From Bradyrhizobium sp. 132 (GTDB taxonomy: Bacteria; Pseudomonadota; Alphaproteobacteria; Rhizobiales; Xanthobacteraceae): DNA of 64,000 nt. The stretch is from assembly GCF_023074185.1 (NCBI RefSeq), contig NZ_JADPKY010000024.1, forward strand, positions 1 through 64,000, written 5' to 3'. The translations under genes were made by a program, and so were the position numbers. Under the pieces are notes generated by a model. The model ran no database searches and was not told the origin of the DNA. It worked only from the letters and a program-made list of their open reading frames with translations. Below, piece after piece: positions 1 through 64,000 of this stretch (position 1 is its first letter; each line of letters starts with the position of its first letter).

Positions 1-447
1 GCGGAGGGTTGGCTCTATGTGGCCGCAGTCGTTGATCTGTTCTCGCGGCGGGTGGTCGGCTGGTCAATGAGTACAGCAATGACGGCACAGCTCGTCACCG
101 ATGCCCTGGTGATGGCGATCTGGCGACGAGGCAAGCCGGACGCGCTGTTGCATCATTCCGATCGCGGCAGCCAATACACCAGCGAACAGTTCCAGAGGCT
201 GATGGCCGATCACGGCGTGGTCTGCTCGATGAGCCGGTCAGGCAATGTCTGGGACAACGCTGCAATGGAGAGCTTCTTCTCGTCCTTGAAGACCGAGCGA
301 ACAGCGCGCAAAGTGTACCGGTCACGCAACGAGGCCAAGGCCGACGTGTTCGACTACATCGAGCGCTTCTACAATCCGAAGCGAAGGCATTCGACGATCG
401 GATATCTGAGCCCTATGGAGTTCGAACGGAAGGTTGGATTAGCTTAA
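1..447 (+). CDS. IS3-family transposase OrfB, C-terminal part (5' end outside window)
   Basis: This is the C-terminal part of an IS3-family integrase-type (DDE, rve fold) transposase. The frame is open from base 1 and reads ..EGWLYVAAVVDLFSRRVVGW, so the true start lies upstream of the window. The second catalytic Asp is in HHSDRGSQYTSEQF. The final Glu is in DNAAMESFFSSLKTE, about 35 residues later, as the family expects. The C-terminus NPKRRHSTIGYLSP is also typical. OrfB is normally made by a programmed -1 frameshift from OrfA, which would lie left of the window. The copy looks intact where visible, so the element may be active. Confidence 0.95.
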   Translation, partial: AEGWLYVAAVVDLFSRRVVGWSMSTAMTAQLVTDALVMAIWRRGKPDALLHHSDRGSQYTSEQFQRLMADHGVVCSMSRSGNVWDNAAMESFFSSLKTERTARKVYRSRNEAKADVFDYIERFYNPKRRHSTIGYLSPMEFERKVGLA

Positions 448-450
448 GCC

Positions 451-477
451 GGTGTCAACAGAACCGGGTGCAGCTCA
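451..477 (-). repeat. Right terminal inverted repeat of the IS3 element
   Basis: The 27 bases next to the OrfB stop read, on the minus strand, TGAGCTGCACCCGGTTCTGT followed by TGACACC. This resembles terminal repeats of IS3-family elements, which start with TGA and contain CACCC and TTGACACC. The partner repeat is outside the window. Confidence 0.7.
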
Positions 478-494
478 ATAATCAACTTCTTCAT
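478..494 (-). pseudogene. Start of a gene cut off by the IS3 insertion (MKKLI..)
   Basis: On the minus strand there is a ribosome-binding site AGGAG (501-505), then ATG AAG AAG TTG ATT AT, and then the first base of the IS repeat. The reading frame is therefore interrupted after five full codons. The start MKKLI would suit a signal peptide, but nothing more of the gene is present, so its product cannot be named. A well-formed EcfG-type promoter sits just upstream (524-548), which supports this having been a real stress-induced gene. Confidence 0.65.
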
Positions 495-523
495 TTGAAA
501 CTCCTGTTTAGAATGTACGGTCC

Positions 524-548
524 AACGGCAGCGCGGAAGCCCCGTTCC
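524..548 (-). promoter_or_regulatory. EcfG-type (general stress) promoter of the IS-interrupted gene
   Basis: On the plus strand AACG (524-527) and GTTCC (544-548) are separated by exactly 16 bases. Read on the minus strand this is GGAAC-N16-CGTT, the known consensus of the alphaproteobacterial EcfG extracytoplasmic sigma factor. It lies 30 bases before the ATG at 494. No transcript evidence is available. Confidence 0.6.
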
Positions 549-871
549 AGAAACAGATCAGCAATCGAGAAAGTTATTCTTCCGAGGTTGCTGAAACTTT
601 GGCCGACCTTGTTCGTAGCTGCCGAATCCTTTTAGTGGGTCATCCTTGGTCCGCCCGGACGCAATCCCCGGCCGGCCACGCGATCCGGCCTACATTCGCT
701 GGACATAAGATCAGGAGTGCGTCTCACTTGGCATTGTTATGCAGCTTGGCCGGAGACGTTCGGCTTTCCAACCATGGACGCGATTTAATCCTCGGCCGTG
801 AAAGCATCGGCGTGTTCGAACGTATCTTAAAAAGACGTGTCGCGTGACGCGGCATGCATTGGAGCATTCAC
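549..871. other. Non-coding stretch between the IS scar and the DUF3551 gene
   Basis: No convincing reading frame was found. A plus-strand frame at 599-847 has arginine-rich, low-structure composition and no ribosome-binding site, so it was not called. The stretch presumably holds the promoter of the DUF3551 gene, but no clear promoter motif was recognised. Confidence 0.5.
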
Positions 872-1132
872 ATGTCGTGGCGTTTATCCGTTCCTGTCCT
901 CGCGGCTCTCTCCGTCATCTCTTTTGCCGGAATTTCTCCAGCGTTAGCTACGCCGGTGCAAGACAGCTATTGTCTGCAGGGTCGCCAGTCGGGCTATCCC
1001 GGTAACTGTTCGTTTTCAAGCTTTGCGCAGTGCAAAGCCACGGCTAGTGGCACCAATGAGGATTGCGGTATCAACCCGATGAAGGCCTCAACGCAGCGCC
1101 GCTCTGCCATCCCATATCACGGTGCCTGGTAG
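872..1132 (+). CDS. DUF3551-family small exported protein
   Basis: An 86-residue protein with a signal peptide (hydrophobic residues about 8-22, then ALA before TPVQD). The Cys-rich body contains YCLQG, NCSFSSFAQCKATASG and CGINP. This matches DUF3551, a family of unknown function common in Bradyrhizobium. The two proteins at 38.1-38.7 kb share the CSF-S-QC-ATASG core. The ATG at 872 is preferred over the in-frame ATG at 854 because it begins a standard signal peptide. The mature protein is probably periplasmic, with four cysteines that could pair. Confidence 0.8.
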   Translation: MSWRLSVPVLAALSVISFAGISPALATPVQDSYCLQGRQSGYPGNCSFSSFAQCKATASGTNEDCGINPMKASTQRRSAIPYHGAW

Positions 1133-1882
1133 CCGAAGGAGGGTGGTGGTCGCCGCCTTCCGCCGATTGAGAAATGCAAATCAACCGGGAGCCCGGATCG
1201 GTCAGCTAAAACGCGCTGAGCCGAGCTACGACGTGCTTGTGCAGGCTGTCCGCTGCGTGCAATCCAAGAGAGAGCCGAAGGTAGTAAGATATTCTTCTAG
1301 ATGCTGGATTGAGCGGCTTACCTACTGCATCGGTCCCTCTGGCAACCACTCTTGACCGGGACATTCGTGCCCGGAACGCTGCACCTCTAGCGCTAGCAGA
1401 CGTAGGGAAAATGATGTGTCCGAAAGCTGAGTTAAGAGTAGGGCTGAGCAATGCCGGCGGCTGGCTGCACAGGCGGACAACGTTGGCGACAAACAGGCTT
1501 GGCTCCGTCTCGCAGCCGAATAGAACATGCTCGCCGAAGACTCAGATCAGAAACGAGGTATCTTTGACAGATACGATTAGAACTTCCGAACAGGCTGTTG
1601 CATCTCACCACCCCTAACGCTGATTGAGGAAAAGGTTGCCGGTTGAGCGGGCATTGGGAACCGAGTAGCGCTCCGGCTATTCGTCGCGGCGTAAGAGACG
1701 GGTCGGGTCACTTGGTATTTGGTACAGGCTCCGCCGCGAGCTAGTTGAGAAATCATCAATCGAAGGTCCGCGTTCCAAGCGTTGAACGCGTTCTTTTGAG
1801 AACCCAAGGACAGATGGGTTTGGTCTCCCATACTGTCATGAGCCCGAGGGCCGGGGAGAGAAGTAAGACCCCACCCGGTTTG
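1133..1882. other. Gene-poor stretch of 750 bases
   Basis: Several short open frames occur on both strands, but none shows protein-like composition, a ribosome-binding site and a sensible length together. It may be decayed coding DNA. I see no repeat, RNA gene or clear promoter here. Confidence 0.4.
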
Positions 1883-2095
1883 TTACCTCGCCGATAATCT
1901 CTCAATATTCGCGGCAACCACTTTGCGGTATTGATCAAGGACGTGACTGCAATCGCCGCTGCGGACGAAAATGGTTCCGGCCTCTGCCGCAGCATCGAGC
2001 TTCTCCGTCACCATAAGAAACATTTCATCGGAGGTGCCATTACCGGCCGCAAGCTGACGAAGCCGCATATCTATCACCTGGAGAGCATCGACCAT
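1883..2095 (-). CDS. Small hypothetical protein, 70 aa
   Basis: The translation starts MVDALQVIDMRLRQLAAGN and ends ..YRKVVAANIERLSAR. It is amphipathic and helical, with coding-like composition, and resembles a small protein seen repeatedly in Bradyrhizobium genomes. An upstream in-frame ATG at 2125 would add ten hydrophobic residues. The start at 2095 is chosen by resemblance to such proteins. No function can be assigned; a short all-alpha soluble protein is most likely. Confidence 0.55.
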   Translation of the reverse strand: MVDALQVIDMRLRQLAAGNGTSDEMFLMVTEKLDAAAEAGTIFVRSGDCSHVLDQYRKVVAANIERLSAR

Positions 2096-2185
2096 GAGTA
2101 TTAGAGCTGAATGCCAGAAGAACATGTGAACTCCCGCTTGAGTACCTGCACGACCGAGGCGTTCACGGATCGCGGAACGCGCAGG

Positions 2186-3139
2186 TTAAGCGTCCTTGGC
2201 CGCCGCGGTTCCAAAGGTGGGATGCGCGGTCTGCCGCTTGGGGCGGGAAGGAGAGAGCATGCGGTGCAGCGTTCTTGCGTTTTGCGGCGCATGGGCGTCG
2301 TAGTCGTTGTTGAAATAAATCCACGCTCTCTTTGCGGCGCTCGATTTGATCCTGCTGGCCCACTTCAAAAGCTCCTCGTCTGAGTAATTGTGCTGGTACC
2401 AGCGCTCAGGCCCGTGCAGGCGGACATAGACCTCGTCAGCCGTCCGGACGAGCTCGTCAGGGAGACGCGGACCGCTGCATGAGCAGAAGATGATCCCGGC
2501 CTTGCGGAAGGCACCGTAGACATCTTCGTTCCACCAGCTCTTGTGTCGGAACTCAACCGCATTGCGGCGGGCCGGATCGAGCTGGCTGACGATCGAATTC
2601 AAACGCGCTTTGGTATAGCGGAAGCTCGGCGGCAGCTGGAAAAGAAAGCAGCCCATTCGCTCGCCAAGAATATCAGCGATGATGCCGAAATCCCGGATCA
2701 GTGTTTTTGTACCTTTGAACTTTTTGACGTGTGTGATGAACTCGCAGACCTTTACCGTGTAGACAATATCCTGGCCGCCCGCCTGACGCCGCCACGCCTG
2801 AACATTCGCGACGGTCGGCCACGAATAAAAGGAAGCATTTATCTCAACTGTGTCGAAGGCAGATGCGTAGTGCTCGAACCAGTCTGGCTGTGGCACTTCC
2901 GCATAAAATGAGTCCCGCCATTTCCAGTAGCGCCAGCCGGAACACCCTACGAAGACGGTTTTCTTCAAAGACGGCGCCGACTTCAGTCCCTCGCTCTCCA
3001 TTTTGAGCCGGCTTTGGTGCATCTTCGCTGCGCGAGCGATATTGTTTTCGCGCTGTTTCTCGCGCCGAACTTGACGACGCTCGCGTCTTTCCTCGGGCGT
3101 CAATTCTTTGATCACGGGAGCTGCAGCCGGACGCGGCAT
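2186..3139 (-). CDS. DUF72 (YecE-like) family protein
   Basis: A 317-residue protein. Residues 1-60 are a basic, highly charged extension (PEERRERRQVRREKQ). The DUF72 TIM-barrel-like domain then starts at FVGCSGWRYWKWRDSFY. Family signatures are FDTVEINASFYSWP, FLFQLPPSF, NAVEFRHKSWW and YVRLHGP. The biochemical role of DUF72 is not established. The charged N-terminal extension is longer than in YecE and may bind nucleic acid (inference). The gene sits among stress-type genes on the same strand. The ATG start is just after a short overlapping frame in the same direction. Confidence 0.85.
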   Translation of the reverse strand: MPRPAAAPVIKELTPEERRERRQVRREKQRENNIARAAKMHQSRLKMESEGLKSAPSLKKTVFVGCSGWRYWKWRDSFYAEVPQPDWFEHYASAFDTVEINASFYSWPTVANVQAWRRQAGGQDIVYTVKVCEFITHVKKFKGTKTLIRDFGIIADILGERMGCFLFQLPPSFRYTKARLNSIVSQLDPARRNAVEFRHKSWWNEDVYGAFRKAGIIFCSCSGPRLPDELVRTADEVYVRLHGPERWYQHNYSDEELLKWASRIKSSAAKRAWIYFNNDYDAHAPQNARTLHRMLSPSRPKRQTAHPTFGTAAAKDA

Positions 3140-3334
3140 TGCTCAGTCTTTCTCCTTGGCTTCCACGCGGCGCTGCACGGCTTCGAGATCCTCGCGAGAG
3201 CTCGGCCCTTTCCTCCTGCTCCATTTCTGCGTCGAGTACCGCAGAACGATCGGCGCTTGACGGAAGCACGGGAACCGCCGCTTGCCCGCTGCGACCGCCG
3301 CTGCAAAACAAGCTGACGTTAAAAGGGCGCAGGT

Positions 3335-3592
3335 TTAGATCGCGCAGGCTTCCTTGCCGGCGCGCGGCAGCCAACGCCACACGCCCAGAAGGTTGATCAG
3401 GAGAAGCACGACGTTCTGGACAACAAGCGAGGTTTTGCCTTCAAGCACGCCGTCCGCACTCCAGGCAATCGAAGCCACAATAAAGATGGCGAAGCCGCCC
3501 ACGGTGATCCGCGCGTTCAAATTAGCCGCGACCATTGTGGCCGCAATTATCGTGATGGCCGCAGCCGCCGCTCTGAGAATTTCGGGGTCCAT
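3335..3592 (-). CDS. Small integral membrane protein, 85 aa
   Basis: Three hydrophobic stretches are visible (about residues 5-25, 30-46 and 55-72), ending in a basic tail (WRWLPRAGKEA). The segment NVVLLLINLLGVWRWL resembles small YgjV/PnuC-like membrane proteins, though homology is not proven. A good ribosome-binding site (AGGAAAAG) precedes the ATG. It precedes the DUF72 gene on the same strand, with about 195 bases between. Function unknown. Confidence 0.75.
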   Translation of the reverse strand: MDPEILRAAAAAITIIAATMVAANLNARITVGGFAIFIVASIAWSADGVLEGKTSLVVQNVVLLLINLLGVWRWLPRAGKEACAI

Positions 3593-3649
3593 CTTTTCCT
3601 GCTGAAATGGCTAGCCGCCCGCATGCAGGCGGCCTCGCTTGTTAACGGC

Positions 3650-4153
3650 TCATGCTGCTTTCTGATTCACGCTGCGCAGTGCCATAGTGTTAAGCTTTTG
3701 ATCCGTCGCTTTCTCCTCGTCGAGGTTCTGCTGCAGGACCGAGGCGCAATCGTCGCGGCTCAGCATTTTGGCCCAGGCGATCAGAGTGCCGTACCGCGTA
3801 ATTTCATAGTGTTCGACGGCCTGGGCCGCTGCGATCAGGGCTGCATCGAGAACTTGTTTGTCGTCGATGTCGCCTGCGACTTCCCTCGCTTCCTTCAGGA
3901 TGCCGTCGATAGCAGGGCAATCGACCCCCTTGGCCTCGACGCCGTGCATCTCGAACACCTTTTCCAGCCGCGTGATCTGGCCCTTGGTCTCGGAGAGATG
4001 CGTCTGAAAACCGTTCTTAAGGCCTGGATCGGTCGCCTTCTCGATCATGTCGGGCAGGTTCTTCGCGATCTGCTGCTCTGCGTAATAGATATCCTGCAGC
4101 ATATGCACGAAGAGGTCGTTGAGTGTTTTGATGTCTTTAGTAAAAAAGCCCAC
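3650..4153 (-). CDS. DUF892 / YciE-YciF-type ferritin-like protein
   Basis: A 167-residue protein covering the whole DUF892 family. It opens with NDLFVHMLQDIYYAEQQIAK and contains HLSETKGQITRLEKVF and AVEHYEITRYGTL. The Glu/His pattern (YYAEQQ, E-x-x-x-x-H, EHYE) is that of ferritin-like four-helix bundles with a di-metal site. Related YciE/YciF proteins are stress-induced. The start is GTG at 4153, eight bases after GGAGGA. A weak EcfG-like promoter, GGAAC-N17-TGTT, lies at 4184-4209 on this strand. Confidence 0.88.
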   Translation of the reverse strand: MGFFTKDIKTLNDLFVHMLQDIYYAEQQIAKNLPDMIEKATDPGLKNGFQTHLSETKGQITRLEKVFEMHGVEAKGVDCPAIDGILKEAREVAGDIDDKQVLDAALIAAAQAVEHYEITRYGTLIAWAKMLSRDDCASVLQQNLDEEKATDQKLNTMALRSVNQKAA

Positions 4154-4602
4154 GGCATCCTCCGGAGTGGTTTCCGGACAGGAAACACGCTGGGCTATTC
4201 AGGGGTTCCTCCGGAAGCCTACATGGACGCGACAAAAGCCGGTGGATGTCTCTCGAGGTCCAGTGCTGGTAATAGTGCGTCCACGTGCTCGGGCCCCGGC
4301 TCTTTGGGTGCCGCGGTCGCGATTGAAGACAATATTCGGAAGCTCACGCGGCAGCTGACGGCGTCTTCCATTGGCGTCACGGAGATTCGCGATCTTCTGC
4401 GACGCCGTTCGAGCGAAGCCGGCATCGTCACTTCCAGATTTTTCAGGACCATGGATTGGGATCGCTGCTGGATTGTCGTGGTCGGTCACCACAGCGAACT
4501 GTTTCTCGTCGGCCGGATAGAACGCCCAAGGCGGGTGCGTTCCCTCTCTGGGAACCAATGCCCCCTGACCCCTATTGGTTGAGGTATACCCAAGGATATT
4601 TC
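4154..4602. other. Unresolved stretch upstream of DUF892
   Basis: Minus-strand frames (4199-4558 and 4219-4452) each contain short protein-like pieces, for example HPPWAFYPADEKQFAVVTD near the start of the longer one, followed by low-quality sequence. This could be a decayed gene split between frames. No function or intact gene is assigned. Confidence 0.3.
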
Positions 4603-4755
4603 ATGCCAGAATTTGAGAACGGAAGAACCGTGGAGACTCCGACCGAGGCTCGGCAGGCTGAGCCTGGTCCGAGTGCGCTTTTGCTGCTCGGCATAAGCAC
4701 GGTGCTCGCGATGGTTACCCTGGGCGGGGTTTGGATGGTCTTCTTCAAGACCTGA
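4603..4755 (+). CDS. Small single-span membrane protein, 50 aa
   Basis: The protein starts MPEFENGRTVETPTEARQAE and then has one membrane helix (about residues 27-48, ALLLLGISTVLAMVTLGGVW). It therefore probably has a short charged N-terminus and one span. AAGGA lies eight bases before the ATG. Similar short proteins occur widely in Bradyrhizobium. The longer frame that starts at 4456 is rejected because the added part looks non-coding. Function unknown. Confidence 0.7.
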   Translation: MPEFENGRTVETPTEARQAEPGPSALLLLGISTVLAMVTLGGVWMVFFKT

Positions 4756-4833
4756 CATCGCTGTGTAGGCTTCGGATCGCAAGGCGCGATCGCGATTGCT
4801 GCCCTGAAAGAGGCGGCGTTCGCCGCACATTCG

Positions 4834-5145
4834 ATGCGCGCCGGCTTCATCACCTCGTCGCTTCGCAATCGCGTTGATCCGTTGTTGGTCCAGCGGAGGT
4901 ACTGCGGCTATCCGCCAGCATCAGGCGTCGCTGCAGCCTCGGCGCAGGCGGGAGGGTCTCGAGGAGGCGCTGGTGGTGCAGGCGGGGAAGCGGGCGGATC
5001 AGGCGGCGCCGGTAGCGGCGGTGGTGCGGGAGCGGGCGGTGGCCGCAATTCTCCAGCAGCGGCCAGCGGACAAGGCGAATCAAACAGCCCAAGCTCCGCA
5101 AATCCGGGGGCGACGATGAATGCCCCGAAGATGAAGGGCAAATAG
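4834..5145 (+). CDS. Glycine/alanine-rich low-complexity protein (doubtful)
   Basis: Residues about 30-70 are almost only Gly, Ala and Ser (GGAGGAGGEAGGSGGAGSGG), then ..SANPGATMNAPKMKGK. A hairpin terminator begins ten bases after the stop, which supports expression in this direction. The opposite strand also has an open frame (5171-4908) that would give a Pro-rich protein, so the repetitive GC-rich DNA may simply lack stops. Start uncertain. Confidence 0.4.
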   Translation: MRAGFITSSLRNRVDPLLVQRRYCGYPPASGVAAASAQAGGSRGGAGGAGGEAGGSGGAGSGGGAGAGGGRNSPAAASGQGESNSPSSANPGATMNAPKMKGK

Positions 5146-5154
5146 AGCGAGCAG

Positions 5155-5187
5155 AAAGACCCGCCAGACAATGAGTGGCGGGTCTTT
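5155..5187 (+). terminator. Hairpin terminator
   Basis: A perfect 12-bp stem, AAAGACCCGCCA / TGGCGGGTCTTT, with a 9-base loop. The stem ends in A/T pairs, so it could stop transcription from either side. It closely follows the Gly-rich frame. Confidence 0.75.
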
Positions 5188-5481
5188 CACGTTAGATTTG
5201 AGGGCAAGGTTCGGGACTGCCGAACCGATCGCACTGTTCGGCGTTTCGCGAGCGGGCCGCTCTTTTTACCAGCCAGGCCTTTCACGTTGGTTGGATCCTG
5301 CTGCTGACCGTCGTGTCCCTGTCCAGGAGGTGGTCCGCTCTTGCGTCCGGGCGTTCTGGAATGCCACCTACCCCATCAGATCGAGCGGCTTACACCTCCT
5401 AAGACAATCCGATGCCACTTGCGGCTGATAGAGGACGTGTCTCCCAGAGGAACGACCGGCCACCGCTGTCATTACACTGTC

Positions 5482-5973
5482 ATGAAAGTCATTTTTTTGG
5501 ACATCGATGGTGTACTGAACAGCGATGTGACGCCTAATCCCCGCAAATTTCCATACATCGTGGACGGCCAACTGCTAGCCCGCTTTCAAGAGCTTGTCAC
5601 CAAAACCGGCGCTAACGTGGTTCTGTCGTCGACGTGGAGAGTGGATCCTGTCGGTCTCCTTGCTGCGAAGTTCTACAAGGTGCCTTTCCACGATATGTGC
5701 CCGGATATGCCGGGTGCTCCCCGCTGCGAAGAGGTGCAAACATGGCTTCGGGAGCACCAGGAGGTCACTCGGTACGTTGTCCTCGATGACGACAACGATT
5801 GCCTCGATGAGCTACCGCTCTTCCAGCCAAGCTCCAGAACTGGCCTGACGGCGGCAATCGCAAGCGGAATTGAAGACTTCCTAGCCGGACGTAGCGACAA
5901 AGACATGTGCGCGAACGCTCTGGTCAGGCTGGGCCAAAACATTCATTCTCTGTTTGGGCGAGATAAGCGCTGA
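5482..5973 (+). CDS. HAD-like phosphatase domain protein
   Basis: A 163-residue protein. It starts MKVIFLDIDGVLNSD, the HAD motif I DxD (Asp7, Asp9), followed by motif II LSSTWR and the acidic motif YVVLDDDND near residue 100. This arrangement resembles the HAD domain of the Swiss-army-knife RNA-repair proteins, which are often stand-alone in bacteria. The partner domains of RNA repair are not present nearby, so the substrate is unknown. The start is the ATG next to the HAD motif; a longer frame from 5341 lacks support. Confidence 0.85.
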   Translation: MKVIFLDIDGVLNSDVTPNPRKFPYIVDGQLLARFQELVTKTGANVVLSSTWRVDPVGLLAAKFYKVPFHDMCPDMPGAPRCEEVQTWLREHQEVTRYVVLDDDNDCLDELPLFQPSSRTGLTAAIASGIEDFLAGRSDKDMCANALVRLGQNIHSLFGRDKR

Positions 5974-6021
5974 TCGTTAGTTTCAGCTTCTCGACAACGC
6001 GCGAAGCCTTTCACCCAATGC

Positions 6022-6252
6022 CTATGAGGGCTTCTCGGCGTTAATGTGCAGCACGAACAGGATGTTCTCCAACTCGTCCGTAACCTCCATGCGCCACTCT
6101 CGATCAGGTGTGAGCCTGCCGTCCAACCCCTGGAGGATCTGCCCCGCCGTCACGGTGGCTTCTTTCCAGGCGGCGTGCTTATCGGGCAGTTCCTCGCCCT
6201 CGGTATCGGGCTGGTGGCGGTCATGCTTGATGTGAAAATAGTAGCGGGGCAT
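6022..6252 (-). CDS. DUF6894-family small protein
   Basis: A 76-residue protein starting MPRYYFHIKHDRHQPDTEG, followed by EELPDKHAAWKEA. This is the pattern of DUF6894, a short family abundant in rhizobia (P-R-[YF]-[YF]-F-H, then D-x-x-G-x-E-L-x-D-x-x-A-A). The function is unknown. Frames that start further upstream add arginine-rich sequence not seen in the family, so the MPRYYF start is used. Confidence 0.82.
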   Translation of the reverse strand: MPRYYFHIKHDRHQPDTEGEELPDKHAAWKEATVTAGQILQGLDGRLTPDREWRMEVTDELENILFVLHINAEKPS

Positions 6253-6761
6253 GTACAACCTAAGCCCACTCCAGCCTGCAAGTTCCAGGCTCCAGCCCCA
6301 CCGCGCAGCGCGATGCAGCAGTGTAGCAGAAGCGCTCTTTCTTGGAGAGCCACGAGTGCCCACCACGGCCCACCGGCGGGGTCGCGCGGGCCTCAGGGCT
6401 TACTCCTCAGCAAGTCGCCGCGCCCAGACGCTGCGCCGGGCTCATTAACGGGGATCACCGCGCCGCCGCCGTTTCGCTGTGCAGCCGATATAAGCTCGCT
6501 CCAGCGCTGGATGATTAAGAAGACGAACTCGCCGCAGCAAGGGCGGATCCCCGCCAACTGAGATGCGATGGAGCGGAAGTGCGCCCTGGGCGCCGTCGCG
6601 TCCCTTCTGACCACGATACTTGCCGAAGAAGTTGTTCGAAGGGCGCCCTTTTTGGAAAAAAGCGCCCTCGAGGCTAAGCAGGCTGCATATTTGCCGTGCG
6701 CAGGAAATCTCGGGTCGGACGCGAGTTGATGAGGCGGCGGGGGAAACAATGGAGGAAGCTC
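6253..6761. other. Intergenic stretch without a supported gene
   Basis: A minus-strand frame (6749-6393) contains the partly protein-like PCCGEFVFLIIQRWSELIS, but its start and end are low-complexity, so it is not called. It may be a decayed gene. No repeats or RNA genes are recognised. Confidence 0.35.
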
Positions 6762-7151
6762 ATGCGGAAATTGTCGGCTGCACTCGTCGTCTCCGCCTTG
6801 TCCTTAGGACCGGTCATGGCACAGCAAGCCACACCAAACCAGAACCTGCAGAACGAGGCGGATAAAGGCGTAAAAACTCATAACTCGGGCGCCTCTGGAA
6901 ACGTTGGGAGCCAGGAGGCGCCCGGCGCCGCAGCGCACCCGCCTGGGCAACCTGGAGTCGGCGGCGCTGCAACCGCTACTAGCGCGCAAAACTCCGGCAC
7001 CGGCATCAGTGGTGCACCCGGCGGTAAGAGCGGACCGCCCCCCGGTCAAGGCACCGTCGGCTCAGCGGGCGATTCTACTGTGCAACAGCAGGATCCGAGC
7101 GGCGTTAAAGGACTCCCGGGCAACAAGAGCGGTCCGCCTGCGAAACGTTGA
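6762..7151 (+). CDS. Exported low-complexity Gly/Pro/Gln-rich protein
   Basis: A 129-residue protein. It begins MRKLSAALVVSALSLGPVMAQQ, a signal peptide cut after AQ/QA, followed by a disordered body (PGAAAHPPGQPG, SGPPPGQGTVGS) ending LPGNKSGPPAKR. The unit GNKSGPP / GGKSGPPP occurs twice. Similar exported proteins of unknown role are common in Bradyrhizobium. The start is chosen at the signal peptide rather than the Arg-rich upstream extension. Confidence 0.7.
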   Translation: MRKLSAALVVSALSLGPVMAQQATPNQNLQNEADKGVKTHNSGASGNVGSQEAPGAAAHPPGQPGVGGAATATSAQNSGTGISGAPGGKSGPPPGQGTVGSAGDSTVQQQDPSGVKGLPGNKSGPPAKR

Positions 7152-7286
7152 ACCAATCGCTTTAGCAACTCGGGGCTTGGTCGAGCAGTACCACCTAGCC
7201 CTGAGTGAAGGAGGGCTATGCGGCGCCGCATGCTGACGCAGAACGGGTATTTCGCGCGGTAAGTCCGTAATCACTTCCGATAACGT

Positions 7287-7511
7287 TCATTCTCGGAAGC
7301 TAGCTGAAATCTCGGATTGCGGCCTCGGGTGGACGCGGGAGTCAACCAAGACTTCCGTGATTGCGTCGCGAAGACTGTCAAGATCAAGGATGGCGATCAG
7401 CCGGTCGACCGTCGCTGGTGCATCTCGCTCGTGTGTGAGGTAGTCGGCGAATGCCATCATGGCGAGGTCGTAACTCTGTTCAATCTGCTCGGCCGGAGTC
7501 AGGCGGGCCAT
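7287..7511 (-). CDS. Small helical protein in operon with the DNA ligase
   Basis: A 74-residue protein, MARLTPAEQIEQSYDLAMMA..LTHERDAPATVDRLIAILDL, predicted largely helical and acidic. Its ATG lies two bases after the TGA of the ligase gene, so the two are almost certainly co-transcribed and translationally coupled. I do not recognise a family. Being linked to an end-joining ligase, it may have a DNA-repair role, but this rests on position alone. Confidence 0.65.
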   Translation of the reverse strand: MARLTPAEQIEQSYDLAMMAFADYLTHERDAPATVDRLIAILDLDSLRDAITEVLVDSRVHPRPQSEISASFRE

Positions 7512-7513
7512 GG

Positions 7514-8434
7514 TCACAGATCCTCCCGCAGCCCTTTGAAGAAGGGATGCCGCACCTTGCCCACGGCCGACTTTGCGCGGTACTCGATCTCGACGAGCAG
7601 CTTTGGTTCGACCCAGATGCCCTTGTGCCCGATGCGCTCGGTGTAGGGTTGCGTCTTTCGCTTCAGAGGCTCCAGGCGGTTGCGAAGCTCGGCAGCGGAC
7701 TTCTTGTCGAAGCCGTGGTCGACTTTGCCCGCATAGATCAATTCGTTCCCCTTGCGCCGAGCCAGGTACATTCCATCCCACTTGCCCTCATCCAGCGCGA
7801 AGCCGGCGATGGTCAGGGTTTCGCGTTGCGCGCAGGTCTTCTTGACCCAGTTGTTGCCGTGGCCGCTCGCATAAACACTGTCCCGCACTTTCGAGACCAC
7901 ACCCTCGATCCCGATCTTGCAGGCGTGCGCGAACATCTCGCGGCCGTCGATCTCGAAGCTTTCGCTAAATTGGACGTCGCTGCCGGCAATGATCTTCGTC
8001 AGCGCGGCCTTGCGCTGATCGAGGGGGAGCTTCCGCATATCCCGGCCATTGAGATAGAGCAGATCGAACGCAACCAGGACGATCTTGGTCGACGTCCCTT
8101 TGAGCTCGTTCTGCAACACCGAAAAATCCGTGGTGCCATCTGCGGCCGGTACCACGATTTCGCCATCGACGATCGCCGAGCTAGCCTTGATGTGCCAAGC
8201 ATCTGCAGCGACCTTCTTGAAGCGATTGGTCCAGTCATGACCGCGCCTGGTGAAAACCTTCACCGTTTCGTTGGCGAGATGCACCTGGACGCGATAGCCG
8301 TCGAACTTAATCTCATGGACCCAGCGATCGCCGGAGGGCACGCGGTCGATCGACGTCGCCAAGGCTGGCTCGATGAATCCGGGAAGCGGCGCCTTTACGC
8401 CGTTTGCCTCCGGTTTCTTTCGCTGAAACGCCAC
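7514..8434 (-). CDS. ATP-dependent DNA ligase, LigD-type ligase domain (stand-alone)
   Basis: A 306-residue enzyme with an adenylation domain and OB-fold. Motif I is EIKFDGYR, with the AMP-accepting Lys at residue 43. Further motifs are FTRRGHDW (63-68), DGEIVV (90-95), FDLLYL (123-128), EGVVSK (177-182) and NWVKKT (195-200). This matches the ligase domain of bacterial non-homologous end-joining LigD, without polymerase or nuclease domains. No Ku gene is in the window. It seals nicks or rejoined ends with ATP. Neighbours are a damaged gene upstream (2-base gap) and a small coupled gene downstream. Confidence 0.92.
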   Translation of the reverse strand: MAFQRKKPEANGVKAPLPGFIEPALATSIDRVPSGDRWVHEIKFDGYRVQVHLANETVKVFTRRGHDWTNRFKKVAADAWHIKASSAIVDGEIVVPAADGTTDFSVLQNELKGTSTKIVLVAFDLLYLNGRDMRKLPLDQRKAALTKIIAGSDVQFSESFEIDGREMFAHACKIGIEGVVSKVRDSVYASGHGNNWVKKTCAQRETLTIAGFALDEGKWDGMYLARRKGNELIYAGKVDHGFDKKSAAELRNRLEPLKRKTQPYTERIGHKGIWVEPKLLVEIEYRAKSAVGKVRHPFFKGLREDL

Positions 8435-8436
8435 GG

Positions 8437-8750
8437 CTAGACCAGGCGCAGGCTGAACTGCCGCAGGTCCTGGGCGGCGTAGCGGTCGACGAACTCCTGC
8501 AGGTGCGAGGGGACATCTGTGAGTTGCAGATTGAAGCGGTGCTGGATCTCGCGCGCGATGTCTTCGGATACGTCCTGATCGGGCGGCGGTACTCTCCAGC
8601 CATCAGATCCTGGATGACCGTCTCGAGATCCGAGGTCTCCATATCGGCTTCGCGCCAAGCGCGGCCGGCCCGCCCGAAATCATCGGCCACCAGGTACACG
8701 GTGGGCTCGTCATCAGGGACGATCGACGGCATCCAACGGGACTGACGCAT
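8437..8750 (-). pseudogene. Hypothetical gene with internal deletion and frameshift, upstream of ligase
   Basis: The first part reads MRQSRWMPSIVPDDEPTVYL..VADDFGRAGRAWRE..LMAGEY. The second part, in another frame, reads DVSEDIAREIQHRFNLQL..QFSLRLV. The frames meet near 8585-8605. From memory, related Bradyrhizobium proteins have about a dozen residues between these halves, so a small deletion appears to have shifted the frame. The protein family has no known function. It sits two bases before the ligase start, so readthrough translation could affect ligase expression. Confidence 0.65.
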
Positions 8751-8849
8751 ACACAACTCCAACGCCACGGAACCGGGATTCAATTTGACGCGACCTGATT
8801 TCGTTCCCGAAGCTGGCAATGCCTTTAACTATCCGCATAGGAGGAACAA

Positions 8850-9083
8850 TTGGCCGTCAACAAGCCCACCGGCGACAACGCGCGCAAAGGCGCCGTGAAA
8901 AAACGATCACAGACAAAGTCGACGCTCGGCGGTGCGTCCGCCTGGACCAAGCGCGACAAGAGCTCCGGCGAGTTCATGGCGGTCAAAAAACCGAAGAAAG
9001 GCAAGAAGGCCGCCAAGAAGTTCAAAGGCGTCCGGGTGGAGAAGAAGGCTGCGAAGAAGAAGGTCAAGAAAGCAAAGAGATAG
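8850..9083 (+). CDS. Very basic Lys-rich small protein with TTG start
   Basis: A 77-residue protein, MAVNKPTGDNARKGAVKKRS..GASAWTKRDKSSGEFMAVKK, ending in a Lys/Ala tail (KKAAKKKVKKAKR). The start codon is TTG at 8850, preceded by a perfect AGGAGG (8838-8843), which decides the start. The N-terminal KPTGDNARKGAVKKR block resembles small Bradyrhizobium proteins of unknown function. The charge and tail suggest DNA or RNA binding (inference). The other Lys-rich gene at 12,045 has the same AGGAGG-TTG arrangement. Confidence 0.75.
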   Translation: MAVNKPTGDNARKGAVKKRSQTKSTLGGASAWTKRDKSSGEFMAVKKPKKGKKAAKKFKGVRVEKKAAKKKVKKAKR

Positions 9084-9202
9084 CCGCAGATCCGCACTCC
9101 TCACCCTACTGGCCGGGATTGGCCGGGGCGCTATGGGAACTTTAGACGCGGCAAGCTATTGGACTAAGCTTTGCTTGCTAATAGAACCGCAAGCGCTCAA
9201 CT

Positions 9203-9237
9203 CGGCCCCCGACTGTCCTAACAGCGGGGCCGTTTTT
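9203..9237 (+). terminator. Rho-independent terminator
   Basis: A stem CGGCCCC / GGGGCCG is followed directly by TTTTT. It is 120 bases beyond the stop of the Lys-rich gene. The rest of the 9084-9515 gap shows no supported gene. Confidence 0.75.
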
Positions 9238-9515
9238 AATTTGCGATGTGACGTCACACTTTTCACGGCGAGCCGCGCTCGAGGCGGCGATTCAACATCC
9301 GCCCGCTATTGCGGTTTCCTGAGTCAATTTCGACTTCGGGTACTTCTAGCTCTCGCTGATTCCCAGTGGTGGTTTCCGGTGACAGAGAGTGCTGGTACCT
9401 CCGCCAAAGGTTGTTCTGCATCCGCTAAGGGGGACCTCTATGACAATCTCCGCCAGAAAGTGTCCTCTCTACGCAAAAATAGGCTGGCTCGAAGAGCGGG
9501 ACATTCTTGTCCTCG

Positions 9516-9743
9516 TTAGGCGAAGGGAGGTACCTCCACCAAGGTGCCGATCAATCGCAACAGAGCTTGCTGCTCTGGCCCTTTCACATCACGCAAAAAC
9601 TCCCCTAGCTCAATGTGAGATAGATGCCCGCCAGACGGAGCATTCGGCTGATGAATAATGAAGGCGTGGCCATTCATCGGTTCGCGTCCGATAAACCAAG
9701 TGTCGCCGTTCGGGCTTCGATAGAGTTCTCGCCTGTCAGACAT
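9516..9743 (-). CDS. Small hypothetical protein, 75 aa
   Basis: The product starts MSDRRELYRSPNGDTWFIG and includes HAFIIHQPNAPSGGHLSHIE and LLRLIGTLVE. It is a well-conserved type of short rhizobial protein with no known function. The start at 9743 is chosen because GGAGGA lies just before it; an in-frame ATG four codons upstream has no such site. Confidence 0.75.
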   Translation of the reverse strand: MSDRRELYRSPNGDTWFIGREPMNGHAFIIHQPNAPSGGHLSHIELGEFLRDVKGPEQQALLRLIGTLVEVPPFA

Positions 9744-9856
9744 AGCTTCCTCCATAAAGGTGGAGTGCAGGGACCGTTAACGGGACAAGTTGAGCAGGCC
9801 GCGTAATCAGTGTCCAATATGGCAAACGCGGGCGAGTTCCATAGCAACCACGAGGC

Positions 9857-10585
9857 TCAGCGTGTTTCATGCTGCGGCTGATCTTCCTTCATACCGCGAG
9901 CCACGATCTGGAGCGCGCCGTCCGGGAGCGAACGCTTTAGCGCCTGCGCTTCGTCCCAGGGTGCCCGCATCCAGATCTCGACCTGTTCCGGCGTCGTCAG
10001 GATCACTGGCATCGCCTTTGGGTGAACAGCGAATACCTCGGCGTTCGCCTCCGTCGTAAGAAAGGCATAGAGGTCGTTCGTTGTCTCGCCTTCCTTGACC
10101 TTCCGAACGGACGTCCAGTTGGCCCAGATGCCGGCGAAGCAAGCGAGGGGGCGGCTCTCGTCGATGGAAAACCAGATGTCGCCGCCCTTTGCCTTGTTGA
10201 ACTCGCTGAACGAGTCGAACGGCACCACGCAACGGTTCTCGACGCCGAGCCAGCGGGCCCAGTGTTTGCTCTCCACGTTGCGGATGTTGGTCGTGCCGCC
10301 GTCCGGCTCCATCCGCAGCAGTTCCTTAAAGTCTACCGACTTGCCTTTGGATTCTAGTTTGTCAGCTCGCTTCTTCGTTGCGTCCATGATGGCCTTCTGC
10401 GACGACGGCATGCCCCACCGCGCCATGACGATCTCTCGTCTATTAGAAGCGTTGCGAACGATTGGCGCTGGATAGTCCGGAAAGATGCCGGGCATGCTCG
10501 GTAGGTTGCCGACTTTGCTATTGAGCGCTCCGAACAAGCGCCGAATCGCATCGACGTTTTTCGTCATCGAGTAAAGATTACACAT
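9857..10585 (-). CDS. SRAP (SOS response-associated peptidase) family protein, YedK/HMCES-like
   Basis: A 242-residue protein starting MCNLYS. In this family Cys2, exposed after removal of Met1, forms a covalent link with abasic sites in single-stranded DNA. Other expected residues are present: Asn in GTTNIRNVE (about 100-105), Glu in FDSFSEF (about 128), and His in HPKAMPVIL (188). The protein shields abasic sites at forks and keeps them from cleavage. It fits the repair and stress theme of the region. The gene reads on the same strand as the next gene upstream, two bases away. Confidence 0.93.
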
Positions 10586-10587
10586 CC

Positions 10588-10854
10588 TCAGGTATCCTGA
10601 TCGATCTGACGAGGTCGCAGGCCCAGCTGCAATAGCGTCGCGCTAGGCCTGCGGCCTGTCTTGGCACACTTGCTGCAGCGGAGACGACTCGCAAGATCAT
10701 GGACAAAGGTCGTCGGCGGGTGACGCAACTCGGCCAAGTCAACGTCTCGCTTTGTCTTACCGCGAGAGCATTCTATTTCGAGCCACTGGTAACCCCCGTT
10801 CACAGCTTGGTCGATCGACGGCAATGGGTCGATCGGACCGCCGTTGGCCCACAT
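10588..10854 (-). CDS. Zinc-ribbon-like small protein missing one cysteine
   Basis: An 88-residue protein. It contains [19 protein letters not shown] and then [19 protein letters not shown]. Related rhizobial proteins have two CxxC pairs. Here the second pair is intact (Cys60, Cys63), but the first reads C-S-R-G (Cys29, Gly32). The codon is GGT, one base from the Cys codon TGT. Zinc binding may be lost or altered. The gene ends two bases before the SRAP start, suggesting an operon. The exact start is uncertain. Confidence 0.65.
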
Positions 10855-11280
10855 TCGCTCGTTCCGACTTTCGCAGAGGAGCTTGTCGGCCGTCTAGATC
10901 AGCGCCTTCACAGAGACGGCGGGTTTGGCCTGTGCACGAGCGTCATCGAGAAGGCCTGCCAGTATTCAGCCGTTCCAGGAAGCAAAAATGATATTGAGAG
11001 TGTGGCACTCGATCGGGCTTGCAGGCTCAATTTTTTTAAGCGTATCCGGCCCGCAATTTCGTGGCCGAAAAGATTGTCGAATGCGCTTCGCTTCACACCC
11101 AAACGCTGGGCGGGTTGACCGAGGCAGGCAGACGCGCTGTGGCAGAGCTTGCGGCTGAGGTCGCGGAGAACAATTGAGCTCTGAGATACTTATAGATGTC
11201 GGCTGTTTGGCTTGAATGAACATGACCCGCTAGGTCGCGGCAAGCTAGGCAACGGCGCAGTCTCTAAGGGAGAGGCGACC
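10855..11280. other. Unresolved stretch with possible gene remnants
   Basis: On the plus strand a short in-frame tail, AEKIVECASLHTQTLGGLTE.., ends ..AAEVAENN at the stop near 11176 and looks like real coding sequence. Its frame is closed upstream by a stop at about 11037. Just before it, in another frame, MILRVWHSIGLAGSIFLS begins like a signal peptide. A frameshifted small gene is possible but not proven. Confidence 0.3.
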
Positions 11281-11490
11281 CTAACGAAGCGGCCTTTTCA
11301 ATACGTCGGCATGATCCGTCTCAAGCGGTGGTACTTCGCCATCCAGCCATTCCTGCTCTTCGGCCAAAGCGCGCCACGCCTGTTCCATGCGCCGGTACCG
11401 CTTGTAAGCTGGACTATCCTTTGAGGGCTCTCCTTCTGCGAGCATGGCGCAGTTATCGGCGTTCTCTTTGTAAATCTCGGATGGCTTCAT
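11281..11490 (-). CDS. Small hypothetical protein, 69 aa
   Basis: The product starts MKPSEIYKENADNCAMLAEG and continues YKRYRRMEQAWRALAEEQEW. It is helical and charged, similar to short proteins of Bradyrhizobium with the M-K-P-S-E-I-Y-x-E-N-A-x-N-C start. The ATG follows a GGAG site. Function unknown. It is one of several short helical proteins in this 9-14 kb stretch. Confidence 0.72.
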   Translation of the reverse strand: MKPSEIYKENADNCAMLAEGEPSKDSPAYKRYRRMEQAWRALAEEQEWLDGEVPPLETDHADVLKRPLR

Positions 11491-11652
11491 GAAAGAGGCT
11501 CCTTCGCCACGAAAAGTAGTCAAGCGCCGTAAAAGTTCGATATCCGGAAAACTCTGGAAGTTTGCCAAATTGGTAATAACTCAGAAAACAGCTCAGCGAA
11601 TTGGCGCACAATGACTGGTAGTTAGCGGCGCCGGATCAAACTGAAAGCGCAA

Positions 11653-12045
11653 CTAGCGCTTCGATTTCTTGCCCTTCTTCGCGGTCTTTTTTGGTGCAAC
11701 CTTCTTTGCAGTTTTTGTTGGCGCGCGTTTAGCCGGTTTTTTGGGAGCGGCCTTCTTTGCGGCCTTCTTCGATTGCTCTGCAGTGTTCTGAGAACGGGAC
11801 GTTCTCTTCTTCGCCATTGCCGCCGCCACTCTCTTGTTGGCTCTCATAGGGGCAGGTCCGCGCTTCTTCCGAGCGAACAGTGGAGCTGGCGTGGCCGCAG
11901 CGTCGGTCGCTTCCGGGATGCAGACCTGTTCGTTCGTAGTTGCTGCAACCGCCTCGGGATCTGGCTTGAGCGCTGCTGACGCAGTGTCCACGATTTCTGT
12001 AACCGTGTCTGAAATCCTATCGACTATTGATTTTTTCTTCGCCAA
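11653..12045 (-). CDS. Histone H1-like Lys/Ala/Pro-rich protein
   Basis: A 130-residue protein. The N-terminal 45 residues are mixed (VDRISDTVTEIVDTASAALK). From about residue 60 it is a basic tail of KKAAPKKPAKRAP and KKVAPKKTAKK repeats, as in bacterial H1-like proteins that bind DNA without sequence preference. The start is TTG at 12045, five bases after a perfect AGGAGG, and no ATG alternative exists. It could compact DNA in stationary or stressed cells (family-based inference). Confidence 0.78.
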   Translation of the reverse strand: MAKKKSIVDRISDTVTEIVDTASAALKPDPEAVAATTNEQVCIPEATDAAATPAPLFARKKRGPAPMRANKRVAAAMAKKRTSRSQNTAEQSKKAAKKAAPKKPAKRAPTKTAKKVAPKKTAKKGKKSKR

Positions 12046-12124
12046 GTGAGCCTCCTGAGTGGATGAGAATAGCTGCCGCTACGTGGACACCAACGACCGT
12101 CCGTATGGATCGAATCGGCATCCG

Positions 12125-12313
12125 TCATATGGAGGCGTTCGGATCGGCCGGTTTCGGCGACGGAAGCCCGTATTCCGCTGCCCGTTTCGCCGCGAGCTTA
12201 CGGTACGATTGTGCTTGGGCTATCAATTGATTCTTGAAATTTGAATCAGGTTTGGCCGCCGCCAAGGCTTCAAGCTGAACTGCCCGCTCAAGATATTCAT
12301 TTAGCAGTTTCAC
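12125..12313 (-). CDS. Small helical protein, 62 aa
   Basis: The product MKLLNEYLERAVQLEALAAA..QAQSYRKLAAKRAAEYG ends in a Pro-rich tail. It is entirely helical in appearance. The gene follows the 89-aa gene on the same strand by five bases, so the two probably form an operon driven by the EcfG-type promoter at 12627-12651. Function unknown. Confidence 0.7.
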   Translation of the reverse strand: MKLLNEYLERAVQLEALAAAKPDSNFKNQLIAQAQSYRKLAAKRAAEYGLPSPKPADPNASI

Positions 12314-12318
12314 GAACC

Positions 12319-12588
12319 CTACTTCCCCACGCCGCCCTCTCGTCGCGCCAGGCTGTTTTTGGCGGCCTTCAATAGACCGTCCAACTGCGCTGGCGGGGCA
12401 CTGTTTGGCTTGGTCAACCAGTCGCTCATCTGGGCCGCCTGTTCTGCCTGATCCGCACGCTTCATCAGAAGCTCGCGTTCGGTACCGGGAGCAAGCCGCT
12501 CAGCCGCTTCCCTGAACTTCGCCGCCTGTTCCATAAGGCGATTCGTGAATGTCTGGGTATGCGTGACCCGACGGCGTCGCTCGCTCAT
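12319..12588 (-). CDS. Small charged helical protein with EcfG promoter, 89 aa
   Basis: The product starts MSERRRRVTHTQTFTNRLME and is rich in Ala, Glu and Arg (AAKFREAAERLAPGTERELL, MKRADQAEQAAQM). No family is recognised. A clear EcfG-type promoter lies 39 bases upstream, so it is likely part of the general stress response. The 62-aa gene downstream (five-base gap) probably shares its transcript. Confidence 0.75.
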   Translation of the reverse strand: MSERRRRVTHTQTFTNRLMEQAAKFREAAERLAPGTERELLMKRADQAEQAAQMSDWLTKPNSAPPAQLDGLLKAAKNSLARREGGVGK

Positions 12589-12626
12589 GTCTCACCTCCC
12601 ACCTTGCATAGGGATCTTGACACCAC

Positions 12627-12651
12627 AACGGGGCGTGGGAACATAAGTTCC
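12627..12651 (-). promoter_or_regulatory. EcfG-type promoter of the 12588/12313 gene pair
   Basis: AACG (12627-12630) and GTTCC (12647-12651) are 16 bases apart. On the minus strand this is GGAAC-N16-CGTT, the full EcfG consensus, ending 38 bases before the ATG at 12588. Confidence 0.7.
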
Positions 12652-12718
12652 ACTGCAGGAACAACAAACGGAAAGGCGATGTCGCTGAGATCGTGTCACG
12701 TCAAACCTAGAAGTCGTA

Positions 12719-12874
12719 TTGGAAGAGGTTTGCAGTGAGCTTCCGAAGGGCGGCGACCACGACGCTCGGAAGATGGTGGCGGACCGGCTTCTGAAAGCTG
12801 CGGAAGCGGGACGGCATTCTCTTGGGGAGCATCGTCCCGTTGGCCCTCGGGCATTGGCAGAAGCGGCGAAGTAG
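12719..12874 (+). CDS. Short helical protein, possibly missing its original start
   Basis: The frame reads NLEVVLEEVCSELPKGGDHD.. then ARKMVADRLLKAAEAG, and ends ..GPRALAEAAK. This looks like a known type of short rhizobial protein that begins M-N-L-E-V-V-L. Here the codon before Asn (12704) is TCA instead of ATG, and the frame is closed further upstream by a TGA. TTG at 12719 is the first possible start and gives 51 residues. The gene may be start-less and therefore inactive. Confidence 0.5.
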   Translation: MEEVCSELPKGGDHDARKMVADRLLKAAEAGRHSLGEHRPVGPRALAEAAK

Positions 12875-12906
12875 TTGGCGTCTGAATAGCCGACAAGGGT
12901 AGGTAT

Positions 12907-13251
12907 ATGGCGTCAGTCCTCTTAGTTGAAGACGAGTCGCTTATCCGCGTGATGGTGGCGGATATGCTGGCGGAGCTAGGTCACACAGTGGCCGGGGAAG
13001 CGGGCGATGTGGCACACGGCCTCATGCTTGCTTCGGCACCGGGCGTGGAAGCCGCCATTTTGGACGTAAACCTTGGCAAGGAAAGTTCTGAACCAATCGC
13101 AGAGGCGCTGCAAAGCGGAGGCATTCCGTTTGCATTTGCTACCGAGTATAACGCGGATGGGATACCGACCGCCTTCAAAGGCCATCCATTCTTGCGCAAG
13201 CCATTTCTAATCGAAGAGCTTGAAAGCTGCTTGGGGACTCTTCTGCGCTAA
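12907..13251 (+). CDS. Stand-alone receiver-domain response regulator
   Basis: A 114-residue CheY-like receiver with no output domain. The acidic pocket is VEDESLI (Glu8-Asp9-Glu10), the phospho-acceptor Asp is in AAILDVNLGK (about residue 53), and the conserved Lys is in FLRKPF (about 98). Single-domain receivers act through protein partners. In Bradyrhizobium many are phosphorylated by HWE-type kinases. The kinase is not in the window. The gene is convergent with a broken receiver gene and overlaps its end by four bases. Confidence 0.88.
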   Translation: MASVLLVEDESLIRVMVADMLAELGHTVAGEAGDVAHGLMLASAPGVEAAILDVNLGKESSEPIAEALQSGGIPFAFATEYNADGIPTAFKGHPFLRKPFLIEELESCLGTLLR

Positions 13252-13591
13252 CAAACGCCGGTTGTTTGTTGCATCACGCGGGCTAATTCTTCTTCAGAAA
13301 ACGGCTTACGGAGCATGGGGAAGCCGTCACGTCTGCGCTCACGGCCCGATAGTTGCAAGACCTTCAGCTTTGGCCGAACACGCGTGGCACGCTCAGCCAA
13401 TTCGTACCCATCCATGCCCGGCATATTGATATCCGTGATCAGGATCGAAACATCTTCGTTCTTTGTCAGCGTATCCAGACTTCCGGGCCGCTGTGTGCGC
13501 ATACTACCTCGCAACCAAGGTCTTCAAGCATGCACGCGAGCACGTCGAGCACGGCTTCATCATCATCGACAACTAGAACTGTATGCCTCAT
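13248..13591 (-). pseudogene. Receiver-domain response regulator broken by a one-base deletion
   Basis: The start MRHTVLVVDDDEAVLDVLAC.. runs to CAHSGPEV. Another frame then continues LDTLTKNEDVSILITDINMP..GMDGYELAER and FPMLRKPFSEEEL. Joining the two frames gives a complete CheY-like receiver with Asp pocket (VDDDE), acceptor Asp (ITDINMPGMDG) and Lys (RKPF). The switch occurs at 13476-13480, where GAA GTC TGG ATA would become GAA GTC CTG GAT if one C were restored. An EcfG-like promoter (13613-13637) precedes it. Confidence 0.8.
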
Positions 13592-13612
13592 GGAGAGCAC
13601 CTTCGCAGAATA

Positions 13613-13637
13613 AACATGCGCGAATGGCTGAGGTTCC
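13613..13637 (-). promoter_or_regulatory. Possible EcfG-type promoter of the broken receiver gene
   Basis: AACA (13613-13616) and GTTCC (13633-13637) are 16 bases apart. On the minus strand this is GGAAC-N16-TGTT, one mismatch from consensus in the -10 element. It lies 22 bases before the ATG at 13591. Confidence 0.4.
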
Positions 13638-13712
13638 CCGGCGAATGCCGGAGGGATTGTGTGCACTTTTAACCCAAGCTAATGCAGCGGCTCCAGGAGT
13701 GAATGTTGGGGC

Positions 13713-13859
13713 ATGACCTCTGCCCAGTACCGCGCAATTGAAGCTCTTTGCCTACACCAAGCGGCGCTGTCATCAACCCCCGGTGCGCGAGACGAATTGC
13801 TGCGAATGGCGCAAGAGTATGCAAGCTTTGCCGCTGCGCTAGAGTGCCGGCAGGAATAG
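13713..13859 (+). CDS. Small helical protein, 48 aa
   Basis: The product MTSAQYRAIEALCLHQAALS.. followed by ARDELLRMAQEYASFAAALE is helical with coding-like composition. It resembles other very short rhizobial proteins. The upstream base run CTCCAGGAG includes an AGGAG site, though about 15 bases from the ATG. No function can be given. Confidence 0.5.
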   Translation: MTSAQYRAIEALCLHQAALSSTPGARDELLRMAQEYASFAAALECRQE

Positions 13860-13894
13860 ACCCTTAAGCGTCGGCGCGAGGGTCTAGGCTCTGG

Positions 13895-14077
13895 TCAGTT
13901 TTGTTCGTCCGAAACATCGGCGAATCGGCCCGACTTGCCGAGCGCCTGTTCACTCTCCGCTAGGGTTCGGTAGCTCCGTTCCATCGCTTCCAGGTAGTGG
14001 CGGCTGAATGCATCCTTGGCGGTTTCCAGCGCCACCCGATATCGTTCCGCTAGTTCAAGGTATTTGTCTGCTTTCAT
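13895..14077 (-). CDS. Small helical protein, 60 aa
   Basis: The product MKADKYLELAERYRVALETA.. followed by HYLEAMERSYRTLAESE is amphipathic and helical with a polar C-terminus. It resembles the 69-aa protein at 11.3 kb in general build (Y-x-E-x-A start, ..R-x-L-A-E-x-E). The start is set at this ATG because the longer frame adds Arg-rich sequence. Function unknown. Confidence 0.7.
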   Translation of the reverse strand: MKADKYLELAERYRVALETAKDAFSRHYLEAMERSYRTLAESEQALGKSGRFADVSDEQN

Positions 14078-14409
14078 GCCTTTCCATCTTGCTCCGTGGT
14101 TCCGTCTTTCGCGTTGCGATCCATAAAACTCCCCACGTCGTTTGACGCTTGGCAAGTCACCTTGATGCATGTCGAGAGTTACGGTCCGGCACCATCACGG
14201 TTTCAGGCGGAAGAGGTCGCTTCCATCCTTTCCGGTCCACCTCCCTACGATCATATTGGTCGAAGAAAGCCATTTCCCACCTGTTAGGAACCTGTCTGGC
14301 GCCGCACGATTGAATCGCGTTTAGGAAACAGATGCCGGAATTTGCCTGGATGCCATTCGAGCGGCCCGCGTAGAACTAAGCCGGCAATCGGTTCGGGTCA
14401 CGGGACGCG
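14078..14409. other. Intergenic stretch, no supported gene
   Basis: No convincing frame. A GTTCC near 14100 lacks the partner box for an EcfG promoter. The right part runs into the open frame that precedes the paralogue fragment at 14410. Confidence 0.4.
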
Positions 14410-14526
14410 GTGAAGGTGCTGGACCGAATCATCGACTTGCTCGACAGCGATGAAGTTGATGCAGCGTTGTCCCGCATCGACGAACGAAGTCACTTCAGGA
14501 GTCATGGATTAGAGGCAGCGCCGTGA
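14410..14526 (+). pseudogene. Fragment related to the tail of the next gene
   Basis: From GTG at 14410 the frame reads MKVLDRIIDLLDSDEVDAAL..SRIDERSHF. This aligns by eye with the end of the next gene (VEKLMDALTNDDVLAAISRI..EGRQRF). It therefore looks like a truncated paralogue lying head to tail with it. The frame is open upstream to a stop at about 14376 without an ATG. It could also be a tiny intact gene. Confidence 0.4.
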
Positions 14527-14573
14527 GCCATTCAGTTTGGTAATATGTCAGCGTCGAGAACGATTGCGTAAAG

Positions 14574-14882
14574 GTGTTCGCTTCCTGCGATTCTGCCGTC
14601 GAATGGCTTAGGAAGAACGATCCTGAAGCCACCGCAGTTGAATACCCGATTGAAGAAGAGCACGTGCCCTCAATTGTACCCAAGCGATCAGATATTCAGA
14701 CCTTGATATCTGCCTTCTTGGAAGCGCGTTCGGTGTTGAGCAACTATCTGGTGCCCGGCGTCCCGCGCAATGCAGAGTTCACAGTGGAAAAGCTGATGGA
14801 CGCGCTCACGAATGACGACGTCTTGGCTGCAATCAGCCGGATCGAAGGACGACAGCGCTTCGGTGTAGTTGAGGTTGAGTGA
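14574..14882 (+). CDS. Hypothetical protein, about 102 aa, start uncertain
   Basis: The product contains FASCDSAVEWLRKNDPEATA, which resembles the VF-x-A-x-W-x-x-x-ND-PE motif of small rhizobial proteins. A helical half follows, with EARSVLSNYLVPGVPRNAEF and NDDVLAAISRIEGRQRFGVV. The frame is open back to 14544 (..VENDCVKV..) and that extension also looks coding, but no ATG is present. GTG at 14574 is a provisional start. Function unknown. Confidence 0.55.
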   Translation: MFASCDSAVEWLRKNDPEATAVEYPIEEEHVPSIVPKRSDIQTLISAFLEARSVLSNYLVPGVPRNAEFTVEKLMDALTNDDVLAAISRIEGRQRFGVVEVE

Positions 14883-15003
14883 AGCACGCACGGCTTCGAG
14901 ACGCCAACGTCAGCACGCTCGATCCGCCGGATCTCACTCTCGCAAGCTGGCCCTACGCAGCGCTTCATAATAATGATCTCTATCTTCTTGTCTCTTAAGA
15001 TAG

Positions 15004-15324
15004 TTGACAGAACCCCTCGAGATACGTTCATCGCCAATCAATGCGGGCAGTGTTGCAATAGGCGAGGAAGAGCATTTCGTCTTGGGTTCATCGCGGCCCT
15101 ATCGGGCTTCGCTGCTTCCGCTGCTTGCCTCCACATGTACGTCCACGGTCGCGTTGGCTGATCTACTTGTCTGGAATGTTTACCCGCGGCTTATTGGTCG
15201 ACAAATCGAAATAGCGACCGTTTTTGGATGGGCGCTCGGTTTGGCGACGCTCGTCGCTGTTCGCCGACGCAACCGATTCATAGATGAGCATGAAAGCGAC
15301 ACTCCTGAAGTTTTACGCCGGTGA
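15004..15324 (+). CDS. Possible small membrane protein (doubtful)
   Basis: The frame starts at TTG and has two hydrophobic segments (LLPLLASTCTSTVALADLLV and IATVFGWALGLATLVAV), then a charged tail RRRNRFIDEHESD. It overlaps the start of the J-domain gene by 41 bases. No ribosome-binding site and no family are recognised, so it may be chance. Confidence 0.3.
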   Translation: MTEPLEIRSSPINAGSVAIGEEEHFVLGSSRPYRASLLPLLASTCTSTVALADLLVWNVYPRLIGRQIEIATVFGWALGLATLVAVRRRNRFIDEHESDTPEVLRR

Positions 15325-15583
15325 TGCAGACGAGGCGATTGACCAATGTTCAAGCGATCACGACCAGGCCGAGAACGCGGTCGACGATCCCTATGCGATC
15401 TTGAACGTCTCCCCCGAAGCGACGATGGCGGAGATCAAAGCGGCGTACAGGCTTGCAATCGTCAAGTGTCATCCCGACACGGTCGCTGACCGGAGCATTA
15501 CAATTCGTGAGGCTGCTGAAGCAGAGGCCCAACGCCTCAACGTAGCCTACGACACCATTCGGAACGAGAAGGGCTGCCGATAG
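15284..15583 (+). CDS. Small J-domain protein (DnaJ-like)
   Basis: A 99-residue protein. Residues 1-34 are a variable start, then the J domain reads DPYAILNVSPEATMAEIKAA..YRLAIVKCHPDT, with the essential HPD tripeptide (about residues 63-65) and a final helix (AQRLNVAYDTI). J domains stimulate the ATPase of DnaK-type Hsp70. There are no Gly/Phe, zinc or substrate-binding domains, so it is a type III, J-only protein. Its partner and client are unknown. ATG at 15290 is an alternative start. Confidence 0.85.
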   Translation: MSMKATLLKFYAGDADEAIDQCSSDHDQAENAVDDPYAILNVSPEATMAEIKAAYRLAIVKCHPDTVADRSITIREAAEAEAQRLNVAYDTIRNEKGCR

Positions 15584-15708
15584 GGATTCTGGAGACGGAT
15601 TGCGCCTGCATTCCCGATTTCTGGTCCGCATATGGAATCAAAGCGGACCTTTCGTGGCTGGAGGCTCAAAGCCGGCTTGTGACCCAATGCAGACTAGGAT
15701 GGCTCGCT

Positions 15709-15748
15709 GGCCCTCTCGGTCGCGGTAGTCGCAAACCCGAGAGGGGCC
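15709..15748. terminator. Inverted repeat between convergent genes, likely terminator
   Basis: GGCCCTCTCGG pairs with CCGAGAGGGGCC (one bulged base) around a 17-base loop. It lies between the J-domain gene and the convergent DUF1254 gene. There is no long T-run, only TTT on the plus strand. Confidence 0.5.
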
Positions 15749-15757
15749 TTTGACGAT

Positions 15758-17215
15758 CTATTGAGCGGCCAGGGTCGGAATGCCTTGAGCTTTCGTGACC
15801 GGCGGAGGATTCCACTTGCCGGTGAGCGCCTCCGACTTTGGCGCGTACATGCGCAGCAACAAATTGAATGGTGTTTTGGGCGCAGGCAGCCAATTGGCCT
15901 CCTGATCCTTCCCGGGGCTTTCGTTTTGGACGTATAGGTCGAGCGAGCCGTCTCCGTTGTACTTGAATGGCATCCAGCTGCTGACGGCGAAACGGTTTAA
16001 CACGTTGCCGACCTGAAATCCTTCCTGATCATAAAGCGTGATCGACCAGAAGGCATTGACCGGTGGCGCTGCACCCTTCTCAAAAGTGATCGTGTATTTG
16101 TTTGCGCCATCGAGCGGCTTTCCTGTTTCATCGCCGAGGTTGAGTGGATAGATAGCATCCTCGACCAAGTTCGCGCCAAGCCCTTGCTGCGCGAGAATAG
16201 CCCGCTTCAAGTAATAATTGCCGTATACGCCAACCGTGTCGGTGTTCATCACCCAGCCGTTCGCCACACGAGCCAATGTTGGCAGCTTCCATGCCATCAG
16301 CTTCTGAGCATCGCGGGGCGCGCTTTCAACCGCCTTTTGTACGGCCGGATCGAGTTTGCTCATCTCGAAGCTCTTGCCTACTTCGATCCCGATCTTTTTC
16401 ATTTGAGCGAAAATAGGCTCATCGGTAATGTGGGGCGGCTGTAGCTTAAGCACCTCTGCGGCGTAGGCGAAGTATTTCCCGGCTGCCATGGTATCAACCT
16501 GGGTCTTTGGTGGCGTCTTCATATCGATGCTTGGATCGATTTTGACCTCGACAGGCTTTGGCGGTTTGCCAAACTCGGAAAGAAGCGTGACTTTATAGCC
16601 CGCCTGTATCTTGTGAACCGCATCGTAATCTGGCGGACCGTCCGTCTTGGTACGGCCAATGAGCCAGACATACGGGGTGGGCGCGTCAATTCGCTGAGTT
16701 TCCTTCGGAAGCTTAAACTCGTCGATAAACCTGTCCCGCAAATCTGGTCTCCAACCCTGGGGCGCTATTAGGAAAGTGCCGGCCTTGGTGCCTGTGGTTC
16801 GCCATCCGGGCGAAGCGAACACATCGGTCCACATGTCCAACATAGGCAAAAGGTAGTAACGGCGATCGGTATCAGGAGCAGAGATGACCACAGGCTCTTT
16901 CGTTATATCCAGCCAAGCGATGGAATATAGGGTGTCAAAGTTGGAGCGGACAACGCCCTTGAAATCGGCAGGCGGATATTGCGGAACATTGGTGAAGGTG
17001 TTCATCGGGCCTTTTCCAAATTCCTTGCCCGGCTCGACATTTGTGAAGGTCTTACGAGAAATATCCATCGACAACAGCGGATACAAATAGATATAGGCGT
17101 CCACGGCGATGGCGTGCGCGTCGTCTGCGGTGATGGCACTCTGGGCCTGTGCGATGTGCGGAAGGATAGGCCCCGTGAGGAGGCCGATCACCAAGGCAAC
17201 AGTGACTTTATTCAA
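15758..17215 (-). CDS. DUF1254/DUF1214 exported protein
   Basis: A 485-residue protein with a signal peptide (VTVALVIGLLTGPIL.., cut near AQA). The DUF1254 part includes DAYIYLYPLLSM, VVRSNFDTLYSIAWLD and RRYYLLPMLDMWTDVF. The DUF1214 part includes NAFWSITLYDQEGFQV and YVQNESPG near the C-terminus. The family is common in soil bacteria and is of unknown biochemical role, with a likely periplasmic location. GGAGG five bases before the TTG at 17215 decides the start; a longer start at 17227 is less likely. Confidence 0.9.
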   Translation of the reverse strand: MNKVTVALVIGLLTGPILPHIAQAQSAITADDAHAIAVDAYIYLYPLLSMDISRKTFTNVEPGKEFGKGPMNTFTNVPQYPPADFKGVVRSNFDTLYSIAWLDITKEPVVISAPDTDRRYYLLPMLDMWTDVFASPGWRTTGTKAGTFLIAPQGWRPDLRDRFIDEFKLPKETQRIDAPTPYVWLIGRTKTDGPPDYDAVHKIQAGYKVTLLSEFGKPPKPVEVKIDPSIDMKTPPKTQVDTMAAGKYFAYAAEVLKLQPPHITDEPIFAQMKKIGIEVGKSFEMSKLDPAVQKAVESAPRDAQKLMAWKLPTLARVANGWVMNTDTVGVYGNYYLKRAILAQQGLGANLVEDAIYPLNLGDETGKPLDGANKYTITFEKGAAPPVNAFWSITLYDQEGFQVGNVLNRFAVSSWMPFKYNGDGSLDLYVQNESPGKDQEANWLPAPKTPFNLLLRMYAPKSEALTGKWNPPPVTKAQGIPTLAAQ

Positions 17216-17616
17216 ACTAGCCTCCAACTGGATTGAGTGCTGTTTTAGGAGCTGTTCGTTGTACCGATCCGGCCTGCCCGGTCCTATGCAGTTTCGGCAG
17301 CGAACGCTGATATCCCTGCACTGCTATTGCGGTGAAGGGCGACTCTTTGCCCTTAACTGACCTGCCGCCCGCAGCTGGTCGAAGACCGCTTCTGGCCCAT
17401 CCACGATTGGCAGCACGTCTCATTGAGGTCCGTTCCATCGGGCTTAGCGGACTGAATATGCTCGCGTTGAGTTTTTCGCCTTTGAACCCGCACCGCACAT
17501 CGCGCGGCTGGCAGGCGTACTCGAGATTCTGTGGCAGAGGTCATGGCCGGCCGGCCCCAATGTGTTAGTTTGGGGCGAGTGATAGGTTGTCTCTAGGCTT
17601 TGCGGAGGCATCAGAC
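17216..17616. other. Intergenic stretch between divergent genes
   Basis: This is the shared upstream region of the DUF1254 gene (minus) and the substrate-binding-protein gene (plus). Open frames here are Arg/Ser-rich and unconvincing. No specific operator or promoter was recognised. Confidence 0.4.
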
Positions 17617-18615
17617 ATGAAGCGGCGCGAGTTCATAACGGCACTCGGCGGCGCTGCGGTGTGGCCGCTGGCGGCTCAAGCGCAGCAATCTAAAAAGATT
17701 TACCGCATTGGATATCTGACGGCTAATCTGAGCAGCTATCCTTGGGTAAACGGCTTCGTTCGCGAATTAAGTGATCGCGGCTATTCAGAGGGCAACAATC
17801 TCACCATCGAATGGCGGGAGGCAAAAGGACATTCGGAACTTCTGCCCGGGATGGCTGCCGATCTCGTCCGGCAGAATGTCGACGTGATCGTGGCTGTGGG
17901 AAATTACCCCGGACTTTTGGTGCAGAAGATTACTGCGACAATTCCCATTGTCGTGCTCTCGAGCCGCGGCGGCGTTGAAACCAAATTATACTCGTCTCTT
18001 TCACATCCTGGCGGGAACCTTACGGGTATCGACAATCTCTCGCCTGCTCGCGATGTCAAACGTGTCGAGTTCTTGAAAGAAATTGTTCCAAAACTATCGC
18101 GGTTGGCAGTTCTTTACAATCCGCTTCCCTCCTACGCCAGCAATCATCTCAACAGTATTTCTTCGGGATTTGAAAAATTGGAAATTGAAGCGCAGCCGTT
18201 TGAAGTTCGTTCACCGCCGGAATTTGAGGTCGCGTTTGCTTCAATCCTGCGCAAAAGGCAGGATACGATGATTGATGCGATGACTACCGTCACCGATCCG
18301 ATGTTCGTCTTTGATCGCAAGAGGATTGTCGACTTCGGAATAGAAAACAAAATTCCGAACGCGCATGAATATCGAGAATGGGTGCGGAGCGGCGGACTGC
18401 TTGCCTTTGGTCCGACAATTGATGGAATATGGCGTCGGGGCGCATATTTCGTTCAGAAGATCCTCAACGGCGCAAAGCCAAGTGATTTGCCCGTCGAAGG
18501 GCCGAGCGAATTCCATCTTGCGATCAACCTCAAAGCTGCCAAAGATATGGGCCTATCTGTTCCTCAGCATTTGGTCGCGAGGGCTGACGAGTTGATTAAA
18601 GCGGACGTGCGCTAA
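17617..18615 (+). CDS. ABC transporter substrate-binding protein (ABC_sub_bind family)
   Basis: A 332-residue protein with a Tat-type signal (MKRREFITALGGAAVWPLAA, twin Arg at 3-4) cut near AQA. The mature part matches the ABC_sub_bind (PF04392) family: IYRIGYLTAN, DVIVAVGNYPG, IPIVVLSS, LSHPGGNLTGIDN and FDRKRIVDFG. The family is massively expanded in Bradyrhizobium, and ligands are mostly unknown. No permease or ATPase gene is adjacent, so it is an orphan receptor. Base composition is less GC-rich than the core genes. A fragment of a paralogue follows. Confidence 0.88.
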   Translation: MKRREFITALGGAAVWPLAAQAQQSKKIYRIGYLTANLSSYPWVNGFVRELSDRGYSEGNNLTIEWREAKGHSELLPGMAADLVRQNVDVIVAVGNYPGLLVQKITATIPIVVLSSRGGVETKLYSSLSHPGGNLTGIDNLSPARDVKRVEFLKEIVPKLSRLAVLYNPLPSYASNHLNSISSGFEKLEIEAQPFEVRSPPEFEVAFASILRKRQDTMIDAMTTVTDPMFVFDRKRIVDFGIENKIPNAHEYREWVRSGGLLAFGPTIDGIWRRGAYFVQKILNGAKPSDLPVEGPSEFHLAINLKAAKDMGLSVPQHLVARADELIKADVR

Positions 18616-18682
18616 GCGCTCAGCGATGTCCGCTAATGACCACCCATTGCAGACCTCCGGGTTGAGGATCGGGAGCATTCCG

Positions 18683-18760
18683 ATGTTCTCGAAGGTCAAG
18701 GCGCTCGGCATCGATCTCCCTGCGACGCTGCTCGGCCGCGCCAACGAGGTGATTGAATAA
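18683..18760 (+). pseudogene. C-terminal remnant of a second ABC_sub_bind protein
   Basis: The 25-codon frame FSKVKALGIDLPATLLGRAN.. ends in EVIE, which matches the C-terminus of ABC_sub_bind proteins. Compare AAKDMGLSVPQHLVARADEL in the intact gene just upstream. The rest of the gene is absent. It marks an old tandem copy removed by deletion or recombination. Confidence 0.65.
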
Positions 18761-18790
18761 CGATCTTCTGCGCTGCACGAGTCTGCAGTT

Positions 18791-18885
18791 GGCCCATCGC
18801 TACCGTTGGGGCGGGGCTGCTACATGTCGGCTCAGAGGGGTAGACCGGAAGTTTGCAGTGGAGTGCTAGACCGACGCTTTTGACC
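18791..18885. repeat. ~95-bp direct repeat, copy 1 (upstream of first cyclase)
   Basis: The segment begins GGCCCATCGCTACCGTTGGG and ends GACCGACGCTTTTGACCC. It is nearly identical to 20794-20889, with one substitution (G/T in GGGGCGG[G/T]GCTG) and one indel near the end. It sits 82 bases before the first adenylate cyclase gene. Confidence 0.9.
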
Positions 18886-18966
18886 CCGAAACAGACATTG
18901 GGCCTATCGGACATCGGCCCACTTTTCTGCTAAACTGGCCCTTGGTTTTCCAGGCCGAGGTGCGTC

Positions 18967-20751
18967 TTGAGCAACGAGCGCGTGGAACGGCGACTGGCAG
19001 CGGTGCTGGCGGCGGATGTTGCGGGATATAGTCGGCTGATGGGGGCCGACGAAGAAGAGACGCTGGTCCGGCTAAAGGCTGTAAGGAAGGCCATCATTGA
19101 TCCCACCCTAGTCTCCCATCGAGGCCACATGGTCAAGACCACCGGTGATGGCATGCTGATCGAGTTTGCCAGCGCCGTCGATGCGGTGCGCGGTGCAGTT
19201 GAAATCCAGCGGAGTGTGGCTGAGCAGAATGCCGGCGTGCCGCCGGATCAAAAAATCGAATTCCGGATCGGCATCCATGTCGGTGATGTCATTTTCGATG
19301 ACAACGACATTTTCGGTGATGGCGTCAACATTGCCGCCCGCCTTGAGAGCATCGCCGAACCGGGCGGGGTCTGCATGTCTGATGATGCCTATCGACAGGT
19401 CCGGGGCAAAGTTGAAATTGCCTGTGATGACATGGGACAGCAGTCCCTCAAAAATATTGCTGAGCCAATGCGGGCGTGGCGGGTCCGGCCGTCTGGTCGG
19501 ACCCCTTCCGCAGTAAAATCAGGTTCGGCTGTGGGCCAGCCTCCGGCACTCTCGCATCCCGACAAGCCCTCCATCGCAGTGCTGTCGTTCCAAAACATGA
19601 GCGGCGATCCCGAGCAGGAATATTTCGCTGACGGGCTTACAGAAGATATCATAACCGAACTGGCCCATACCAGCACGATGTCGGTCATCGCCCGCCACTC
19701 GACGTTTGTCTACAAGGGCAAGGCGGTCGACGTGAAGCGGGTTGGACACGACCTGGGTACCAGGTACGTGCTTGAGGGCAGCGTCCGGCGCATGAACCAG
19801 CGTGTTCGTGTCACCGCGCAGCTAGTCGAGGCCGCAACGGGGCGTCACCTTTGGGCCGAGAAATACGACCGCGATCTCGCCGACATCTTTGAAATACAGG
19901 ACGAAATCACGCGCAGCGTCGTGGGCTCGACCCAATGTCAGGTTGTCTTTAGCGAAGGGGTTCTGGCTGAACGAAGCGAGAGACCGGATTTTCGCACCTG
20001 GGATCTCGCCAAGCGCGGATGGAAGGAAATTTACGGGCTGACGTCGGAAAGCATCGCAGCAGCGCGCGAGATCGCGAGCGAAGTCACGCGCATCGATCCA
20101 TCATTTGCAAAGGGTCATCAGCTTCTTGCTGCCGCGACATATCATTTGGCGCTGATGGGTTTTTCCAGCAATTCACGGGAAATGCTTGAGGCAGCTTTGC
20201 AGTCAGTCCAGAAAGCGATCCGGCTCGATGATGCCGACGAATATTCGCATTGGATGCTGGGCGGTATCCTGGGTCAGGGTTTTGGGTACCATGACAAGGC
20301 CATCGCGGCCTATCGCCGAGCCCTCGAGCTCAATCCAAATTTTTTGATTGCTTTTGGCAGTCTCGGCACCGTGCTTGCCCTCGCTGGACGGGTAGAAGAG
20401 AGTATCCGAAATTCTGAGACATGCATCAGGCTGAACCCGCGCGAACCTGGCAATTTTTTCCGCTTCTCTGGGCTTGCGCTGGCATATTTTGTTGCTCAGG
20501 ACTACGTGAAATCTCGCGAGTGGTCCGAAAAAGCCGTGCAACGTAAGCCAGACTGGTGGCAAGGCCATGCCCTTCTTGCCGTCAGCTGTGCACTGCTAGG
20601 CGAGCAAGATGACGCGCGCGCGGCCATTGGTGATTGGCTTCTCGCGATCCCGGGTGCCACCGTGAGCAATTTACCACCAATACCTTTCAGAAATACAACG
20701 GACGCGGAGCGTTTCCGAGACGGCCTTCGCAGGGCGGGTCTCCCCGAATGA
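18967..20751 (+). CDS. Class III adenylate/guanylate cyclase with TolB-like and TPR regions
   Basis: A 594-residue soluble protein. Residues 8-175 form the catalytic domain: AADVAGYSRLMGADEEE (first metal Asp), TTGDGMLIEFAS (second Asp), FGDGVNIAARLE. Residues 205-325 resemble the TolB-like N-terminal domain found in such cyclases (IAVLSFQNMSGDPEQEYFAD). The rest is a TPR array, for example AIAAYRRALELNPNFLIAFG. The enzyme would make cAMP or cGMP, with the TPRs sensing a partner. The start is TTG. Bradyrhizobium encodes many such enzymes; the signal for this one is unknown. Confidence 0.9.
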   Translation: MSNERVERRLAAVLAADVAGYSRLMGADEEETLVRLKAVRKAIIDPTLVSHRGHMVKTTGDGMLIEFASAVDAVRGAVEIQRSVAEQNAGVPPDQKIEFRIGIHVGDVIFDDNDIFGDGVNIAARLESIAEPGGVCMSDDAYRQVRGKVEIACDDMGQQSLKNIAEPMRAWRVRPSGRTPSAVKSGSAVGQPPALSHPDKPSIAVLSFQNMSGDPEQEYFADGLTEDIITELAHTSTMSVIARHSTFVYKGKAVDVKRVGHDLGTRYVLEGSVRRMNQRVRVTAQLVEAATGRHLWAEKYDRDLADIFEIQDEITRSVVGSTQCQVVFSEGVLAERSERPDFRTWDLAKRGWKEIYGLTSESIAAAREIASEVTRIDPSFAKGHQLLAAATYHLALMGFSSNSREMLEAALQSVQKAIRLDDADEYSHWMLGGILGQGFGYHDKAIAAYRRALELNPNFLIAFGSLGTVLALAGRVEESIRNSETCIRLNPREPGNFFRFSGLALAYFVAQDYVKSREWSEKAVQRKPDWWQGHALLAVSCALLGEQDDARAAIGDWLLAIPGATVSNLPPIPFRNTTDAERFRDGLRRAGLPE

Positions 20752-20793
20752 CGCAATGATCACCGACAGCTGGAATTGTGAAAGTCCGCTCAC

Positions 20794-20889
20794 GGCCCAT
20801 CGCTACCGTTGGGGCGGTGCTGCTACATGTCGGCTCAGAGGGGTAGACCGGAAGTTTGCAGTGGAGTGCTAGACCGACGCTTTTGGACC
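20794..20889. repeat. ~95-bp direct repeat, copy 2 (upstream of second cyclase)
   Basis: Second copy of the repeat described at 18791-18885, placed 110 bases before the ATG of the second cyclase. The two copies frame the first cyclase gene and so could recombine to delete it. Confidence 0.9.
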
Positions 20890-20998
20890 CTGACCGGAAA
20901 TGCAACGTCGCGGCGGGTGCTGGAATAAGTCGGCGCGCGTGGTAGACTTTCGGTCCTATCGGTCCAGAGTGGGTAACACAAAATCCGGAGGGGCCGCG

Positions 20999-23900
20999 AT
21001 GCAGCAAATTGCCCACTGGCTCCAAAAGCTCGGAATGTCCGAGTACGCGCAGCGTTTTGCTGAAAACGGGATTGGTTTCGCAGCACTTCGCCATCTGACC
21101 GATCAGGATCTTAAGGACATCGGCGTGCTGCTCGGGCATCGGCGCATAATGCTTGCGGCTATCCAGGAGCTTGGGAGCCCTGCCGTAGCTCAACGCGTTA
21201 CGGCCGAGTTGACGCCCCAAGATGCCGCCGAACGTCGCCAAGTCACTGTGATGTTCTCGGACCTTGTGGGTTCAACAGCACTTTCAGCACGCATGGACCC
21301 TGAAGACCTACGCGAGATCATTTCCGCGTATCAGAAGTGCGTCACCGACATCGTGCGGCGGTTCGGCGGCTTTGTTGCGAAGTATATGGGCGATGGGGTA
21401 CTGGTGTATTTCGGGTATCCGCAGGCGCACGAAGACGATGCGGAACGGGCCGTCCGGGCGGGGCTGGAGTTGGTGGCTGGCGTAGGTGCTCTGAAGATCC
21501 GTGCGCCCCTGCAGACGCGTATCGGCATCGCAACGGGACTGGTGGTTGTCGGCGACCTCATCGGGTCCGGCGCTTCTCAGGAGCACGCCATAATCGGTGA
21601 AACGCCAAACCTTGCGGCACGTTTGCAGGGCATTGCTGAGCCGAACAGCGTCGTCATTGCGGAGAGTACTCGGAAGCTGTTGGGCAATCTGTTCGAGCTT
21701 GAAGAACTTGGGCCGAAAGAGCTCAAAGGTATCTCAGGCGCCGTAGGGGCATGGGCTGCGTTGCGGCCGGCTTCAGTCGAAAGCCGCTTCGAGGCCTTGC
21801 ACGCGAACGGATTGACCGAGCTTGTTGGGCGCGACGAAGAACTCGAACTCCTGTTGCGACGCTGGTCCAAGGCAAAGAGTGGTGAAGGCCAAGTAGTGCT
21901 GCTCTCCGGCGAGGCTGGTATTGGCAAATCGCGGCTTACGGCGGCGCTGCTGGAAAGCATCGCTAACGAGCCGCATACCCGATTGCGCTATTTCTGCTCG
22001 CCGCAGCATACCGACAGCGCTTTTTATCCGATCATCGGCCAGATGGAACGGGCCGCACGATTTGCGCATGACGACGCGCTGGAAACGAAGCTGGACAAGC
22101 TCGATACAGTATTGGCACAGACTTCAACCTCTTTGGAGGATATGGCGCTATTCGCCGACATGCTGTCGCTGCCAAAAGACGGACGCTACGCGGCGCTCGA
22201 CATACCCTTCGAACAGCACCGCCAGCGGACATTTGAAGCGCTCGGGTCACAGGTGGAGGCATTGTCGCGCTCCACACCTGTGCTAATGATCGTCGAGGAT
22301 GCACATTGGACCGATCCCACGAGTCAGGAAGCTTTCAGCGGGGTCGTTGACCGGCTTCGGACCTACCGTGTGCTGTTGATTGTGACGTTCCGTCCAGAGT
22401 TCGAACCGCACTGGATCGGGCGGCACTACGTCACTGCTCTCACCCTCAATCGGCTGGCGCAGCGCCAAATCGAGACGGTGATTGATCACATTGTGGGCAA
22501 CCAGCTTATTTCGGCGAGCGTGCGGCAGGACATCATTGAGCGCACGGACGGGATTCCCCTTTTTGTGGAGGAGATGACGAAGGCGGTGCTGGAGACCAAG
22601 AGCGAGGGCGAAGCGCGGCGAACTACAAGCAATATTCCGTCACCTGCGTCGGCGGTCCCCGCAAGCCTGCACGCCTCGCTTATGGCGAGGCTCGACCAGC
22701 TCGGGCCCGCCAAGGAGGTGGCCCAGATCGGTTCCGCGATCGGGCGAGAGTTCTCTCACACCCTGCTTTTTTCCGTTGCGAGCAAGCCGGAGCCAGAGTT
22801 GGCATCCGCCTTAGACCGTCTGATCTCCGCTGGCTTGTTGTTCCGACAAGGTGTGCCTCCGTATTCCAGCTATCTATTCAAGCACGCGCTGGTGCAGGAC
22901 GCTGCCTATGGCACGCTGCTGCGCCCAAGACGGCAAGAGTTGCATGCACGAGTTGCCACCACGTTGGAGCAGCATTTCGCAGATCTGGTCGATCGCCAGC
23001 CAGAGATACTGGCCCATCATTTGACGGGTGCCGGACAGGCGGAACGAGCCTCTGATCAATGGCTAAAAGCGGGCCAGTTTGCAGCTTCCCGCTCCGCGTA
23101 TGCCGAGGCGGTCAGTCATTTCGATCGTGGTCTGTTCCTGCTGCCATCTCTCTTGGATGCGCAGCGCGATCAGCAAGAGATCAAGCTGCAACTCGCTAAA
23201 GGCGTGTCTCTTAGTAACGCCAACGGCTTCTCCTCAGCCGAAGCAGCAAAAGCGCACGCTCGTGCGCTCGAGCTTTCCGATAAGATAGGGGACATCGATT
23301 CTCAGTTCACCGCGATATGGGGGTTGTGGACTTTCCGACGTACGTCGGATTGGAATGCGGCGCGCCAGCTTTCAGATAGGCTCCTGAGCCTGGTCGAAAA
23401 GAGTAATAATGTCGGCCTTCGGCTCGAAGCTCATCATACGGGTTGGACAACACATTTCTTCTGCGGCGAGCTCGCTCCGGCGCAGGAGCATTGCGATAAG
23501 GGCCGAACCCTTTATGAGTTCGAGCAGCACCGGACGCATGCACACATCTACGGCCACGACCCTGGAGTCTGTGCAGGAACGCTAGGTGCCTGGAGCGCCT
23601 GGCTGCTCGGCTACCCTGACACGGCGCTCGCTCGCGTGAATGACGCGTTGGAGCTTGCGAAACGGGTGAACCATCCCTTCAGCCTTGCTATGGCGCGTCT
23701 GCATGCGTCGATATTGCACCAGTTCCGGCGTGACTCAGCTTCGGTGCTGCAGTGCATTGAGAGCGCAGAGACCCTAGCGGCTGAGAAGCGCATTGCCTTG
23801 CCGCTCGATCCACAAGTTCTCCGCGGCTGGGCGTTGTTGGCACCGGAGAGGATTGAGGCGGCGATTGCCTCCTACCGCGCCGCGCTTGCTGATCCGGCGA

Positions 23901-24319
23901 AGCGAGGCACGATCCAGTACGCTCCCTATAGCTTTGCGCTCTTTTGCGAAGTGCTTTGTCACACAGGAAACCACCCCGGCGGAGCCGAAGCCCTGACGGG
24001 TGCTGCTGCCATTGCGGAACAAAGCGGCGAGCACTGGTGGGATGCGGAAATCTCTCGGCTGCGAGGGTTGGTGGCATTATCTCGAGGCCAGCTCGGAGGG
24101 AGCAAATGGCTGCTGAAGTCCCTACAAACCGCTCGGCAACAACGGGCGAAATCACTTGAGCTCCGGGCAGCGACGAGCCTTGCCCGCTTATGGCGCGATG
24201 AGGGCAAAGGCACCGCGGCACGTGATCTGCTGGCTCCGGTTTACGGCTGGTTCACTGAAGGGTTCGACACGCTCGATTTGAAAGAGGCCAAGGCGTTGCT
24301 CGACGACTTGGCCTCGTGA
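20999..24319 (+). CDS. SAM-domain / class III cyclase / AAA-ATPase / TPR signalling protein
   Basis: A protein of 1106 residues. Residues about 1-60 form a SAM domain (IAHWLQKLGMSEYAQRFAEN). Residues 80-250 form a class III cyclase domain (VMFSDLVGSTALSARMD, KYMGDGVLVYFGYP, ETPNLAARL). From about 270 there is an AAA-type ATPase with Walker A GEAGIGKS (about 303) and Walker B VLMIVEDAHWTDP. The C-terminal half is TPR-like. The layout is a STAND-like sensor: the ATPase/TPR part probably controls the cyclase. GGAGGGG precedes the ATG at 20999, preferred over the frame start at 20900. Confidence 0.92.
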   Translation: MQQIAHWLQKLGMSEYAQRFAENGIGFAALRHLTDQDLKDIGVLLGHRRIMLAAIQELGSPAVAQRVTAELTPQDAAERRQVTVMFSDLVGSTALSARMDPEDLREIISAYQKCVTDIVRRFGGFVAKYMGDGVLVYFGYPQAHEDDAERAVRAGLELVAGVGALKIRAPLQTRIGIATGLVVVGDLIGSGASQEHAIIGETPNLAARLQGIAEPNSVVIAESTRKLLGNLFELEELGPKELKGISGAVGAWAALRPASVESRFEALHANGLTELVGRDEELELLLRRWSKAKSGEGQVVLLSGEAGIGKSRLTAALLESIANEPHTRLRYFCSPQHTDSAFYPIIGQMERAARFAHDDALETKLDKLDTVLAQTSTSLEDMALFADMLSLPKDGRYAALDIPFEQHRQRTFEALGSQVEALSRSTPVLMIVEDAHWTDPTSQEAFSGVVDRLRTYRVLLIVTFRPEFEPHWIGRHYVTALTLNRLAQRQIETVIDHIVGNQLISASVRQDIIERTDGIPLFVEEMTKAVLETKSEGEARRTTSNIPSPASAVPASLHASLMARLDQLGPAKEVAQIGSAIGREFSHTLLFSVASKPEPELASALDRLISAGLLFRQGVPPYSSYLFKHALVQDAAYGTLLRPRRQELHARVATTLEQHFADLVDRQPEILAHHLTGAGQAERASDQWLKAGQFAASRSAYAEAVSHFDRGLFLLPSLLDAQRDQQEIKLQLAKGVSLSNANGFSSAEAAKAHARALELSDKIGDIDSQFTAIWGLWTFRRTSDWNAARQLSDRLLSLVEKSNNVGLRLEAHHTGWTTHFFCGELAPAQEHCDKGRTLYEFEQHRTHAHIYGHDPGVCAGTLGAWSAWLLGYPDTALARVNDALELAKRVNHPFSLAMARLHASILHQFRRDSASVLQCIESAETLAAEKRIALPLDPQVLRGWALLAPERIEAAIASYRAALADPAKRGTIQYAPYSFALFCEVLCHTGNHPGGAEALTGAAAIAEQSGEHWWDAEISRLRGLVALSRGQLGGSKWLLKSLQTARQQRAKSLELRAATSLARLWRDEGKGTAARDLLAPVYGWFTEGFDTLDLKEAKALLDDLAS

Positions 24320-24445
24320 GCCAGTCGAATGGTCTAACGACTTCCGAGCTTGGCCCCTCTTGAAAGTCCGACAACATCCGCTTTCGCGCCGCTATTTGGG
24401 GACAAGCGGACATTGGTTCACGCGGTTAATTTATGAGTACGCGCC

Positions 24446-24625
24446 CTAGTCTTCGTCCGGCTCGCGTACGACTGCGGGTTCGTCGGCGTCATCCTCCTCT
24501 TCGCCGTCCTCCTCGTCTTCTTCGTCTTCATCAGGATCTCGGGGCGGCATCACGGCGCCCATAGCCGCGAGCGACGTCCAGACGATCGCGGTAGTGAGAA
24601 ATGTTTCGAAGGTGTGTTGCTTCAT
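24446..24625 (-). CDS. Small protein with membrane/signal segment and acidic tail
   Basis: A 59-residue protein. Residues 1-30 (MKQHTFETFLTTAIVWTSLA..) form a hydrophobic segment. The remainder is almost only Asp/Glu (PDEDEEDEEDGEEEDDADE). GGAG precedes the ATG. The tail may bind cations or basic partners at the membrane (inference). It is notable in the same region as Lys-rich proteins. Function unknown. Confidence 0.7.
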   Translation of the reverse strand: MKQHTFETFLTTAIVWTSLAAMGAVMPPRDPDEDEEDEEDGEEEDDADEPAVVREPDED

Positions 24626-24768
24626 GTTGTTGTTACTCCTCAAAAAGCCCGCGCAACGAATATTTCTGACGGACGACATCCGTCTGTCCAGAGTGCGATC
24701 GCCCCAACGCGACGGCGATCGGATCGACTTCAGCTGCAGGGGGTGGCACCCCACGGAACCGGCGGGGT

Positions 24769-25086
24769 TTACGAATACTCTATGCCCAAGGACGCATCAG
24801 GTTCGATATTCACCAATACTTCGCCAGTCGTGATTTCGGGATCTCCAAGATCGAGGTCATGCAGACTTGCCTGAACAAACTCCAGTATCTTAGCGTTTGC
24901 TGCATTTGCGCTTTCGCGGTCCTCGAATATCATCACGGCGACACCAACGCCATCGCCCCCATCCAGCAGGTAGTAAAATCTGAATCCTTGCGATTGCCTT
25001 AGGATCTGACCGATGCCGCTCTTGGCGCGGCGAGCAGCGTCTGCAACCGAACGAACCTTGGTGTACTTGCGAATGACTATGTACAT
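24769..25086 (-). CDS. ABM-like (antibiotic biosynthesis monooxygenase fold) small protein
   Basis: A 105-residue protein, MYIVIRKYTKVRSVADAARR..GIGQILRQSQGFRFYYLLD..VAVMIFEDRESANAANAKI. The pattern (beta start, G-F-x-x-Y-Y-L, M-I-F-E-D-x-x-x-A) fits the dimeric alpha+beta barrel of ABM-type proteins. Such proteins include monooxygenases and stress proteins, but catalytic residues cannot be judged. The start at MYIVIRKY is preferred over a longer frame. Confidence 0.65.
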   Translation of the reverse strand: MYIVIRKYTKVRSVADAARRAKSGIGQILRQSQGFRFYYLLDGGDGVGVAVMIFEDRESANAANAKILEFVQASLHDLDLGDPEITTGEVLVNIEPDASLGIEYS

Positions 25087-25222
25087 GAGGTCACCACGCG
25101 CTACGGTTCCCGCTCCACTCACCAAAGCATAGCGGGTCCCAGTTGGACCAGGGCCCTACTTCCAGGATGCGTCACAAACGGCGGCCGGGGCCAGCGCGAC
25201 ACGCTGTTCTCCAGTGCGCCAA

Positions 25223-25247
25223 CCTCGCCCCGCAAAGCGGGGCGAGG
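25223..25247 (-). terminator. Hairpin terminator of the dodecin gene
   Basis: A perfect 11-bp stem CCTCGCCCCGC / GCGGGGCGAGG with a 3-base loop, ten bases beyond the dodecin stop. A T-run is nearly absent, so efficiency is uncertain. Confidence 0.65.
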
Positions 25248-25256
25248 TGCCGAGGC

Positions 25257-25472
25257 TCAGGAATCCTCGAACTTGAACGATACGTTGAGCTTGGCGCGAT
25301 AGGCCTCTACTTTTCCCTTCGCATCCAATTGCATATCGAGCTTGACGACCTCTGCAATGCGAAGATCTCGGAGAGATTTCGCAGCTAACTCGACCGCATT
25401 AGCGGCCGCCTTCTCCCATGAGTCGCTGCTGGTACCGATCAGTTCAATGACCTTGTAGACGCTATCAGGCAT
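25257..25472 (-). CDS. Dodecin
   Basis: A 71-residue protein, MPDSVYKVIELIGTSSDSWE.. with KAAANAVELAAKSLRDLRIA and YRAKLNVSFKFED. This is the complete dodecin fold, which assembles into 12-mer spheres. Dodecins bind and buffer flavins, with the conserved Trp in SDSWE stacking on the isoalloxazine ring; some bind CoA. GGAGGA precedes the ATG, and a strong hairpin follows the gene. It fits a stress and flavin-protection role. Confidence 0.92.
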   Translation of the reverse strand: MPDSVYKVIELIGTSSDSWEKAAANAVELAAKSLRDLRIAEVVKLDMQLDAKGKVEAYRAKLNVSFKFEDS

Positions 25473-26673
25473 GTCGTCCTCCTGTTCGGTATGAAGCAGG
25501 AAGCAGGCGCTCCCTGCCGTTGTGAAATCTAGCATCAGGATGATACGACGCGATACGATCTCGGATGCTCGCCCTAGCCGATAAGGAACAAGCTGCATTT
25601 GGAGGTGGCGCCTTTTGACCCCGCGGCGGGCTCAAACTCGGAGCGATACACACCAGAAAAGTCTTCATGGTATTTCTCCATCTTCATCGCTTCTGATTTA
25701 TCTGAAACGATAAATGCACCAGCGACCGTTTATGAGTTTGTTCCGGCAGCTACGCTTGATTTCAATTCCACCTTGAACGATAGACGATCAGGCCCTCAGA
25801 ATCCGTGCCCGAAATGCAACTCTTGGTTTCTAAAACGTGCGGCCTGTAGGGCAAGCCTTCTGACCTTCTAGAGCACGTGCGAAGACTTGAATGAGTTCCG
25901 GAAGTGGCCCATCTGCGACATTGATCGAGCCCAAAAGAATGTCCGCTATCCAAAGCAAAGAAGACGTGCCGATTTGAAGGCAGGTTGATGAAGCGTCAAA
26001 CATAAACGCTGGTTTACGTTTTAAGCGCATGTCTCAGCGCGCGGACCTAGAGGTCGAACGTGATGGCCTACGAAGCTCAACTTCCGCAGGTCGAGGCCTA
26101 ACGCGCCAAAGGGCTTTATCGCCTGCGGATACTTTAATAACACCTTAGCCAGGGAAGCTATGGGGAGCTGTCAGGCGCCGCCGAAAGAAGTCAAAGGCCC
26201 CCTTTTGCACGACCTCGAAGCCGCGTTTTCAAGCTCAAGCCGAATAACCTCGACGAACGAGACCCGTGCGGGTGTGGCAGCACCTGAGCTTTCCTCTTTT
26301 GCCGCCTTAGGCGATGGTCGATCGACGATGTGACTTAATGCCATTCAGTTTCATCGTTGATATCGCGGGCCGACAGATGCCCATCGCTATTGTTTTACGC
26401 TCCGCGGGCCCTTTTCGTCGTTTTAGGCTCTCCTGGACGCCGTGGGGCACCGCAGCGGATCTGGTGTTTGCTTTGCCCAGTCGTCCAAGACAGTAGGGGC
26501 TATTCCCGGCGCCGACGACATCGCGTATCGTAACTCGCGTGCTGTGCCAGAGTGACAATCTGAGCCGAGGCCTGCACCCACTCCTCCAGGTTTCATCGGG
26601 CCACATCTGTAGGCAAGAAACCCCTAATCATATTACTGGCTAACACATTACCTTCAGAGATATTTTTCTATCC
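25473..26673. other. 1.2-kb stretch without a supported gene
   Basis: Minus-strand pieces look partly protein-like: SLLWIADILLGSINVADGPL within 26030-25830, and LPYRPHVLETKSCISGTDSE within 25953-25762. They are in different frames and overlap, suggesting one decayed gene. Frames at 26307-26606 are not convincing. The left border of the integrated element may lie in this stretch, but no repeat of its right flank was found. Confidence 0.35.
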
Positions 26674-26868
26674 CTATCGGGTGCCGTCCTGCGCTCCGTT
26701 CTTTCCCTCATAATTCTTCACGCTTTCAGGGGGAACCAGAGAAATATTGCTTAGGACTATGCGCAGCGAATATTTCTCTTCATCCATACCACCAAATTCG
26801 ATGGTTGATGTGCGCGCACGCCCATCAAAGGCCCTGTTGCTGATGTTGCATATTTCAACTGCATTCAC
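26674..26868 (-). CDS. Short hypothetical protein next to the integrated element (doubtful)
   Basis: A 64-residue frame, MNAVEICNISNRAFDGRART..GGMDEEKYSLRIVLSNISLV, in DNA of lower GC than its surroundings. The composition is more protein-like than chance. No family and no clear ribosome-binding site were found. It could be element cargo. Confidence 0.35.
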   Translation of the reverse strand: MNAVEICNISNRAFDGRARTSTIEFGGMDEEKYSLRIVLSNISLVPPESVKNYEGKNGAQDGTR

Positions 26869-27121
26869 GTCGAGCAGACAAATCTCGCGCTGCCTGTTTC
26901 GGATCGCATCTCTTTGATAAGAGAAATAAAAAGCTAGTATGGCTCACGCACCAATGAGGGCACGATCGGCGCTTATTACCGCCGATAGGCGTAGGGCTAC
27001 ACAATGCGCTTAGGCGTTATCTCGGGCGAGGGAACGTCTCGGGCTCGGGCGCCTTCCATTGATGCAACGGAACACTGATTGCTGTTAGCAGCGATAGCGG
27101 GCGCCAGAGGGGGTGGGGCAT

Positions 27122-27239
27122 TGACCCACGCTACTTTGCTCAGTCTCTATATGAAGTGAAAAAAGGAAATATCACTCACTTTGCTTTTTTTTCTCTCTCC
27201 ATAGAGAATAACCGCTTTTAGCGTGGGCAGCGTGGGTCA
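27122..27239. repeat. 11-bp inverted repeat framing an AT-rich segment
   Basis: TGACCCACGCT (27122-27132) is matched by its exact reverse complement AGCGTGGGTCA (27229-27239), which overlaps the primase stop. A third partial copy, AGCGTGGGCA, abuts the right arm (27220-27229). The segment between is very AT-rich and holds the smaller pair AAGTGA / TCACTT. It could be a replication origin, a terminator or an end of the element. The rest of the 26869-27236 gap shows no gene. Confidence 0.75.
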
Positions 27240-30074
27240 GCCAAAGTCGAGAAGGCGCCCGTTTCTGATTGCGATATCTCGGTCATCCGCCTCCCGGAAG
27301 TCCACGTCAAGCTTATAAACTTCTTGGAGCATGCCCGTTGCGTCGCGCAATCGGCGGCCGAAGATGTGCAGTCCGCCCGGCCATCGTTCGTCCGACGTGG
27401 GGCCATCGTCTTCGAAGTCGTGAAGCTTTTCGAGCGCGGCGTTCAGCGATTTAGCGGTGCCAGTCCACGACTCCTTATCCGCCATGAACTCGATTAGGGT
27501 CCGTGCGACCGGCGAGCGCATTAGCAGTTTCGACTTTGCGACCGCGCGCATGCCCATGAAGACCCGCTGAAACGTTCCCTGTCGCCACAGGTAGGGTTCG
27601 CATGCCGTCAGCCATCGTTCGAAGTCGGCCAGTCGGGTTGCTGCGCCCGTCTCGGCGACCAAAGGCAATTTGCGCAATCCGTGCGCAACCATGTTGAACA
27701 GGCCGGACAGCACGACCGGCAACGCGTCGTTGAACTCCCGCTTGACCATTGCCTCGGTCTTCTTCGTCGTGATCTTCCGGAGTGATACCATCAACGCACG
27801 GTCTAGAAGGTCGTTGCGTCTCAGCATGTCCGAATGCAGCCCATTGAGCATGATGGGGTTGCGTGCCTTCATCAGGAACTCTTCGGCGTCGGTGAAAAGC
27901 TCTCGCTTCGACAAACCGCCCCCCGTCGCCAGCCGGCAAAGCGCGTCGGAAAACCAAGGCGGGATGCGTGACAGGTTGTCGTAAAGCTGGACATACGCCG
28001 ATTGCGCCGCCACGAACAAATCTAGTTCGCTCGACGGCATCGAACGAGACGGCGCGAACGACGGGTCAATGACGGATCGAATCAGGTCACAGGTGGTTGA
28101 CTTGGCTGTCCCCGCGCCGCCATCGATGGTGAGAATCGGATAAGGTCCGTTGGTGAAGCACGATAGCAGCCAGCAAACCGCAAGCACGAACCCGGAGTCC
28201 TCAATGCTTGGCACGTTACCATCTGCCTTGATGGTCAGAATGCTGCGCAAGATGCTTAGGTCGCCTTCTTGTAAATCCGCCGGAATCGGCAATGGTTGCA
28301 TCCCGGCGCTACGCGTGAAGCGAAAAGACTTCGGCAACTGGCTCGACGAGTTGACTTCCCAGCCGTTGGCGGTGATTTTCACGAACTGCCGTGCGTCGTT
28401 GCACAGATCGATGTAAACGGCGTTGCTGATGGGCGCGATGCGCCTGAAGCTTGGAATGACCGGCGCGCCTTCGTGCTTGCACGATGCGATCAGGACTCGC
28501 TTCAGATCTCTCAACACCGGATCGGACGCGGTCATGCCACGTAGTGAGTAAAGACGATAAGCAAGCCACTCATCGAACTCTTTGCTCGCAACCGACATGC
28601 ACTTAACGACACCGTCTGTCGTGACTTGGGCGAACACGCTGCCGTCAGACTGCATCGACAGGTCGGCTTCAGTGCCGACGATCCGCTGTAGCAGGCTCAT
28701 CGGGGTTTCGGCCGCTTTCTTGGCGGACTTCTTCGGTCGTGCGCGGCGGACCTCCATAGAGAGGGCCGTAAGTTGTTTGAATCCAATTCCCCTGAGTTTC
28801 TGGAGCCACGTGTGCAGCTCCTCAGGCGTTAGCTGCGCGAGGGCAGTTAACGCAGACTCTTCAAACGGGGCAGCCGGATTCGTCTTCGCGCGCCGCAAGA
28901 TACCGTCGAGCGAGCTACTATCGCCATTTAGCCAAGCGTCTGGATCTCCTTCGCCGTTAGGCATATCCGGATCGTCGCTGAAGTCGTCATCGACCGAGCC
29001 GGCCAAAACTGGGATCAGGTTGCGTTTGCCCGCCATGCTCAAGAGTTTGAACAAATGCAAGTGGGTCACCGGGTCTTCGTGACCAATGCCGAAGGACTGC
29101 CACTTCAAGTCCAGCTCTTCGTCGTTGAAGAACTCTTCGTCGGCTGCGGACCAGTTACGCCAAACGTCGTCACCCATGCCGTCCGTGGCGTAGTGCACGG
29201 CCATGCCGATAGTGAGCCAGGATTCATAATCGCGGAAGTCCTCCGGGTCGAGGCCGGATAGCATCCGCGCAACCTGTTCGTTGGTCAGGATTCCCGCGCT
29301 CGGATGCTCGGTGCGATGCCGCTTGGGACGGGTAAGGAACGCGAGCACATTGGGCGGAAGTTCAGGCAGGCCTTCTTCCACGTCAGGATGCGTCTCGTCC
29401 CATTCGTACATCCGGCCGGTCGTCGGATGAAGCGATCCCGGCGATACAAGCTGACGGCCGACGCACACGGGCTCAAGGCCGGGGAAGCCGTCGTCGGCGA
29501 GGCTCTTCTTCAGCTTCACCCCCTTCGGGATTCTGAAGAGTAGATGGCCACCAGCGCCCGTGCCGCCGCCGCTGATAGCCCGCGGATACTTGGAAGGATC
29601 GAAGCTTGGGAAACGCTTACACAGCTTCTTGAGCGACTTGAGCCCGCCGGAGCGCTCGTCCACATCAAGCCCGCCAACGCCATCGGCAATGCGGTAACCC
29701 ATATTTTGGAAGTTTGCATAGCAATCGGCGATCACCGTCTTTGAGTCATAGTGCATCCGGGGCCAATTCGCATCAACTGGCGCCTTGCCCATTTCACGCA
29801 CCTTGCCAATTCGCTTGTCAGTGCGTGTCGCGAACGGATGGTGCAGGGTGATGGGCGAAAAGCCTGCCGCCACCGTTTTCTGAAATTGTTCGAAGGTGTC
29901 AGCTTGGAATTTCTTCGGTTTGGTTGCTTTGCCATTATGGACAGCGTTGGTCATACTCACGGCGTCACTCCACTTGTCAGTATCTAGCGTCTCGCGCGCT
30001 GTGCATTCGTGCGGAGAGGTTTCTGTTCGCGATAGGCAGTACACACTGCCGGATTGGGTACGAGGCGTTTTCAT
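27237..30074 (-). CDS. Bifunctional primase-polymerase / helicase replication protein
   Basis: A protein of 945 residues. The N-terminal prim-pol domain (about 60-250) shows GVGGLDVDERSGG (catalytic Asp137, Asp139), GAGGHLLFRIP (His177) and GRQLVSPGS. A PriCT-like helical domain follows (about 262-350: DPEDFRDYESWLTIGMAVHY). The C-terminal ATPase has Walker A DGGAGTAKST (651-660), Walker B-like YVQLYDN, sensor NPIMLNGL and an arginine motif RNDLLDRAL. It would prime and unwind the element during replication. Its ATG overlaps the stop of the HTH gene (ATGA), indicating coupled translation and supporting this start. Confidence 0.88.
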   Translation of the reverse strand: MKTPRTQSGSVYCLSRTETSPHECTARETLDTDKWSDAVSMTNAVHNGKATKPKKFQADTFEQFQKTVAAGFSPITLHHPFATRTDKRIGKVREMGKAPVDANWPRMHYDSKTVIADCYANFQNMGYRIADGVGGLDVDERSGGLKSLKKLCKRFPSFDPSKYPRAISGGGTGAGGHLLFRIPKGVKLKKSLADDGFPGLEPVCVGRQLVSPGSLHPTTGRMYEWDETHPDVEEGLPELPPNVLAFLTRPKRHRTEHPSAGILTNEQVARMLSGLDPEDFRDYESWLTIGMAVHYATDGMGDDVWRNWSAADEEFFNDEELDLKWQSFGIGHEDPVTHLHLFKLLSMAGKRNLIPVLAGSVDDDFSDDPDMPNGEGDPDAWLNGDSSSLDGILRRAKTNPAAPFEESALTALAQLTPEELHTWLQKLRGIGFKQLTALSMEVRRARPKKSAKKAAETPMSLLQRIVGTEADLSMQSDGSVFAQVTTDGVVKCMSVASKEFDEWLAYRLYSLRGMTASDPVLRDLKRVLIASCKHEGAPVIPSFRRIAPISNAVYIDLCNDARQFVKITANGWEVNSSSQLPKSFRFTRSAGMQPLPIPADLQEGDLSILRSILTIKADGNVPSIEDSGFVLAVCWLLSCFTNGPYPILTIDGGAGTAKSTTCDLIRSVIDPSFAPSRSMPSSELDLFVAAQSAYVQLYDNLSRIPPWFSDALCRLATGGGLSKRELFTDAEEFLMKARNPIMLNGLHSDMLRRNDLLDRALMVSLRKITTKKTEAMVKREFNDALPVVLSGLFNMVAHGLRKLPLVAETGAATRLADFERWLTACEPYLWRQGTFQRVFMGMRAVAKSKLLMRSPVARTLIEFMADKESWTGTAKSLNAALEKLHDFEDDGPTSDERWPGGLHIFGRRLRDATGMLQEVYKLDVDFREADDRDIAIRNGRLLDFG

Positions 30075-30289
30075 ATCGCGCGGCGATCTTGATAATCGCG
30101 AAATGCGTCGGCGGTGATGCGTCGCGAGCGACCGGCCTTAAAGCTCTTAAGAGCGCCAGATTTGAGAATGAGCCAGAACGTAGACATTGCCACGCCGAGC
30201 GCTTCTGCGACTTGTTCGGGCGTATGGCAAATTTGGCCGGGTGGAATCGGCGCGATTCGAGGTTGCTTGAGTTTGGGAGGCTTACGCAT
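30071..30289 (-). CDS. Small helix-turn-helix protein (AlpA/excisionase-like)
   Basis: A 72-residue protein. The helix-turn-helix region is HTPEQVAEALGVAMSTFWLI, and the wing is LKSFKAGRSRRITADAFRDY. This matches the HTH_17/excisionase type in which a small DNA-binding protein accompanies a tyrosine integrase and controls excision or integrase expression. The start MRKPPKLKQPRIAP is chosen over a longer Pro/Arg-rich frame. The gene is coupled to the primase gene by an ATGA overlap. Confidence 0.8.
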   Translation of the reverse strand: MRKPPKLKQPRIAPIPPGQICHTPEQVAEALGVAMSTFWLILKSGALKSFKAGRSRRITADAFRDYQDRRAI

Positions 30290-30506
30290 AACAAGACCCA
30301 CGCGCCTCAAGGGCGTCGCTTGAGTTCGCGATGGAATTTGTCCACCCAATGAGAGGGGCGGCCATCCGCGACGGTCTCGCTGTGGGCTTATTTCAGCCCC
30401 GGCTTTCGTCTCTTCAGGGCGGCCCGTAGCCGCGCCCTGCGTCTTCAACGACTGGCATTTGCGAAAATAGTTCGGACGAACTCGGAGTCAACCCGGAAAA
30501 GGAGCG

Positions 30507-31745
30507 TTAACCATCTTTGGCCGAGTCAAGATAATCGGCCCAATCCTGCATCAACGGACGGCGCGGCTCGACGTAGGGGCTTCTGTCATATGCCGCTTCC
30601 GACTCGGTCTTGAACACGTGCGCCAAGGCGGCTTCCGACAAACGCCATTCATATTTAGTTTGTTCGGCGCGCCACTTGCTGAACGAAGATCGCATGCCGT
30701 GGGCAGTTCCGTCCGCGATGCGCTGTAAGGTGTGCGCCATCGCGTTGTGGCCAATCATCTGTCCAGCCTTCTCGCCCTCGAAGATCAGGTCATTAGGATC
30801 GGCATCGATTGGAATGATGTCCTTCAAGAGCTTTATGGCTTGGCGCGACAATGGGACCACGTGATCTGGCGCTTTCACGGTCTTCCCGTTTTTTAAAACG
30901 ATTTCCTTCACCTTCAGGCGCGCGACCGGAATCGTCCACGTTTTCTTCGAGAAGTCGATTTCGCGCACGCGGGCCGCCCTGCATTCGGTCGGCCGGACGG
31001 CGCAGAGGGTGGCGAGGTCAAGCGCGCGCGCCGCTGCGCGATTCTTAGTTCGGAGGGTACGCATAACGCCCGGCAATTCGGCGTACGGCACCGAGTCGTG
31101 ATGTTTGACGGGCTGCGTTACGTCGGGCAACAGATGCTGAAGCACGTGCCAGTCTGCTGGGTTTGGTGCGTCCTCGGCGATGTAGTCCTTCGCACGCGCG
31201 TAGTTGAAGATCGTTTCGATCCGAAAGCGTAGGTCATTCGCAGTGCGGTTGACGTCCTGCCAAATCGGTTCCAGCACAGTGATGACGTGCGTCTTCGTGA
31301 TCGCCCGGACGTCCATCTTCAAGAGCTTTGCAGCGTGGCGCTCGATGCTGCTCTTCGCGTCGCGGACGGTCTTTGGGATAACTTCCTTCTCATAGACGTT
31401 CTTGAACCACTCGGTCATGACCTGCTCGAAGGACCGGCCTTCGATGGGAACGACGACCGGCGACACTCCCAACTGTCCGGCGGTACGGAGGCGCCGCTTG
31501 TCTTCGGCGGCGTCGCGGGCTTCGACTAGAGACATGCCCGCCTTGCCGGGACCGACAGCCGGGCCGATGCTGATTTCGTGACGTTTACCTTTGTTGTGCA
31601 AGATGACGATCCACGACCGCGCAGTGGCGCTGCGGACGTGTAGGAACAGCCCTCCGCCGTCGCTGTAGCGGCCCTGGTCAAGGTGTTTCATGACGTCGGT
31701 CGCTTTAAGGATATGCAGGGTCACGGCGGCCGGCTCCGTTTTCAA
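30507..31745 (-). CDS. Tyrosine recombinase, P4-type integrase
   Basis: A 412-residue protein. The N-terminal domain (YSDGGGLFLHVRSATARSWI) is the arm-binding type of P4-like integrases (DUF4102). The catalytic residues are complete: Arg251 in AVRPTECR, His349-x-x-Arg352 in AHGMRSSF, His377 in ALAHVF, and Tyr386 in AAYDRS. The reaction is site-specific recombination between element and chromosome. Its start is 370 bases from the next chromosomal gene, so the attachment site is probably in that gap. The lack of a tRNA there is unusual for this family. Confidence 0.93.
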   Translation of the reverse strand: MKTEPAAVTLHILKATDVMKHLDQGRYSDGGGLFLHVRSATARSWIVILHNKGKRHEISIGPAVGPGKAGMSLVEARDAAEDKRRLRTAGQLGVSPVVVPIEGRSFEQVMTEWFKNVYEKEVIPKTVRDAKSSIERHAAKLLKMDVRAITKTHVITVLEPIWQDVNRTANDLRFRIETIFNYARAKDYIAEDAPNPADWHVLQHLLPDVTQPVKHHDSVPYAELPGVMRTLRTKNRAAARALDLATLCAVRPTECRAARVREIDFSKKTWTIPVARLKVKEIVLKNGKTVKAPDHVVPLSRQAIKLLKDIIPIDADPNDLIFEGEKAGQMIGHNAMAHTLQRIADGTAHGMRSSFSKWRAEQTKYEWRLSEAALAHVFKTESEAAYDRSPYVEPRRPLMQDWADYLDSAKDG

Positions 31746-31892
31746 CAGTCGCGCCCCTCGTTATGCCCCAAGGCCAACGTCGGAGATAGCCGGATGAAGA
31801 CGGACTTGCCCGGAGGGTAAATTTGCCGGAAAGCGCTATTTGCGTCGAGGATTGGCCCCTAAGCGCTTGAACCAACTGGAAGAAAAAAGTAA

Positions 31893-31921
31893 GGCGCGAC
31901 TGGCATCACCACAGTCGCGCC
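31893..31921. terminator. Hairpin with perfect 10-bp stem
   Basis: GGCGCGACTG pairs exactly with CAGTCGCGCC around a 9-base loop. On the minus strand the A-rich run to its left would read as Ts (ACTTTTTTC), so it could terminate transcription entering the integrase region or coming from the right. Confidence 0.6.
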
Positions 31922-31966
31922 CTACGTCGCCGGCTTATGGGGCAGGGGGGAATAGCCGGCTGTTGA

Positions 31967-31992
31967 AACGACTCCCCGCCGCCGGAGTCGTT
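31967..31992. repeat. Second hairpin, 9-bp perfect stem
   Basis: AACGACTCC pairs exactly with GGAGTCGTT around the loop CCGCCGCC. It may be a terminator or an integrase arm-type site. Nothing distinguishes these from sequence alone. Confidence 0.55.
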
Positions 31993-32053
31993 CCAGGCGG
32001 TTGCGAAATTTTTTGCCAGCGTCCTGCACACGGTTAAGTGATCTTAACGATTG

Positions 32054-32078
32054 AGAACTCGCGGTCCTCTGCTCCGTT
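32054..32078 (+). promoter_or_regulatory. Possible EcfG-type promoter of the 32115 gene
   Basis: AGAAC (32054-32058), 16 bases, then CGTT (32075-32078) matches GGAAC-N16-CGTT with one mismatch in the -35 box. It lies 36 bases before the start codon. Confidence 0.4.
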
Positions 32079-32114
32079 GTTCCCGCATCGCCATGGGGCG
32101 AGGGACCGATAGAT

Positions 32115-32528
32115 ATGTCACAGATTCAAAAGGTATTTTTGGGCGCCGTCGCGATTGCCGCAACGCTCGGCGCCGTCCAGGTGGGCGCAGTGCAGCTGGC
32201 CTCCGGCCATGATCTGGCCGACCGCTGGCAGGCTGTTGCAGACAAGCCGGGCCATAACGTCAATCGTTCCAGCAAAGCCGACCGGCTGCCCGATATCAAG
32301 CAGGCGGGGGTCCCGACCCGCACTGTGTCGATGCGGCTGAACGACCTGGCTGACACGTCGGTGCTGCTGCGCATCCCCGCGGTGATCGAGACCGGCAATG
32401 CCAAGCCGCCGGTGCTGCTCCCGAACCAGAAGCAGAGCCGCAAAAAGCCGACGATTGCCTGCGAGCCGATGGTCAGCTCCCTGACCGAGGTCGCAAAGCT
32501 GCTCCAGCCCGGCCGCTGTGTGACCTGA
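32115..32528 (+). CDS. Exported hypothetical protein, 137 aa
   Basis: Residues about 5-26 (VFLGAVAIAATLGAVQVGAV) form a signal peptide or membrane anchor. The mature part is polar, with two Cys near the end (IACEPMVSSL and PGRCVT) that could form a disulphide. Similar proteins occur in Bradyrhizobium without known function. The gene is followed by a hairpin terminator and then htpG, so it is its own unit. A possible EcfG promoter precedes it. Confidence 0.75.
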   Translation: MSQIQKVFLGAVAIAATLGAVQVGAVQLASGHDLADRWQAVADKPGHNVNRSSKADRLPDIKQAGVPTRTVSMRLNDLADTSVLLRIPAVIETGNAKPPVLLPNQKQSRKKPTIACEPMVSSLTEVAKLLQPGRCVT

Positions 32529-32549
32529 TCGGCATGGACCGGGATAAGT

Positions 32550-32569
32550 CGCCCTCCGCGGGGAGGGCG
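32550..32569 (+). terminator. Hairpin terminator between the exported-protein gene and htpG
   Basis: CGCCCTCC pairs with GGAGGGCG around a 4-base loop, followed by ATTGTT. It is 21 bases beyond the stop at 32528. Confidence 0.7.
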
Positions 32570-32648
32570 ATTGTTCACGTCCACTTGATCCACTACCCCA
32601 TCGCGTTATATCCCGGGTCTCTTCCCCTTCGATTGACCGGGTGAACGC

Positions 32649-34526
32649 ATGACGACGTCAGACACGGCTGTGCATACGCAGCCCTTCCAGGCCGAGGTTT
32701 CCGAGCTTTTGCACCTGATGGTGCACTCCGTCTATTCCGAGACCGACATCTTCCTGCGCGAGCTCGTCTCCAACGCATCGGACGCCTGTGACAAGCTGCG
32801 CTATGAAGCCATCGCCGGTCCGGCGCTGCTGGGCGAGGGCGACGTTCTCAAGATTCGTATCATTCCGAACAAGACCGCGGGGATGTTGACGATCGCCGAC
32901 AATGGTATCGGCATGGAGCGGCAGGAGCTGATCGACCATCTCGGCACCATCGCCCGTTCCGGCACCAAGGCCTTCGTGTCGAAGCTCAAGGAAGCCAAGG
33001 ACGGCCTCGGCCTGATCGGCCAATTCGGCGTCGGCTTCTATTCCGCCTTCATGGTCGCCGACAAGATCGTCGTCGTCAGCCGCCGTGCCGGCGAGAGCGA
33101 CGTGTGGACCTGGACGTCCTCCGGCGGCTCCGGCTTCGAGATTGCGCGCGCAAGCGACGAGGAAGCGGTGCGCTTGGCACGCGGCACCGAGATCGTCCTG
33201 CACCTCAAAGACGACGCGAAGAAGTATCTTGAGACTTACGAGATCGAGCGCATCGTCGGCGCCTATTCCGACAACATCCTGTTCCCGATCGAGCTGGTGC
33301 CGGAAGAGGGCGAGCCGCGCCAGATCAATTCCGCGAGCGCGCTGTGGCAGCGCTCCAAGTCCGAGCTGACAGCCGAGGACTACAAGAAGGCGTATCAGCA
33401 GATCGCATCCGCCTTCGACGATCCCGCGATGACGCTGCACTACCGCGCCGAAGGCCGCTATTCCTACGCCGTGCTGCTGTTCGCGCCGTCGACGAAACCG
33501 TTCGACCTGTTCGAGCCCTCGCGTAAAGGTCGCGTCAAGCTCTATGTCCGCCGCGTCTTCATCACGGATGACGCCGATCTGTTGCCGGGCTATCTGCGCT
33601 TCATCCGCGGCGTCGTCGACAGCGAGGATCTTCCGCTGAACATCTCGCGCGAGATGCTGCAGAACAATCCGCAGCTCGTGCAGATCCGTAAAGCGGTGGC
33701 GACGCGTGTGGTAAACGAACTCGAAAGCCTTGCCGACAAGGACCCGGAGAACTTTGCGAAGATCTGGGAGGCCTTCGGCGCGGTGCTGAAGGAAGGTATC
33801 TACGAGGATTTCGAGCGCCGTGAAAAGCTGCTCGCGCTGTCGCGTTTCACCACGACTTCGGGCGAGAAGCGCTCGCTCAAGGACGTCATCGCCGATTTCA
33901 AGCCGAACCAGACCGAGATCTATTATCTCGTCGGCGACAGCATCGAGCGGCTGAAGTCGAGCCCCCGGCTCGAGGCGGCGACAGCGCGCGGCATCGAAGT
34001 GCTGCTGCTTTCCGATCCGGTCGACGCCTTCTGGACCTCGATGCCATCGGAGTTCGAGGGCAAACCGCTGAAGTCGCTGAGCCAGGGCGACCTCAACCTC
34101 GACCTGATTTCGCGCGTCGACGAGGCGGACGAGGCGAAGAAGGACGAGCCGGCCGCCGACGAGGCCGCCACTATCGCCGTGATCAAGGCCGCGCTGGGCG
34201 AGCGCGTCAGCGACGTCAAGGCCTCGACGCGCCTCACCAGCTCCGCCTCCTGCCTCGTCGCCGACAGCCAGGGCCCGAGCCGCGAGCTCGAGCGCATCCT
34301 GGCGCAGCAGAACCGCGGCATGCGCACCAAGCCGATCCTCGAGATCAATCTGCGCCATGCGCTGGTCACGGCGATCACGAAGGCTCAGGCCGGCTCGAAG
34401 CTGGTCGATGACCTCAGCCTGCTCCTGCTCGAACAGGCGCAGATCATGGATGGCGAACTGCCGGAAGACCCTGCGGCGTTTGCGGCGAGGTTGAACCGGC
34501 TGGTGTTGCAGGGGCTCGGCGGATAG
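32649..34526 (+). CDS. htpG: Molecular chaperone HtpG (bacterial Hsp90)
   Basis: A 625-residue protein of normal family length. The N-terminal GHKL ATPase shows [16 protein letters not shown] (catalytic Glu), DNGIGM and [16 protein letters not shown]. The middle domain includes [18 protein letters not shown], and the C-terminal dimer domain is present. It folds and protects client proteins in the cytoplasm using ATP. It is transcribed alone, with terminators on its left and the convergent RND gene on its right. No clear heat-shock promoter was recognised in the short upstream gap. Confidence 0.97.
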
Positions 34527-34554
34527 CAGCCACAGGCCATATGCTCCGCTGCGT

Positions 34555-37500
34555 TCATTCCGCCGCGTGATCCTTCTGCTCGTCGCGCGCGGCGGCGGCC
34601 TGCGGCTTCTTCTCCATCCAGCGCGAGAGCAGGTCGGAGAAGCGGTCGAGATAGAGGTAGACGACCGGGGTCGTGAACAGCGTCAGCGCTTGGCTCACGA
34701 GAAGGCCGCCGACCATCGCATAACCGAGCGGTTGGCGGATTTCGGAACCGGTGCCGCTTCCGAGCATCAGCGGCACGCCACCGAGCAGGGCAGCCATCGT
34801 CGTCATCATGATCGGGCGAAAACGCAGCAGCGCCGCCTGGCGGATCGATTGCTCCGGGGTGAGATGCTGCTCCCGTTCGGCCGCTATGGCGAAATCCACC
34901 ATCATGATGCCGTTCTTCTTGACGATGCCGATCAGGAGAATGACTCCGATCAGGGCAATGAGGCTGAAGTCGAAGCCGAAGATCATCAGGATCGCGACGG
35001 CGCCGACGCCGGCCGAGGGCAACGTGGACAGGATGGTCAGAGGGTGGATGTAGCTCTCGTAGAGCACGCCCAGGATCAAATAGACCACGACCAGTGCGGC
35101 GAGGATCAGCAACGGCACGGTGCCGAGCGATTGCTGGAACGCCTGCGCGGTGCCCTGAAAGCTCGTTGCCAGCGCCGGCGGCGCCCGCATCTCGCCGACC
35201 GCATGCAGCACCGCGTCGGTCGCCTCTCCCAGCGCAACGCCCTCGGCGAGATTGAAGCTGATCGTCACCGAGGGGAATTGGCCTTGATGCGAGATCGCGA
35301 GCGGGCGCACGGGCACATTGGTCCAGTTGCAGAACACCGAGAGCGGCACCTCGTCGCCGGTAAGCGGCGATTTGAGATAGAGCTTGTCGAGCGTACCAAG
35401 CTGGCCTTGTAGATCCGGCGTGATCTCCAGGACGATGTGATAGCTGTTGGTCTGGGTAAAGTATTGCGCCACCTGACGCTGGCCGAACGCGTCATAGAGG
35501 GTATCGTCGATCAGCTGCGGCTGGATGCCGTAGCGTGCGGCGGTGTCGCGATTGATCCTGAGTTGAACCGTCGTGCCTTCGGTTTGCTGGTCGGTCGCGA
35601 CGTCGCGCAGTTGCGGCAGTGTCTTCATCGCGGCGAGGATTTTCGGCGCCCATTCGTTCAGTTCGGCTAGGTTGGCGTCCTGGAGCGTGAATTCGAACTG
35701 GGTGCGGCTGGCGCGGCCGCCGAGACGAACGTCCTGCGAGGCCTGCATATAGAGCCTGGCGCCCTCGACCTTGGCGAGCTTGGGCCGCAGCCGCGCGATG
35801 ATCTGTTGTGCGCCGGCGTCGCGCTCCTCCCGCGGTTTCAAGGTGATGTACATGCGCCCCGAGTTCAGTGCCGTACCGCCGCCGCCGATGAACATCGCGA
35901 TCGAATCGACGGCGGGGTCGGCCTGCACGATAGTGTTGAGCTCCACCTGGCGCCGTTTCATCTCAGCAAAGGAGATGTCCTGGGGCATCTCGGACACGGC
36001 TGTGAGGAAGCCGTTGTCCTGCTGCGGGAAGAATCCCTTCGGGATCAGGACGAAGAGGTAGACCGAGAGCGCTACGGTCGCGAAGAAGATGCAAAGGGTC
36101 ACGAAACTGTGGCGTAGCGCGACATCGAGCCCGCGTTCGTAGGCGCCGAGCACGCTTTCGTACATTCGTTCGCTCCACTGATAGAAGCGGCCGTGCCGGG
36201 CCTCGTGATTGGCACGCAGGAAGCGCGAGGCCATCATTGGCGTCAGGGTCAGCGACACCACGAGAGAGACGAGGATCGCCATCGCCAGAGTGACCGCGAA
36301 TTCGCGGAATAGCCGGCCGATGATACCGCCCATCAGCAGCAACGGGATCAGCACCGCGATCAGCGAGATGCTGATCGAGACGATGGTAAAGCCGATTTCG
36401 GCCGCGCCCTTGTAGGCCGCAGCAAGCGGCCTCTCGCCCTGCTCTACGTAACGGGTGATATTCTCCAGCATCACGATGGCATCGTCCACCACGAAGCCGA
36501 CCGCGATCGTCAGCGCCATCAAGGAGAGGTTGTCGAGCGAATAGCCGAAGACCCACATCAGCGAGCAGGCTCCCAGCAGCGCCAGCGGCACCGTGATGCT
36601 CGGGATGATCGTGGCCCAGAAGCTGCGGAGGAAGATGAAGATCACCATCACCACGAGCGCGATCGTGGTCATGAGCGTGATCTGCACGTCTTCGACGGCA
36701 GCGCGGATGGTGATGGTGCGGTCGCTGATGATCTTGATCGAGATCGCGGGCGGGATCGCCGCGATCAGCCGCGGCAGCTGCGCCTTGATCCGATCGACGG
36801 TCTCGATGACGTTGGCGCCGGGCTGCTTGAAGATGACGAGGAACACACCGCGCTTGCCGTCGGCCCAGGCCGCCGTCTTCATGTCCTCCGGCCCTGCCAC
36901 TGCCTCGCCGATGTCGCGGATCCGCAACGGCGCGCCGTTGCGATAGGCGACGATGACGTCCTGCCAGTGCTGGGCCTGGGTGAGCTGGTCGTTGGCGTAG
37001 ATCGTGTAGGCACGCCTGGCGCCGTCGATGCTGCCCTTCGGGCTGTCGGTGGTCGCAGCCGCGATCTGGGCGCGCACGTCCTCCAGCGACAGGCCCTTGG
37101 CGACGAGCTTGGCCGGATCGATCTGTATGCGGACCGAGGGCTTCTGCTGCCCGCCGACGAACACTTGCGCGACGCCGGATAGCTGGCTGATCTGCTGCGC
37201 GAGCTGCGCGTCGGTGCGGTCGCTGACGACGGTCAGCGGCAGTGTGTCCGACGTCGCGGACAGGATCATGACCGGCGAATCCGCCGGGTTGACCTTGCGA
37301 TAGGTAGGAGGCGAGGGCAGGTTCTTCGGCAGTTGGCCGCTCGCCGCATTGATCGCGGCTTGCACGTCACTGGCGGCGGCGTCGATCCTGCGGTTGAGGT
37401 CGAACTGGATGGTGATCGACGCCGAACCCAGCGAGCTGGTCGACGTCATCTGCGTGATGCCGGGGATCTGCGCGAGCTGGCGCTCGAGCGGCTGCGCCAC

Positions 37501-37692
37501 GGAAGAGGCCATGGTCTCCGGGCTGCCGCCGGGAAGCGAAGCCGAGAGCTGAATGGTCGGAAAGTCGACCTGGGGCAGCGGGGCAACAGGCAGCAGAGGA
37601 TAGGCCACGAGGCCTACGAACAGGATGCCCGCCATCAGCAGTGAGGTGCCGATCGGATAGCGGATGAACGGAGACGAGAAGCTCTCTTGCAT
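34555..37692 (-). CDS. RND multidrug efflux permease, MdtB/MdtC-like
   Basis: A protein of about 1045 residues, full length for the HAE1 class. It starts MQESFSSPFIRYPIGTSLLM, with the family signatures LLPVAPLPQVDFPTI and PGGSPETMASSVAQPLE. The proton-relay pair is in AVGFVVDDAIVMLENI and the relay Lys in IGIVKKNGIMMVDFAI. It would export drugs or other amphiphiles using the proton gradient. RND pumps need a periplasmic adapter and an outer-membrane channel, and no adapter gene is adjacent on either side, which is unusual. The start given omits a 15-residue Trp-rich extension. Confidence 0.92.
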   Translation of the reverse strand: MQESFSSPFIRYPIGTSLLMAGILFVGLVAYPLLPVAPLPQVDFPTIQLSASLPGGSPETMASSVAQPLERQLAQIPGITQMTSTSSLGSASITIQFDLNRRIDAAASDVQAAINAASGQLPKNLPSPPTYRKVNPADSPVMILSATSDTLPLTVVSDRTDAQLAQQISQLSGVAQVFVGGQQKPSVRIQIDPAKLVAKGLSLEDVRAQIAAATTDSPKGSIDGARRAYTIYANDQLTQAQHWQDVIVAYRNGAPLRIRDIGEAVAGPEDMKTAAWADGKRGVFLVIFKQPGANVIETVDRIKAQLPRLIAAIPPAISIKIISDRTITIRAAVEDVQITLMTTIALVVMVIFIFLRSFWATIIPSITVPLALLGACSLMWVFGYSLDNLSLMALTIAVGFVVDDAIVMLENITRYVEQGERPLAAAYKGAAEIGFTIVSISISLIAVLIPLLLMGGIIGRLFREFAVTLAMAILVSLVVSLTLTPMMASRFLRANHEARHGRFYQWSERMYESVLGAYERGLDVALRHSFVTLCIFFATVALSVYLFVLIPKGFFPQQDNGFLTAVSEMPQDISFAEMKRRQVELNTIVQADPAVDSIAMFIGGGGTALNSGRMYITLKPREERDAGAQQIIARLRPKLAKVEGARLYMQASQDVRLGGRASRTQFEFTLQDANLAELNEWAPKILAAMKTLPQLRDVATDQQTEGTTVQLRINRDTAARYGIQPQLIDDTLYDAFGQRQVAQYFTQTNSYHIVLEITPDLQGQLGTLDKLYLKSPLTGDEVPLSVFCNWTNVPVRPLAISHQGQFPSVTISFNLAEGVALGEATDAVLHAVGEMRAPPALATSFQGTAQAFQQSLGTVPLLILAALVVVYLILGVLYESYIHPLTILSTLPSAGVGAVAILMIFGFDFSLIALIGVILLIGIVKKNGIMMVDFAIAAEREQHLTPEQSIRQAALLRFRPIMMTTMAALLGGVPLMLGSGTGSEIRQPLGYAMVGGLLVSQALTLFTTPVVYLYLDRFSDLLSRWMEKKPQAAAARDEQKDHAAE

Positions 37693-38119
37693 GCCCTGAC
37701 ACCACCAGCCTGGCCAGCGCATCTTCTCCCCGCGCACGGCGGAGCCGCGCCCGAGAGCCCGAGCGCGAAAGCGCGTTTCCTTCAGCCCATTTGTTTGTTG
37801 ATTGCCCTGGAACGTCGTCGGTCCGGGGCCAGCGTTGTGATCGAAAGACTAGTCCGTTCGCTCCGGCCAGCGAACGAATTCCTGCGCCGGATGCTTGCGA
37901 CCTTTGTCGAAGGAGAGCTGCAGCGAGTTATGCGTTCCGCGCAGGCCGGAAAGGGGGGGCTTTCCGCTTTCGCATCCTTGCGGCGCTGTCTCTCATCCAT
38001 TTCGCCGCGCGTCACAAGCGAGAGAGCCATGGAATAGGAACAATCGCTTCTTCCGTGCGGTTGTGCCATATCGAAATGGCATAACGCGTGCCGTTGCCAC
38101 CGATTCGAGGAACTGTCCG
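37693..38119. other. Intergenic region between the RND gene and DUF3551 genes
   Basis: Upstream region of two divergent transcription units. No supported gene. GGAAC followed 17 bases later by GGTT (about 38037-38062) is a weak EcfG-like match for the DUF3551 pair. Confidence 0.4.
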
Positions 38120-38401
38120 ATGCGCCTGCCGATCCTGACCCTCACCGCGATTGCCACGCTGTTCGTTGCGGCAGATGCCGGCGCCCAGACCTATGATCCG
38201 CGGTACCCGGTGTGCATGCACGTCTACACGCCCGGCGGCTTCGGCGGGGGCGGCGGCGACTATTTCGACTGCTCCTTCACCTCGCTGCCGCAGTGCCGCG
38301 CCACGGCGTCGGGCCGCTCGGCGAGCTGCGACGTCAACCCCTATTACGCCTTCGACGAACCGCCGCCGGCGCCGCGCCGGCGTCACAAGAAGGTGCACTA
38401 A
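38120..38401 (+). CDS. DUF3551-family exported protein, tandem copy 1
   Basis: A 93-residue protein. Signal peptide MRLPILTLTAIATLFVAADA, cut before QTYDP. The mature part has YPVCMHVYTPG, a Gly run, CSFTSLPQCRATASGRSASC and DVNPYYAF, then a basic tail (RRRHKKVH). The four Cys match the DUF3551 pattern. It lies 15 bases before a near-copy, so this is a recent tandem duplication and the pair is likely co-transcribed. Function unknown; periplasmic. Confidence 0.85.
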   Translation: MRLPILTLTAIATLFVAADAGAQTYDPRYPVCMHVYTPGGFGGGGGDYFDCSFTSLPQCRATASGRSASCDVNPYYAFDEPPPAPRRRHKKVH

Positions 38402-38416
38402 CGATTGGCGATTGCG

Positions 38417-38704
38417 ATGTCCGGGACATTTTTCATGCGTTGCTCATTCGGCCTGATCGCGATCGTCGGTGCATTGCTTGCAGCCGCGCCGTCGCATGCG
38501 CAGACCTTCGACCCACGCTATCCCATCTGCATGCATGTCTATTCGGGCGCGAATGGCGGTGGCGGGGAGTGGTACGATTGCTCCTTCACCTCGCTGCCGC
38601 AGTGCCGCGCCACCGCTTCGGGCCGCTCCGCGAGCTGCGATCTCAATCCGTATTATCCGTTCAACGCACCGCCGCAGCGCTTGCGCCATAGGCGAGGCGG
38701 CTAG
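38417..38704 (+). CDS. DUF3551-family exported protein, tandem copy 2
   Basis: A 95-residue protein with signal peptide (RCSFGLIAIVGALLAAAPSH) and body YPICMHVYSGANGGGGEWYD..CSFTSLPQCRATASGRSASC. The core from CSFTS to SASC is identical in protein to copy 1, and the DNA is nearly so. The ATG at 38435 is an equally possible start; the gap to copy 1 is short either way. Function unknown. Confidence 0.82.
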   Translation: MSGTFFMRCSFGLIAIVGALLAAAPSHAQTFDPRYPICMHVYSGANGGGGEWYDCSFTSLPQCRATASGRSASCDLNPYYPFNAPPQRLRHRRGG

Positions 38705-38748
38705 CACTCGCCGCTCGTTCGGTCGTCAATCCGACGGAGCATGAAGAA

Positions 38749-39468
38749 CTACGTGCTGTGTGCGTCTCCGGAGGGCGGCGCCTTGTCGGCCGCGACGGCG
38801 ATCGCGTTGGTCAATTCCCAGGTCATCTTGTCTGTGGTCCAGTCGCTTGCGTGCAACCTGTCGCCATCGCCGGGGTCGACCATGCGGTCGAACGAAATTT
38901 TTGCAACATCGTGCCAGGCCTTCATCAGCGCGAAGCGACGAAAGACGTTGACCCTCTTGGCATGGGCGATCTCGCTGATCGCCGCGACCATCGCGTTCGT
39001 CTTGTCGGCCTTGGCCGGTGTCAGCAGCGCCGGCACATATTGCAGGTCCATCAAGATCACGTCGATCCGTTTGGCGCCGAGCAGCCGGTCAACACCGTCA
39101 CGGATGGCCTGCCTGGTGTCCTTGAACGATGGGGGATTCCGTTGCCACACTGAATTGGTGCCGACCTGCCAGATGACGAGATCAGGGTTCAGATCGAAGA
39201 CATCATGGTCAAACCGCCTCAGCTCCAGACAGGCCTCTTCGCCGCCGACGCCCCGGTTGATCACCTCGATTGCGACATTTGGAAATTTTATCCGCAGGTC
39301 CGCCAGCAGCCGCTGCGGATAGGGCGCGATGCCTCCTTCGCCCGCCGTGGTCGACGAGCCGATCACGACCACCTTGACCTGTCTTTCCTTCAGGCGGCTG
39401 GCAAAATTGGTCAGCGGCTGCTCGAACGGCGCGGCCTGGACAGGAAACTCTGACGAGTCGAGAGCCAC
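38749..39468 (-). CDS. SGNH/GDSL-family hydrolase
   Basis: A 239-residue protein. Block I is VVVIGSSTTAGEGG (nucleophile Ser), the block II Gly lies in NRGVGGEE, block III is WQVGTNSVW (Asn), and block V is DRLHASDW (catalytic His, with Asp nearby). These are the four SGNH landmarks. Substrates may be acyl or acetyl esters, for example on polysaccharide. No signal peptide is seen at the chosen start, so it is likely cytoplasmic unless the start is further upstream. It is a single gene with its own promoter region. Confidence 0.85.
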   Translation of the reverse strand: MALDSSEFPVQAAPFEQPLTNFASRLKERQVKVVVIGSSTTAGEGGIAPYPQRLLADLRIKFPNVAIEVINRGVGGEEACLELRRFDHDVFDLNPDLVIWQVGTNSVWQRNPPSFKDTRQAIRDGVDRLLGAKRIDVILMDLQYVPALLTPAKADKTNAMVAAISEIAHAKRVNVFRRFALMKAWHDVAKISFDRMVDPGDGDRLHASDWTTDKMTWELTNAIAVAADKAPPSGDAHST

Positions 39469-39853
39469 GGGTCGTCTCCCTTTTGCAACCCGGACAATGC
39501 AGGGTCGAAAAGCTTAGACCGTTTACCCGGGCCCGCCTAGCCTCGCGCGCCCTGATACAGGTCGCTACTCCTTCCTGATCCCCGACAAGCATGAAGGAAA
39601 ATGTCGCGTGGTGATCATGACGCTCTCCAGTTCACCTGCGCCCCGCAAGCAGGACAAGGGGACACGCGCGGCGCGTCCCAAGGCAACTGGCTTTGCTATC
39701 GCAAGAATTGCGCAGCCGCGCACGCCGATCCCACCGGCTTGATAAAGGATGACTAGAGTTAATCGCGCACTAACCGGGTTTTACCTTGTCTCTTAACATC
39801 TGGGCAGGGCGTGCGAGCTAAGCTGCCGGAAACAGCAGACACGTTCCGAAAGA
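39469..39853. other. Intergenic region upstream of the FATP-type ligase
   Basis: A short plus-strand frame from 39600 (MSRGDHDALQFTCAPQAGQG.., ending ..TGLIKDD) contains three Cys and could be a small gene. An overlapping frame is equally open. Neither is called. Confidence 0.35.
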
Positions 39854-41668
39854 ATGAACGGCATGACCATCGGCGTCACCGAGCAACCGAAAGCCGCGCG
39901 CGTACCTTCGGCTTCAAAGATCTGGCTGAAGGCCATCGAGCTCACCGCGCGGATCGAGACGCTGCCGGGCCGGCTATTCGCCGACGTCGTCGACGATTGG
40001 GCGCAGCGGCAGCCCGATCGCGTCGCATTGGTCGCCGATGACGCAAGCCTCGGCTATGAGGGGCTCTCGAAACGCATCAATCGTTATGCGCGGTGGGCCC
40101 GCTCGGCCGGTGTAGCCAAGGGCGACACTGTCGCGTTGATCATGCCGAACGGCATCGACTATGTCGCGGCCTGGCTCGGGATCAGTCGCGTCGGCGGCGT
40201 GGTCGCGCTGATCAACACCAAGCTCGTCGGCCAGTCGGTCGCGCATTGCATCGATGTCGCAAAGCCCGCTCAAATTATCGTCGCGCACGAGCTCACGAAG
40301 GCGCTGGACAGCGCGTCGCCGCACCTGAAGACGGAAGCAAAGGTCTGGACCCATGGCGATGCCCGCGGTGGACGCGCGATCGACGTCGCACTTGCCGCGC
40401 TCGATGACGGCCCGCTTTCTCCGGACGAGCGTGGCGACGTCACCATCAACGATCGGGCCCTGCTGATTTACACGTCCGGGACCACCGGCCTACCGAAAGC
40501 GGCCAGCATCAGCCACCGCCGCATCCTGAACTGGGGCTTTTGGTTTGCCGGCCTCACCGGCGCAACGCCTCAGGATCGGCTTTACGACTGCCTGCCGCTG
40601 TTCCACTCGGTCGGCGGCATCGTTGCACCATGCAGCATGCTGGCCGCCGGCGGCTCGGTGGTAGTCGCGGAAAAATTCTCGGCATCGAATTTCTGGCCCG
40701 AGATCGTGCGTCACGATTGCACGTTATTCCAATATATCGGCGAGCTCTGCCGCTATCTTCTGAAGGCGCCGCCGTCCGAATACGAGAACCGGCATCGCCT
40801 TCGTCTTGTCTGTGGCAACGGCCTGCGCGGCGACATCTGGGAAGATTTCCAGGCCCGTTTTGCAATCCCCCGCATCCTCGAATTCTACGCGGCGACCGAA
40901 GGCAATTTCTCGCTGTTCAACGTCGAGGGTCAGCCCGGCGCGATCGGCCGCATCCCGCCGCTGCTCGCGCATCGTTTCCCTGCCAGCCTCGCCAAGCTCG
41001 ATCCCGATAGCGGCGTGCCGCTGCGCAATGCAGAAGGCTTTTGTATCCCCTGCGCGCGCGGCGAGGCCGGCGAAGCCATCGGCCGCATCGGCACGGCGGA
41101 TGCGGGTGGCGGTCGCTTCGAGGGCTACACCGAGGCGAGCGAGACCGAGAAGAAGATCCTGCGCGATGTCTTTGCCAAGGGCGATGCCTGGTTCCGCACC
41201 GGCGATTTGATGCGGCTCGACGACAAGGGCTTCTTCCACTTCGTCGATCGCATCGGCGATACCTTTCGCTGGAAAGGCGAGAACGTGGCGACCTCGGAGG
41301 TCAACGACGCCGTGCGCGATTTCACCGGCGTGATCGACGCCACCACTTACGGCGTCGGCATCCCCGGCACCGATGGCCGCGCCGGCATGAGCGCGATCGT
41401 GGTAAACGAGGGCTTTGACGTCGCGGCGCTGCCCGTACATCTGGCGCAGCGTCTGCCGGCTTATGCGCGCCCCGTCTTCATGCGCATCTCGCGCGAGCTC
41501 GATGCGACCGAGACGTTCAAGCAGAAGAAGGGCGAGCTCGCGCGCGAGGGATTTGATCCGGGGACGATCTCCGATCCCCTATTCATGCTGGACCCGAAGA
41601 CCGGCGCCTACGTTGCGCTGGATGCGAAGACCTATACGCAAATCAACGAGGGTACGATCCGGCTTTAA
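39854..41668 (+). CDS. FATP-type long/very-long-chain acyl-CoA synthetase
   Basis: A 604-residue adenylate-forming enzyme. The AMP-binding motif is LLIYTSGTTGLPKAA (about 204-218). Further motifs are EFYAATEGNFSLFN, WFRTGDLMRLDDKGFFHFVD and DRIGDTFRWKGENVATSEV, the last being characteristic of the fatty-acid transport protein/very-long-chain synthetase group. It activates long fatty acids with ATP and CoA. It heads a group with an ACP, a second adenylate-forming enzyme and an SDR, 141 bases before the ACP gene. ATG at 39863 is an alternative start. Confidence 0.9.
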   Translation: MNGMTIGVTEQPKAARVPSASKIWLKAIELTARIETLPGRLFADVVDDWAQRQPDRVALVADDASLGYEGLSKRINRYARWARSAGVAKGDTVALIMPNGIDYVAAWLGISRVGGVVALINTKLVGQSVAHCIDVAKPAQIIVAHELTKALDSASPHLKTEAKVWTHGDARGGRAIDVALAALDDGPLSPDERGDVTINDRALLIYTSGTTGLPKAASISHRRILNWGFWFAGLTGATPQDRLYDCLPLFHSVGGIVAPCSMLAAGGSVVVAEKFSASNFWPEIVRHDCTLFQYIGELCRYLLKAPPSEYENRHRLRLVCGNGLRGDIWEDFQARFAIPRILEFYAATEGNFSLFNVEGQPGAIGRIPPLLAHRFPASLAKLDPDSGVPLRNAEGFCIPCARGEAGEAIGRIGTADAGGGRFEGYTEASETEKKILRDVFAKGDAWFRTGDLMRLDDKGFFHFVDRIGDTFRWKGENVATSEVNDAVRDFTGVIDATTYGVGIPGTDGRAGMSAIVVNEGFDVAALPVHLAQRLPAYARPVFMRISRELDATETFKQKKGELAREGFDPGTISDPLFMLDPKTGAYVALDAKTYTQINEGTIRL

Positions 41669-41809
41669 CCGCGTGAAAATCCGCCAGATAGGTCCAATTT
41701 TATCCGAATTGTCCAAGAAGCCATTTACTTCTGTCGGGTAAACAAACGGGCATGGGAGGCGGTCATCAAGAGCCGCCGCAATACGAACGACAACAGAAGC
41801 GAGCCAGCC

Positions 41810-42055
41810 ATGTCGGTACGGTCTAAAGTCATTGAAGCGATCCAGCAGATCGCCAAGGAGCAGCACGTCACGCTTCCCGCGCTCTCGGACGATCTGTCCC
41901 TGCACGAGACGGGCTTCGACTCGCTCGCCTTCGCCATCCTGGTGGCGCGCCTCGAGGACGAGACCGGCGTCGACCCCTTCACCATCTCCGAGGACGCAGC
42001 GTTCCCCGCCACCGTGGGCGATTTTGTGCGGGCCTACGAAAATGTCCCCGCGTGA
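41810..42055 (+). CDS. Acyl carrier protein-like protein
   Basis: An 81-residue protein. The phosphopantetheine-attachment Ser is in TGFDSLAFAIL (Ser38), within a helical acidic domain (VIEAIQQIAKEQ start; DDLSLHETGFDSL loop). It differs from the housekeeping AcpP motif (GADSLD), so it is a specialised ACP. Its end overlaps the next gene by 14 bases, which points to a joint function with the adenylate-forming enzyme that would load it. Confidence 0.9.
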   Translation: MSVRSKVIEAIQQIAKEQHVTLPALSDDLSLHETGFDSLAFAILVARLEDETGVDPFTISEDAAFPATVGDFVRAYENVPA

Positions 42056-43424
42056 GAACTTTGCGCTCCGCGACCATCTTGGCGCGGAGCTGACGGGCCG
42101 CACGCTGTCGGACGCGCACGATGTCGTGTCGCTGACGGATATTTTGTCGCACACGGTCCTGGGTGGCCGCCTGCGCGAATTGTCCGGCCGCGCAGTGCTG
42201 CTGAAATTGTCCGATCAGCTCCGGTCGGGTCTTGCCATGATCGAGCTCGACGGTATCGCTCGTCGCATGCTGCTGTGCCCGCCCGATCTCAACCCAGCGC
42301 ATCTCGATGCGCTGATCGCGGATGCCGGGATCGATGCCGTCGTCACCGACGAGCCGGATCGCTGGGCCGATACCGGCGTGCCGCTGGTCGTCACCGCGCA
42401 ATTGCCGCTTCAGGTCACCGCCCCGGCCACGACCGAACGCGCCACGGAATGGCTGATGCTCACTTCGGGCACGTCGGGCGTGCCGAAGATCGCCGGCCAT
42501 ACGTTGGAGGCACTCACCGGGGCGATCGTCGCCGAAGGCCCCGCGAAGGGACCGGCGCCGGTATGGGCGACGTTCTACGACATCCGCCGCTATGGCGGCT
42601 TGCAGATATTCCTCCGCGCCGTTCTCTCCGGCGGCTCGTTGGTGCTGTCCGATCCGCATGAGGTGCTCGGCGATCACGTCACGCGGCTGAAGGCGCGTGG
42701 CGTCTCCCATATCTCCGGCACGCCCTCGCACTGGCGCAAGCTGTTGATGAGCGGCTCGGCCGCGCAATTTGCGCCGCGCTACGTCCGCCTCTCCGGCGAG
42801 ATCGCCGACCAGGCGGTGCTGGACGGCCTGAAGGCGGCATTCCCGAATTCCTCCGTCGGCCATGCCTATGCCTCGACCGAGGCCGGCGTCGGCTTCGCCG
42901 TCAATGACGGGCTGGAAGGCTTCCCGGCCGACTATCTCGGCAACCGCAACGGCGTCGAGATGAAGGTCGTCGACGGCTCGCTCCGCATCCGCTCGACGCG
43001 CACGGCGCATGCCTATATCGGCCGCAATGCTGCTGCGCTCACCGATGACGACGGATTTGTCGATAGCGGCGATATCGTCGAATTGCGCGGCGACCGGTAC
43101 TATTTCGTCGGCCGCCGCGGCGGCATCATCAATATCGGTGGGCTGAAGGTTCACCCTGAGGAGATCGAGGCGGTGATCAACCGTCATCCCGACGTGCGGA
43201 TGTCGCGGGCGAAGTCGCGCAAGAGCCCGATCACCGGCGGCATCGTCGTCGCTGATTTGATCCTTGCCGACGGCACCGATCCGGCGCGCGCGAAAGAGAT
43301 CCGCGACCAGATCCTGGATCTGTGCCGCGCGCAGCTCGCGTCCCACAAGGTGCCGGCGGTGATCAGCTTCGTCGAGGCGCTCGACGTCACCCCGGCCGGC
43401 AAACTGGCGCGCACCGATGCATAA
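42042..43424 (+). CDS. Adenylate-forming enzyme (acyl-ACP/acyl-CoA ligase-like)
   Basis: A 460-residue protein. The phosphate-binding motif is EWLMLTSGTSGVPKIAGHT. Others are GHAYASTEAGVGFAVN, VDSGDIVELRGDRYYFVGR and GGIINIGGLKVHPEEIEAVI, and a near-terminal VTPAGKLARTDA carries the catalytic Lys. It is shorter than usual, about 460 rather than 500-550 residues, with a reduced N-terminal part. By position it may activate an acid and pass it to the ACP encoded just before. It overlaps the ACP gene by 14 bases and the SDR gene by 8. Confidence 0.88.
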   Translation: MSPRENFALRDHLGAELTGRTLSDAHDVVSLTDILSHTVLGGRLRELSGRAVLLKLSDQLRSGLAMIELDGIARRMLLCPPDLNPAHLDALIADAGIDAVVTDEPDRWADTGVPLVVTAQLPLQVTAPATTERATEWLMLTSGTSGVPKIAGHTLEALTGAIVAEGPAKGPAPVWATFYDIRRYGGLQIFLRAVLSGGSLVLSDPHEVLGDHVTRLKARGVSHISGTPSHWRKLLMSGSAAQFAPRYVRLSGEIADQAVLDGLKAAFPNSSVGHAYASTEAGVGFAVNDGLEGFPADYLGNRNGVEMKVVDGSLRIRSTRTAHAYIGRNAAALTDDDGFVDSGDIVELRGDRYYFVGRRGGIINIGGLKVHPEEIEAVINRHPDVRMSRAKSRKSPITGGIVVADLILADGTDPARAKEIRDQILDLCRAQLASHKVPAVISFVEALDVTPAGKLARTDA

Positions 43425-44139
43425 TGTTCTCGTCACCGGCGGTAGCCGCGGCATCGGCCTTGCGATCGGCAAGCGGCTTGTTGATGCCGGCTACAACGTG
43501 ATCGCGGCGGCGCGGCGCGAGAGCGACGAGCTCAAGGCCGCGATTGCCGGGTCGGAGGGGCGCCTGCATTTCCGCGCCTGCGACCTCGCCGTAATCGACG
43601 CGATCCCGGCCTATGCAAAACTCGTGCGCGACGAATTCGGCCCGATCTACGGCCTCGTCAACAATGCCGGCCTCGGCACCGAAGGCCTGCTCGCGACCAT
43701 GCACAATTCCGAGATCGAGGCGCTGGTGCAGCTCAACGTGCTGTCGCCGATCATCCTCACCAAATATGTCGCGCGGCAGATGATGGCCGATGGTGTGGGC
43801 CGCATCATCAACATCTCCTCGATCATCGCGACGACAGGCTATAACGGTCTCTCGGTCTATGGTGCGACCAAGGCCGCCGCCACCGGCTTCACCCGCTCGC
43901 TCGCGCGCGAGGTTGGCAAGCTCGGCATCACCGTGAATGCGATCGCGCCCGGTTTCATCGACACCGAGCTCACGCACAATCTTTCCGACGAAGGGCGCAA
44001 GCGCATCGCCGGCCGCAGCGCGCTGCGTCGCTTGCCGGAGATGGATGACGTCGCGCGCATGGTGGAATATCTGCTCGGCGAGGGCGGCCGCAACGTCACC
44101 GGCACCGTGTTTACGATCGACGCGGGGAATACGGCGTAA
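43417..44139 (+). CDS. SDR-family oxidoreductase, FabG-like
   Basis: A 240-residue classical short-chain dehydrogenase. The cofactor site is VLVTGGSRGIGLAIG (6-19), followed by NNAG (82-85) and the catalytic set Ser134/135, Tyr148 and Lys152 (YGATKAA). It ends NVTGTVFTIDAGNTA, as FabG proteins do. It would reduce a 3-oxoacyl group, probably on the ACP of this cluster (inference from overlap and gene order). It overlaps the previous gene by eight bases and ends the operon. Confidence 0.92.
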   Translation: MHNVLVTGGSRGIGLAIGKRLVDAGYNVIAAARRESDELKAAIAGSEGRLHFRACDLAVIDAIPAYAKLVRDEFGPIYGLVNNAGLGTEGLLATMHNSEIEALVQLNVLSPIILTKYVARQMMADGVGRIINISSIIATTGYNGLSVYGATKAAATGFTRSLAREVGKLGITVNAIAPGFIDTELTHNLSDEGRKRIAGRSALRRLPEMDDVARMVEYLLGEGGRNVTGTVFTIDAGNTA

Positions 44140-44265
44140 GCGGCACCCGGTCGCCATAATTGAGTTGATCCGGCGCAATGACATCAAGCCGGATTTGGTC
44201 GTAAGATGCCCCGCAATCGATTGGGTTATGTCAATCGATCTGCCCCAATTGACAGGGAGCAGTCC

Positions 44266-44475
44266 ATGACCACGTCAAACATGACCGCTTCAAATCCCGA
44301 CCGGACCGAGCCATCTCGCGCCAAGCCGGACGATGTTCATTGCCCGCCGATGACGCATCAGAATTCCGGCAGTCACGGTTATGAAATGTATCCGCAGCAG
44401 TTCGTGCGCCTGGTCGGCTGCCACGACGCATCTCTCGAAGCCTTGCGCAAGCATGAGGACGAGAAGCTGCACTAG
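44266..44475 (+). CDS. Small hypothetical protein, 69 aa
   Basis: A polar protein, MTTSNMTASNPDRTEPSRAK.. then YEMYPQQFVRLVGCHDASLE and a charged end. The second half looks structured, while the first half looks disordered. A GGGAGCAG site precedes the ATG. No family recognised. It is not obviously part of the acyl cluster, being 126 bases after the SDR stop. Confidence 0.55.
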   Translation: MTTSNMTASNPDRTEPSRAKPDDVHCPPMTHQNSGSHGYEMYPQQFVRLVGCHDASLEALRKHEDEKLH

Positions 44476-44681
44476 CGGCGATCGTCCATCAGAAGAACTC
44501 TGGCGTCGGGCTGGCGCTACGTCAGCAGATGGCGCGATTGTCTTGTGCTGAAATGAACCGGCACCTTGTCGTTGAGGTCGTTTCGGCCAATGATGGTGCG
44601 ACCTTCGGGCGAGCCGGCCGGCGAACCCGAAGCGATCCCGCCGCGTATCTTCCCTCATTCGAAACTCGACCGGCAACCGCA

Positions 44682-45833
44682 ATGTCAGCCGCTTCCTTCT
44701 ACGGCAGCATTCCCGTCTTCCGCGGCTTCAGCAGCCTGATGGACCCTGCGCTCTATGCGCCGCTGCCGGACGACTGGAGTGTCGGCGTTGCTGACATCGT
44801 GGATTCCACCAAGGCAATCGCGGCGCAGCGCTACAAGGCGGTGAACATGGCCGGCGCCGCCGTGATCGGGGCGGTGACAAACGCATTGGAAGGACGCGAA
44901 TTCCCCTTCGTGTTCGGCGGCGACGGCGCGAGTTTCGCGGTCGCGCCTCGCGATCTCGAGCTGGCCCGCGGGGCTCTGGCTGCGACCGCAACCTGGGTGC
45001 GGGAAGATCTCGATTTGGGGATGCGCGTCGCGCTGGTGCCGGTGAGTGCCATCCGAGCGCAGGGCCTCGACGTGCGCGTCGCGCGCTTCGGTCCGTCGGC
45101 CAATTTGTCCTATGCGATGTTCTCGGGCGGCGGGCTTGCCTGGGCCGACGCCGCGATGAAGCGCGGCGACTTTGCCATACCCGAAGCGCCCGCGGGCACG
45201 CAGCCCGATCTCTCCGGCCTGTCCTGCCGGTTCGAGGTGATTCCGGCTGCGCGCGGCCTGATTTTGTCGGTGCTGGTGATGCCGACCCAGGGCGCCGATC
45301 CGCGAGCCTTCCGCAAAGTGATCGAGGATGTCATCCAGCTCGTCGAGCGCAGTCCGGATGCCGGTCGGCCCGTGCCGCCGCAAGGGCCGCCGCTGACATG
45401 GCCGCCGCAGGGGCTCGACTATGAGGCGCGCACCAAGCGCGGAGGTCCGCTGCTCGCACGCCGCGCCGGCGTGCTGGCCTACACGCTGTTCGTCTATCTG
45501 ATCATGCGTTTTGATCTCAACGTCGGCGGCTTTGTGCCGAAGCGCTATACACGTCAAGTCGTGGAGAACTCCGATTTCCGCAAATATGACGACGGCCTGC
45601 GCATGATCTTGGACTGTACGCCGGAGCTCGAACGCGCCCTCAGCGATCGTCTCGCCGCGGCCGCGCGCGACGGCATCGTGCGCTATGGTCTCTATCAGCA
45701 GGACGCCGCGATGATGACCTGCTTCACGCCGTCGGCGCTGCGCAGCGATCACGTCCATTTCATCGACGGCGCGCGGGGCGGCTACGCCTCGGCGGCCACG
45801 GCGCTGAAGGCGATGATCGCGGGAGCGAGCTAA
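44682..45833 (+). CDS. DUF3095-family protein, cyclase-like fold
   Basis: A 383-residue protein, MSAASFYGSIPVFRGFSSLM.. with DWSVGVADIVDSTKAIAAQR and EFPFVFGGDGASFAVAP. The V-x-D-x-V-D-S-T-K and F-G-G-D-G-A motifs echo the metal sites of nucleotide cyclases/GGDEF domains, which is how DUF3095 is usually described. Whether it is catalytic is unknown. The start is at this ATG because upstream sequence is Arg-rich and unlike the family. It converges on a DUF2147 gene and overlaps its stop by four bases. Confidence 0.82.
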   Translation: MSAASFYGSIPVFRGFSSLMDPALYAPLPDDWSVGVADIVDSTKAIAAQRYKAVNMAGAAVIGAVTNALEGREFPFVFGGDGASFAVAPRDLELARGALAATATWVREDLDLGMRVALVPVSAIRAQGLDVRVARFGPSANLSYAMFSGGGLAWADAAMKRGDFAIPEAPAGTQPDLSGLSCRFEVIPAARGLILSVLVMPTQGADPRAFRKVIEDVIQLVERSPDAGRPVPPQGPPLTWPPQGLDYEARTKRGGPLLARRAGVLAYTLFVYLIMRFDLNVGGFVPKRYTRQVVENSDFRKYDDGLRMILDCTPELERALSDRLAAAARDGIVRYGLYQQDAAMMTCFTPSALRSDHVHFIDGARGGYASAATALKAMIAGAS

Positions 45834-46264
45834 CGCCCCGCGCGCGTCCAGGTTTCGCCGCCGCAGAGCGCGCCGACGCAGCCTTCGACGCGCAGCGAAT
45901 CCGCTGATGTCACGCTGACGCTGCTGGCATAGGTGCCGCCGTCATCGGCATTGTAGATCTGGCCGGACCATTTGTTCGGCCCTGAAGGCTGCATGCCGTT
46001 GAACAATGGCAAGCCGATCATCGGGCGCCTGGCGAGGGCGGGATTGGGATTTTTGCTGTCGGTCGCGGGCTGGCCGGTCGCGGTGTCGTGGGGTTCACGC
46101 AGCCAGACGACATTGCCGCAGATGCCGCCGCCGCATTTGCTGATCTTGACGTGGGCGTCGCCGGCCTGGGTCTGCCAAGTCCCGTCGGCGCTCTGCGCCC
46201 GGGCGGCAGTCGCGCCAAGTAGCGCAGCCAGGAGGACGATGAGAGCAGCGAATCTGGAAGTCAT
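45830..46264 (-). CDS. DUF2147-family exported protein
   Basis: A 144-residue protein. The signal peptide (FAALIVLLAALLGATAARAQ) is followed by GTWQTQAGDAHVKISKCGGG..ICGNVVWL and RVEGCVGALCGGETWTR. This is the DUF2147 pattern: a W-x-T start, C-x-x-x-L/I-C-G, and a C-terminal C-x-x-x-x-C-x-x-x-x-W. It is a periplasmic beta-rich, lipocalin-like protein of unknown ligand. The family often sits with lipid-related genes. Confidence 0.85.
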   Translation of the reverse strand: MTSRFAALIVLLAALLGATAARAQSADGTWQTQAGDAHVKISKCGGGICGNVVWLREPHDTATGQPATDSKNPNPALARRPMIGLPLFNGMQPSGPNKWSGQIYNADDGGTYASSVSVTSADSLRVEGCVGALCGGETWTRAGR

Positions 46265-46369
46265 GGAGAGCCCCGAAGTGGAGCGCCTCCATAGCAGCCT
46301 GGCGGGATAGTGCAACGCTGGATGGAATCACATTCCTGCGCTTACTTGCCTGCGCTTATTCACCTGCGC

Positions 46370-47755
46370 TCATTTGTCCCAGCGCACGAAGGCGACCGAG
46401 GCCGCGGTCGAAAGCCCGAACACGACCATGGCGCCGCCGATCAGCGCGAACAGGGTCCAGGCCGGGGCCTGCGCCATCATGAGGCCAACGCCGCCGATCG
46501 CGACGATCAGAAGCCGCGCGGTGGAGGCGAGCACGGGACCGCCGACGCGCGCCGCGCCTTGCGAGGAGAAATACAGCGACACGCCGATACCGAAGAACAC
46601 GAAGGCCGGGCCGGCCCAGTGGAAGTAGCTGTGCGCCGCGGCGGTAACGCCGGGGTCCCTCGTGAACAGCGCGACCCACAGCGACGGCTCGAACGCGATG
46701 ACGACGCCGATCAGGCCGACTGTGAGTCCCGAGGCCGCAGCTGCAGTCCAGGCCACGCGCCGCGCGCGTTTCAACTGCCCCGCGCCGATCGCCAAGCCGA
46801 CCATCGGGACCGAGGCGATGCCGAAGGCGAAGGTGATCGGGATCAGTAGAAATTCCAGGCGCGAGCCGATGCCGTAACCGGCGAGCACCTCGGTGCCGAA
46901 GGTGGCGAGGATCCTCGTGAAGATCAAAATGGTGAACACGGTCTGGAGCGGCGACAGACAAGCCACCGCCCCGACTTTGAGAATGTCGAAGAACATTGCG
47001 CGCTCGAAATGGAAGTCGAGGACCTTCAGCGGCAGCCGGCTGCGCCCGGACAGGAGATACCAGAGCAAGAAGATCGCGGCGCAGCTGAACGCGACCAGCT
47101 GGCCGGCGGCAACGCCGGGCATGCCGAATTGTGGTGCGCCGAACAGGCCGAGCCCGAGCGTGCCGCCGAGCGCGATCTGGAGCACGCTCGCCCCGATCAG
47201 GGTCATCGAGGGCAGGCGCATGTCTCCGGTGCCGCGGATCACCGAGGCCAGCGTGTTGACGAGCCAGATCGCGACCGCGCCTGAGAACAGCATTTGCGAA
47301 TAGCCGCTGGCTTCCTCGAGCACGCGCTCGCGCCCACCGAGCAGCATGAAGAACGAGCGGCCGAAGGCGAGCATCATTACCGTGAAGAAAAGCCCGCCGC
47401 AGATGCCGATGATGGCGGCATGCAGCGCCAGCGTCGCGGCGCGGTCGCGATCTCCCGCGCCGAGCGAGCGGCTGATCGCGGACGAGACGCCGCCGCCCAT
47501 CGCGCCCGCGCTCATCATCTGCGTCAGCATCGCGAACGGAAACACCAGCGCGATGGCGGCCAGAGGAATGGTGCCGAGCCGGCCGATATAGGAGGTCTCG
47601 GCGATCGCAACCAGCGTGCTGCCGGCCATCGCGATCATGTTGGGAATCGCGAGCTGCAGCAGCGTCGGCAGGATCGGTGCCGTCAAAAGACTGGCGATTG
47701 AGGAGGCGACCGGGGCACGCGGCGGCACGGCGTCTACGGAGGCGTCGATCGTCAT
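46370..47755 (-). CDS. MATE-family efflux transporter
   Basis: A 461-residue protein with 12 predicted membrane spans in two related halves. Signature parts are AIPNMIAMAGSTLVAIAETS.., GGGVSSAISRSLGAGD (first half) and FAFGIASVPMVGLAIGAGQL (second half). MATE proteins export cationic drugs and metabolites by H+ or Na+ antiport. It is a single gene, and the substrate cannot be told from sequence. Confidence 0.92.
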   Translation of the reverse strand: MTIDASVDAVPPRAPVASSIASLLTAPILPTLLQLAIPNMIAMAGSTLVAIAETSYIGRLGTIPLAAIALVFPFAMLTQMMSAGAMGGGVSSAISRSLGAGDRDRAATLALHAAIIGICGGLFFTVMMLAFGRSFFMLLGGRERVLEEASGYSQMLFSGAVAIWLVNTLASVIRGTGDMRLPSMTLIGASVLQIALGGTLGLGLFGAPQFGMPGVAAGQLVAFSCAAIFLLWYLLSGRSRLPLKVLDFHFERAMFFDILKVGAVACLSPLQTVFTILIFTRILATFGTEVLAGYGIGSRLEFLLIPITFAFGIASVPMVGLAIGAGQLKRARRVAWTAAAASGLTVGLIGVVIAFEPSLWVALFTRDPGVTAAAHSYFHWAGPAFVFFGIGVSLYFSSQGAARVGGPVLASTARLLIVAIGGVGLMMAQAPAWTLFALIGGAMVVFGLSTAASVAFVRWDK

Positions 47756-47837
47756 GTGTTACCGCGCGGAATATTAGATGATGTTCGACATATTATAGGG
47801 CGTGCGGCGCCGGAACCAACCTGCCGTCACGCAGGGC

Positions 47838-48365
47838 TCACCACGGCAGGCCGCATAGGTCGATGGCGCCCAGCGTCGGCGCGCGGACGATGTCGAAGAC
47901 GTAGGGCGCCATGGCGTCGAACCGGATTCGCCCCTCCGGCTGTTCGCAATAGACTTCGCCCGTGAAGGGCCTCCATTTGCGAGCCTCGTAGAACGCAAAA
48001 TTATGCGGCTCGCAGAACAGCAGCGCGAAGCGGACCGCCTCGTTGGCGCGCATGGTGTGCACTGCGGCGTCGATCGCCATGGTCGCGTAGCCGCGGCCGC
48101 GGCGGTCCTCGCGGGTGCAGACGCCGCCGATGCCGCCGACGTGAACCTTCTGCCCGTTCCAGGTGACTGTCCGGAAGTAGATGCCGACATGGCAGACGAG
48201 ACCATCCTCGGGCGTCTCGATCAGCACGCGCAGGTCGGCATTGGCCCATTTGACGTGAGCCCAGGGCTGCTTCTCGACGCTGTGGCGCGGCCAGACCGCG
48301 CTGTGCAGCGGCTCCGCGATCGACCACGAGGCGTCGCCGTTCAAAATGTCGATCTCGATGCTCAT
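47838..48365 (-). CDS. GNAT-family N-acetyltransferase
   Basis: A 175-residue protein. The acetyl-CoA site is VCTREDRRGRGYATMAIDAA (motif A, R/Q-x-x-G-x-G/A), preceded by VHVGGIGGV and followed by LFCEPHNFAFYEARKWRPFT. The overall order resembles aminoglycoside 2'-N-acetyltransferase-like GNATs, but the substrate is unknown. It lies upstream of the MATE gene on the same strand with an 82-base gap, so the two may be co-transcribed. Confidence 0.87.
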   Translation of the reverse strand: MSIEIDILNGDASWSIAEPLHSAVWPRHSVEKQPWAHVKWANADLRVLIETPEDGLVCHVGIYFRTVTWNGQKVHVGGIGGVCTREDRRGRGYATMAIDAAVHTMRANEAVRFALLFCEPHNFAFYEARKWRPFTGEVYCEQPEGRIRFDAMAPYVFDIVRAPTLGAIDLCGLPW

Positions 48366-48541
48366 GGCTCTCTCTTTTGCATCTCCGCCCTGTCAGTGCG
48401 TTCGTTCTGCCATAAGCACCTCAAAGGCAATGACATTTTAAGGCCCGGTTGAAACGCTCCAGATCCTTGCGACGATTTTATGCAATCCGGCCAAGCGTCC
48501 GCATCACCCGTTTTGGCAAATTCGCGGTATTTAACGGCAAA

Positions 48542-48567
48542 GGAACCTTCTATAAGGGGTGACCGTT
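48542..48567 (+). promoter_or_regulatory. EcfG-type promoter of sodB
   Basis: GGAAC (48542-48546), 17 bases, then CGTT (48564-48567): a full match to the EcfG consensus, 36 bases before the sodB ATG. It implies that this superoxide dismutase is under general stress control. Confidence 0.7.
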
Positions 48568-48603
48568 AAGTCTCGTTCCACCATCAGTCGCGGACAACAA
48601 CCC

Positions 48604-49200
48604 ATGACCTTTACGCTGCCCCCACTCCCTTACGCCTATGACGGCCTCGGGCAATTCATGTCGAAGGAAACGCTCGAATTCCACCACGACAAGCATCATC
48701 AGGCCTACGTCACCAACGGTAACAACGCGCTCAAGGGCACCGAATGGGAAGACAAGTCCCTTGAGGAGATCGTCAAGGGCTCGTTCGGCAAGAACCCCGC
48801 AGTGTTCAACAATGCCGGCCAGCACTACAACCACCTCCACTTCTGGAACTGGATGAAGCCCAATGGCGGCGGCACCAAGCTGCCGGGCAAGCTCGAGAAG
48901 AAGATCAACGAGGACCTCGGCGGCTTCGAGAAGTTCAAGACGGACTTTCAGGCGGCGGGCGTCGGTCAGTTCGGCTCGGGCTGGGCCTGGCTCCAGGTCA
49001 AGAACGGCAAGCTGGAGATCGCCAAGACCCCGAACGGCGAGAATCCGCTGGTGCACGGCGCCACCCCGATCCTCGGCGTGGACGTCTGGGAGCACTCCTA
49101 CTACATCGACTATCGCAACCGTCGTCCGGATTATCTCAAGGCGTTCGTCGAGAACCTCGTGAACTGGGAATACGTCGAGTCGCTGTTCGACAAGGCCTGA
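48604..49200 (+). CDS. sodB: Superoxide dismutase, Fe/Mn type
   Basis: A 198-residue protein of normal length. Metal ligands are His27 (LEFHHDKHHQAY), His77 (YNHLHFW), Asp160 and His164 (GVDVWEHSYYIDY). Starting MTFTLPPLPYAYDGL, it has no signal peptide, so it is cytoplasmic. Residues GSGWAWL and GQHYNHLHFW are of the iron or cambialistic type. It converts superoxide to hydrogen peroxide and oxygen. An EcfG promoter precedes it, and a terminator hairpin follows 51 bases after the stop. Confidence 0.96.
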   Translation: MTFTLPPLPYAYDGLGQFMSKETLEFHHDKHHQAYVTNGNNALKGTEWEDKSLEEIVKGSFGKNPAVFNNAGQHYNHLHFWNWMKPNGGGTKLPGKLEKKINEDLGGFEKFKTDFQAAGVGQFGSGWAWLQVKNGKLEIAKTPNGENPLVHGATPILGVDVWEHSYYIDYRNRRPDYLKAFVENLVNWEYVESLFDKA

Positions 49201-49250
49201 GGCTTCAAGCATTCGGGTTCGGCTTTGCCGCTCCTGAATGACGGGATTGA

Positions 49251-49278
49251 AAAGGCGGTCGCATGCGCGGCCGCCTTT
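49251..49278 (+). terminator. Hairpin terminator after sodB
   Basis: AAAGGCGG pairs with CCGCCTTT around a 12-base loop. The loop itself contains the palindrome GCATGC. Confidence 0.65.
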
Positions 49279-49414
49279 GATGCTTTACGGAGTTCGTCTG
49301 TGCCTCGCATGGCTCTGCGCAGGGGGCGCAACGCTCCCGCCGCCGGTACTGTTTGCATCGCGAGGACGGCGTCCTTAATCAGGACGGGCATCACCCTCGA
49401 GCCGAACGAGCCCG

Positions 49415-50026
49415 TTGTCAGGACCTTCCCAGAAAGACCCGCCGCCCGCTGACGACGTGGAGTCCGAGCCGCGGCCGGGCCGCGTGCGCAAGCCGATCGG
49501 CTGGTCGACAATCATGATCGCGGTGCTGGTGGCGGTGAGCGCGGCGCTGGTCTGGCGGCGTGACGGCACCGACGGCGTTCTCGAAATTCTCACCCACGAT
49601 CTCTCGCTGTTCGGCGGCATCCTGCCGCGCGTGCTGGCCGGCTGCCTGCTCGGCGCGTTCATCTCGGAAATCCTGCCGCACGAAAAAGTCTCGCGCTCAC
49701 TCGGGCCGAAATCCGGCCTGAAGGGCCTTCTGATAGGCACCGCCTTCGGCGCGATCCTGCCCGGCGGTCCCTTCACCGCCTATCCGGTGGCGAGCGCGCT
49801 GCTCGCCGTCGGCGCCGATTTCGGTGCCGTCATCGCCATGGTCGTGAGCTGGACCTTGATCGGCTATGGCCGGGCGGTGGCCTGGGAAATCCCGATCATG
49901 GGCACCGACTTCACGCTGTGGCGCATCATCATCTCGCTGCCGCTGCCGGTGCTCGCCGGCGCGCTCGGCCGCTTTGTCTATGTCCGGCTCTATCCGAAGC
50001 CGGCCATGAAGGACGACGAGACATGA
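49415..50026 (+). CDS. Half-size permease, DUF318/ArsP-like, first of a pair
   Basis: A 203-residue membrane protein. A disordered N-terminus (about 30 residues) is followed by about five spans. It contains LPHEKVSRSLGPKSGLKG and ILPGGPFTAYPVASALL, the conserved PGGP of the two-repeat permeases related to ArsP/YraQ (PF03773). Those proteins normally carry two such repeats in one chain; here there is one. The start is TTG at 49415, without a clear ribosome site, so a shorter form is possible. Its TGA overlaps the ATG of the second half (ATGA). Confidence 0.75.
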   Translation: MSGPSQKDPPPADDVESEPRPGRVRKPIGWSTIMIAVLVAVSAALVWRRDGTDGVLEILTHDLSLFGGILPRVLAGCLLGAFISEILPHEKVSRSLGPKSGLKGLLIGTAFGAILPGGPFTAYPVASALLAVGADFGAVIAMVVSWTLIGYGRAVAWEIPIMGTDFTLWRIIISLPLPVLAGALGRFVYVRLYPKPAMKDDET

Positions 50027-50523
50027 GCGCGGCGCTTCTCATCGATATGCTGCTGTGGGGCTCGGTCTTCGGCGTCGGCCTGATCGCCTTCCGCCGCGGG
50101 CCTCCGGTGTTCAAGGCCTCGCTGCGCGAAGGCTCCATGGACTTCATCAACATCGTGCCGCGGATCGCGCTCGGGGTGATCGGCTCCGGCTACATCGCCG
50201 CCATCATCCCGCAGGAGGTGATCAGCGGCTGGCTCGGCCCCGATAGCGGCTGGCTCGGGGTCGCAACCGCCGTAGTCGCCGGGGCCGCGACGCCCGGCGG
50301 CCCGGTGATCGGGTTCTCCATCGGTACGGTGGCGCTGAAGTCGGGCGGCGGCGTCCCGCAGGTGGTCGCCTATGTCGTCGCGTGGGCGCTGTTCGCCTTC
50401 CAACGCGTGATCTTGTGGGAAATCCCGTTCATGCCGGCCCGTTTCGTCTGGTTCCGCTGCGCGGTTTCGGTGCCGTTCCCCTTCGTGGCCGCCGCCATCG
50501 CGATGGTGATCGGCAAGCCCTGA
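50023..50523 (+). CDS. Half-size permease, DUF318/ArsP-like, second of a pair
   Basis: A 166-residue membrane protein with about five spans. It contains IPQEVISGWLGPDSGWLG and AATPGGPVIGFSIGT, parallel to LPHEKVSRSLGPKSGLKG and LPGGPFTAYP in the first half. The two proteins are thus related repeats that would pair in the membrane as one transporter. The start ATG overlaps the previous stop, so expression is coupled. The substrate is unknown. The zinc genes begin just after it, behind their own Zur-like site. Confidence 0.78.
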   Translation: MSAALLIDMLLWGSVFGVGLIAFRRGPPVFKASLREGSMDFINIVPRIALGVIGSGYIAAIIPQEVISGWLGPDSGWLGVATAVVAGAATPGGPVIGFSIGTVALKSGGGVPQVVAYVVAWALFAFQRVILWEIPFMPARFVWFRCAVSVPFPFVAAAIAMVIGKP

Positions 50524-50543
50524 GCCGGGGCGTGGACAGAGAT

Positions 50544-50562
50544 AATGTTATAATATAACGTT
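50544..50562 (+). promoter_or_regulatory. Zur-box-like palindrome overlapping a -10 box
   Basis: The 19-base site AATGTTATAATATAACGTT is a dyad around the central A at 50553 with one mismatched pair. It closely resembles the alphaproteobacterial Zur operator (GTTATA-N-TATAAC). It contains TATAAT at 50549-50554, a perfect -10 box, so zinc-loaded Zur would block RNA polymerase. The ATG of the His-rich gene is only six bases further, so the mRNA would have almost no leader. No good -35 box was seen. Confidence 0.8.
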
Positions 50563-50567
50563 CCCGG

Positions 50568-50792
50568 ATGGTTCCCGCCGCGTCCCACACCCAGCCTCAC
50601 GGCCACGCCCATGACCATGCCCCTTCCCATGGGCATGACCATACACACGCCCATGTCCATGACGCAGCAGTGCCGCATCCGGCCCAGGCGGCGCACTGGT
50701 CGATCCTGCGCATGACCATGGCCAGCCGCCTCGCGGCCGCGCTTGCCGTCTGCGCGGTGCTGTGGGGCATCGTGTGGCTGGCGATGAGGTGA
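50568..50792 (+). CDS. His-rich small membrane protein at head of zinc operon
   Basis: A 74-residue protein. Residues 7-43 contain about 14 His (QPHGHAHDHAPSHGHDHTHA..), a metal-binding stretch. Residues about 48-72 form one membrane helix (MASRLAAALAVCAVLWGIVW). It probably gathers or buffers zinc at the membrane for the transporter encoded next. The start ATG is set by its place right behind the Zur-like site and the lack of alternatives. The stop is two bases before the ATPase gene. Confidence 0.8.
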   Translation: MVPAASHTQPHGHAHDHAPSHGHDHTHAHVHDAAVPHPAQAAHWSILRMTMASRLAAALAVCAVLWGIVWLAMR

Positions 50793-50794
50793 CC

Positions 50795-51550
50795 ATGGCG
50801 GGACTGCATTTCCACAATGTCACGCTCGGCTATGACCGGCATCCGGCCGTGCACCACCTCAATGGTGAGGTCGCGCCGGGCGCGCTGCTGGCCGTGATCG
50901 GCCCGAACGGCGCCGGCAAGTCGACGCTGCTGCGCGGTATCGTCGGTATTCTCAAGCCGCTCGACGGCAGCATCCATCTCGGTGGGCTCGACTCCCGTGA
51001 TATCGCCTATCTGCCGCAGAGCGCGGAGATCGACCGCAGCTTCCCGATCTCGGTGCTCGACTTCGTCGGCACCGGACTGTGGCGTGGGACCGGCCTGTTC
51101 GGCGGCATCGGCAAGGCCGCGCGCGAAAAGATCCTCCGCGCGGTCGCTTCCGTTGGCCTCAACGGTTTCGAAAACCGCCCGATCGGCACACTCTCGGGCG
51201 GCCAGATGCAGCGCGTGCTGTTCGCGCGCGTGCTGCTCCAGGACGCGCGGCTGATCGTGCTGGACGAGCCCTTCAACGCCATCGACAGCAAGACCACGGT
51301 CGATCTGCTGGCGCTGGTGAAGCACTGGCACGGCGAGGGCCGCACCGTGCTCGCCGCGTTGCACGACATGGAGATGGTGCGTAACCATTTCAGCGAGACG
51401 CTGGTGCTGGCGCGCGGCCCCGTGGCGTGGGGACCGACGGCGGAGGTTCTGACGCCGGAAAACCTGATCGTCGCGATGCGCATGTGCGAAGCCTTCGACG
51501 ACAGCGCCGCCGCCTGTTCGGCCGATGATGCCCGCTCGCGGGCGGCTTGA
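50795..51550 (+). CDS. znuC: Zinc/manganese-type ABC transporter ATPase
   Basis: A 251-residue ATPase. Walker A is GPNGAGKST (about 35-43), the Q-loop is LPQSAEID, the signature LSGGQMQR, Walker B LIVLDEP, and the H-loop AALHDMEM. Related to ZnuC and other cluster-9 (metal) importers. It powers zinc import. It follows the His-rich gene by two bases and precedes the permease gene by six, so the genes form one operon under the Zur-like site. Confidence 0.9.
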   Translation: MAGLHFHNVTLGYDRHPAVHHLNGEVAPGALLAVIGPNGAGKSTLLRGIVGILKPLDGSIHLGGLDSRDIAYLPQSAEIDRSFPISVLDFVGTGLWRGTGLFGGIGKAAREKILRAVASVGLNGFENRPIGTLSGGQMQRVLFARVLLQDARLIVLDEPFNAIDSKTTVDLLALVKHWHGEGRTVLAALHDMEMVRNHFSETLVLARGPVAWGPTAEVLTPENLIVAMRMCEAFDDSAAACSADDARSRAA

Positions 51551-51556
51551 TATCCG

Positions 51557-52426
51557 ATGATCTATGACGCGCTGATCGGCCCGTTCACCGAATTCGAGTT
51601 CATGCGGCGCGCGCTTGCCGCCGTCATCGCGCTGTCGTTCGCGGGTGCGCCGATCGGCGTGTTCCTGATGCTGCGGCGGATGAGTCTGGTCGGCGACGCC
51701 ATGGCGCATGCGATCCTGCCGGGCGCGGCGGTCGGCTTCCTGCTGTCAGGTCTCAACCTGTTCGCGATGACGGCCGGTGGCTTGATTGCGGGATTTGCCG
51801 TCGCGATCCTCGCAGGCCTCGTCGCGCGCTCGACCGGGCTGAAGGAGGATGCCTCGCTCGCGACCTTCTATTTGGCCTCGCTGGCGCTGGGCGTGACCAT
51901 CGTCTCGATCAAGGGCACCAATATCGACCTGCTGCACGTGCTGTTCGGCAACATCCTCGCGATGGACGACCAGACGCTGCTGGTCGTCGCCTTCAACGCC
52001 ACAGTGACGTTGTTGGTGCTCGCGGTGATCTACCGGCCGCTGGTGATCGAGAGCGTCGATCCGTTATTTCTGCGCACCGTCAGTCGTGCCGGCGGACCTG
52101 CGCATCTCGCCTTCCTCGCGCTCGTCGTCATCAATCTCGTCAATGGCTTTCAGGCGCTCGGTACCCTGCTGGCGGTCGGCCTGATGATCCTGCCGGCCGG
52201 CATCGCGCGGTTCTGGTCGCGCGATCTCACGGTGATGATCTGCATCGCGGTCGTCGCTGCCACCGTCTCCGGCTATGCTGGCCTCGTGCTGTCGTTTCAG
52301 ACCCGCGTGCCGTCGGGCCCTGCGATCATTCTGGTGGCGAGCGCGCTCTACATGGTCTCCGTCCTGTTCGGCCGCGTCGGCGGTGTTGTCAGGCAACTAT
52401 TTCCCGGCCGGCATCTGGAAGCGTGA
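51557..52426 (+). CDS. znuB: Zinc/manganese-type ABC transporter permease
   Basis: A 289-residue protein with eight or nine spans of the ABC-3 family. Typical parts are PIGVFLMLRRMSLVGDAMAH, HAILPGAAVGF, LFGNILAM and LGTLLAVGLMILPAGIARFW. It forms the inner-membrane channel for the metal. The stop overlaps the first possible start of the substrate-binding-protein gene (GTGA), indicating coupling. Confidence 0.9.
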   Translation: MIYDALIGPFTEFEFMRRALAAVIALSFAGAPIGVFLMLRRMSLVGDAMAHAILPGAAVGFLLSGLNLFAMTAGGLIAGFAVAILAGLVARSTGLKEDASLATFYLASLALGVTIVSIKGTNIDLLHVLFGNILAMDDQTLLVVAFNATVTLLVLAVIYRPLVIESVDPLFLRTVSRAGGPAHLAFLALVVINLVNGFQALGTLLAVGLMILPAGIARFWSRDLTVMICIAVVAATVSGYAGLVLSFQTRVPSGPAIILVASALYMVSVLFGRVGGVVRQLFPGRHLEA

Positions 52427-52431
52427 CAGCG

Positions 52432-53295
52432 ATGCGCTTCCTTCTGCTCTTTGCGTTGCTGCTGATCGCCTCGCCGTTGCACGCCGCGGAGCGGCTCAAT
52501 GTCGTCGCGAGCTTCTCGATCCTGGGCGATTTCGTTCGCAATGTCGGCGGCGACCGTATCAATCTGACGACTCTGGTCGGGGCCGACAGCGACGTGCACG
52601 TCTACACGCCGGCCCCCAGCGACGCGAAGCGGATCGCGGACGCAAAACTGGTCATCGTCAACGGGCTTGGCCTCGAGGGCTGGCTGCCGCGCCTCGTGCA
52701 ATCCTCCGGAGCCAAGGCGCAGGTCGTGACTGCGAGCGCCGGCATCGCGCCGCTCAAGCTCGGCTCTGCCGCCGACCCGCATGGCTGGCAGTCCGTCCCC
52801 AATGCCAAAATCTACGTCACCGGCATCGCCGATGCGCTTGCCGCGGCCGACCCCGATGACGCGGAGTTCTTCCGCGCCCAGGCCAAGGCCTATCTGGAAA
52901 AGCTCGAAATGCTCGACCGCGAGGTCCGCGAGGCCCTTGCCAAGATCCCGCCGGAGCGGCGCAAGGTGATTTCGACCCATGACGCCTTCGGCTATTTCGC
53001 CGCCGAATACGGCGTCCAGTTCATCGCGCCCCTGGGCGTCTCCACGGAAACCGAGCCCAGTGCGCGGGACATCGCCACCATCATCAGCCAGATCAAGGCC
53101 CAAAAAATCCCGGCCGTGTTCCTGGAAAATATCAGTGACGACCGGCTGATCCGGCGGATCGCGGCGGAGACCGGCTCAAAAGTCGGCGGGACCCTGATTT
53201 CGGACGGTTTGACCGGCGAAAAGGGGCCTGGACCCACTTACATTGATATGGTCAGGCACAATATAAAGGCCCTGACCAGCGCGCTTGACCACTAG
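52432..53295 (+). CDS. Zinc/manganese-type ABC substrate-binding protein
   Basis: A 287-residue periplasmic protein with signal MRFLLLFALLLIASPLHAAE. The metal site residues of the cluster A-I family are His56 (SDVHVYTP), His117 (ADPHGWQ), His183 (STHDAFGYF) and Asp258 (ISDGL). The His/Asp-rich loop of classical ZnuA is missing, as in AztC-like proteins. Zinc is the likely cargo given the Zur-like site. GTG at 52423, overlapping the permease stop, is an alternative start. Confidence 0.88.
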   Translation: MRFLLLFALLLIASPLHAAERLNVVASFSILGDFVRNVGGDRINLTTLVGADSDVHVYTPAPSDAKRIADAKLVIVNGLGLEGWLPRLVQSSGAKAQVVTASAGIAPLKLGSAADPHGWQSVPNAKIYVTGIADALAAADPDDAEFFRAQAKAYLEKLEMLDREVREALAKIPPERRKVISTHDAFGYFAAEYGVQFIAPLGVSTETEPSARDIATIISQIKAQKIPAVFLENISDDRLIRRIAAETGSKVGGTLISDGLTGEKGPGPTYIDMVRHNIKALTSALDH

Positions 53296-53348
53296 GGCAG
53301 GGGCCACCCGCCTCGCGTCGCGCGTAAAGCCCGAAGTCCGGAGTTGTT

Positions 53349-54395
53349 ATGTCTGAAGCGACCTCCCAGAAAATTCCCGTGACCGTCCTGACCGGCTATC
53401 TCGGTGCCGGCAAGACCACGCTTTTGAACCGCATCCTGTCGGAAAACCACGGCAAGAAATACGCGGTCATCGTCAACGAATTCGGCGAGATCGGTATCGA
53501 CAACGACCTCATCATCGGCGCCGATGAGGAAGTGTTCGAGATGAACAACGGCTGCATCTGCTGCACTGTGCGCGGCGACCTCGTGCGCATCCTGGACGGG
53601 TTGATGAAGCGCAAGGGCAAGTTCGACGCCATCATCGTCGAGACCACCGGCCTTGCCGATCCGGCCCCGGTCGCCCAGACCTTCTTCGTCGACGAGGACG
53701 TGCAGAAGAACGCGCGGCTCGATGCGGTCGTGACGGTTGCGGACGCCAAATGGCTGTCCGACCGTCTGAAGGACGCGCCCGAGGCCAAGAACCAGATCGC
53801 CTTTGCCGACGTCATCGTGCTGAACAAGACCGATCTCGTGACCAAGCCCGAGCTTGCCGAGGTCGAGGCCCGCATCCGCGGCATCAACCCCTATGCGAAG
53901 CTCCATCGCACCGAGCGCTGCTCGGTAGCTTTGGCCGACGTGCTTGATCGCGGTGCGTTCGACCTCGACCGCATCCTCGACATCGAGCCGGATTTCCTGA
54001 AGGCCGATGATCATGATCATGACCATGACCATGATCATCACGGGCATGACCATCACCACCATGATCACGGCCACGGCCTGAAGCATTATCACGACGAGGA
54101 CATGCAGTCGCTCTCGCTCAAGTCCGACAAGCCGCTTGACCCGAACGTGTTCATGCCCTGGCTCCAGAACCTGGTGCAGGTGGAGGGTGGCAAGATCCTG
54201 CGCTCCAAGGGCATCCTCGCTTTCCATGACGATGACGACCGCTACGTCTTTCAGGGCGTCCACATGATGCTGGAGGGCAACCACCAGCGGAAGTGGAAGG
54301 ACGGCGAGCCGCGCGAGAGCCGCCTCGTCTTCATCGGCCGCGAATTGCCCCAAGATCTCATTCGCCAGGGTTTTGAGAGCTGCATCGTCTCGTGA
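53349..54395 (+). CDS. CobW/COG0523-family GTPase, zinc metallochaperone-like
   Basis: A 348-residue protein. The GTPase motifs are GYLGAGKTT (16-24), ETTG (98-101) and NKTD (159-162). The metal motif is CICC (Cys69-Ile-Cys71-Cys72). A linker at 222-248 is almost all His/Asp (HDHDHDHDHHGHDHHHHDHG). The C-terminal CobW_C domain is present. Zur-regulated members of this family deliver zinc to target enzymes under limitation. It lies 53 bases after the binding-protein gene, and its stop overlaps the WD40 gene. Confidence 0.93.
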   Translation: MSEATSQKIPVTVLTGYLGAGKTTLLNRILSENHGKKYAVIVNEFGEIGIDNDLIIGADEEVFEMNNGCICCTVRGDLVRILDGLMKRKGKFDAIIVETTGLADPAPVAQTFFVDEDVQKNARLDAVVTVADAKWLSDRLKDAPEAKNQIAFADVIVLNKTDLVTKPELAEVEARIRGINPYAKLHRTERCSVALADVLDRGAFDLDRILDIEPDFLKADDHDHDHDHDHHGHDHHHHDHGHGLKHYHDEDMQSLSLKSDKPLDPNVFMPWLQNLVQVEGGKILRSKGILAFHDDDDRYVFQGVHMMLEGNHQRKWKDGEPRESRLVFIGRELPQDLIRQGFESCIVS

Positions 54396-55414
54396 TGAAA
54401 GAGTTCACGCCGGCCCCCGATTCCGCCTCGATCGTCTCCGTCACCGACCGCGTCAAGCCGGTTGCGCTCGGCATGGGCGTGACCGCGGTCCATTTCCTTG
54501 GCGACCGCGCCGCCTTCGTCGGCGGCGAGGAGAACGTCGCGTTCGTGGATGGCCAGGGCGAGATCAGCACGGTCGCCGTGCACAGCGGCGGCATTCTCTC
54601 GACCGCTTCCGACGGCAAGCGCCTCGTGATGGGCGGCGACGACGGCAAGGTTGTGTCGCTCGACGCCAAGGGCGCGGTGACGCTGCTTGCGACCGACCCG
54701 AAGCGGCGCTGGATCGATGCGGTGGCGCTGCATCCGGACGGTGCCTACGCCTGGTCGGCCGGCAAGACGGCTTTCGTCAAGAGCGGCAAGCAAGAAGAGA
54801 AGTCGATCGATGTGCCCTCGACCGTCGGCGGGCTTGCGTTCGCACCGAAGGGCCTGCGGCTCGCGATCGCCCATTACAACGGCGCGACGCTGTGGTTTCC
54901 CAACATGGCGGCGTCGGCCGAATTCCTGCCCTGGGCCGGTTCGCATCTCGGCGTCACCTTCAGCCCGGACAACAAATTTCTGGTCACCACGATGCATGAG
55001 TCGGCGCTGCACGGCTGGCGGCTCGCCGACAACAGGCACATGCGCATGACCGGCTATCCCGGACGCGTCCGCTCGATGTCGTGGAGCGCGGGCGGCAAGG
55101 CGCTGGCGACCTCGGGCGCCGACACCGTGATTCTGTGGCCGTTCGCCAGCAAGGACGGCCCGATGGGCAAGGAGCCTGCGATGCTCGCGCCGTTGCAGGC
55201 CCGCGTGTCGGTGGTTGCCTGTCACCCCAAGAACGACATCTTCGCCGCCGGCTACAGCGACGGCACCGTGCTGATGGTGCGGCTGGAGGACGGCGCGGAA
55301 ATCCTGGTTCGCCGCAACGGCACCCCGCCCATGGCTGCGCTCGCCTGGAACGCCAAGGGGACTCTGCTGGCGTTCGCGGATGAAAATGGGGACGGCGGGC
55401 TTCTGGAGCTTTAA
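54395..55414 (+). CDS. WD40 beta-propeller protein coupled to CobW gene
   Basis: A 339-residue protein built of WD40-like blades (AVALHPDGAYAWSAGKTAFV, GVTFSPDNKFLVTTMHESAL, MSWSAGGKALATSGADTVIL). It has no signal peptide, so it is cytoplasmic, unlike periplasmic AztD. The ATG shares one base with the CobW stop (TGATG), a tight coupling. The likely role is as a scaffold or partner for the CobW GTPase or its zinc clients. That function is inferred only from position. Confidence 0.85.
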   Translation: MKEFTPAPDSASIVSVTDRVKPVALGMGVTAVHFLGDRAAFVGGEENVAFVDGQGEISTVAVHSGGILSTASDGKRLVMGGDDGKVVSLDAKGAVTLLATDPKRRWIDAVALHPDGAYAWSAGKTAFVKSGKQEEKSIDVPSTVGGLAFAPKGLRLAIAHYNGATLWFPNMAASAEFLPWAGSHLGVTFSPDNKFLVTTMHESALHGWRLADNRHMRMTGYPGRVRSMSWSAGGKALATSGADTVILWPFASKDGPMGKEPAMLAPLQARVSVVACHPKNDIFAAGYSDGTVLMVRLEDGAEILVRRNGTPPMAALAWNAKGTLLAFADENGDGGLLEL

Positions 55415-55444
55415 GCCGTCATCGTTCTGACCGTAGATGGGGCC

Positions 55445-56161
55445 ATGCGGTTTCTCACGACCTTCCAGATTGCAGACTTTGCCGACACGCTGGTCAGCCT
55501 GTTCACGGCTTTCGTGCTGGGCACGCTGATCGGTGCCGAGCGGCAGTATCGCCAGCGCACTGCGGGCCTGCGCACCAATGTGCTGGTCGCGGTCGGCGCC
55601 GCCGCCTTCGTCGATCTCGCGATGCACCTGACCGGCGCTGACGGTGCGGTGCGGGTGATCTCCTACGTCGTCTCGGGCATCGGCTTCCTCGGCGCCGGCG
55701 TCATCATGAAGCAGGGGATGGATGTGCGCGGACTCAATACCGCGGCGACGCTGTGGGCTTCGGCCGCGGTCGGCTCCTGCGCTGGCGCCGACATGGTCGC
55801 GCAGGCCGCGGCGCTGACGGTGTTCGTGATTGCCGGCAACACCATGCTGCGTCCGCTGGTCAACGCCATCAACCGCATCCCGCTGAACGAAAAGGCCTCC
55901 GAGGCGACCTACTACTTCAAGCTCGCGGTCGCGGCCGACGTCTTACCCGACATGCGCGACCGCCTGGTCGAGAAACTCGAGGCCGCAAAATATCCGGTAG
56001 CCGACGTCCACGTGGTCGAGATCGGCGACGACATTCTGGAGATCGTCGCCAAGCTGGTCGCGACCGCGGTCGATCCGAACGAACTGAACATGGCGGCGAC
56101 CGATCTCCAGCACTTGCCCGGCGTGCGGCATGCGACGTGGGAAGTCAGCACCACGGAGTAA
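55445..56161 (+). CDS. MgtC/SapB-family membrane protein
   Basis: A 238-residue protein. The N-terminal half has four or five spans with the MgtC signature: LGTLIGAERQYRQRTAGLRT..NVLVAVGAAAFVDL, then GIGFLGAGVIMKQG and VRGLNTAATLWASAAVG. The C-terminal half (about 155-238) is an ACT-like cytoplasmic domain. MgtC proteins support growth at low magnesium and modulate ATP synthase or membrane potential in some bacteria. It is 30 bases after the WD40 gene and could share the zinc operon's transcript. Confidence 0.9.
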   Translation: MRFLTTFQIADFADTLVSLFTAFVLGTLIGAERQYRQRTAGLRTNVLVAVGAAAFVDLAMHLTGADGAVRVISYVVSGIGFLGAGVIMKQGMDVRGLNTAATLWASAAVGSCAGADMVAQAAALTVFVIAGNTMLRPLVNAINRIPLNEKASEATYYFKLAVAADVLPDMRDRLVEKLEAAKYPVADVHVVEIGDDILEIVAKLVATAVDPNELNMAATDLQHLPGVRHATWEVSTTE

Positions 56162-56209
56162 GCGCGGCAATTTGGCTCGCGGGCGGCAGGTTCCCGCCTT
56201 TCCGGCAGC

Positions 56210-56235
56210 GGAACCGGGGTGGGGGCAAGTTCGTT
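56210..56235 (+). promoter_or_regulatory. EcfG-type promoter of the 56264 gene
   Basis: GGAAC (56210-56214), 17 bases, then CGTT (56232-56235), a full consensus match, 28 bases before the ATG at 56264. Confidence 0.65.
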
Positions 56236-56263
56236 GATACCGCGGACAAATGCGGTGATCGAT

Positions 56264-56599
56264 ATGACCGGCAATAGTGACAAGCGCAGACTGAAGTTCG
56301 ACCTGATAATCGCGTGCTCGCTGTTCGCAGCAGGCGTCGTGGTGTCAGGCATGTCGCTGGCGCAAATCCGCGCCGAGATCCGCATGCAAACGGCGCAGGT
56401 GACGCAGCCACTCCAGGGCGCGCCGTCGGACGATCAGAACAAGCCTGCGGAAGCCAGGCCCGGCGGTAATCGGCCGACCACGCCGGCCCCGGAGCCCGCG
56501 CGCCCCGATCCGCAGACGCAAGGCGCGGCGGGCGCGGCTAAGCCAGCGTTGCCGCCGGCACCTGCCGAGAAGATCGCGCCGCCGATCAAAGAGAAATAG
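56264..56599 (+). CDS. Membrane-anchored protein with Pro/Ala-rich tail
   Basis: A 111-residue protein. Residues 11-33 (LIIACSLFAAGVVVSGMSLA) form one span. The remainder is disordered, rich in Pro, Ala and Gln (TPAPEPARPDPQTQGAAGAA, PALPPAPAEKIAPPIKEK), and is probably periplasmic. An EcfG promoter precedes it, so stress expression is likely. The start is this ATG rather than the frame start at 56219, which would lie before the expected transcript start. Function unknown. Confidence 0.7.
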   Translation: MTGNSDKRRLKFDLIIACSLFAAGVVVSGMSLAQIRAEIRMQTAQVTQPLQGAPSDDQNKPAEARPGGNRPTTPAPEPARPDPQTQGAAGAAKPALPPAPAEKIAPPIKEK

Positions 56600-56617
56600 C
56601 GAACTCGTAGTTGCAGC

Positions 56618-56655
56618 GTCATGGCCGGGCTTGTCCGGACAAGCCCGGCCATGAC
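56618..56655. repeat. Perfect 38-bp palindrome between convergent genes
   Basis: GTCATGGCCGGGCTTGTCC is followed at once by its exact reverse complement. It lies between the stops of the 56264 gene and the homospermidine synthase gene, and could end transcription from both sides. It resembles palindromic units that recur between genes in Bradyrhizobium-type genomes. Confidence 0.85.
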
Positions 56656-56665
56656 GGCTGGGTTG

Positions 56666-58108
56666 TCACCGCACCAGAACATTCCGGAACTGCCAGGGAT
56701 CGCTCGTATCGATGTCCTCCGGAAATAGTCCCGGACGATCCGTCAGCGGCGTCCAGTCGGTGTAGAAACCCTTTACCGGGCCGAGATACGGAATCTGGAT
56801 CTCCAGCAGACGATCGAAATCCATCTCGTCGGCTTCGACGATGCCTTCGTTCGGGTTTTCCAGCGCCCACACCATGCCGCCGAGCACGGCGGAGGTCACT
56901 TGCAGGCCGGTGGCGTTCTGATACGGCGCAAGCTTGCGGGTCTCTTCGATGGAGAGCTGCGAGCCGTACCAGTAGGCATTGTTGTCATGGCCGAACAGCA
57001 GCACGCCGAGTTCGTCGATGCCGTCGACGATTTCGTTCTCATCGAGGATGTGGTGCTTTTCCTGCATCTTCGCTGCGCGGCCGAACATTTCATGCAGCGA
57101 CAGCACGGCGTCGTCAGCCGGATGATAGGCGTAGTGGCAGGTCGGCCGATAGATTGCTGTGCCCGATCCGTCACGCACCGTGAAGTAATCGGAGATCGAG
57201 ATCGACTCGTTGTGGGTGACGAGGAAGCCGTACTGCGCGCCGCGGGTGGGGCACCAGGTGCGCACGCGCGTGTTGGCGCCGGGCTGCATCAGATAGATGG
57301 CGGCGCCGCACCCGGCTTCGTGAGTGTGCGCGTTCTCGGGCATCCATTTTTCATGGGTGCCCCAGCCGAGTTCGGACGGCTGCACGCCTTCCGACAGGAA
57401 ACCTTCCACCGACCAGGTGTTGACGAAGACATCAGGCTCTTTCGGCGTCTTGGAGCGCTGGGTGTCGCGTTCGGCGATGTGGATGCCCTTGATGCCAGCC
57501 TGCCGCATCAGATCCGCCCATTCGGCTTTGGTCTTCGGCTTGGGAGCATTAAGCTTCAGATCAGCGGCGACGTTGAGCAGCGCCTGCTTGACGAAAAAAG
57601 AGACCATGCCGGGATTGGCGCCACAGCAGGAGACCGCCGTCGTCGAGCCCGCGGGGCGCGCCTTCTTGGCGGCCAGCGTCGCTTCGCGAAGGGCGTAGTT
57701 GGAGCGCGCTTCCGGGCCCTTCGACGAATCGAAATAGAAGCCGAGCCAGGGCTCGTTGACGGTGTCGATGTAAAGAGCGCCAAGTTCGTTGCAGAGCTCC
57801 ATGATGTCGGTGGAGCCGGTATCGACCGAAAGATTGACGCAAAAGCCCTGGCCGCCGCCTTCAGTGAGGAGCGGGGTCAGCAAGTCGCGATAATTGTCCT
57901 TGGTCACGCCCTGCTGGACGAACTTTACATTGTGCTTCTCGCAATGTGCTTTGCGGCCCTCGTCCTTGGGATCGATCACGGTGATGCGCGACTTGTCGTA
58001 ATCGAGATGCCGCTCGATCATCGGCAACGTGCCTTTGCCGATGGAGCCGAAGCCGACCATGACGATAGGACCGGTAATCTTCGCGTAGATCTGCGAGGCG
58101 GGGCTCAT
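56666..58108 (-). CDS. hss: Homospermidine synthase
   Basis: A 480-residue enzyme. The NAD-binding start is ITGPIVMVGFGSIGKGTLPM, followed by DIMELCNELGALYIDTVNEP, STTAVSCCGANPGMVSFFVK and HYAYHPADDAVLSLHEMFG, typical of bacterial Hss. It joins two putrescine units (or putrescine and spermidine) to sym-homospermidine with NAD+ as internal redox cofactor. Homospermidine is a main polyamine of rhizobia. The putrescine source may be the decarboxylase at 59.4-60.6 kb. The start MSPASQIY is preferred over an upstream ATG at 58141. Confidence 0.95.
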   Translation of the reverse strand: MSPASQIYAKITGPIVMVGFGSIGKGTLPMIERHLDYDKSRITVIDPKDEGRKAHCEKHNVKFVQQGVTKDNYRDLLTPLLTEGGGQGFCVNLSVDTGSTDIMELCNELGALYIDTVNEPWLGFYFDSSKGPEARSNYALREATLAAKKARPAGSTTAVSCCGANPGMVSFFVKQALLNVAADLKLNAPKPKTKAEWADLMRQAGIKGIHIAERDTQRSKTPKEPDVFVNTWSVEGFLSEGVQPSELGWGTHEKWMPENAHTHEAGCGAAIYLMQPGANTRVRTWCPTRGAQYGFLVTHNESISISDYFTVRDGSGTAIYRPTCHYAYHPADDAVLSLHEMFGRAAKMQEKHHILDENEIVDGIDELGVLLFGHDNNAYWYGSQLSIEETRKLAPYQNATGLQVTSAVLGGMVWALENPNEGIVEADEMDFDRLLEIQIPYLGPVKGFYTDWTPLTDRPGLFPEDIDTSDPWQFRNVLVR

Positions 58109-58156
58109 GGGATGGTTTCTCCGGAAAGTACTGGCAGACAAAGGGTGAGGGATGGA

Positions 58157-58546
58157 TCAGGCGCCGCGGCGCTTCGCGGTCACTTCGATCTCGACCTTCA
58201 TCTCGGGCTTGTAGAGTGCCGAGACGACGAGAAGCGTTGCGGCCGGGCGAATATCGCCGAGGACTTCGCCGCAGACGGCGAAGTGTGCGTCTGCGTCCTT
58301 GATGTCGGTGATGTAGTAGGTCGCGCGGACGATGTCGGCCATCTCGAAGCCACCCTCCTTCAGGGCCGCTTCGATGGTCTTGAAGCAGTTGCGTGACTGG
58401 CTCGTGACATCGGCCGGCATTGTCATCGTGGTGTAGTCATACCCGGTGGTTCCCGCGACGAAGGCGAACTCGCCGTCGATCACGGCGCGGCTGTAGCCGG
58501 CGGTCTTCTCGAACGGGGAGCCGGTGGAAATCAGGCGACGGGACAT
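58157..58546 (-). CDS. RidA (YjgF/YER057c/UK114) family protein
   Basis: A 129-residue protein. The features are GYSRAVIDGEFAFVAGTTG, CFKTIEAALKEGG and IVRATYYITDI, followed by RPAATLLVVSALYKPEMKVE, with the substrate-binding Arg in the last part. RidA-type proteins deaminate reactive enamines/imines made by PLP enzymes. It is 48 bases upstream of hss on the same strand and so probably in its operon, where PLP or amine chemistry of polyamine synthesis fits. Confidence 0.88.
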   Translation of the reverse strand: MSRRLISTGSPFEKTAGYSRAVIDGEFAFVAGTTGYDYTTMTMPADVTSQSRNCFKTIEAALKEGGFEMADIVRATYYITDIKDADAHFAVCGEVLGDIRPAATLLVVSALYKPEMKVEIEVTAKRRGA

Positions 58547-58680
58547 CGGTTCAGCCTCGACTGAAAGGGGCGTTTCCGCGGGTTAAAGGGCGTTTCTCGG
58601 GCCCGCGCAACCCCAAAGGGACAGGCGTCAGCGCGGGCGTGGGTACGACCGCGGCTTGGGTCGTCGAAGACGGCAATCCC

Positions 58681-59268
58681 TTAAGCCGCGTGCGCCTGGA
58701 GAGCGCGAGCCGCCCGGCGTTTGGGCAAGGCCGCGCGGGTCGGGACGATCATCCCGGCAGCGCTGTCCAGCGCGCCCGTCGTGAATTCGATCGCCAGCAG
58801 GCGGTCGCGCTCGAACGGGCCGGGCAGCGACAGCTCGCCAGTCTTCGCGGGTGAGAAGCCGAAGCGGGCGTAATAAGGGGCATCGCCGAGCAGGATCACA
58901 GCGGCATGCCCGCGCGCCCGGGCGGCGGCCAGCGCTTGATGCATCAGCGCGGCGCCGATCCCGAGCTCGCGGCAGGCAGGGTCCACCGCCAGCGGTCCGA
59001 GGACCAGAGCGGGCCTGCCTCCAGCGCTGACGTGCCACAGCCGCACGGTTCCCACGAGCGTCCCTCCGCGCACTGCCGACAGGGCAAGCCCCGCGGCTGG
59101 TGCGCGTCCGTCGCGCAGGCGCTGGCAGGTGCGGCCATGGCGGTTCTCGCCAAAGCTGGCATCCAGCAGCGCTTCACGCATCGCAACGTCGGCAGCACGC
59201 TCGCTGCGGATCGCGAACGGAGCGGCTTTCGAAGAGAGGTCAACCTGTGTCTTCCGATGAGCAGTCAT
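58681..59268 (-). CDS. GNAT-family N-acetyltransferase, YhbS-like
   Basis: A 195-residue protein. Acetyl-CoA motif A is LGPLAVDPACRELGIGAALM, and the motif B region is HAAVILLGDAPYYARFGFSP, as in YhbS-like proteins. The N-terminal RSERAADVAMREALLDASFG fits the same group. The C-terminus is Arg/Ala-rich. The substrate is unknown. It is on the same strand as the neighbouring polyamine genes, so amine acetylation is conceivable but not shown. Confidence 0.85.
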   Translation of the reverse strand: MTAHRKTQVDLSSKAAPFAIRSERAADVAMREALLDASFGENRHGRTCQRLRDGRAPAAGLALSAVRGGTLVGTVRLWHVSAGGRPALVLGPLAVDPACRELGIGAALMHQALAAARARGHAAVILLGDAPYYARFGFSPAKTGELSLPGPFERDRLLAIEFTTGALDSAAGMIVPTRAALPKRRAARALQAHAA

Positions 59269-59411
59269 GGCGCGTCAGTCCCCGCTTGAAACGACGTGCG
59301 AAAAGCACGCCTATCCAAGACGTCGTCAGATCGAAATGTCAGGGAGGGAGCCGGCAAGCCGGCTCCCGGGTTCGTCAGGCCTCAGATCAGAGGCGGATCA
59401 GATGTGGCAAA

Positions 59412-60554
59412 TCAGATGTGGTAGGTCTTCAGCGGCGGGATGCCGTTGAACGCCACCGCCGAGTAGGTCGACGTATAGGCCCCGGTGCCTTCGATCAGCA
59501 GCTTGTCGCCGATCTCGAGCGTGACGGGAAGCGGATACGGGTTCTTCTCGTACAGCACGTCGGCGCTGTCGCAGGTTGGCCCAGCGAGCACGCACGGCGT
59601 CATGTCCGCACCGTCATGCGGGGTGCGGATGGCGTAGCGAATCGACTCGTCCATGGTCTCGGCGAGACCGCCGAACTTGCCGATGTCGAGATAGACCCAG
59701 CGCACCTCGTCCTCGTCGCTCTTCTTCGAGATGAGCACGACCTCGGATTCGATGATGCCGGCGTTGCCCACCATGCCGCGGCCCGGCTCGATGATGGTCT
59801 CCGGAATCTGGTTGCCGAAGTGCTTGCGCAGCGCGCGGAAGATCGAGCGGCCGTAGGTGACCACCGGCGGCACGTCCTTCAGGTACTTGGTCGGGAAACC
59901 GCCGCCCATGTTGACCATGGTCAGGTTGATGCCGCGCTCGGCGCAGTCGCGGAACACCTGCGAGGCCATCGCCAGCGCACGGTCCCACGCCTTCACCTTG
60001 CGCTGCTGCGAGCCGACATGGAAGGAGATGCCGCACGGCTCCAGGCCCAGACGCTTGGCGACGTCGAGCACGTCGACGGCCATCTCCGGGTCGCAGCCGA
60101 ACTTGCGCGACAGCGGCCATTCGGCGCCGGCGCAGTCATAGAGGATGCGGCAGAACACTTTCGCGCCGGGCGCGGCACGGCCGACCTTCTCGACCTCGGC
60201 GACGCAATCAACCGCGAACAGCCGAATGCCGAGCGCGAAGGCGCGCGCGATGTCGCGCTCCTTCTTGATCGTGTTGCCGAAGGAGATGCGGTCGGGCGTC
60301 GCACCGGCGGCCAGCGCCATCTCGATCTCGGCGACCGTCGCGGTGTCGAAGCAGGAGCCCATGGACGCCAGCAAAGCCAGCACTTCCGGCGCCGGGTTGG
60401 CCTTGACGGCATAGAACACGCGGCTGTCGGGCAGCGCCTTGGCAAAGGTCTGGTAATTGTCGCGCACGACTTCGAGGTCGACGACGAGGCACGGCTCGGT
60501 GTCGAGGCCATCCTTGCGGCGGTTGCGCAGGAATTCCTGGATACGATCGGTCAT
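59412..60554 (-). CDS. Ornithine/lysine decarboxylase, PLP fold III
   Basis: A 380-residue enzyme. PLP-binding Lys51 is in FYAVKANPAPEVL. Others are ISFGNTIKKERDIARA, GISFHVGSQQ (His stacking on PLP), VNMGGGFPTKY, EPGRGMVG and the dimer-site Cys in AGPTCDSADVLYE. It decarboxylates ornithine (and possibly lysine) to putrescine (cadaverine), the substrate for homospermidine synthase close by. A long, hairpin-rich leader precedes the gene and suggests RNA-level control. Confidence 0.95.
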   Translation of the reverse strand: MTDRIQEFLRNRRKDGLDTEPCLVVDLEVVRDNYQTFAKALPDSRVFYAVKANPAPEVLALLASMGSCFDTATVAEIEMALAAGATPDRISFGNTIKKERDIARAFALGIRLFAVDCVAEVEKVGRAAPGAKVFCRILYDCAGAEWPLSRKFGCDPEMAVDVLDVAKRLGLEPCGISFHVGSQQRKVKAWDRALAMASQVFRDCAERGINLTMVNMGGGFPTKYLKDVPPVVTYGRSIFRALRKHFGNQIPETIIEPGRGMVGNAGIIESEVVLISKKSDEDEVRWVYLDIGKFGGLAETMDESIRYAIRTPHDGADMTPCVLAGPTCDSADVLYEKNPYPLPVTLEIGDKLLIEGTGAYTSTYSAVAFNGIPPLKTYHI

Positions 60555-60870
60555 AGCACTCTCCCAAACGGCCCAGCGACGGGATCCGTTCAAAAAATGA
60601 CGTCGGATAAGAGCGCTCCGGCCAGATCGCGCGATGGAGGCGCGACGAGCCAAAGACTCACATCAGACTGTGCTGCCGTGGATTGGTTGGGAAATGTTCC
60701 CGCCCGCACACCTGGCAATGAAGGACAAGCCTTTTCAGTAGCCCGCGCCGGCGTTGGAATGCCGGTAGAGACCAAAAAAGCCCGATCCGTCGTTGCTTTA
60801 AGTCGCGTCCCCCGTTGAGAGCGGGGTGCGCCGGTTCGCCTCCGGCTGCCAGTCACGGTTGCAAAAAGTG
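60555..60870 (-). promoter_or_regulatory. Structured mRNA leader of the decarboxylase gene, speF-motif candidate
   Basis: On the minus strand at least three hairpins follow each other upstream of the gene: one in the GCCGGAGGCGAACCGGC region (about 60830-60848), CCCCG-CTCTCAA-CGGGG (about 60811-60827), and CCGGC-ATTCCAAC-GCCGG (60748-60765). A TTTTTT run lies at 60774-60779. Alphaproteobacterial ornithine decarboxylase genes are known to carry the speF leader RNA motif in this position. I cannot confirm the match without a covariance search. Confidence 0.5.
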
Positions 60871-61211
60871 AAGTCACCTTCGACAAGGCATCTCTTTGAG
60901 AGAGATGCTGGACGCTCCGGGTTTGCTCAGGCCTCGCGACCTCCGCACTTCCGAAGAGCCCCTCGGCTTCTTCACCCCTTGGCGGCTGTCCGGCCTCTTG
61001 TCCGGATACCTACCGACTGACACACGACCACAGGCACGTGCGAAATTGGGCAATCCGCAAATAGGTGTTTTGACTCTGGTTCGCAAGAGATTTTTTAGGC
61101 TGAGAACAGATTTGCCTAACATCTGCTTGCGCAGTGTTGCGCGAGCAGCGCGAAAGATGAACGCGCGTTAAGTTTTCTGCGCGCGCGTGTCCCTCGCGCG
61201 CGTGAGAAGCG
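60871..61211. other. Rest of the long gap upstream of the decarboxylase
   Basis: No supported gene. Several small hairpins occur, for example CATCTCTCTC / GAGAGATG near 60890-60908. The decarboxylase promoter should lie here, but no clear -35/-10 pair was chosen. The left end borders the stop of a small membrane protein gene. Confidence 0.4.
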
Positions 61212-61466
61212 TCAGCTGCGCTTCGTGAAGGGCTCGACGCGCTGAGCCGCGCGGATGAAGGCGGTCATCACGAACACGCCGAGCGCGAACAGCGCGGCCT
61301 GAAGGATATGTGCGCCCTGGTCGCCGAGCCCGAACAGGATCGCGAGCGCCCATCCGCCGGCAAACGCCGCGCCGAACACCTCGGCGCCGATCAGGATGGC
61401 GGCGCTGATGACAGTGATGACGCTCGGCCAGACGATCCGACGGGAAGACGAGGAAGGCGCGTTCAT
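61212..61466 (-). CDS. Small membrane protein, 84 aa
   Basis: After a polar start (MNAPSSSSRRIVWPS) there are two spans (VITVISAAILIGAEVFGAAF.. and HILQAALFALGVFVMTAFI), with a basic C-terminus (RAAQRVEPFTKRS). Similar short proteins occur in Bradyrhizobium. The ATG at 61466 is preferred over the frame start at 61553, which adds Pro/Cys-rich sequence. Function unknown. It is divergent from the M3 peptidase gene. Confidence 0.75.
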   Translation of the reverse strand: MNAPSSSSRRIVWPSVITVISAAILIGAEVFGAAFAGGWALAILFGLGDQGAHILQAALFALGVFVMTAFIRAAQRVEPFTKRS

Positions 61467-61604
61467 GAGCTCAGGGGTCCCTAGGCTTGGAGGGCCGCAA
61501 TCTCCTCGAAACGGCGGCCGGGAGCAAGGGCAAATGGCCCAAAAAAGCCCCATCGCGTGCTATAGCTGGCCGCAACAATTCGGGCTCGAAAATCGGGACG
61601 TGTG

Positions 61605-63686
61605 ATGTCAGAACCCCGCCAAACTACGGACTCCGAGACCAACCCGCTGCTGAAGGCCTGGGTGACGCCGTTTGCGACCCCGCCTTTCGACGAGGTCAAG
61701 CCGGAGCACTTCCTCCCGGCCTTCGAGCAGGCCTTCGCCGATCACTCCGCGGAGATCGCGGCGATCACCAATGATCCGGCCGCAGCCGACTTCGCCAACA
61801 CCGTCACGGCGCTGGAGCGCTCGGGCAAACTGCTCAGCAAGGTCGCTTCCGTCTTCTACGACCTCGTCTCGGCGCATTCCAATCCGGCCATCCTGGAGAT
61901 CGACAAAGAGGTTTCCTTGCGGATGGCGCGGCACTGGAATCCGATCATGATGAACGCCGTGCTGTTTGGCCGCATCGCCCATCTGCACGAGAACCGCGCC
62001 AATCTCGGTCTGACACCGGAACAGCTCCGCCTGCTCGAGCGCACCTACACCCGCTTCCACCGCTCGGGCGCTGGCCTCTCCGAAGAGGCCAAGACGCGGA
62101 TGGCGGAGATCAACGAGAGGCTCGCCCAGCTCGGCACCAGCTTCAGCCATCATCTGCTCGGCGACGAGCAGGAGTGGTTCATGGAGCTCGGCGAGGCCGA
62201 CCGCCAGGGCCTGCCGGAGAGTTTTGTCGCCAGCGCCAAGGCTGCGGCAGAAGAACGTGGCATGGCCGGCAAGGCCATCGTCACCCTGTCGCGCTCCTCG
62301 GTCGAACAGTTCCTGAAGAGCTCGGCCCGACGTGACCTGCGCGAGAAGGTCTACAAGGCTTTCACCGCGCGGGGCGACAACGGCAATTCCAACGATAACA
62401 ACGCGACCATCGTCGAGGTCCTGAAGCTGCGCGAGGAAAGCGCCAATCTGCTGGGCTATCCGACCTTCGCAGCCTACCGGCTCGAGGATTCCATGGCCAA
62501 GACGCCGGAAGCGGTGCGGGGCCTTCTGGAGCGGGTCTGGAAGCCGGCCAGGGCGCGCGCGCTTGCCGACCGCGACGACATGCAGGCGCTGATCACGGAA
62601 GAGGGCGGAAATTTCAAGCTCGCCTCCTGGGATTGGCGCTTCTACGCCGAAAAGCTGCGCCTTCGGCGGGCCAATTTCGACGACGCTGCGATCAAGCCGT
62701 ATCTCGCGCTCGACCACATGATCGCCGCCGCCTTCGACTGCGCCACGCGCCTGTTCGGCATCACCTTCGCCGAGCGCAAGGACGTTCCGGTCTGGCACCC
62801 GGATGTCCGGGTCTGGGAGGTGAGGGGCAAGGACGGCAAGCACAAGGCGCTATTCTATGGCGACTACTTCGCCCGGACGTCGAAACGCTCCGGCGCCTGG
62901 ATGACCTCGCTGCGCGATCAACAGAAGCTCGACGGCGAGGTCGCGCCACTGATCCTCAACATCTGCAACTTCTCCAAGGGCGCAGGCGGGGAACCCTCGC
63001 TGCTGTCGCCCGACGATGCCCGCACGCTGTTCCACGAGTTCGGCCACGCCCTGCACGGCATGCTCTCCAACGTGACCTATCCGTCGCTGTCGGGCACCTC
63101 CGTGTTCACCGACTTCGTCGAACTGCCGTCGCAGCTCTACGAGCACTGGCAGGAGCGGCCCGAGGTGCTGCAGCAATTCGCCCGCCACTACCAAACCGGC
63201 GAGCCGCTGCCGGACGATCTGCTGCAACGGTTCCTTGCCGCGCGAAAATTCAACCAGGGCTTTGCCACGGTCGAGTTCGTCTCCTCGGCGCTGGTCGATC
63301 TCGAATTCCATACCCAGCCGGCCTCCGCCGCGCAGGATGTCCGCGCCTTCGAAAAGAAGGAGCTGGAGAAGATCGGCATGCCCGAGGAGATCTCGCTGCG
63401 CCACCGGCCGACCCAGTTCGGTCACATCTTCACCGGCGATCATTATGCCGCGGGCTATTACAGCTACATGTGGTCGGAGGTGATGGACGCCGACGCCTTC
63501 GGTGCGTTCGAGGAGGCCGGCAACATCTTCGATCCTGAGGTCGCCAAGCGCCTGCACGACGACATCTACTCCTCGGGTGGATCGGTCGATCCTGAAGTTG
63601 CCTATGAGGCGTTCCGCGGCCGCCCGCCGGAGCCGGACGCGCTGCTGCGCCGCCGCGGTCTGCTCGACGACGCAAAGGTCGCCTGA
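61605..63686 (+). CDS. M3-family zinc oligopeptidase (PrlC/Dcp-like)
   Basis: A 693-residue enzyme, of normal family length. The zinc motif is HEFGHALH, with His477 and His481 as ligands and Glu478 as catalyst. The third ligand region follows in TDFVELPSQLYEHW. The N-terminal helices (NPLLKAWVTPFATPPFDEVK) match oligopeptidase A and dipeptidyl carboxypeptidase. There is no signal peptide, so it is cytoplasmic and would degrade short peptides. ATG at 61605 is used, with an overlapping GTG at 61602 possible. Its stop overlaps the next start. Confidence 0.94.
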   Translation: MSEPRQTTDSETNPLLKAWVTPFATPPFDEVKPEHFLPAFEQAFADHSAEIAAITNDPAAADFANTVTALERSGKLLSKVASVFYDLVSAHSNPAILEIDKEVSLRMARHWNPIMMNAVLFGRIAHLHENRANLGLTPEQLRLLERTYTRFHRSGAGLSEEAKTRMAEINERLAQLGTSFSHHLLGDEQEWFMELGEADRQGLPESFVASAKAAAEERGMAGKAIVTLSRSSVEQFLKSSARRDLREKVYKAFTARGDNGNSNDNNATIVEVLKLREESANLLGYPTFAAYRLEDSMAKTPEAVRGLLERVWKPARARALADRDDMQALITEEGGNFKLASWDWRFYAEKLRLRRANFDDAAIKPYLALDHMIAAAFDCATRLFGITFAERKDVPVWHPDVRVWEVRGKDGKHKALFYGDYFARTSKRSGAWMTSLRDQQKLDGEVAPLILNICNFSKGAGGEPSLLSPDDARTLFHEFGHALHGMLSNVTYPSLSGTSVFTDFVELPSQLYEHWQERPEVLQQFARHYQTGEPLPDDLLQRFLAARKFNQGFATVEFVSSALVDLEFHTQPASAAQDVRAFEKKELEKIGMPEEISLRHRPTQFGHIFTGDHYAAGYYSYMWSEVMDADAFGAFEEAGNIFDPEVAKRLHDDIYSSGGSVDPEVAYEAFRGRPPEPDALLRRRGLLDDAKVA

Positions 63687-64000
63687 TGGGCATGCGTGCC
63701 CTGTTCGGACTGCTGCTCGCCATCGCCCTGTCGCTTGCGGCAGGAACGGCGAGCGCGCATCCGCATGTCTGGATTACGGCGACGAGCGAGCTGCTCTACG
63801 CTGAGGACGGCACCATCACCGGCGTCCGCCACTCCTGGACGTTTGACGACATGTTCTCGGCCTATGCGGTGCAAGGGCTCGAGAGCAAGACCAAGGGCGC
63901 CTATACGCGCGAGGAGCTCGGGCCGCTGGCGCAGACCAATGTCGAATCGCTGAAGGAATATGCCTACTTCACCTTTGCGCGAGCCGACGGCAAGAAGGAG
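63686..64000 (+). CDS. DUF1007-family exported protein (3' end outside window)
   Basis: The visible 105 codons start MGMRALFGLLLAIALSLAAG, a signal peptide cut near ASA, followed by HPHVWITATSELLYAEDGTI..RHSWTFDDMFS, the DUF1007 pattern with an N-terminal HPH. Such proteins are periplasmic and are often encoded beside nickel/cobalt exporters of the RcnA/NicO kind, so a metal-related role is likely. The ATG shares a base with the M3 stop (TGATG). The gene runs past the window end. Confidence 0.85.
   Translation, partial: MGMRALFGLLLAIALSLAAGTASAHPHVWITATSELLYAEDGTITGVRHSWTFDDMFSAYAVQGLESKTKGAYTREELGPLAQTNVESLKEYAYFTFARADGKKE

Follow-up and report, generated by a model that had tools for sequence, protein, structure and literature searches.

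Three genes in the window, by which we mean the whole 64,000-nucleotide stretch of Bradyrhizobium sp. 132 DNA that was analysed, are best read as the integration-excision-replication core that occupies the right end of a cargo island of at least 34.8 kb, whose descent is related to a PICI-like satellite occupying the same site in another genome (G021). We place the probability of this reading at about 0.7. A sequence-only reading had treated positions 26674-32040 as a minimal integrated element without visible cargo, with a core like that of P4-like satellites or integrative plasmids. Its proposal of an integrative element with satellite-type functions is supported by our analysis; P4 membership, minimal size and the absence of cargo are not.

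Integration site and probable extent of the island

The right end of the island is a 36-bp repeat at 31885..31920 (forward strand; attR), identical to attL at 2957-2922 of another contig of the same genome, C154, the only other copy found in that genome. Comparison with relatives lacking the insert, a check proposed by the sequence-only reading, showed that the outer flanks of the two direct repeats are neighbours there, and an empty site across the joined flanks was present in 14 of 19 genomes examined. GC content is 0.574 and 0.540 inside the island pieces versus 0.642 in both flanks, and the step falls at the repeat. The span originally proposed was therefore misplaced, since the element ends on the right at the repeat and on the left outside the window. 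If the two repeats bound one element, the unit measures at least 34.8 kb rather than the minimal size envisaged, and is most likely a genomic island with the three-gene core at its right end.

The join between C154 and the window-side contig, C31, is presumed and passes through an insertion sequence (IS). Positions 1..470 (forward strand), at the contig edge, belong to a multicopy IS that has an rve transposase domain and of which they form the right end, and C154 starts with the left end of an IS like it. When the join was examined for a target duplication, a 3-bp AAT fitted both sides with one choice of IS ends. The A is likelier to be part of the IS, because an A comes directly after every one of the seven right ends found; with the A so counted, none of the seven right ends matches the left flank. 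Beyond the IS on the window side, the one ORF examined proved not to be LmuB.

The integration site itself is the terminator hairpin and T-run of a conserved, covarying three-hairpin RNA at 31879..31997 (reverse strand). No Rfam family matched this RNA at its gathering score; an Rfam sRNA match at a lax threshold (15.9 bits against 48) was sub-threshold and was set aside. Integration would leave the terminator hairpin and T-run at the 3' end of the RNA, much as elements that target tRNA genes restore the tRNA when they integrate. Flanking the site are a SnoaL_4 gene and a 137-amino-acid ORF at 32115..32528 (forward strand), the latter being the first chromosomal ORF to its right; the site is not next to fis. 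The following ORF, at 32649, we take from its sequence to be htpG-like.

The three-gene core

The earlier description of three intact genes pointing the same way was confirmed: all three ORFs lie on the reverse strand with complete motifs. The first, at 30507..31745, encodes a tyrosine integrase of 412 amino acids (TTG start; Arm-DNA-bind_3, Phage_int_M and Phage_integrase domains) that is under purifying selection when compared with its nearest relative (dN 0.091, dS 1.088). The second, at 30071..30448, encodes an Xis/AlpA-like protein of 125 amino acids as listed, for which the true start may be internal. It matched HTH_17 at 30 bits (cut-off 27) and TIGR01764 (excise) at 24.8 bits, below the 28.8 cut-off. 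Its stop overlaps the start of the primase gene as ATGA at 30074-30071, as had been noted. A 64-amino-acid ORF at 26674, included in the span first proposed, gained no family support from domain or profile scans.

The third gene, at 27237..30074, encodes a 945-amino-acid protein combining PrimPol, PriCT_2 and an SF3/AAA+-type helicase, of which Prim-Pol and PriCT_2 were the sole domains listed at E values up to 1. The PrimPol D-x-D and histidine are conserved in comparison with homologues, as are the helicase Walker A and downstream motifs. The C-terminal half folds like the SaPI5 primase-helicase (Z 16.3, 381 aligned residues, rmsd 4.6). The helicase fold is thus shared with SaPI5 and with the SCCmec Cch helicase (PDB 7ola, 5dgk), but sequence identity is only ∼10% and the helicase here is fused to PrimPol and PriCT_2; a sequence search of the PDB returned nothing credible. 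A full-length match was confined to the home genome among the 146 genomes searched, and full-length searches of genome_contigs and viral_contigs gave zero relatives. Together the three genes would supply the modules typical of PICIs, namely an integrase with its own specific att site, a small HTH protein of xis/AlpA type and a primase/replication initiator. Further PICI traits are a terS homologue, carried by some of these elements, or a helper cos/pac site, and induction and packaging that depend on a phage.

Cargo of the island

The statements that cargo and known defence genes were lacking hold inside the quoted 5-kb span but fail for the bracketed unit, which contains more than 25 kb of other gene-bearing DNA together with LmuA, LmuC and a truncated LmuB. 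Domain scans of the island interior (471..26670) identified DUF72, DUF892, HAD_SAK_2, ATP-dependent DNA ligase and SRAP, and further genes encoding two cyclases, DUF1254/1214, an ABC substrate-binding protein and dodecin. Stress and repair genes are among this cargo. Lamassu systems comprise LmuA, LmuB and an optional LmuC, and a Lamassu-type system interrupted by the IS lies at the far end of the island on C154 (LmuA 8.1e-48, LmuC 2.6e-9; LmuB covers profile positions 1-105 of 611 before the IS begins). Defence-like cargo away from the integrase side was seen repeatedly: Lamassu here, Septu in the G142 island described below (12-16 kb from its attL) and DarT/DarG-like genes in G062. Cargo-like genes also form loose clusters elsewhere in relatives, so the interior could have been acquired as a later insertion.

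Related elements and the proposed origin of the island

A search of 265 genomes at E values up to 1e-60 recovered integrases at the same att from G142 (84% identity) and G021 (58%), with 17 others at 34-40%; identity of 58% or more was thus seen in just three genomes, the home genome included. The same 36 bp flank a 53.1-kb island in G142, which carries Septu. G021 harbors a 14.1-kb element at this site with a phage terminase small subunit gene, terS (phrog_57, E 2.3e-13), while the nine of its ORFs that were scanned included no recognisable capsid gene; because of these two features we regard it as PICI-like. An HTH gene adjoins the integrase in both, its product being 61% identical to ours in G142; in G021 the match is split over two frames, at 65 and 74% identity. 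Since the replication gene differs from that of G021 and G142, the link to their lineage rests on the integrase, the HTH protein and the site. Counting against that link, a search of the island pieces and of G142 for nine G021 proteins, among them terS, detected none. Helper use by the present copy, as raised by the sequence-only reading, is a hypothesis: the home genome yielded neither a match to G021 terS at E 1e-10 nor a PF04860 portal, the single portal family searched. Of the same-site elements included in that comparison, G188 alone gave a further terS-like trace, and a weak one (23%, 7e-9).

Relatives of terS also occur in G062, G186 and G082, in elements of 13.9-14.5 kb lying between 38-48-bp repeats that overlap a tRNA-Thr gene. 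By that yardstick the present island, if the two repeats bound one unit, is not compact, which also speaks against the satellite link. In its N-terminal half, the PrimPol protein shares 34-35% identity with the primases that the elements of G082 and G186 encode.

These relationships bear on whether the core is instead that of an integrative plasmid or mobilizable island unrelated to satellites, with terS a later acquisition by G021. The helicase family, as detected by a C-half profile, is indeed widespread in genomes and viral contigs, and the best 20 of 29 matches to the C-terminal half include proteins from plasmids of Methanothrix, Methylobacterium and Streptomyces (∼27-34% identity). However, in G021 this integrase-HTH pair belongs to an element with terS, terS also accompanies the G082 and G186 primases that resemble the N-terminal half, and no relaxase or conjugation gene was found in the proteins scanned from the window and C154 (a subset of ORFs, from an island part of which may be missing). 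We consider this origin unlikely. Less probable again is a truly minimal 5-kb element in tandem with an older island, the inner att having since been lost. Such an arrangement would suit the drop in GC to 0.483 at 26.7-27.0 kb and the nature of the adjoining cargo, which is common genus DNA present elsewhere, but two short att patterns, allowing up to 3 mismatches, matched nowhere else in the window bar the site's own dyad arm, and the G142 element, whose integrase is the closest, is a large island too. A domesticated chromosomal locus, in keeping with purifying selection on the integrase, is scarcely credible in view of the empty sites and the rarity of the integrase; the sequence-only reading had expected such a locus to be fixed in all relatives, and neither the sites nor the full-length primase showed this pattern.

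Among known systems, the island resembles PICIs, Gram-negative ones included (PMC6092414), in its own integrase and site, AlpA/xis-type small HTH protein, primase-helicase and lack of a recognised capsid gene, and in the terS of same-site G021. It differs in that no terS was found, in its size, in its use of an RNA terminator as the site and in its presumably rhizobial host group. PICMIs, described in PMC10803314 as minimalist islands of Vibrionaceae, share the int - alpA - prim core (their AlpA HMM model includes HTH_17), the lack of capsid remodelling genes and defence cargo. The present island is larger and from another taxon, and its ATGA overlap is at HTH/primase rather than at int. Its site is not at fis and its primase is PrimPol/PriCT_2, not DUF3987/DUF5906, which rules out membership. 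P4-like elements are marked by psu, sid, delta and epsilon. They have an integrase, AlpA-like regulator, primase-helicase and defence hotspot in common with it, but the family in PMC8628076 is from Enterobacterales. The bipartite symbiosis ICEs of Bradyrhizobium (PMC9174649, PMC9239051) form integrase-bordered pieces with large inversions around att, like the pieces found with type-B integrases in related genomes; their published sites are tRNA-Val and near ybgC, whereas our test for identity found no tRNA within 80 kb of type-B integrase elements (16 stretches, four genomes). Among the papers listed by literature searches, none dealt with satellites in Bradyrhizobium.

Our best reading is that a satellite lineage expanded into a cargo island after losing the gene for packaging. 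This copy has neither a detectable terS nor any other G021 backbone protein among those tested. A helper-dependent ancestor is plausible because same-site G021 has terS and, in its nine ORFs, no recognised capsid gene. The integrase would recombine the two 36-bp repeats, with the small HTH protein setting direction as an excisionase; PrimPol would prime and the fused hexameric helicase unwind, so that the excised circle is copied. The island is thus most likely able to excise and replicate but unable to direct its own packaging, and for its spread it would depend on a helper phage, on generalized transduction or on some other carrier. More tentatively, at somewhat less than even odds, a satellite lineage without packaging and with its replication gene swapped may have put integrase, Xis and primase-helicase at the service of large defence/stress islands at an RNA terminator, G021 (satellite) and the G142 and home-genome islands being snapshots of this process. 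A shared integrase-HTH core at one site would join phage satellites and large defence islands, and the terminator of an RNA gene family, as an integration hotspot for two integrase types, would offer a way to predict where islands land.

Ends of the element and its attachment site

A sequence-only reading had placed a minimal integrated replicon, possibly a satellite, at 26674-32040. When 60 genomes of the genus were searched at the DNA level, many matched the sequence on the right of the integrase from a sharp boundary at window position 31881, and a 40-bp copy of this boundary was found on a second contig of the genome under study (C154:2922-2961). The exact repeat common to both ends is 36 bp long (window 31885-31920, attR, and C154:2957-2922, attL), with a SnoaL_4 gene beyond the C154 copy. 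When joined, the outer flanks aligned unbroken at 15 of 20 loci, or in 14 of 19 genomes once a place listed twice is counted singly; these are empty sites. The five other loci do not span the joined flanks: one, in the relative G021, is occupied (L033) and four have different DNA on the left. GC content is 0.574 in the window part (1-31880) and 0.540 in the C154 part (1-2921), against 0.642 in both flanks. Both contigs open within similar ISs, C31 (whose start is the start of the window) in one end and C154 in the opposite end. Most simply, the pieces would be arranged as attL, C154 part, IS, window part and attR, a span of at least 34.8 kb in which the C154-window join is putative, and we infer that the repeat-bounded DNA forms one single unit.

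The site is a dyad followed by a T-run on the minus strand, and this hairpin and T-run are kept in the attR copy. Sequence alignment (42 sequences) gave a conserved three-hairpin RNA with covariation at window 31879-31997 (minus strand). For its 29 pairs, 98.9% of cells pair, while slid controls pair at 28-48%; nine pairs changed on both sides, but the aligned sequences fall mostly into two groups, and some of these double changes are single events counted repeatedly. The observed covariation was reached by none of 500 shuffles, a count not to be taken as a probability. Folding of the window copy gave a z of -5.23. Within the family, the RNA model has matches in 65 of 198 genomes, spread over 14 of 47 genera that include the genus of the window; Rfam returned nothing at gathering score. 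We read the attachment site as the predicted terminator of an RNA gene, and the RNA may equal a published rhizobial sRNA.

Core genes and cargo

The three core genes of the sequence-only reading were borne out as minus-strand ORFs with family matches: a tyrosine integrase of 412 aa (31745-30507; Arm-DNA-bind_3, Phage_int_M and Phage_integrase), a small HTH_17 protein (30448-30071) and a PrimPol protein of 945 aa (30074-27237; Prim-Pol plus PriCT_2), the last two genes overlapping by ATGA. Analysis of selection on the integrase gave a dN of 0.091 and a dS of 1.088. The C-terminal 505 residues of the 945-aa protein matched neither Pfam (E up to 1) nor NCBIfam (E up to 0.1). An AlphaFold2 model of this half, built from 52 sequences (pLDDT 88.5, pTM 0.88), had the SaPI5 primase-helicase as its best structural match (Foldseek E 8.4e-9; Z 16.3, 381 aligned, rmsd 4.6), with poxvirus D5-type helicases ranking next and SCCmec Cch also high; the label 'primase-helicase' is therefore right at the level of the fold. 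Ten homologues of the helicase half were scanned: two are fused to PrimPol plus PriCT_2, two to PrimPol alone, two gave weak Toprim-like matches under Pfam cut-offs, and in four no N-terminal family was found. We noted at window 27240-28754 (minus strand) an SF3/AAA+-type helicase family that has no match in Pfam and carries differing primase heads across phyla.

The earlier reading saw no cargo within its span of 26674-32040; both parts of the island encode some. The C154 part encodes LmuA (8.1e-48), LmuC (2.6e-9) and, ahead of the IS, a piece of LmuB (first 105 of 611 positions matched, 7.7e-31); Pfam agrees for two of these three proteins (ABC-3C CTD7 and MC3). These genes are a predicted Lamassu-type defence system, either broken or continuing on another contig. 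The window part encodes DUF72, DUF892, HAD_SAK_2, ATP-dependent DNA ligase and SRAP proteins, as well as two cyclases, DUF1254/1214, an ABC substrate-binding protein and dodecin. Relatives match this cargo one gene or one gene pair at a time, in dispersed positions, with loose clusters in some, among the matches listed those in G002 (1.03 and 1.11 Mb), G023 (C48) and G029 (C1). The two cyclase-domain genes stand in tandem (18967-24319), and DNA like the first also occurs within the island of another relative, G142.

Other elements at the site

The att pattern, with two mismatches allowed, is present in 142 of 265 genomes, 16 of which have two copies. Integrase relatives at E up to 1e-60 were identified in 20 of 265 genomes, this genome included, in a survey scoring at most six candidates per genome; identity is 84% in G142, 58% in G021 and 34-40% in the remaining 17. 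The G142 island (53.1 kb) has the same 36-bp repeats and carries Septu PtuA/PtuB 12-16 kb from attL; SAVED/HNH-like and caspase-helicase genes lie closer to that end. The G021 element is 14.1 kb long, with 19-bp repeats. The HTH protein adjoins the integrase in both, but the replication protein of G142 (RepB_primase+PriCT_2+AAA_25), and its relative in G021, in two frames, differ from the window primase; the integrase-HTH pair has therefore been kept and the replication gene exchanged. In G021 (L044/L045) the HTH and replication genes are each spread over two frames, through decay, sequencing error or frameshifting.

In ten loci, the left-end att motif is adjoined by a second integrase type (truncated in one, G123), which is also present in an eleventh (G041) without a recognised att motif. 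We also observed type-B integrase elements right of the same SnoaL_4 gene in four genomes (L047-L049 and L065-L069; G017, G007, G047 and G064). There the right flank of the site is located away from the element, inverted in three genomes (both parts on one contig) and on another contig in G007. This displaced flank resembles that of the bipartite symbiosis ICEs of Bradyrhizobium (PMC9174649, PMC9239051).

Elements with a terminase gene and a proposed mechanism

Among the gene products of the G021 element are a terminase small subunit (terS; phrog_57, 2.3e-13) and an HNH-like protein, and scans of nine of its ORFs (seven against PHROGs, five against Pfam, three in both) showed no capsid gene. 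Relatives of terS at E up to 1e-10 occur in five of 257 genomes: G021, G229 (38-39%), G062, G186 and G082. In the last three, terS is enclosed by direct repeats, which measure 48, 47 and 38 bp and stand 13.9, 14.1 and 14.5 kb apart, respectively. One repeat copy overlaps a tRNA-Thr gene, and the far end holds an integrase-like ORF, recognised by weak tblastn matches in two genomes and by eye in G082. The G021 backbone is largely common to them, with p272, p138, p100 and an HNH-type protein in all three and p315 and p133 in G062 and G186. The primases of G082 and G186 have 34-35% identity to the N-terminal half of the window primase; G062 has a weak N-half match only, its own primase being closer to the G142 type. 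DarT/DarG-like genes are carried by G062, and PDC-S60-like and RmrA-like genes by G082; two G186 proteins scanned gave no match. These loci (L319-L324) are compact PICI-like elements that bear terS and sit at tRNA-Thr; two of the three carry defence-like cargo.

Searches with nine G021 proteins (E up to 0.01) were negative for the window island, for the C154 part and for G142. This genome had no terS match at E up to 1e-10 and, in a limited helper test of one family, no PF04860 portal. We found no satellite study in this genus in the literature searched, which was covered in part; the published work drawn on includes studies of PICIs (PMC6092414), PICMIs (PMC10803314) and P4-like satellites (PMC8628076), as well as PMC5862659, PMC5082802 and PMC4842269.

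Beside the observed gene structure, repeats, empty sites, relatives and integrase selection, we propose a mechanism in which the integrase together with the HTH protein would excise the island and the PrimPol-helicase would replicate it. Packaging would have been lost, and use of a helper by the window copy is an idea that may carry over, by analogy, from the G021 element.
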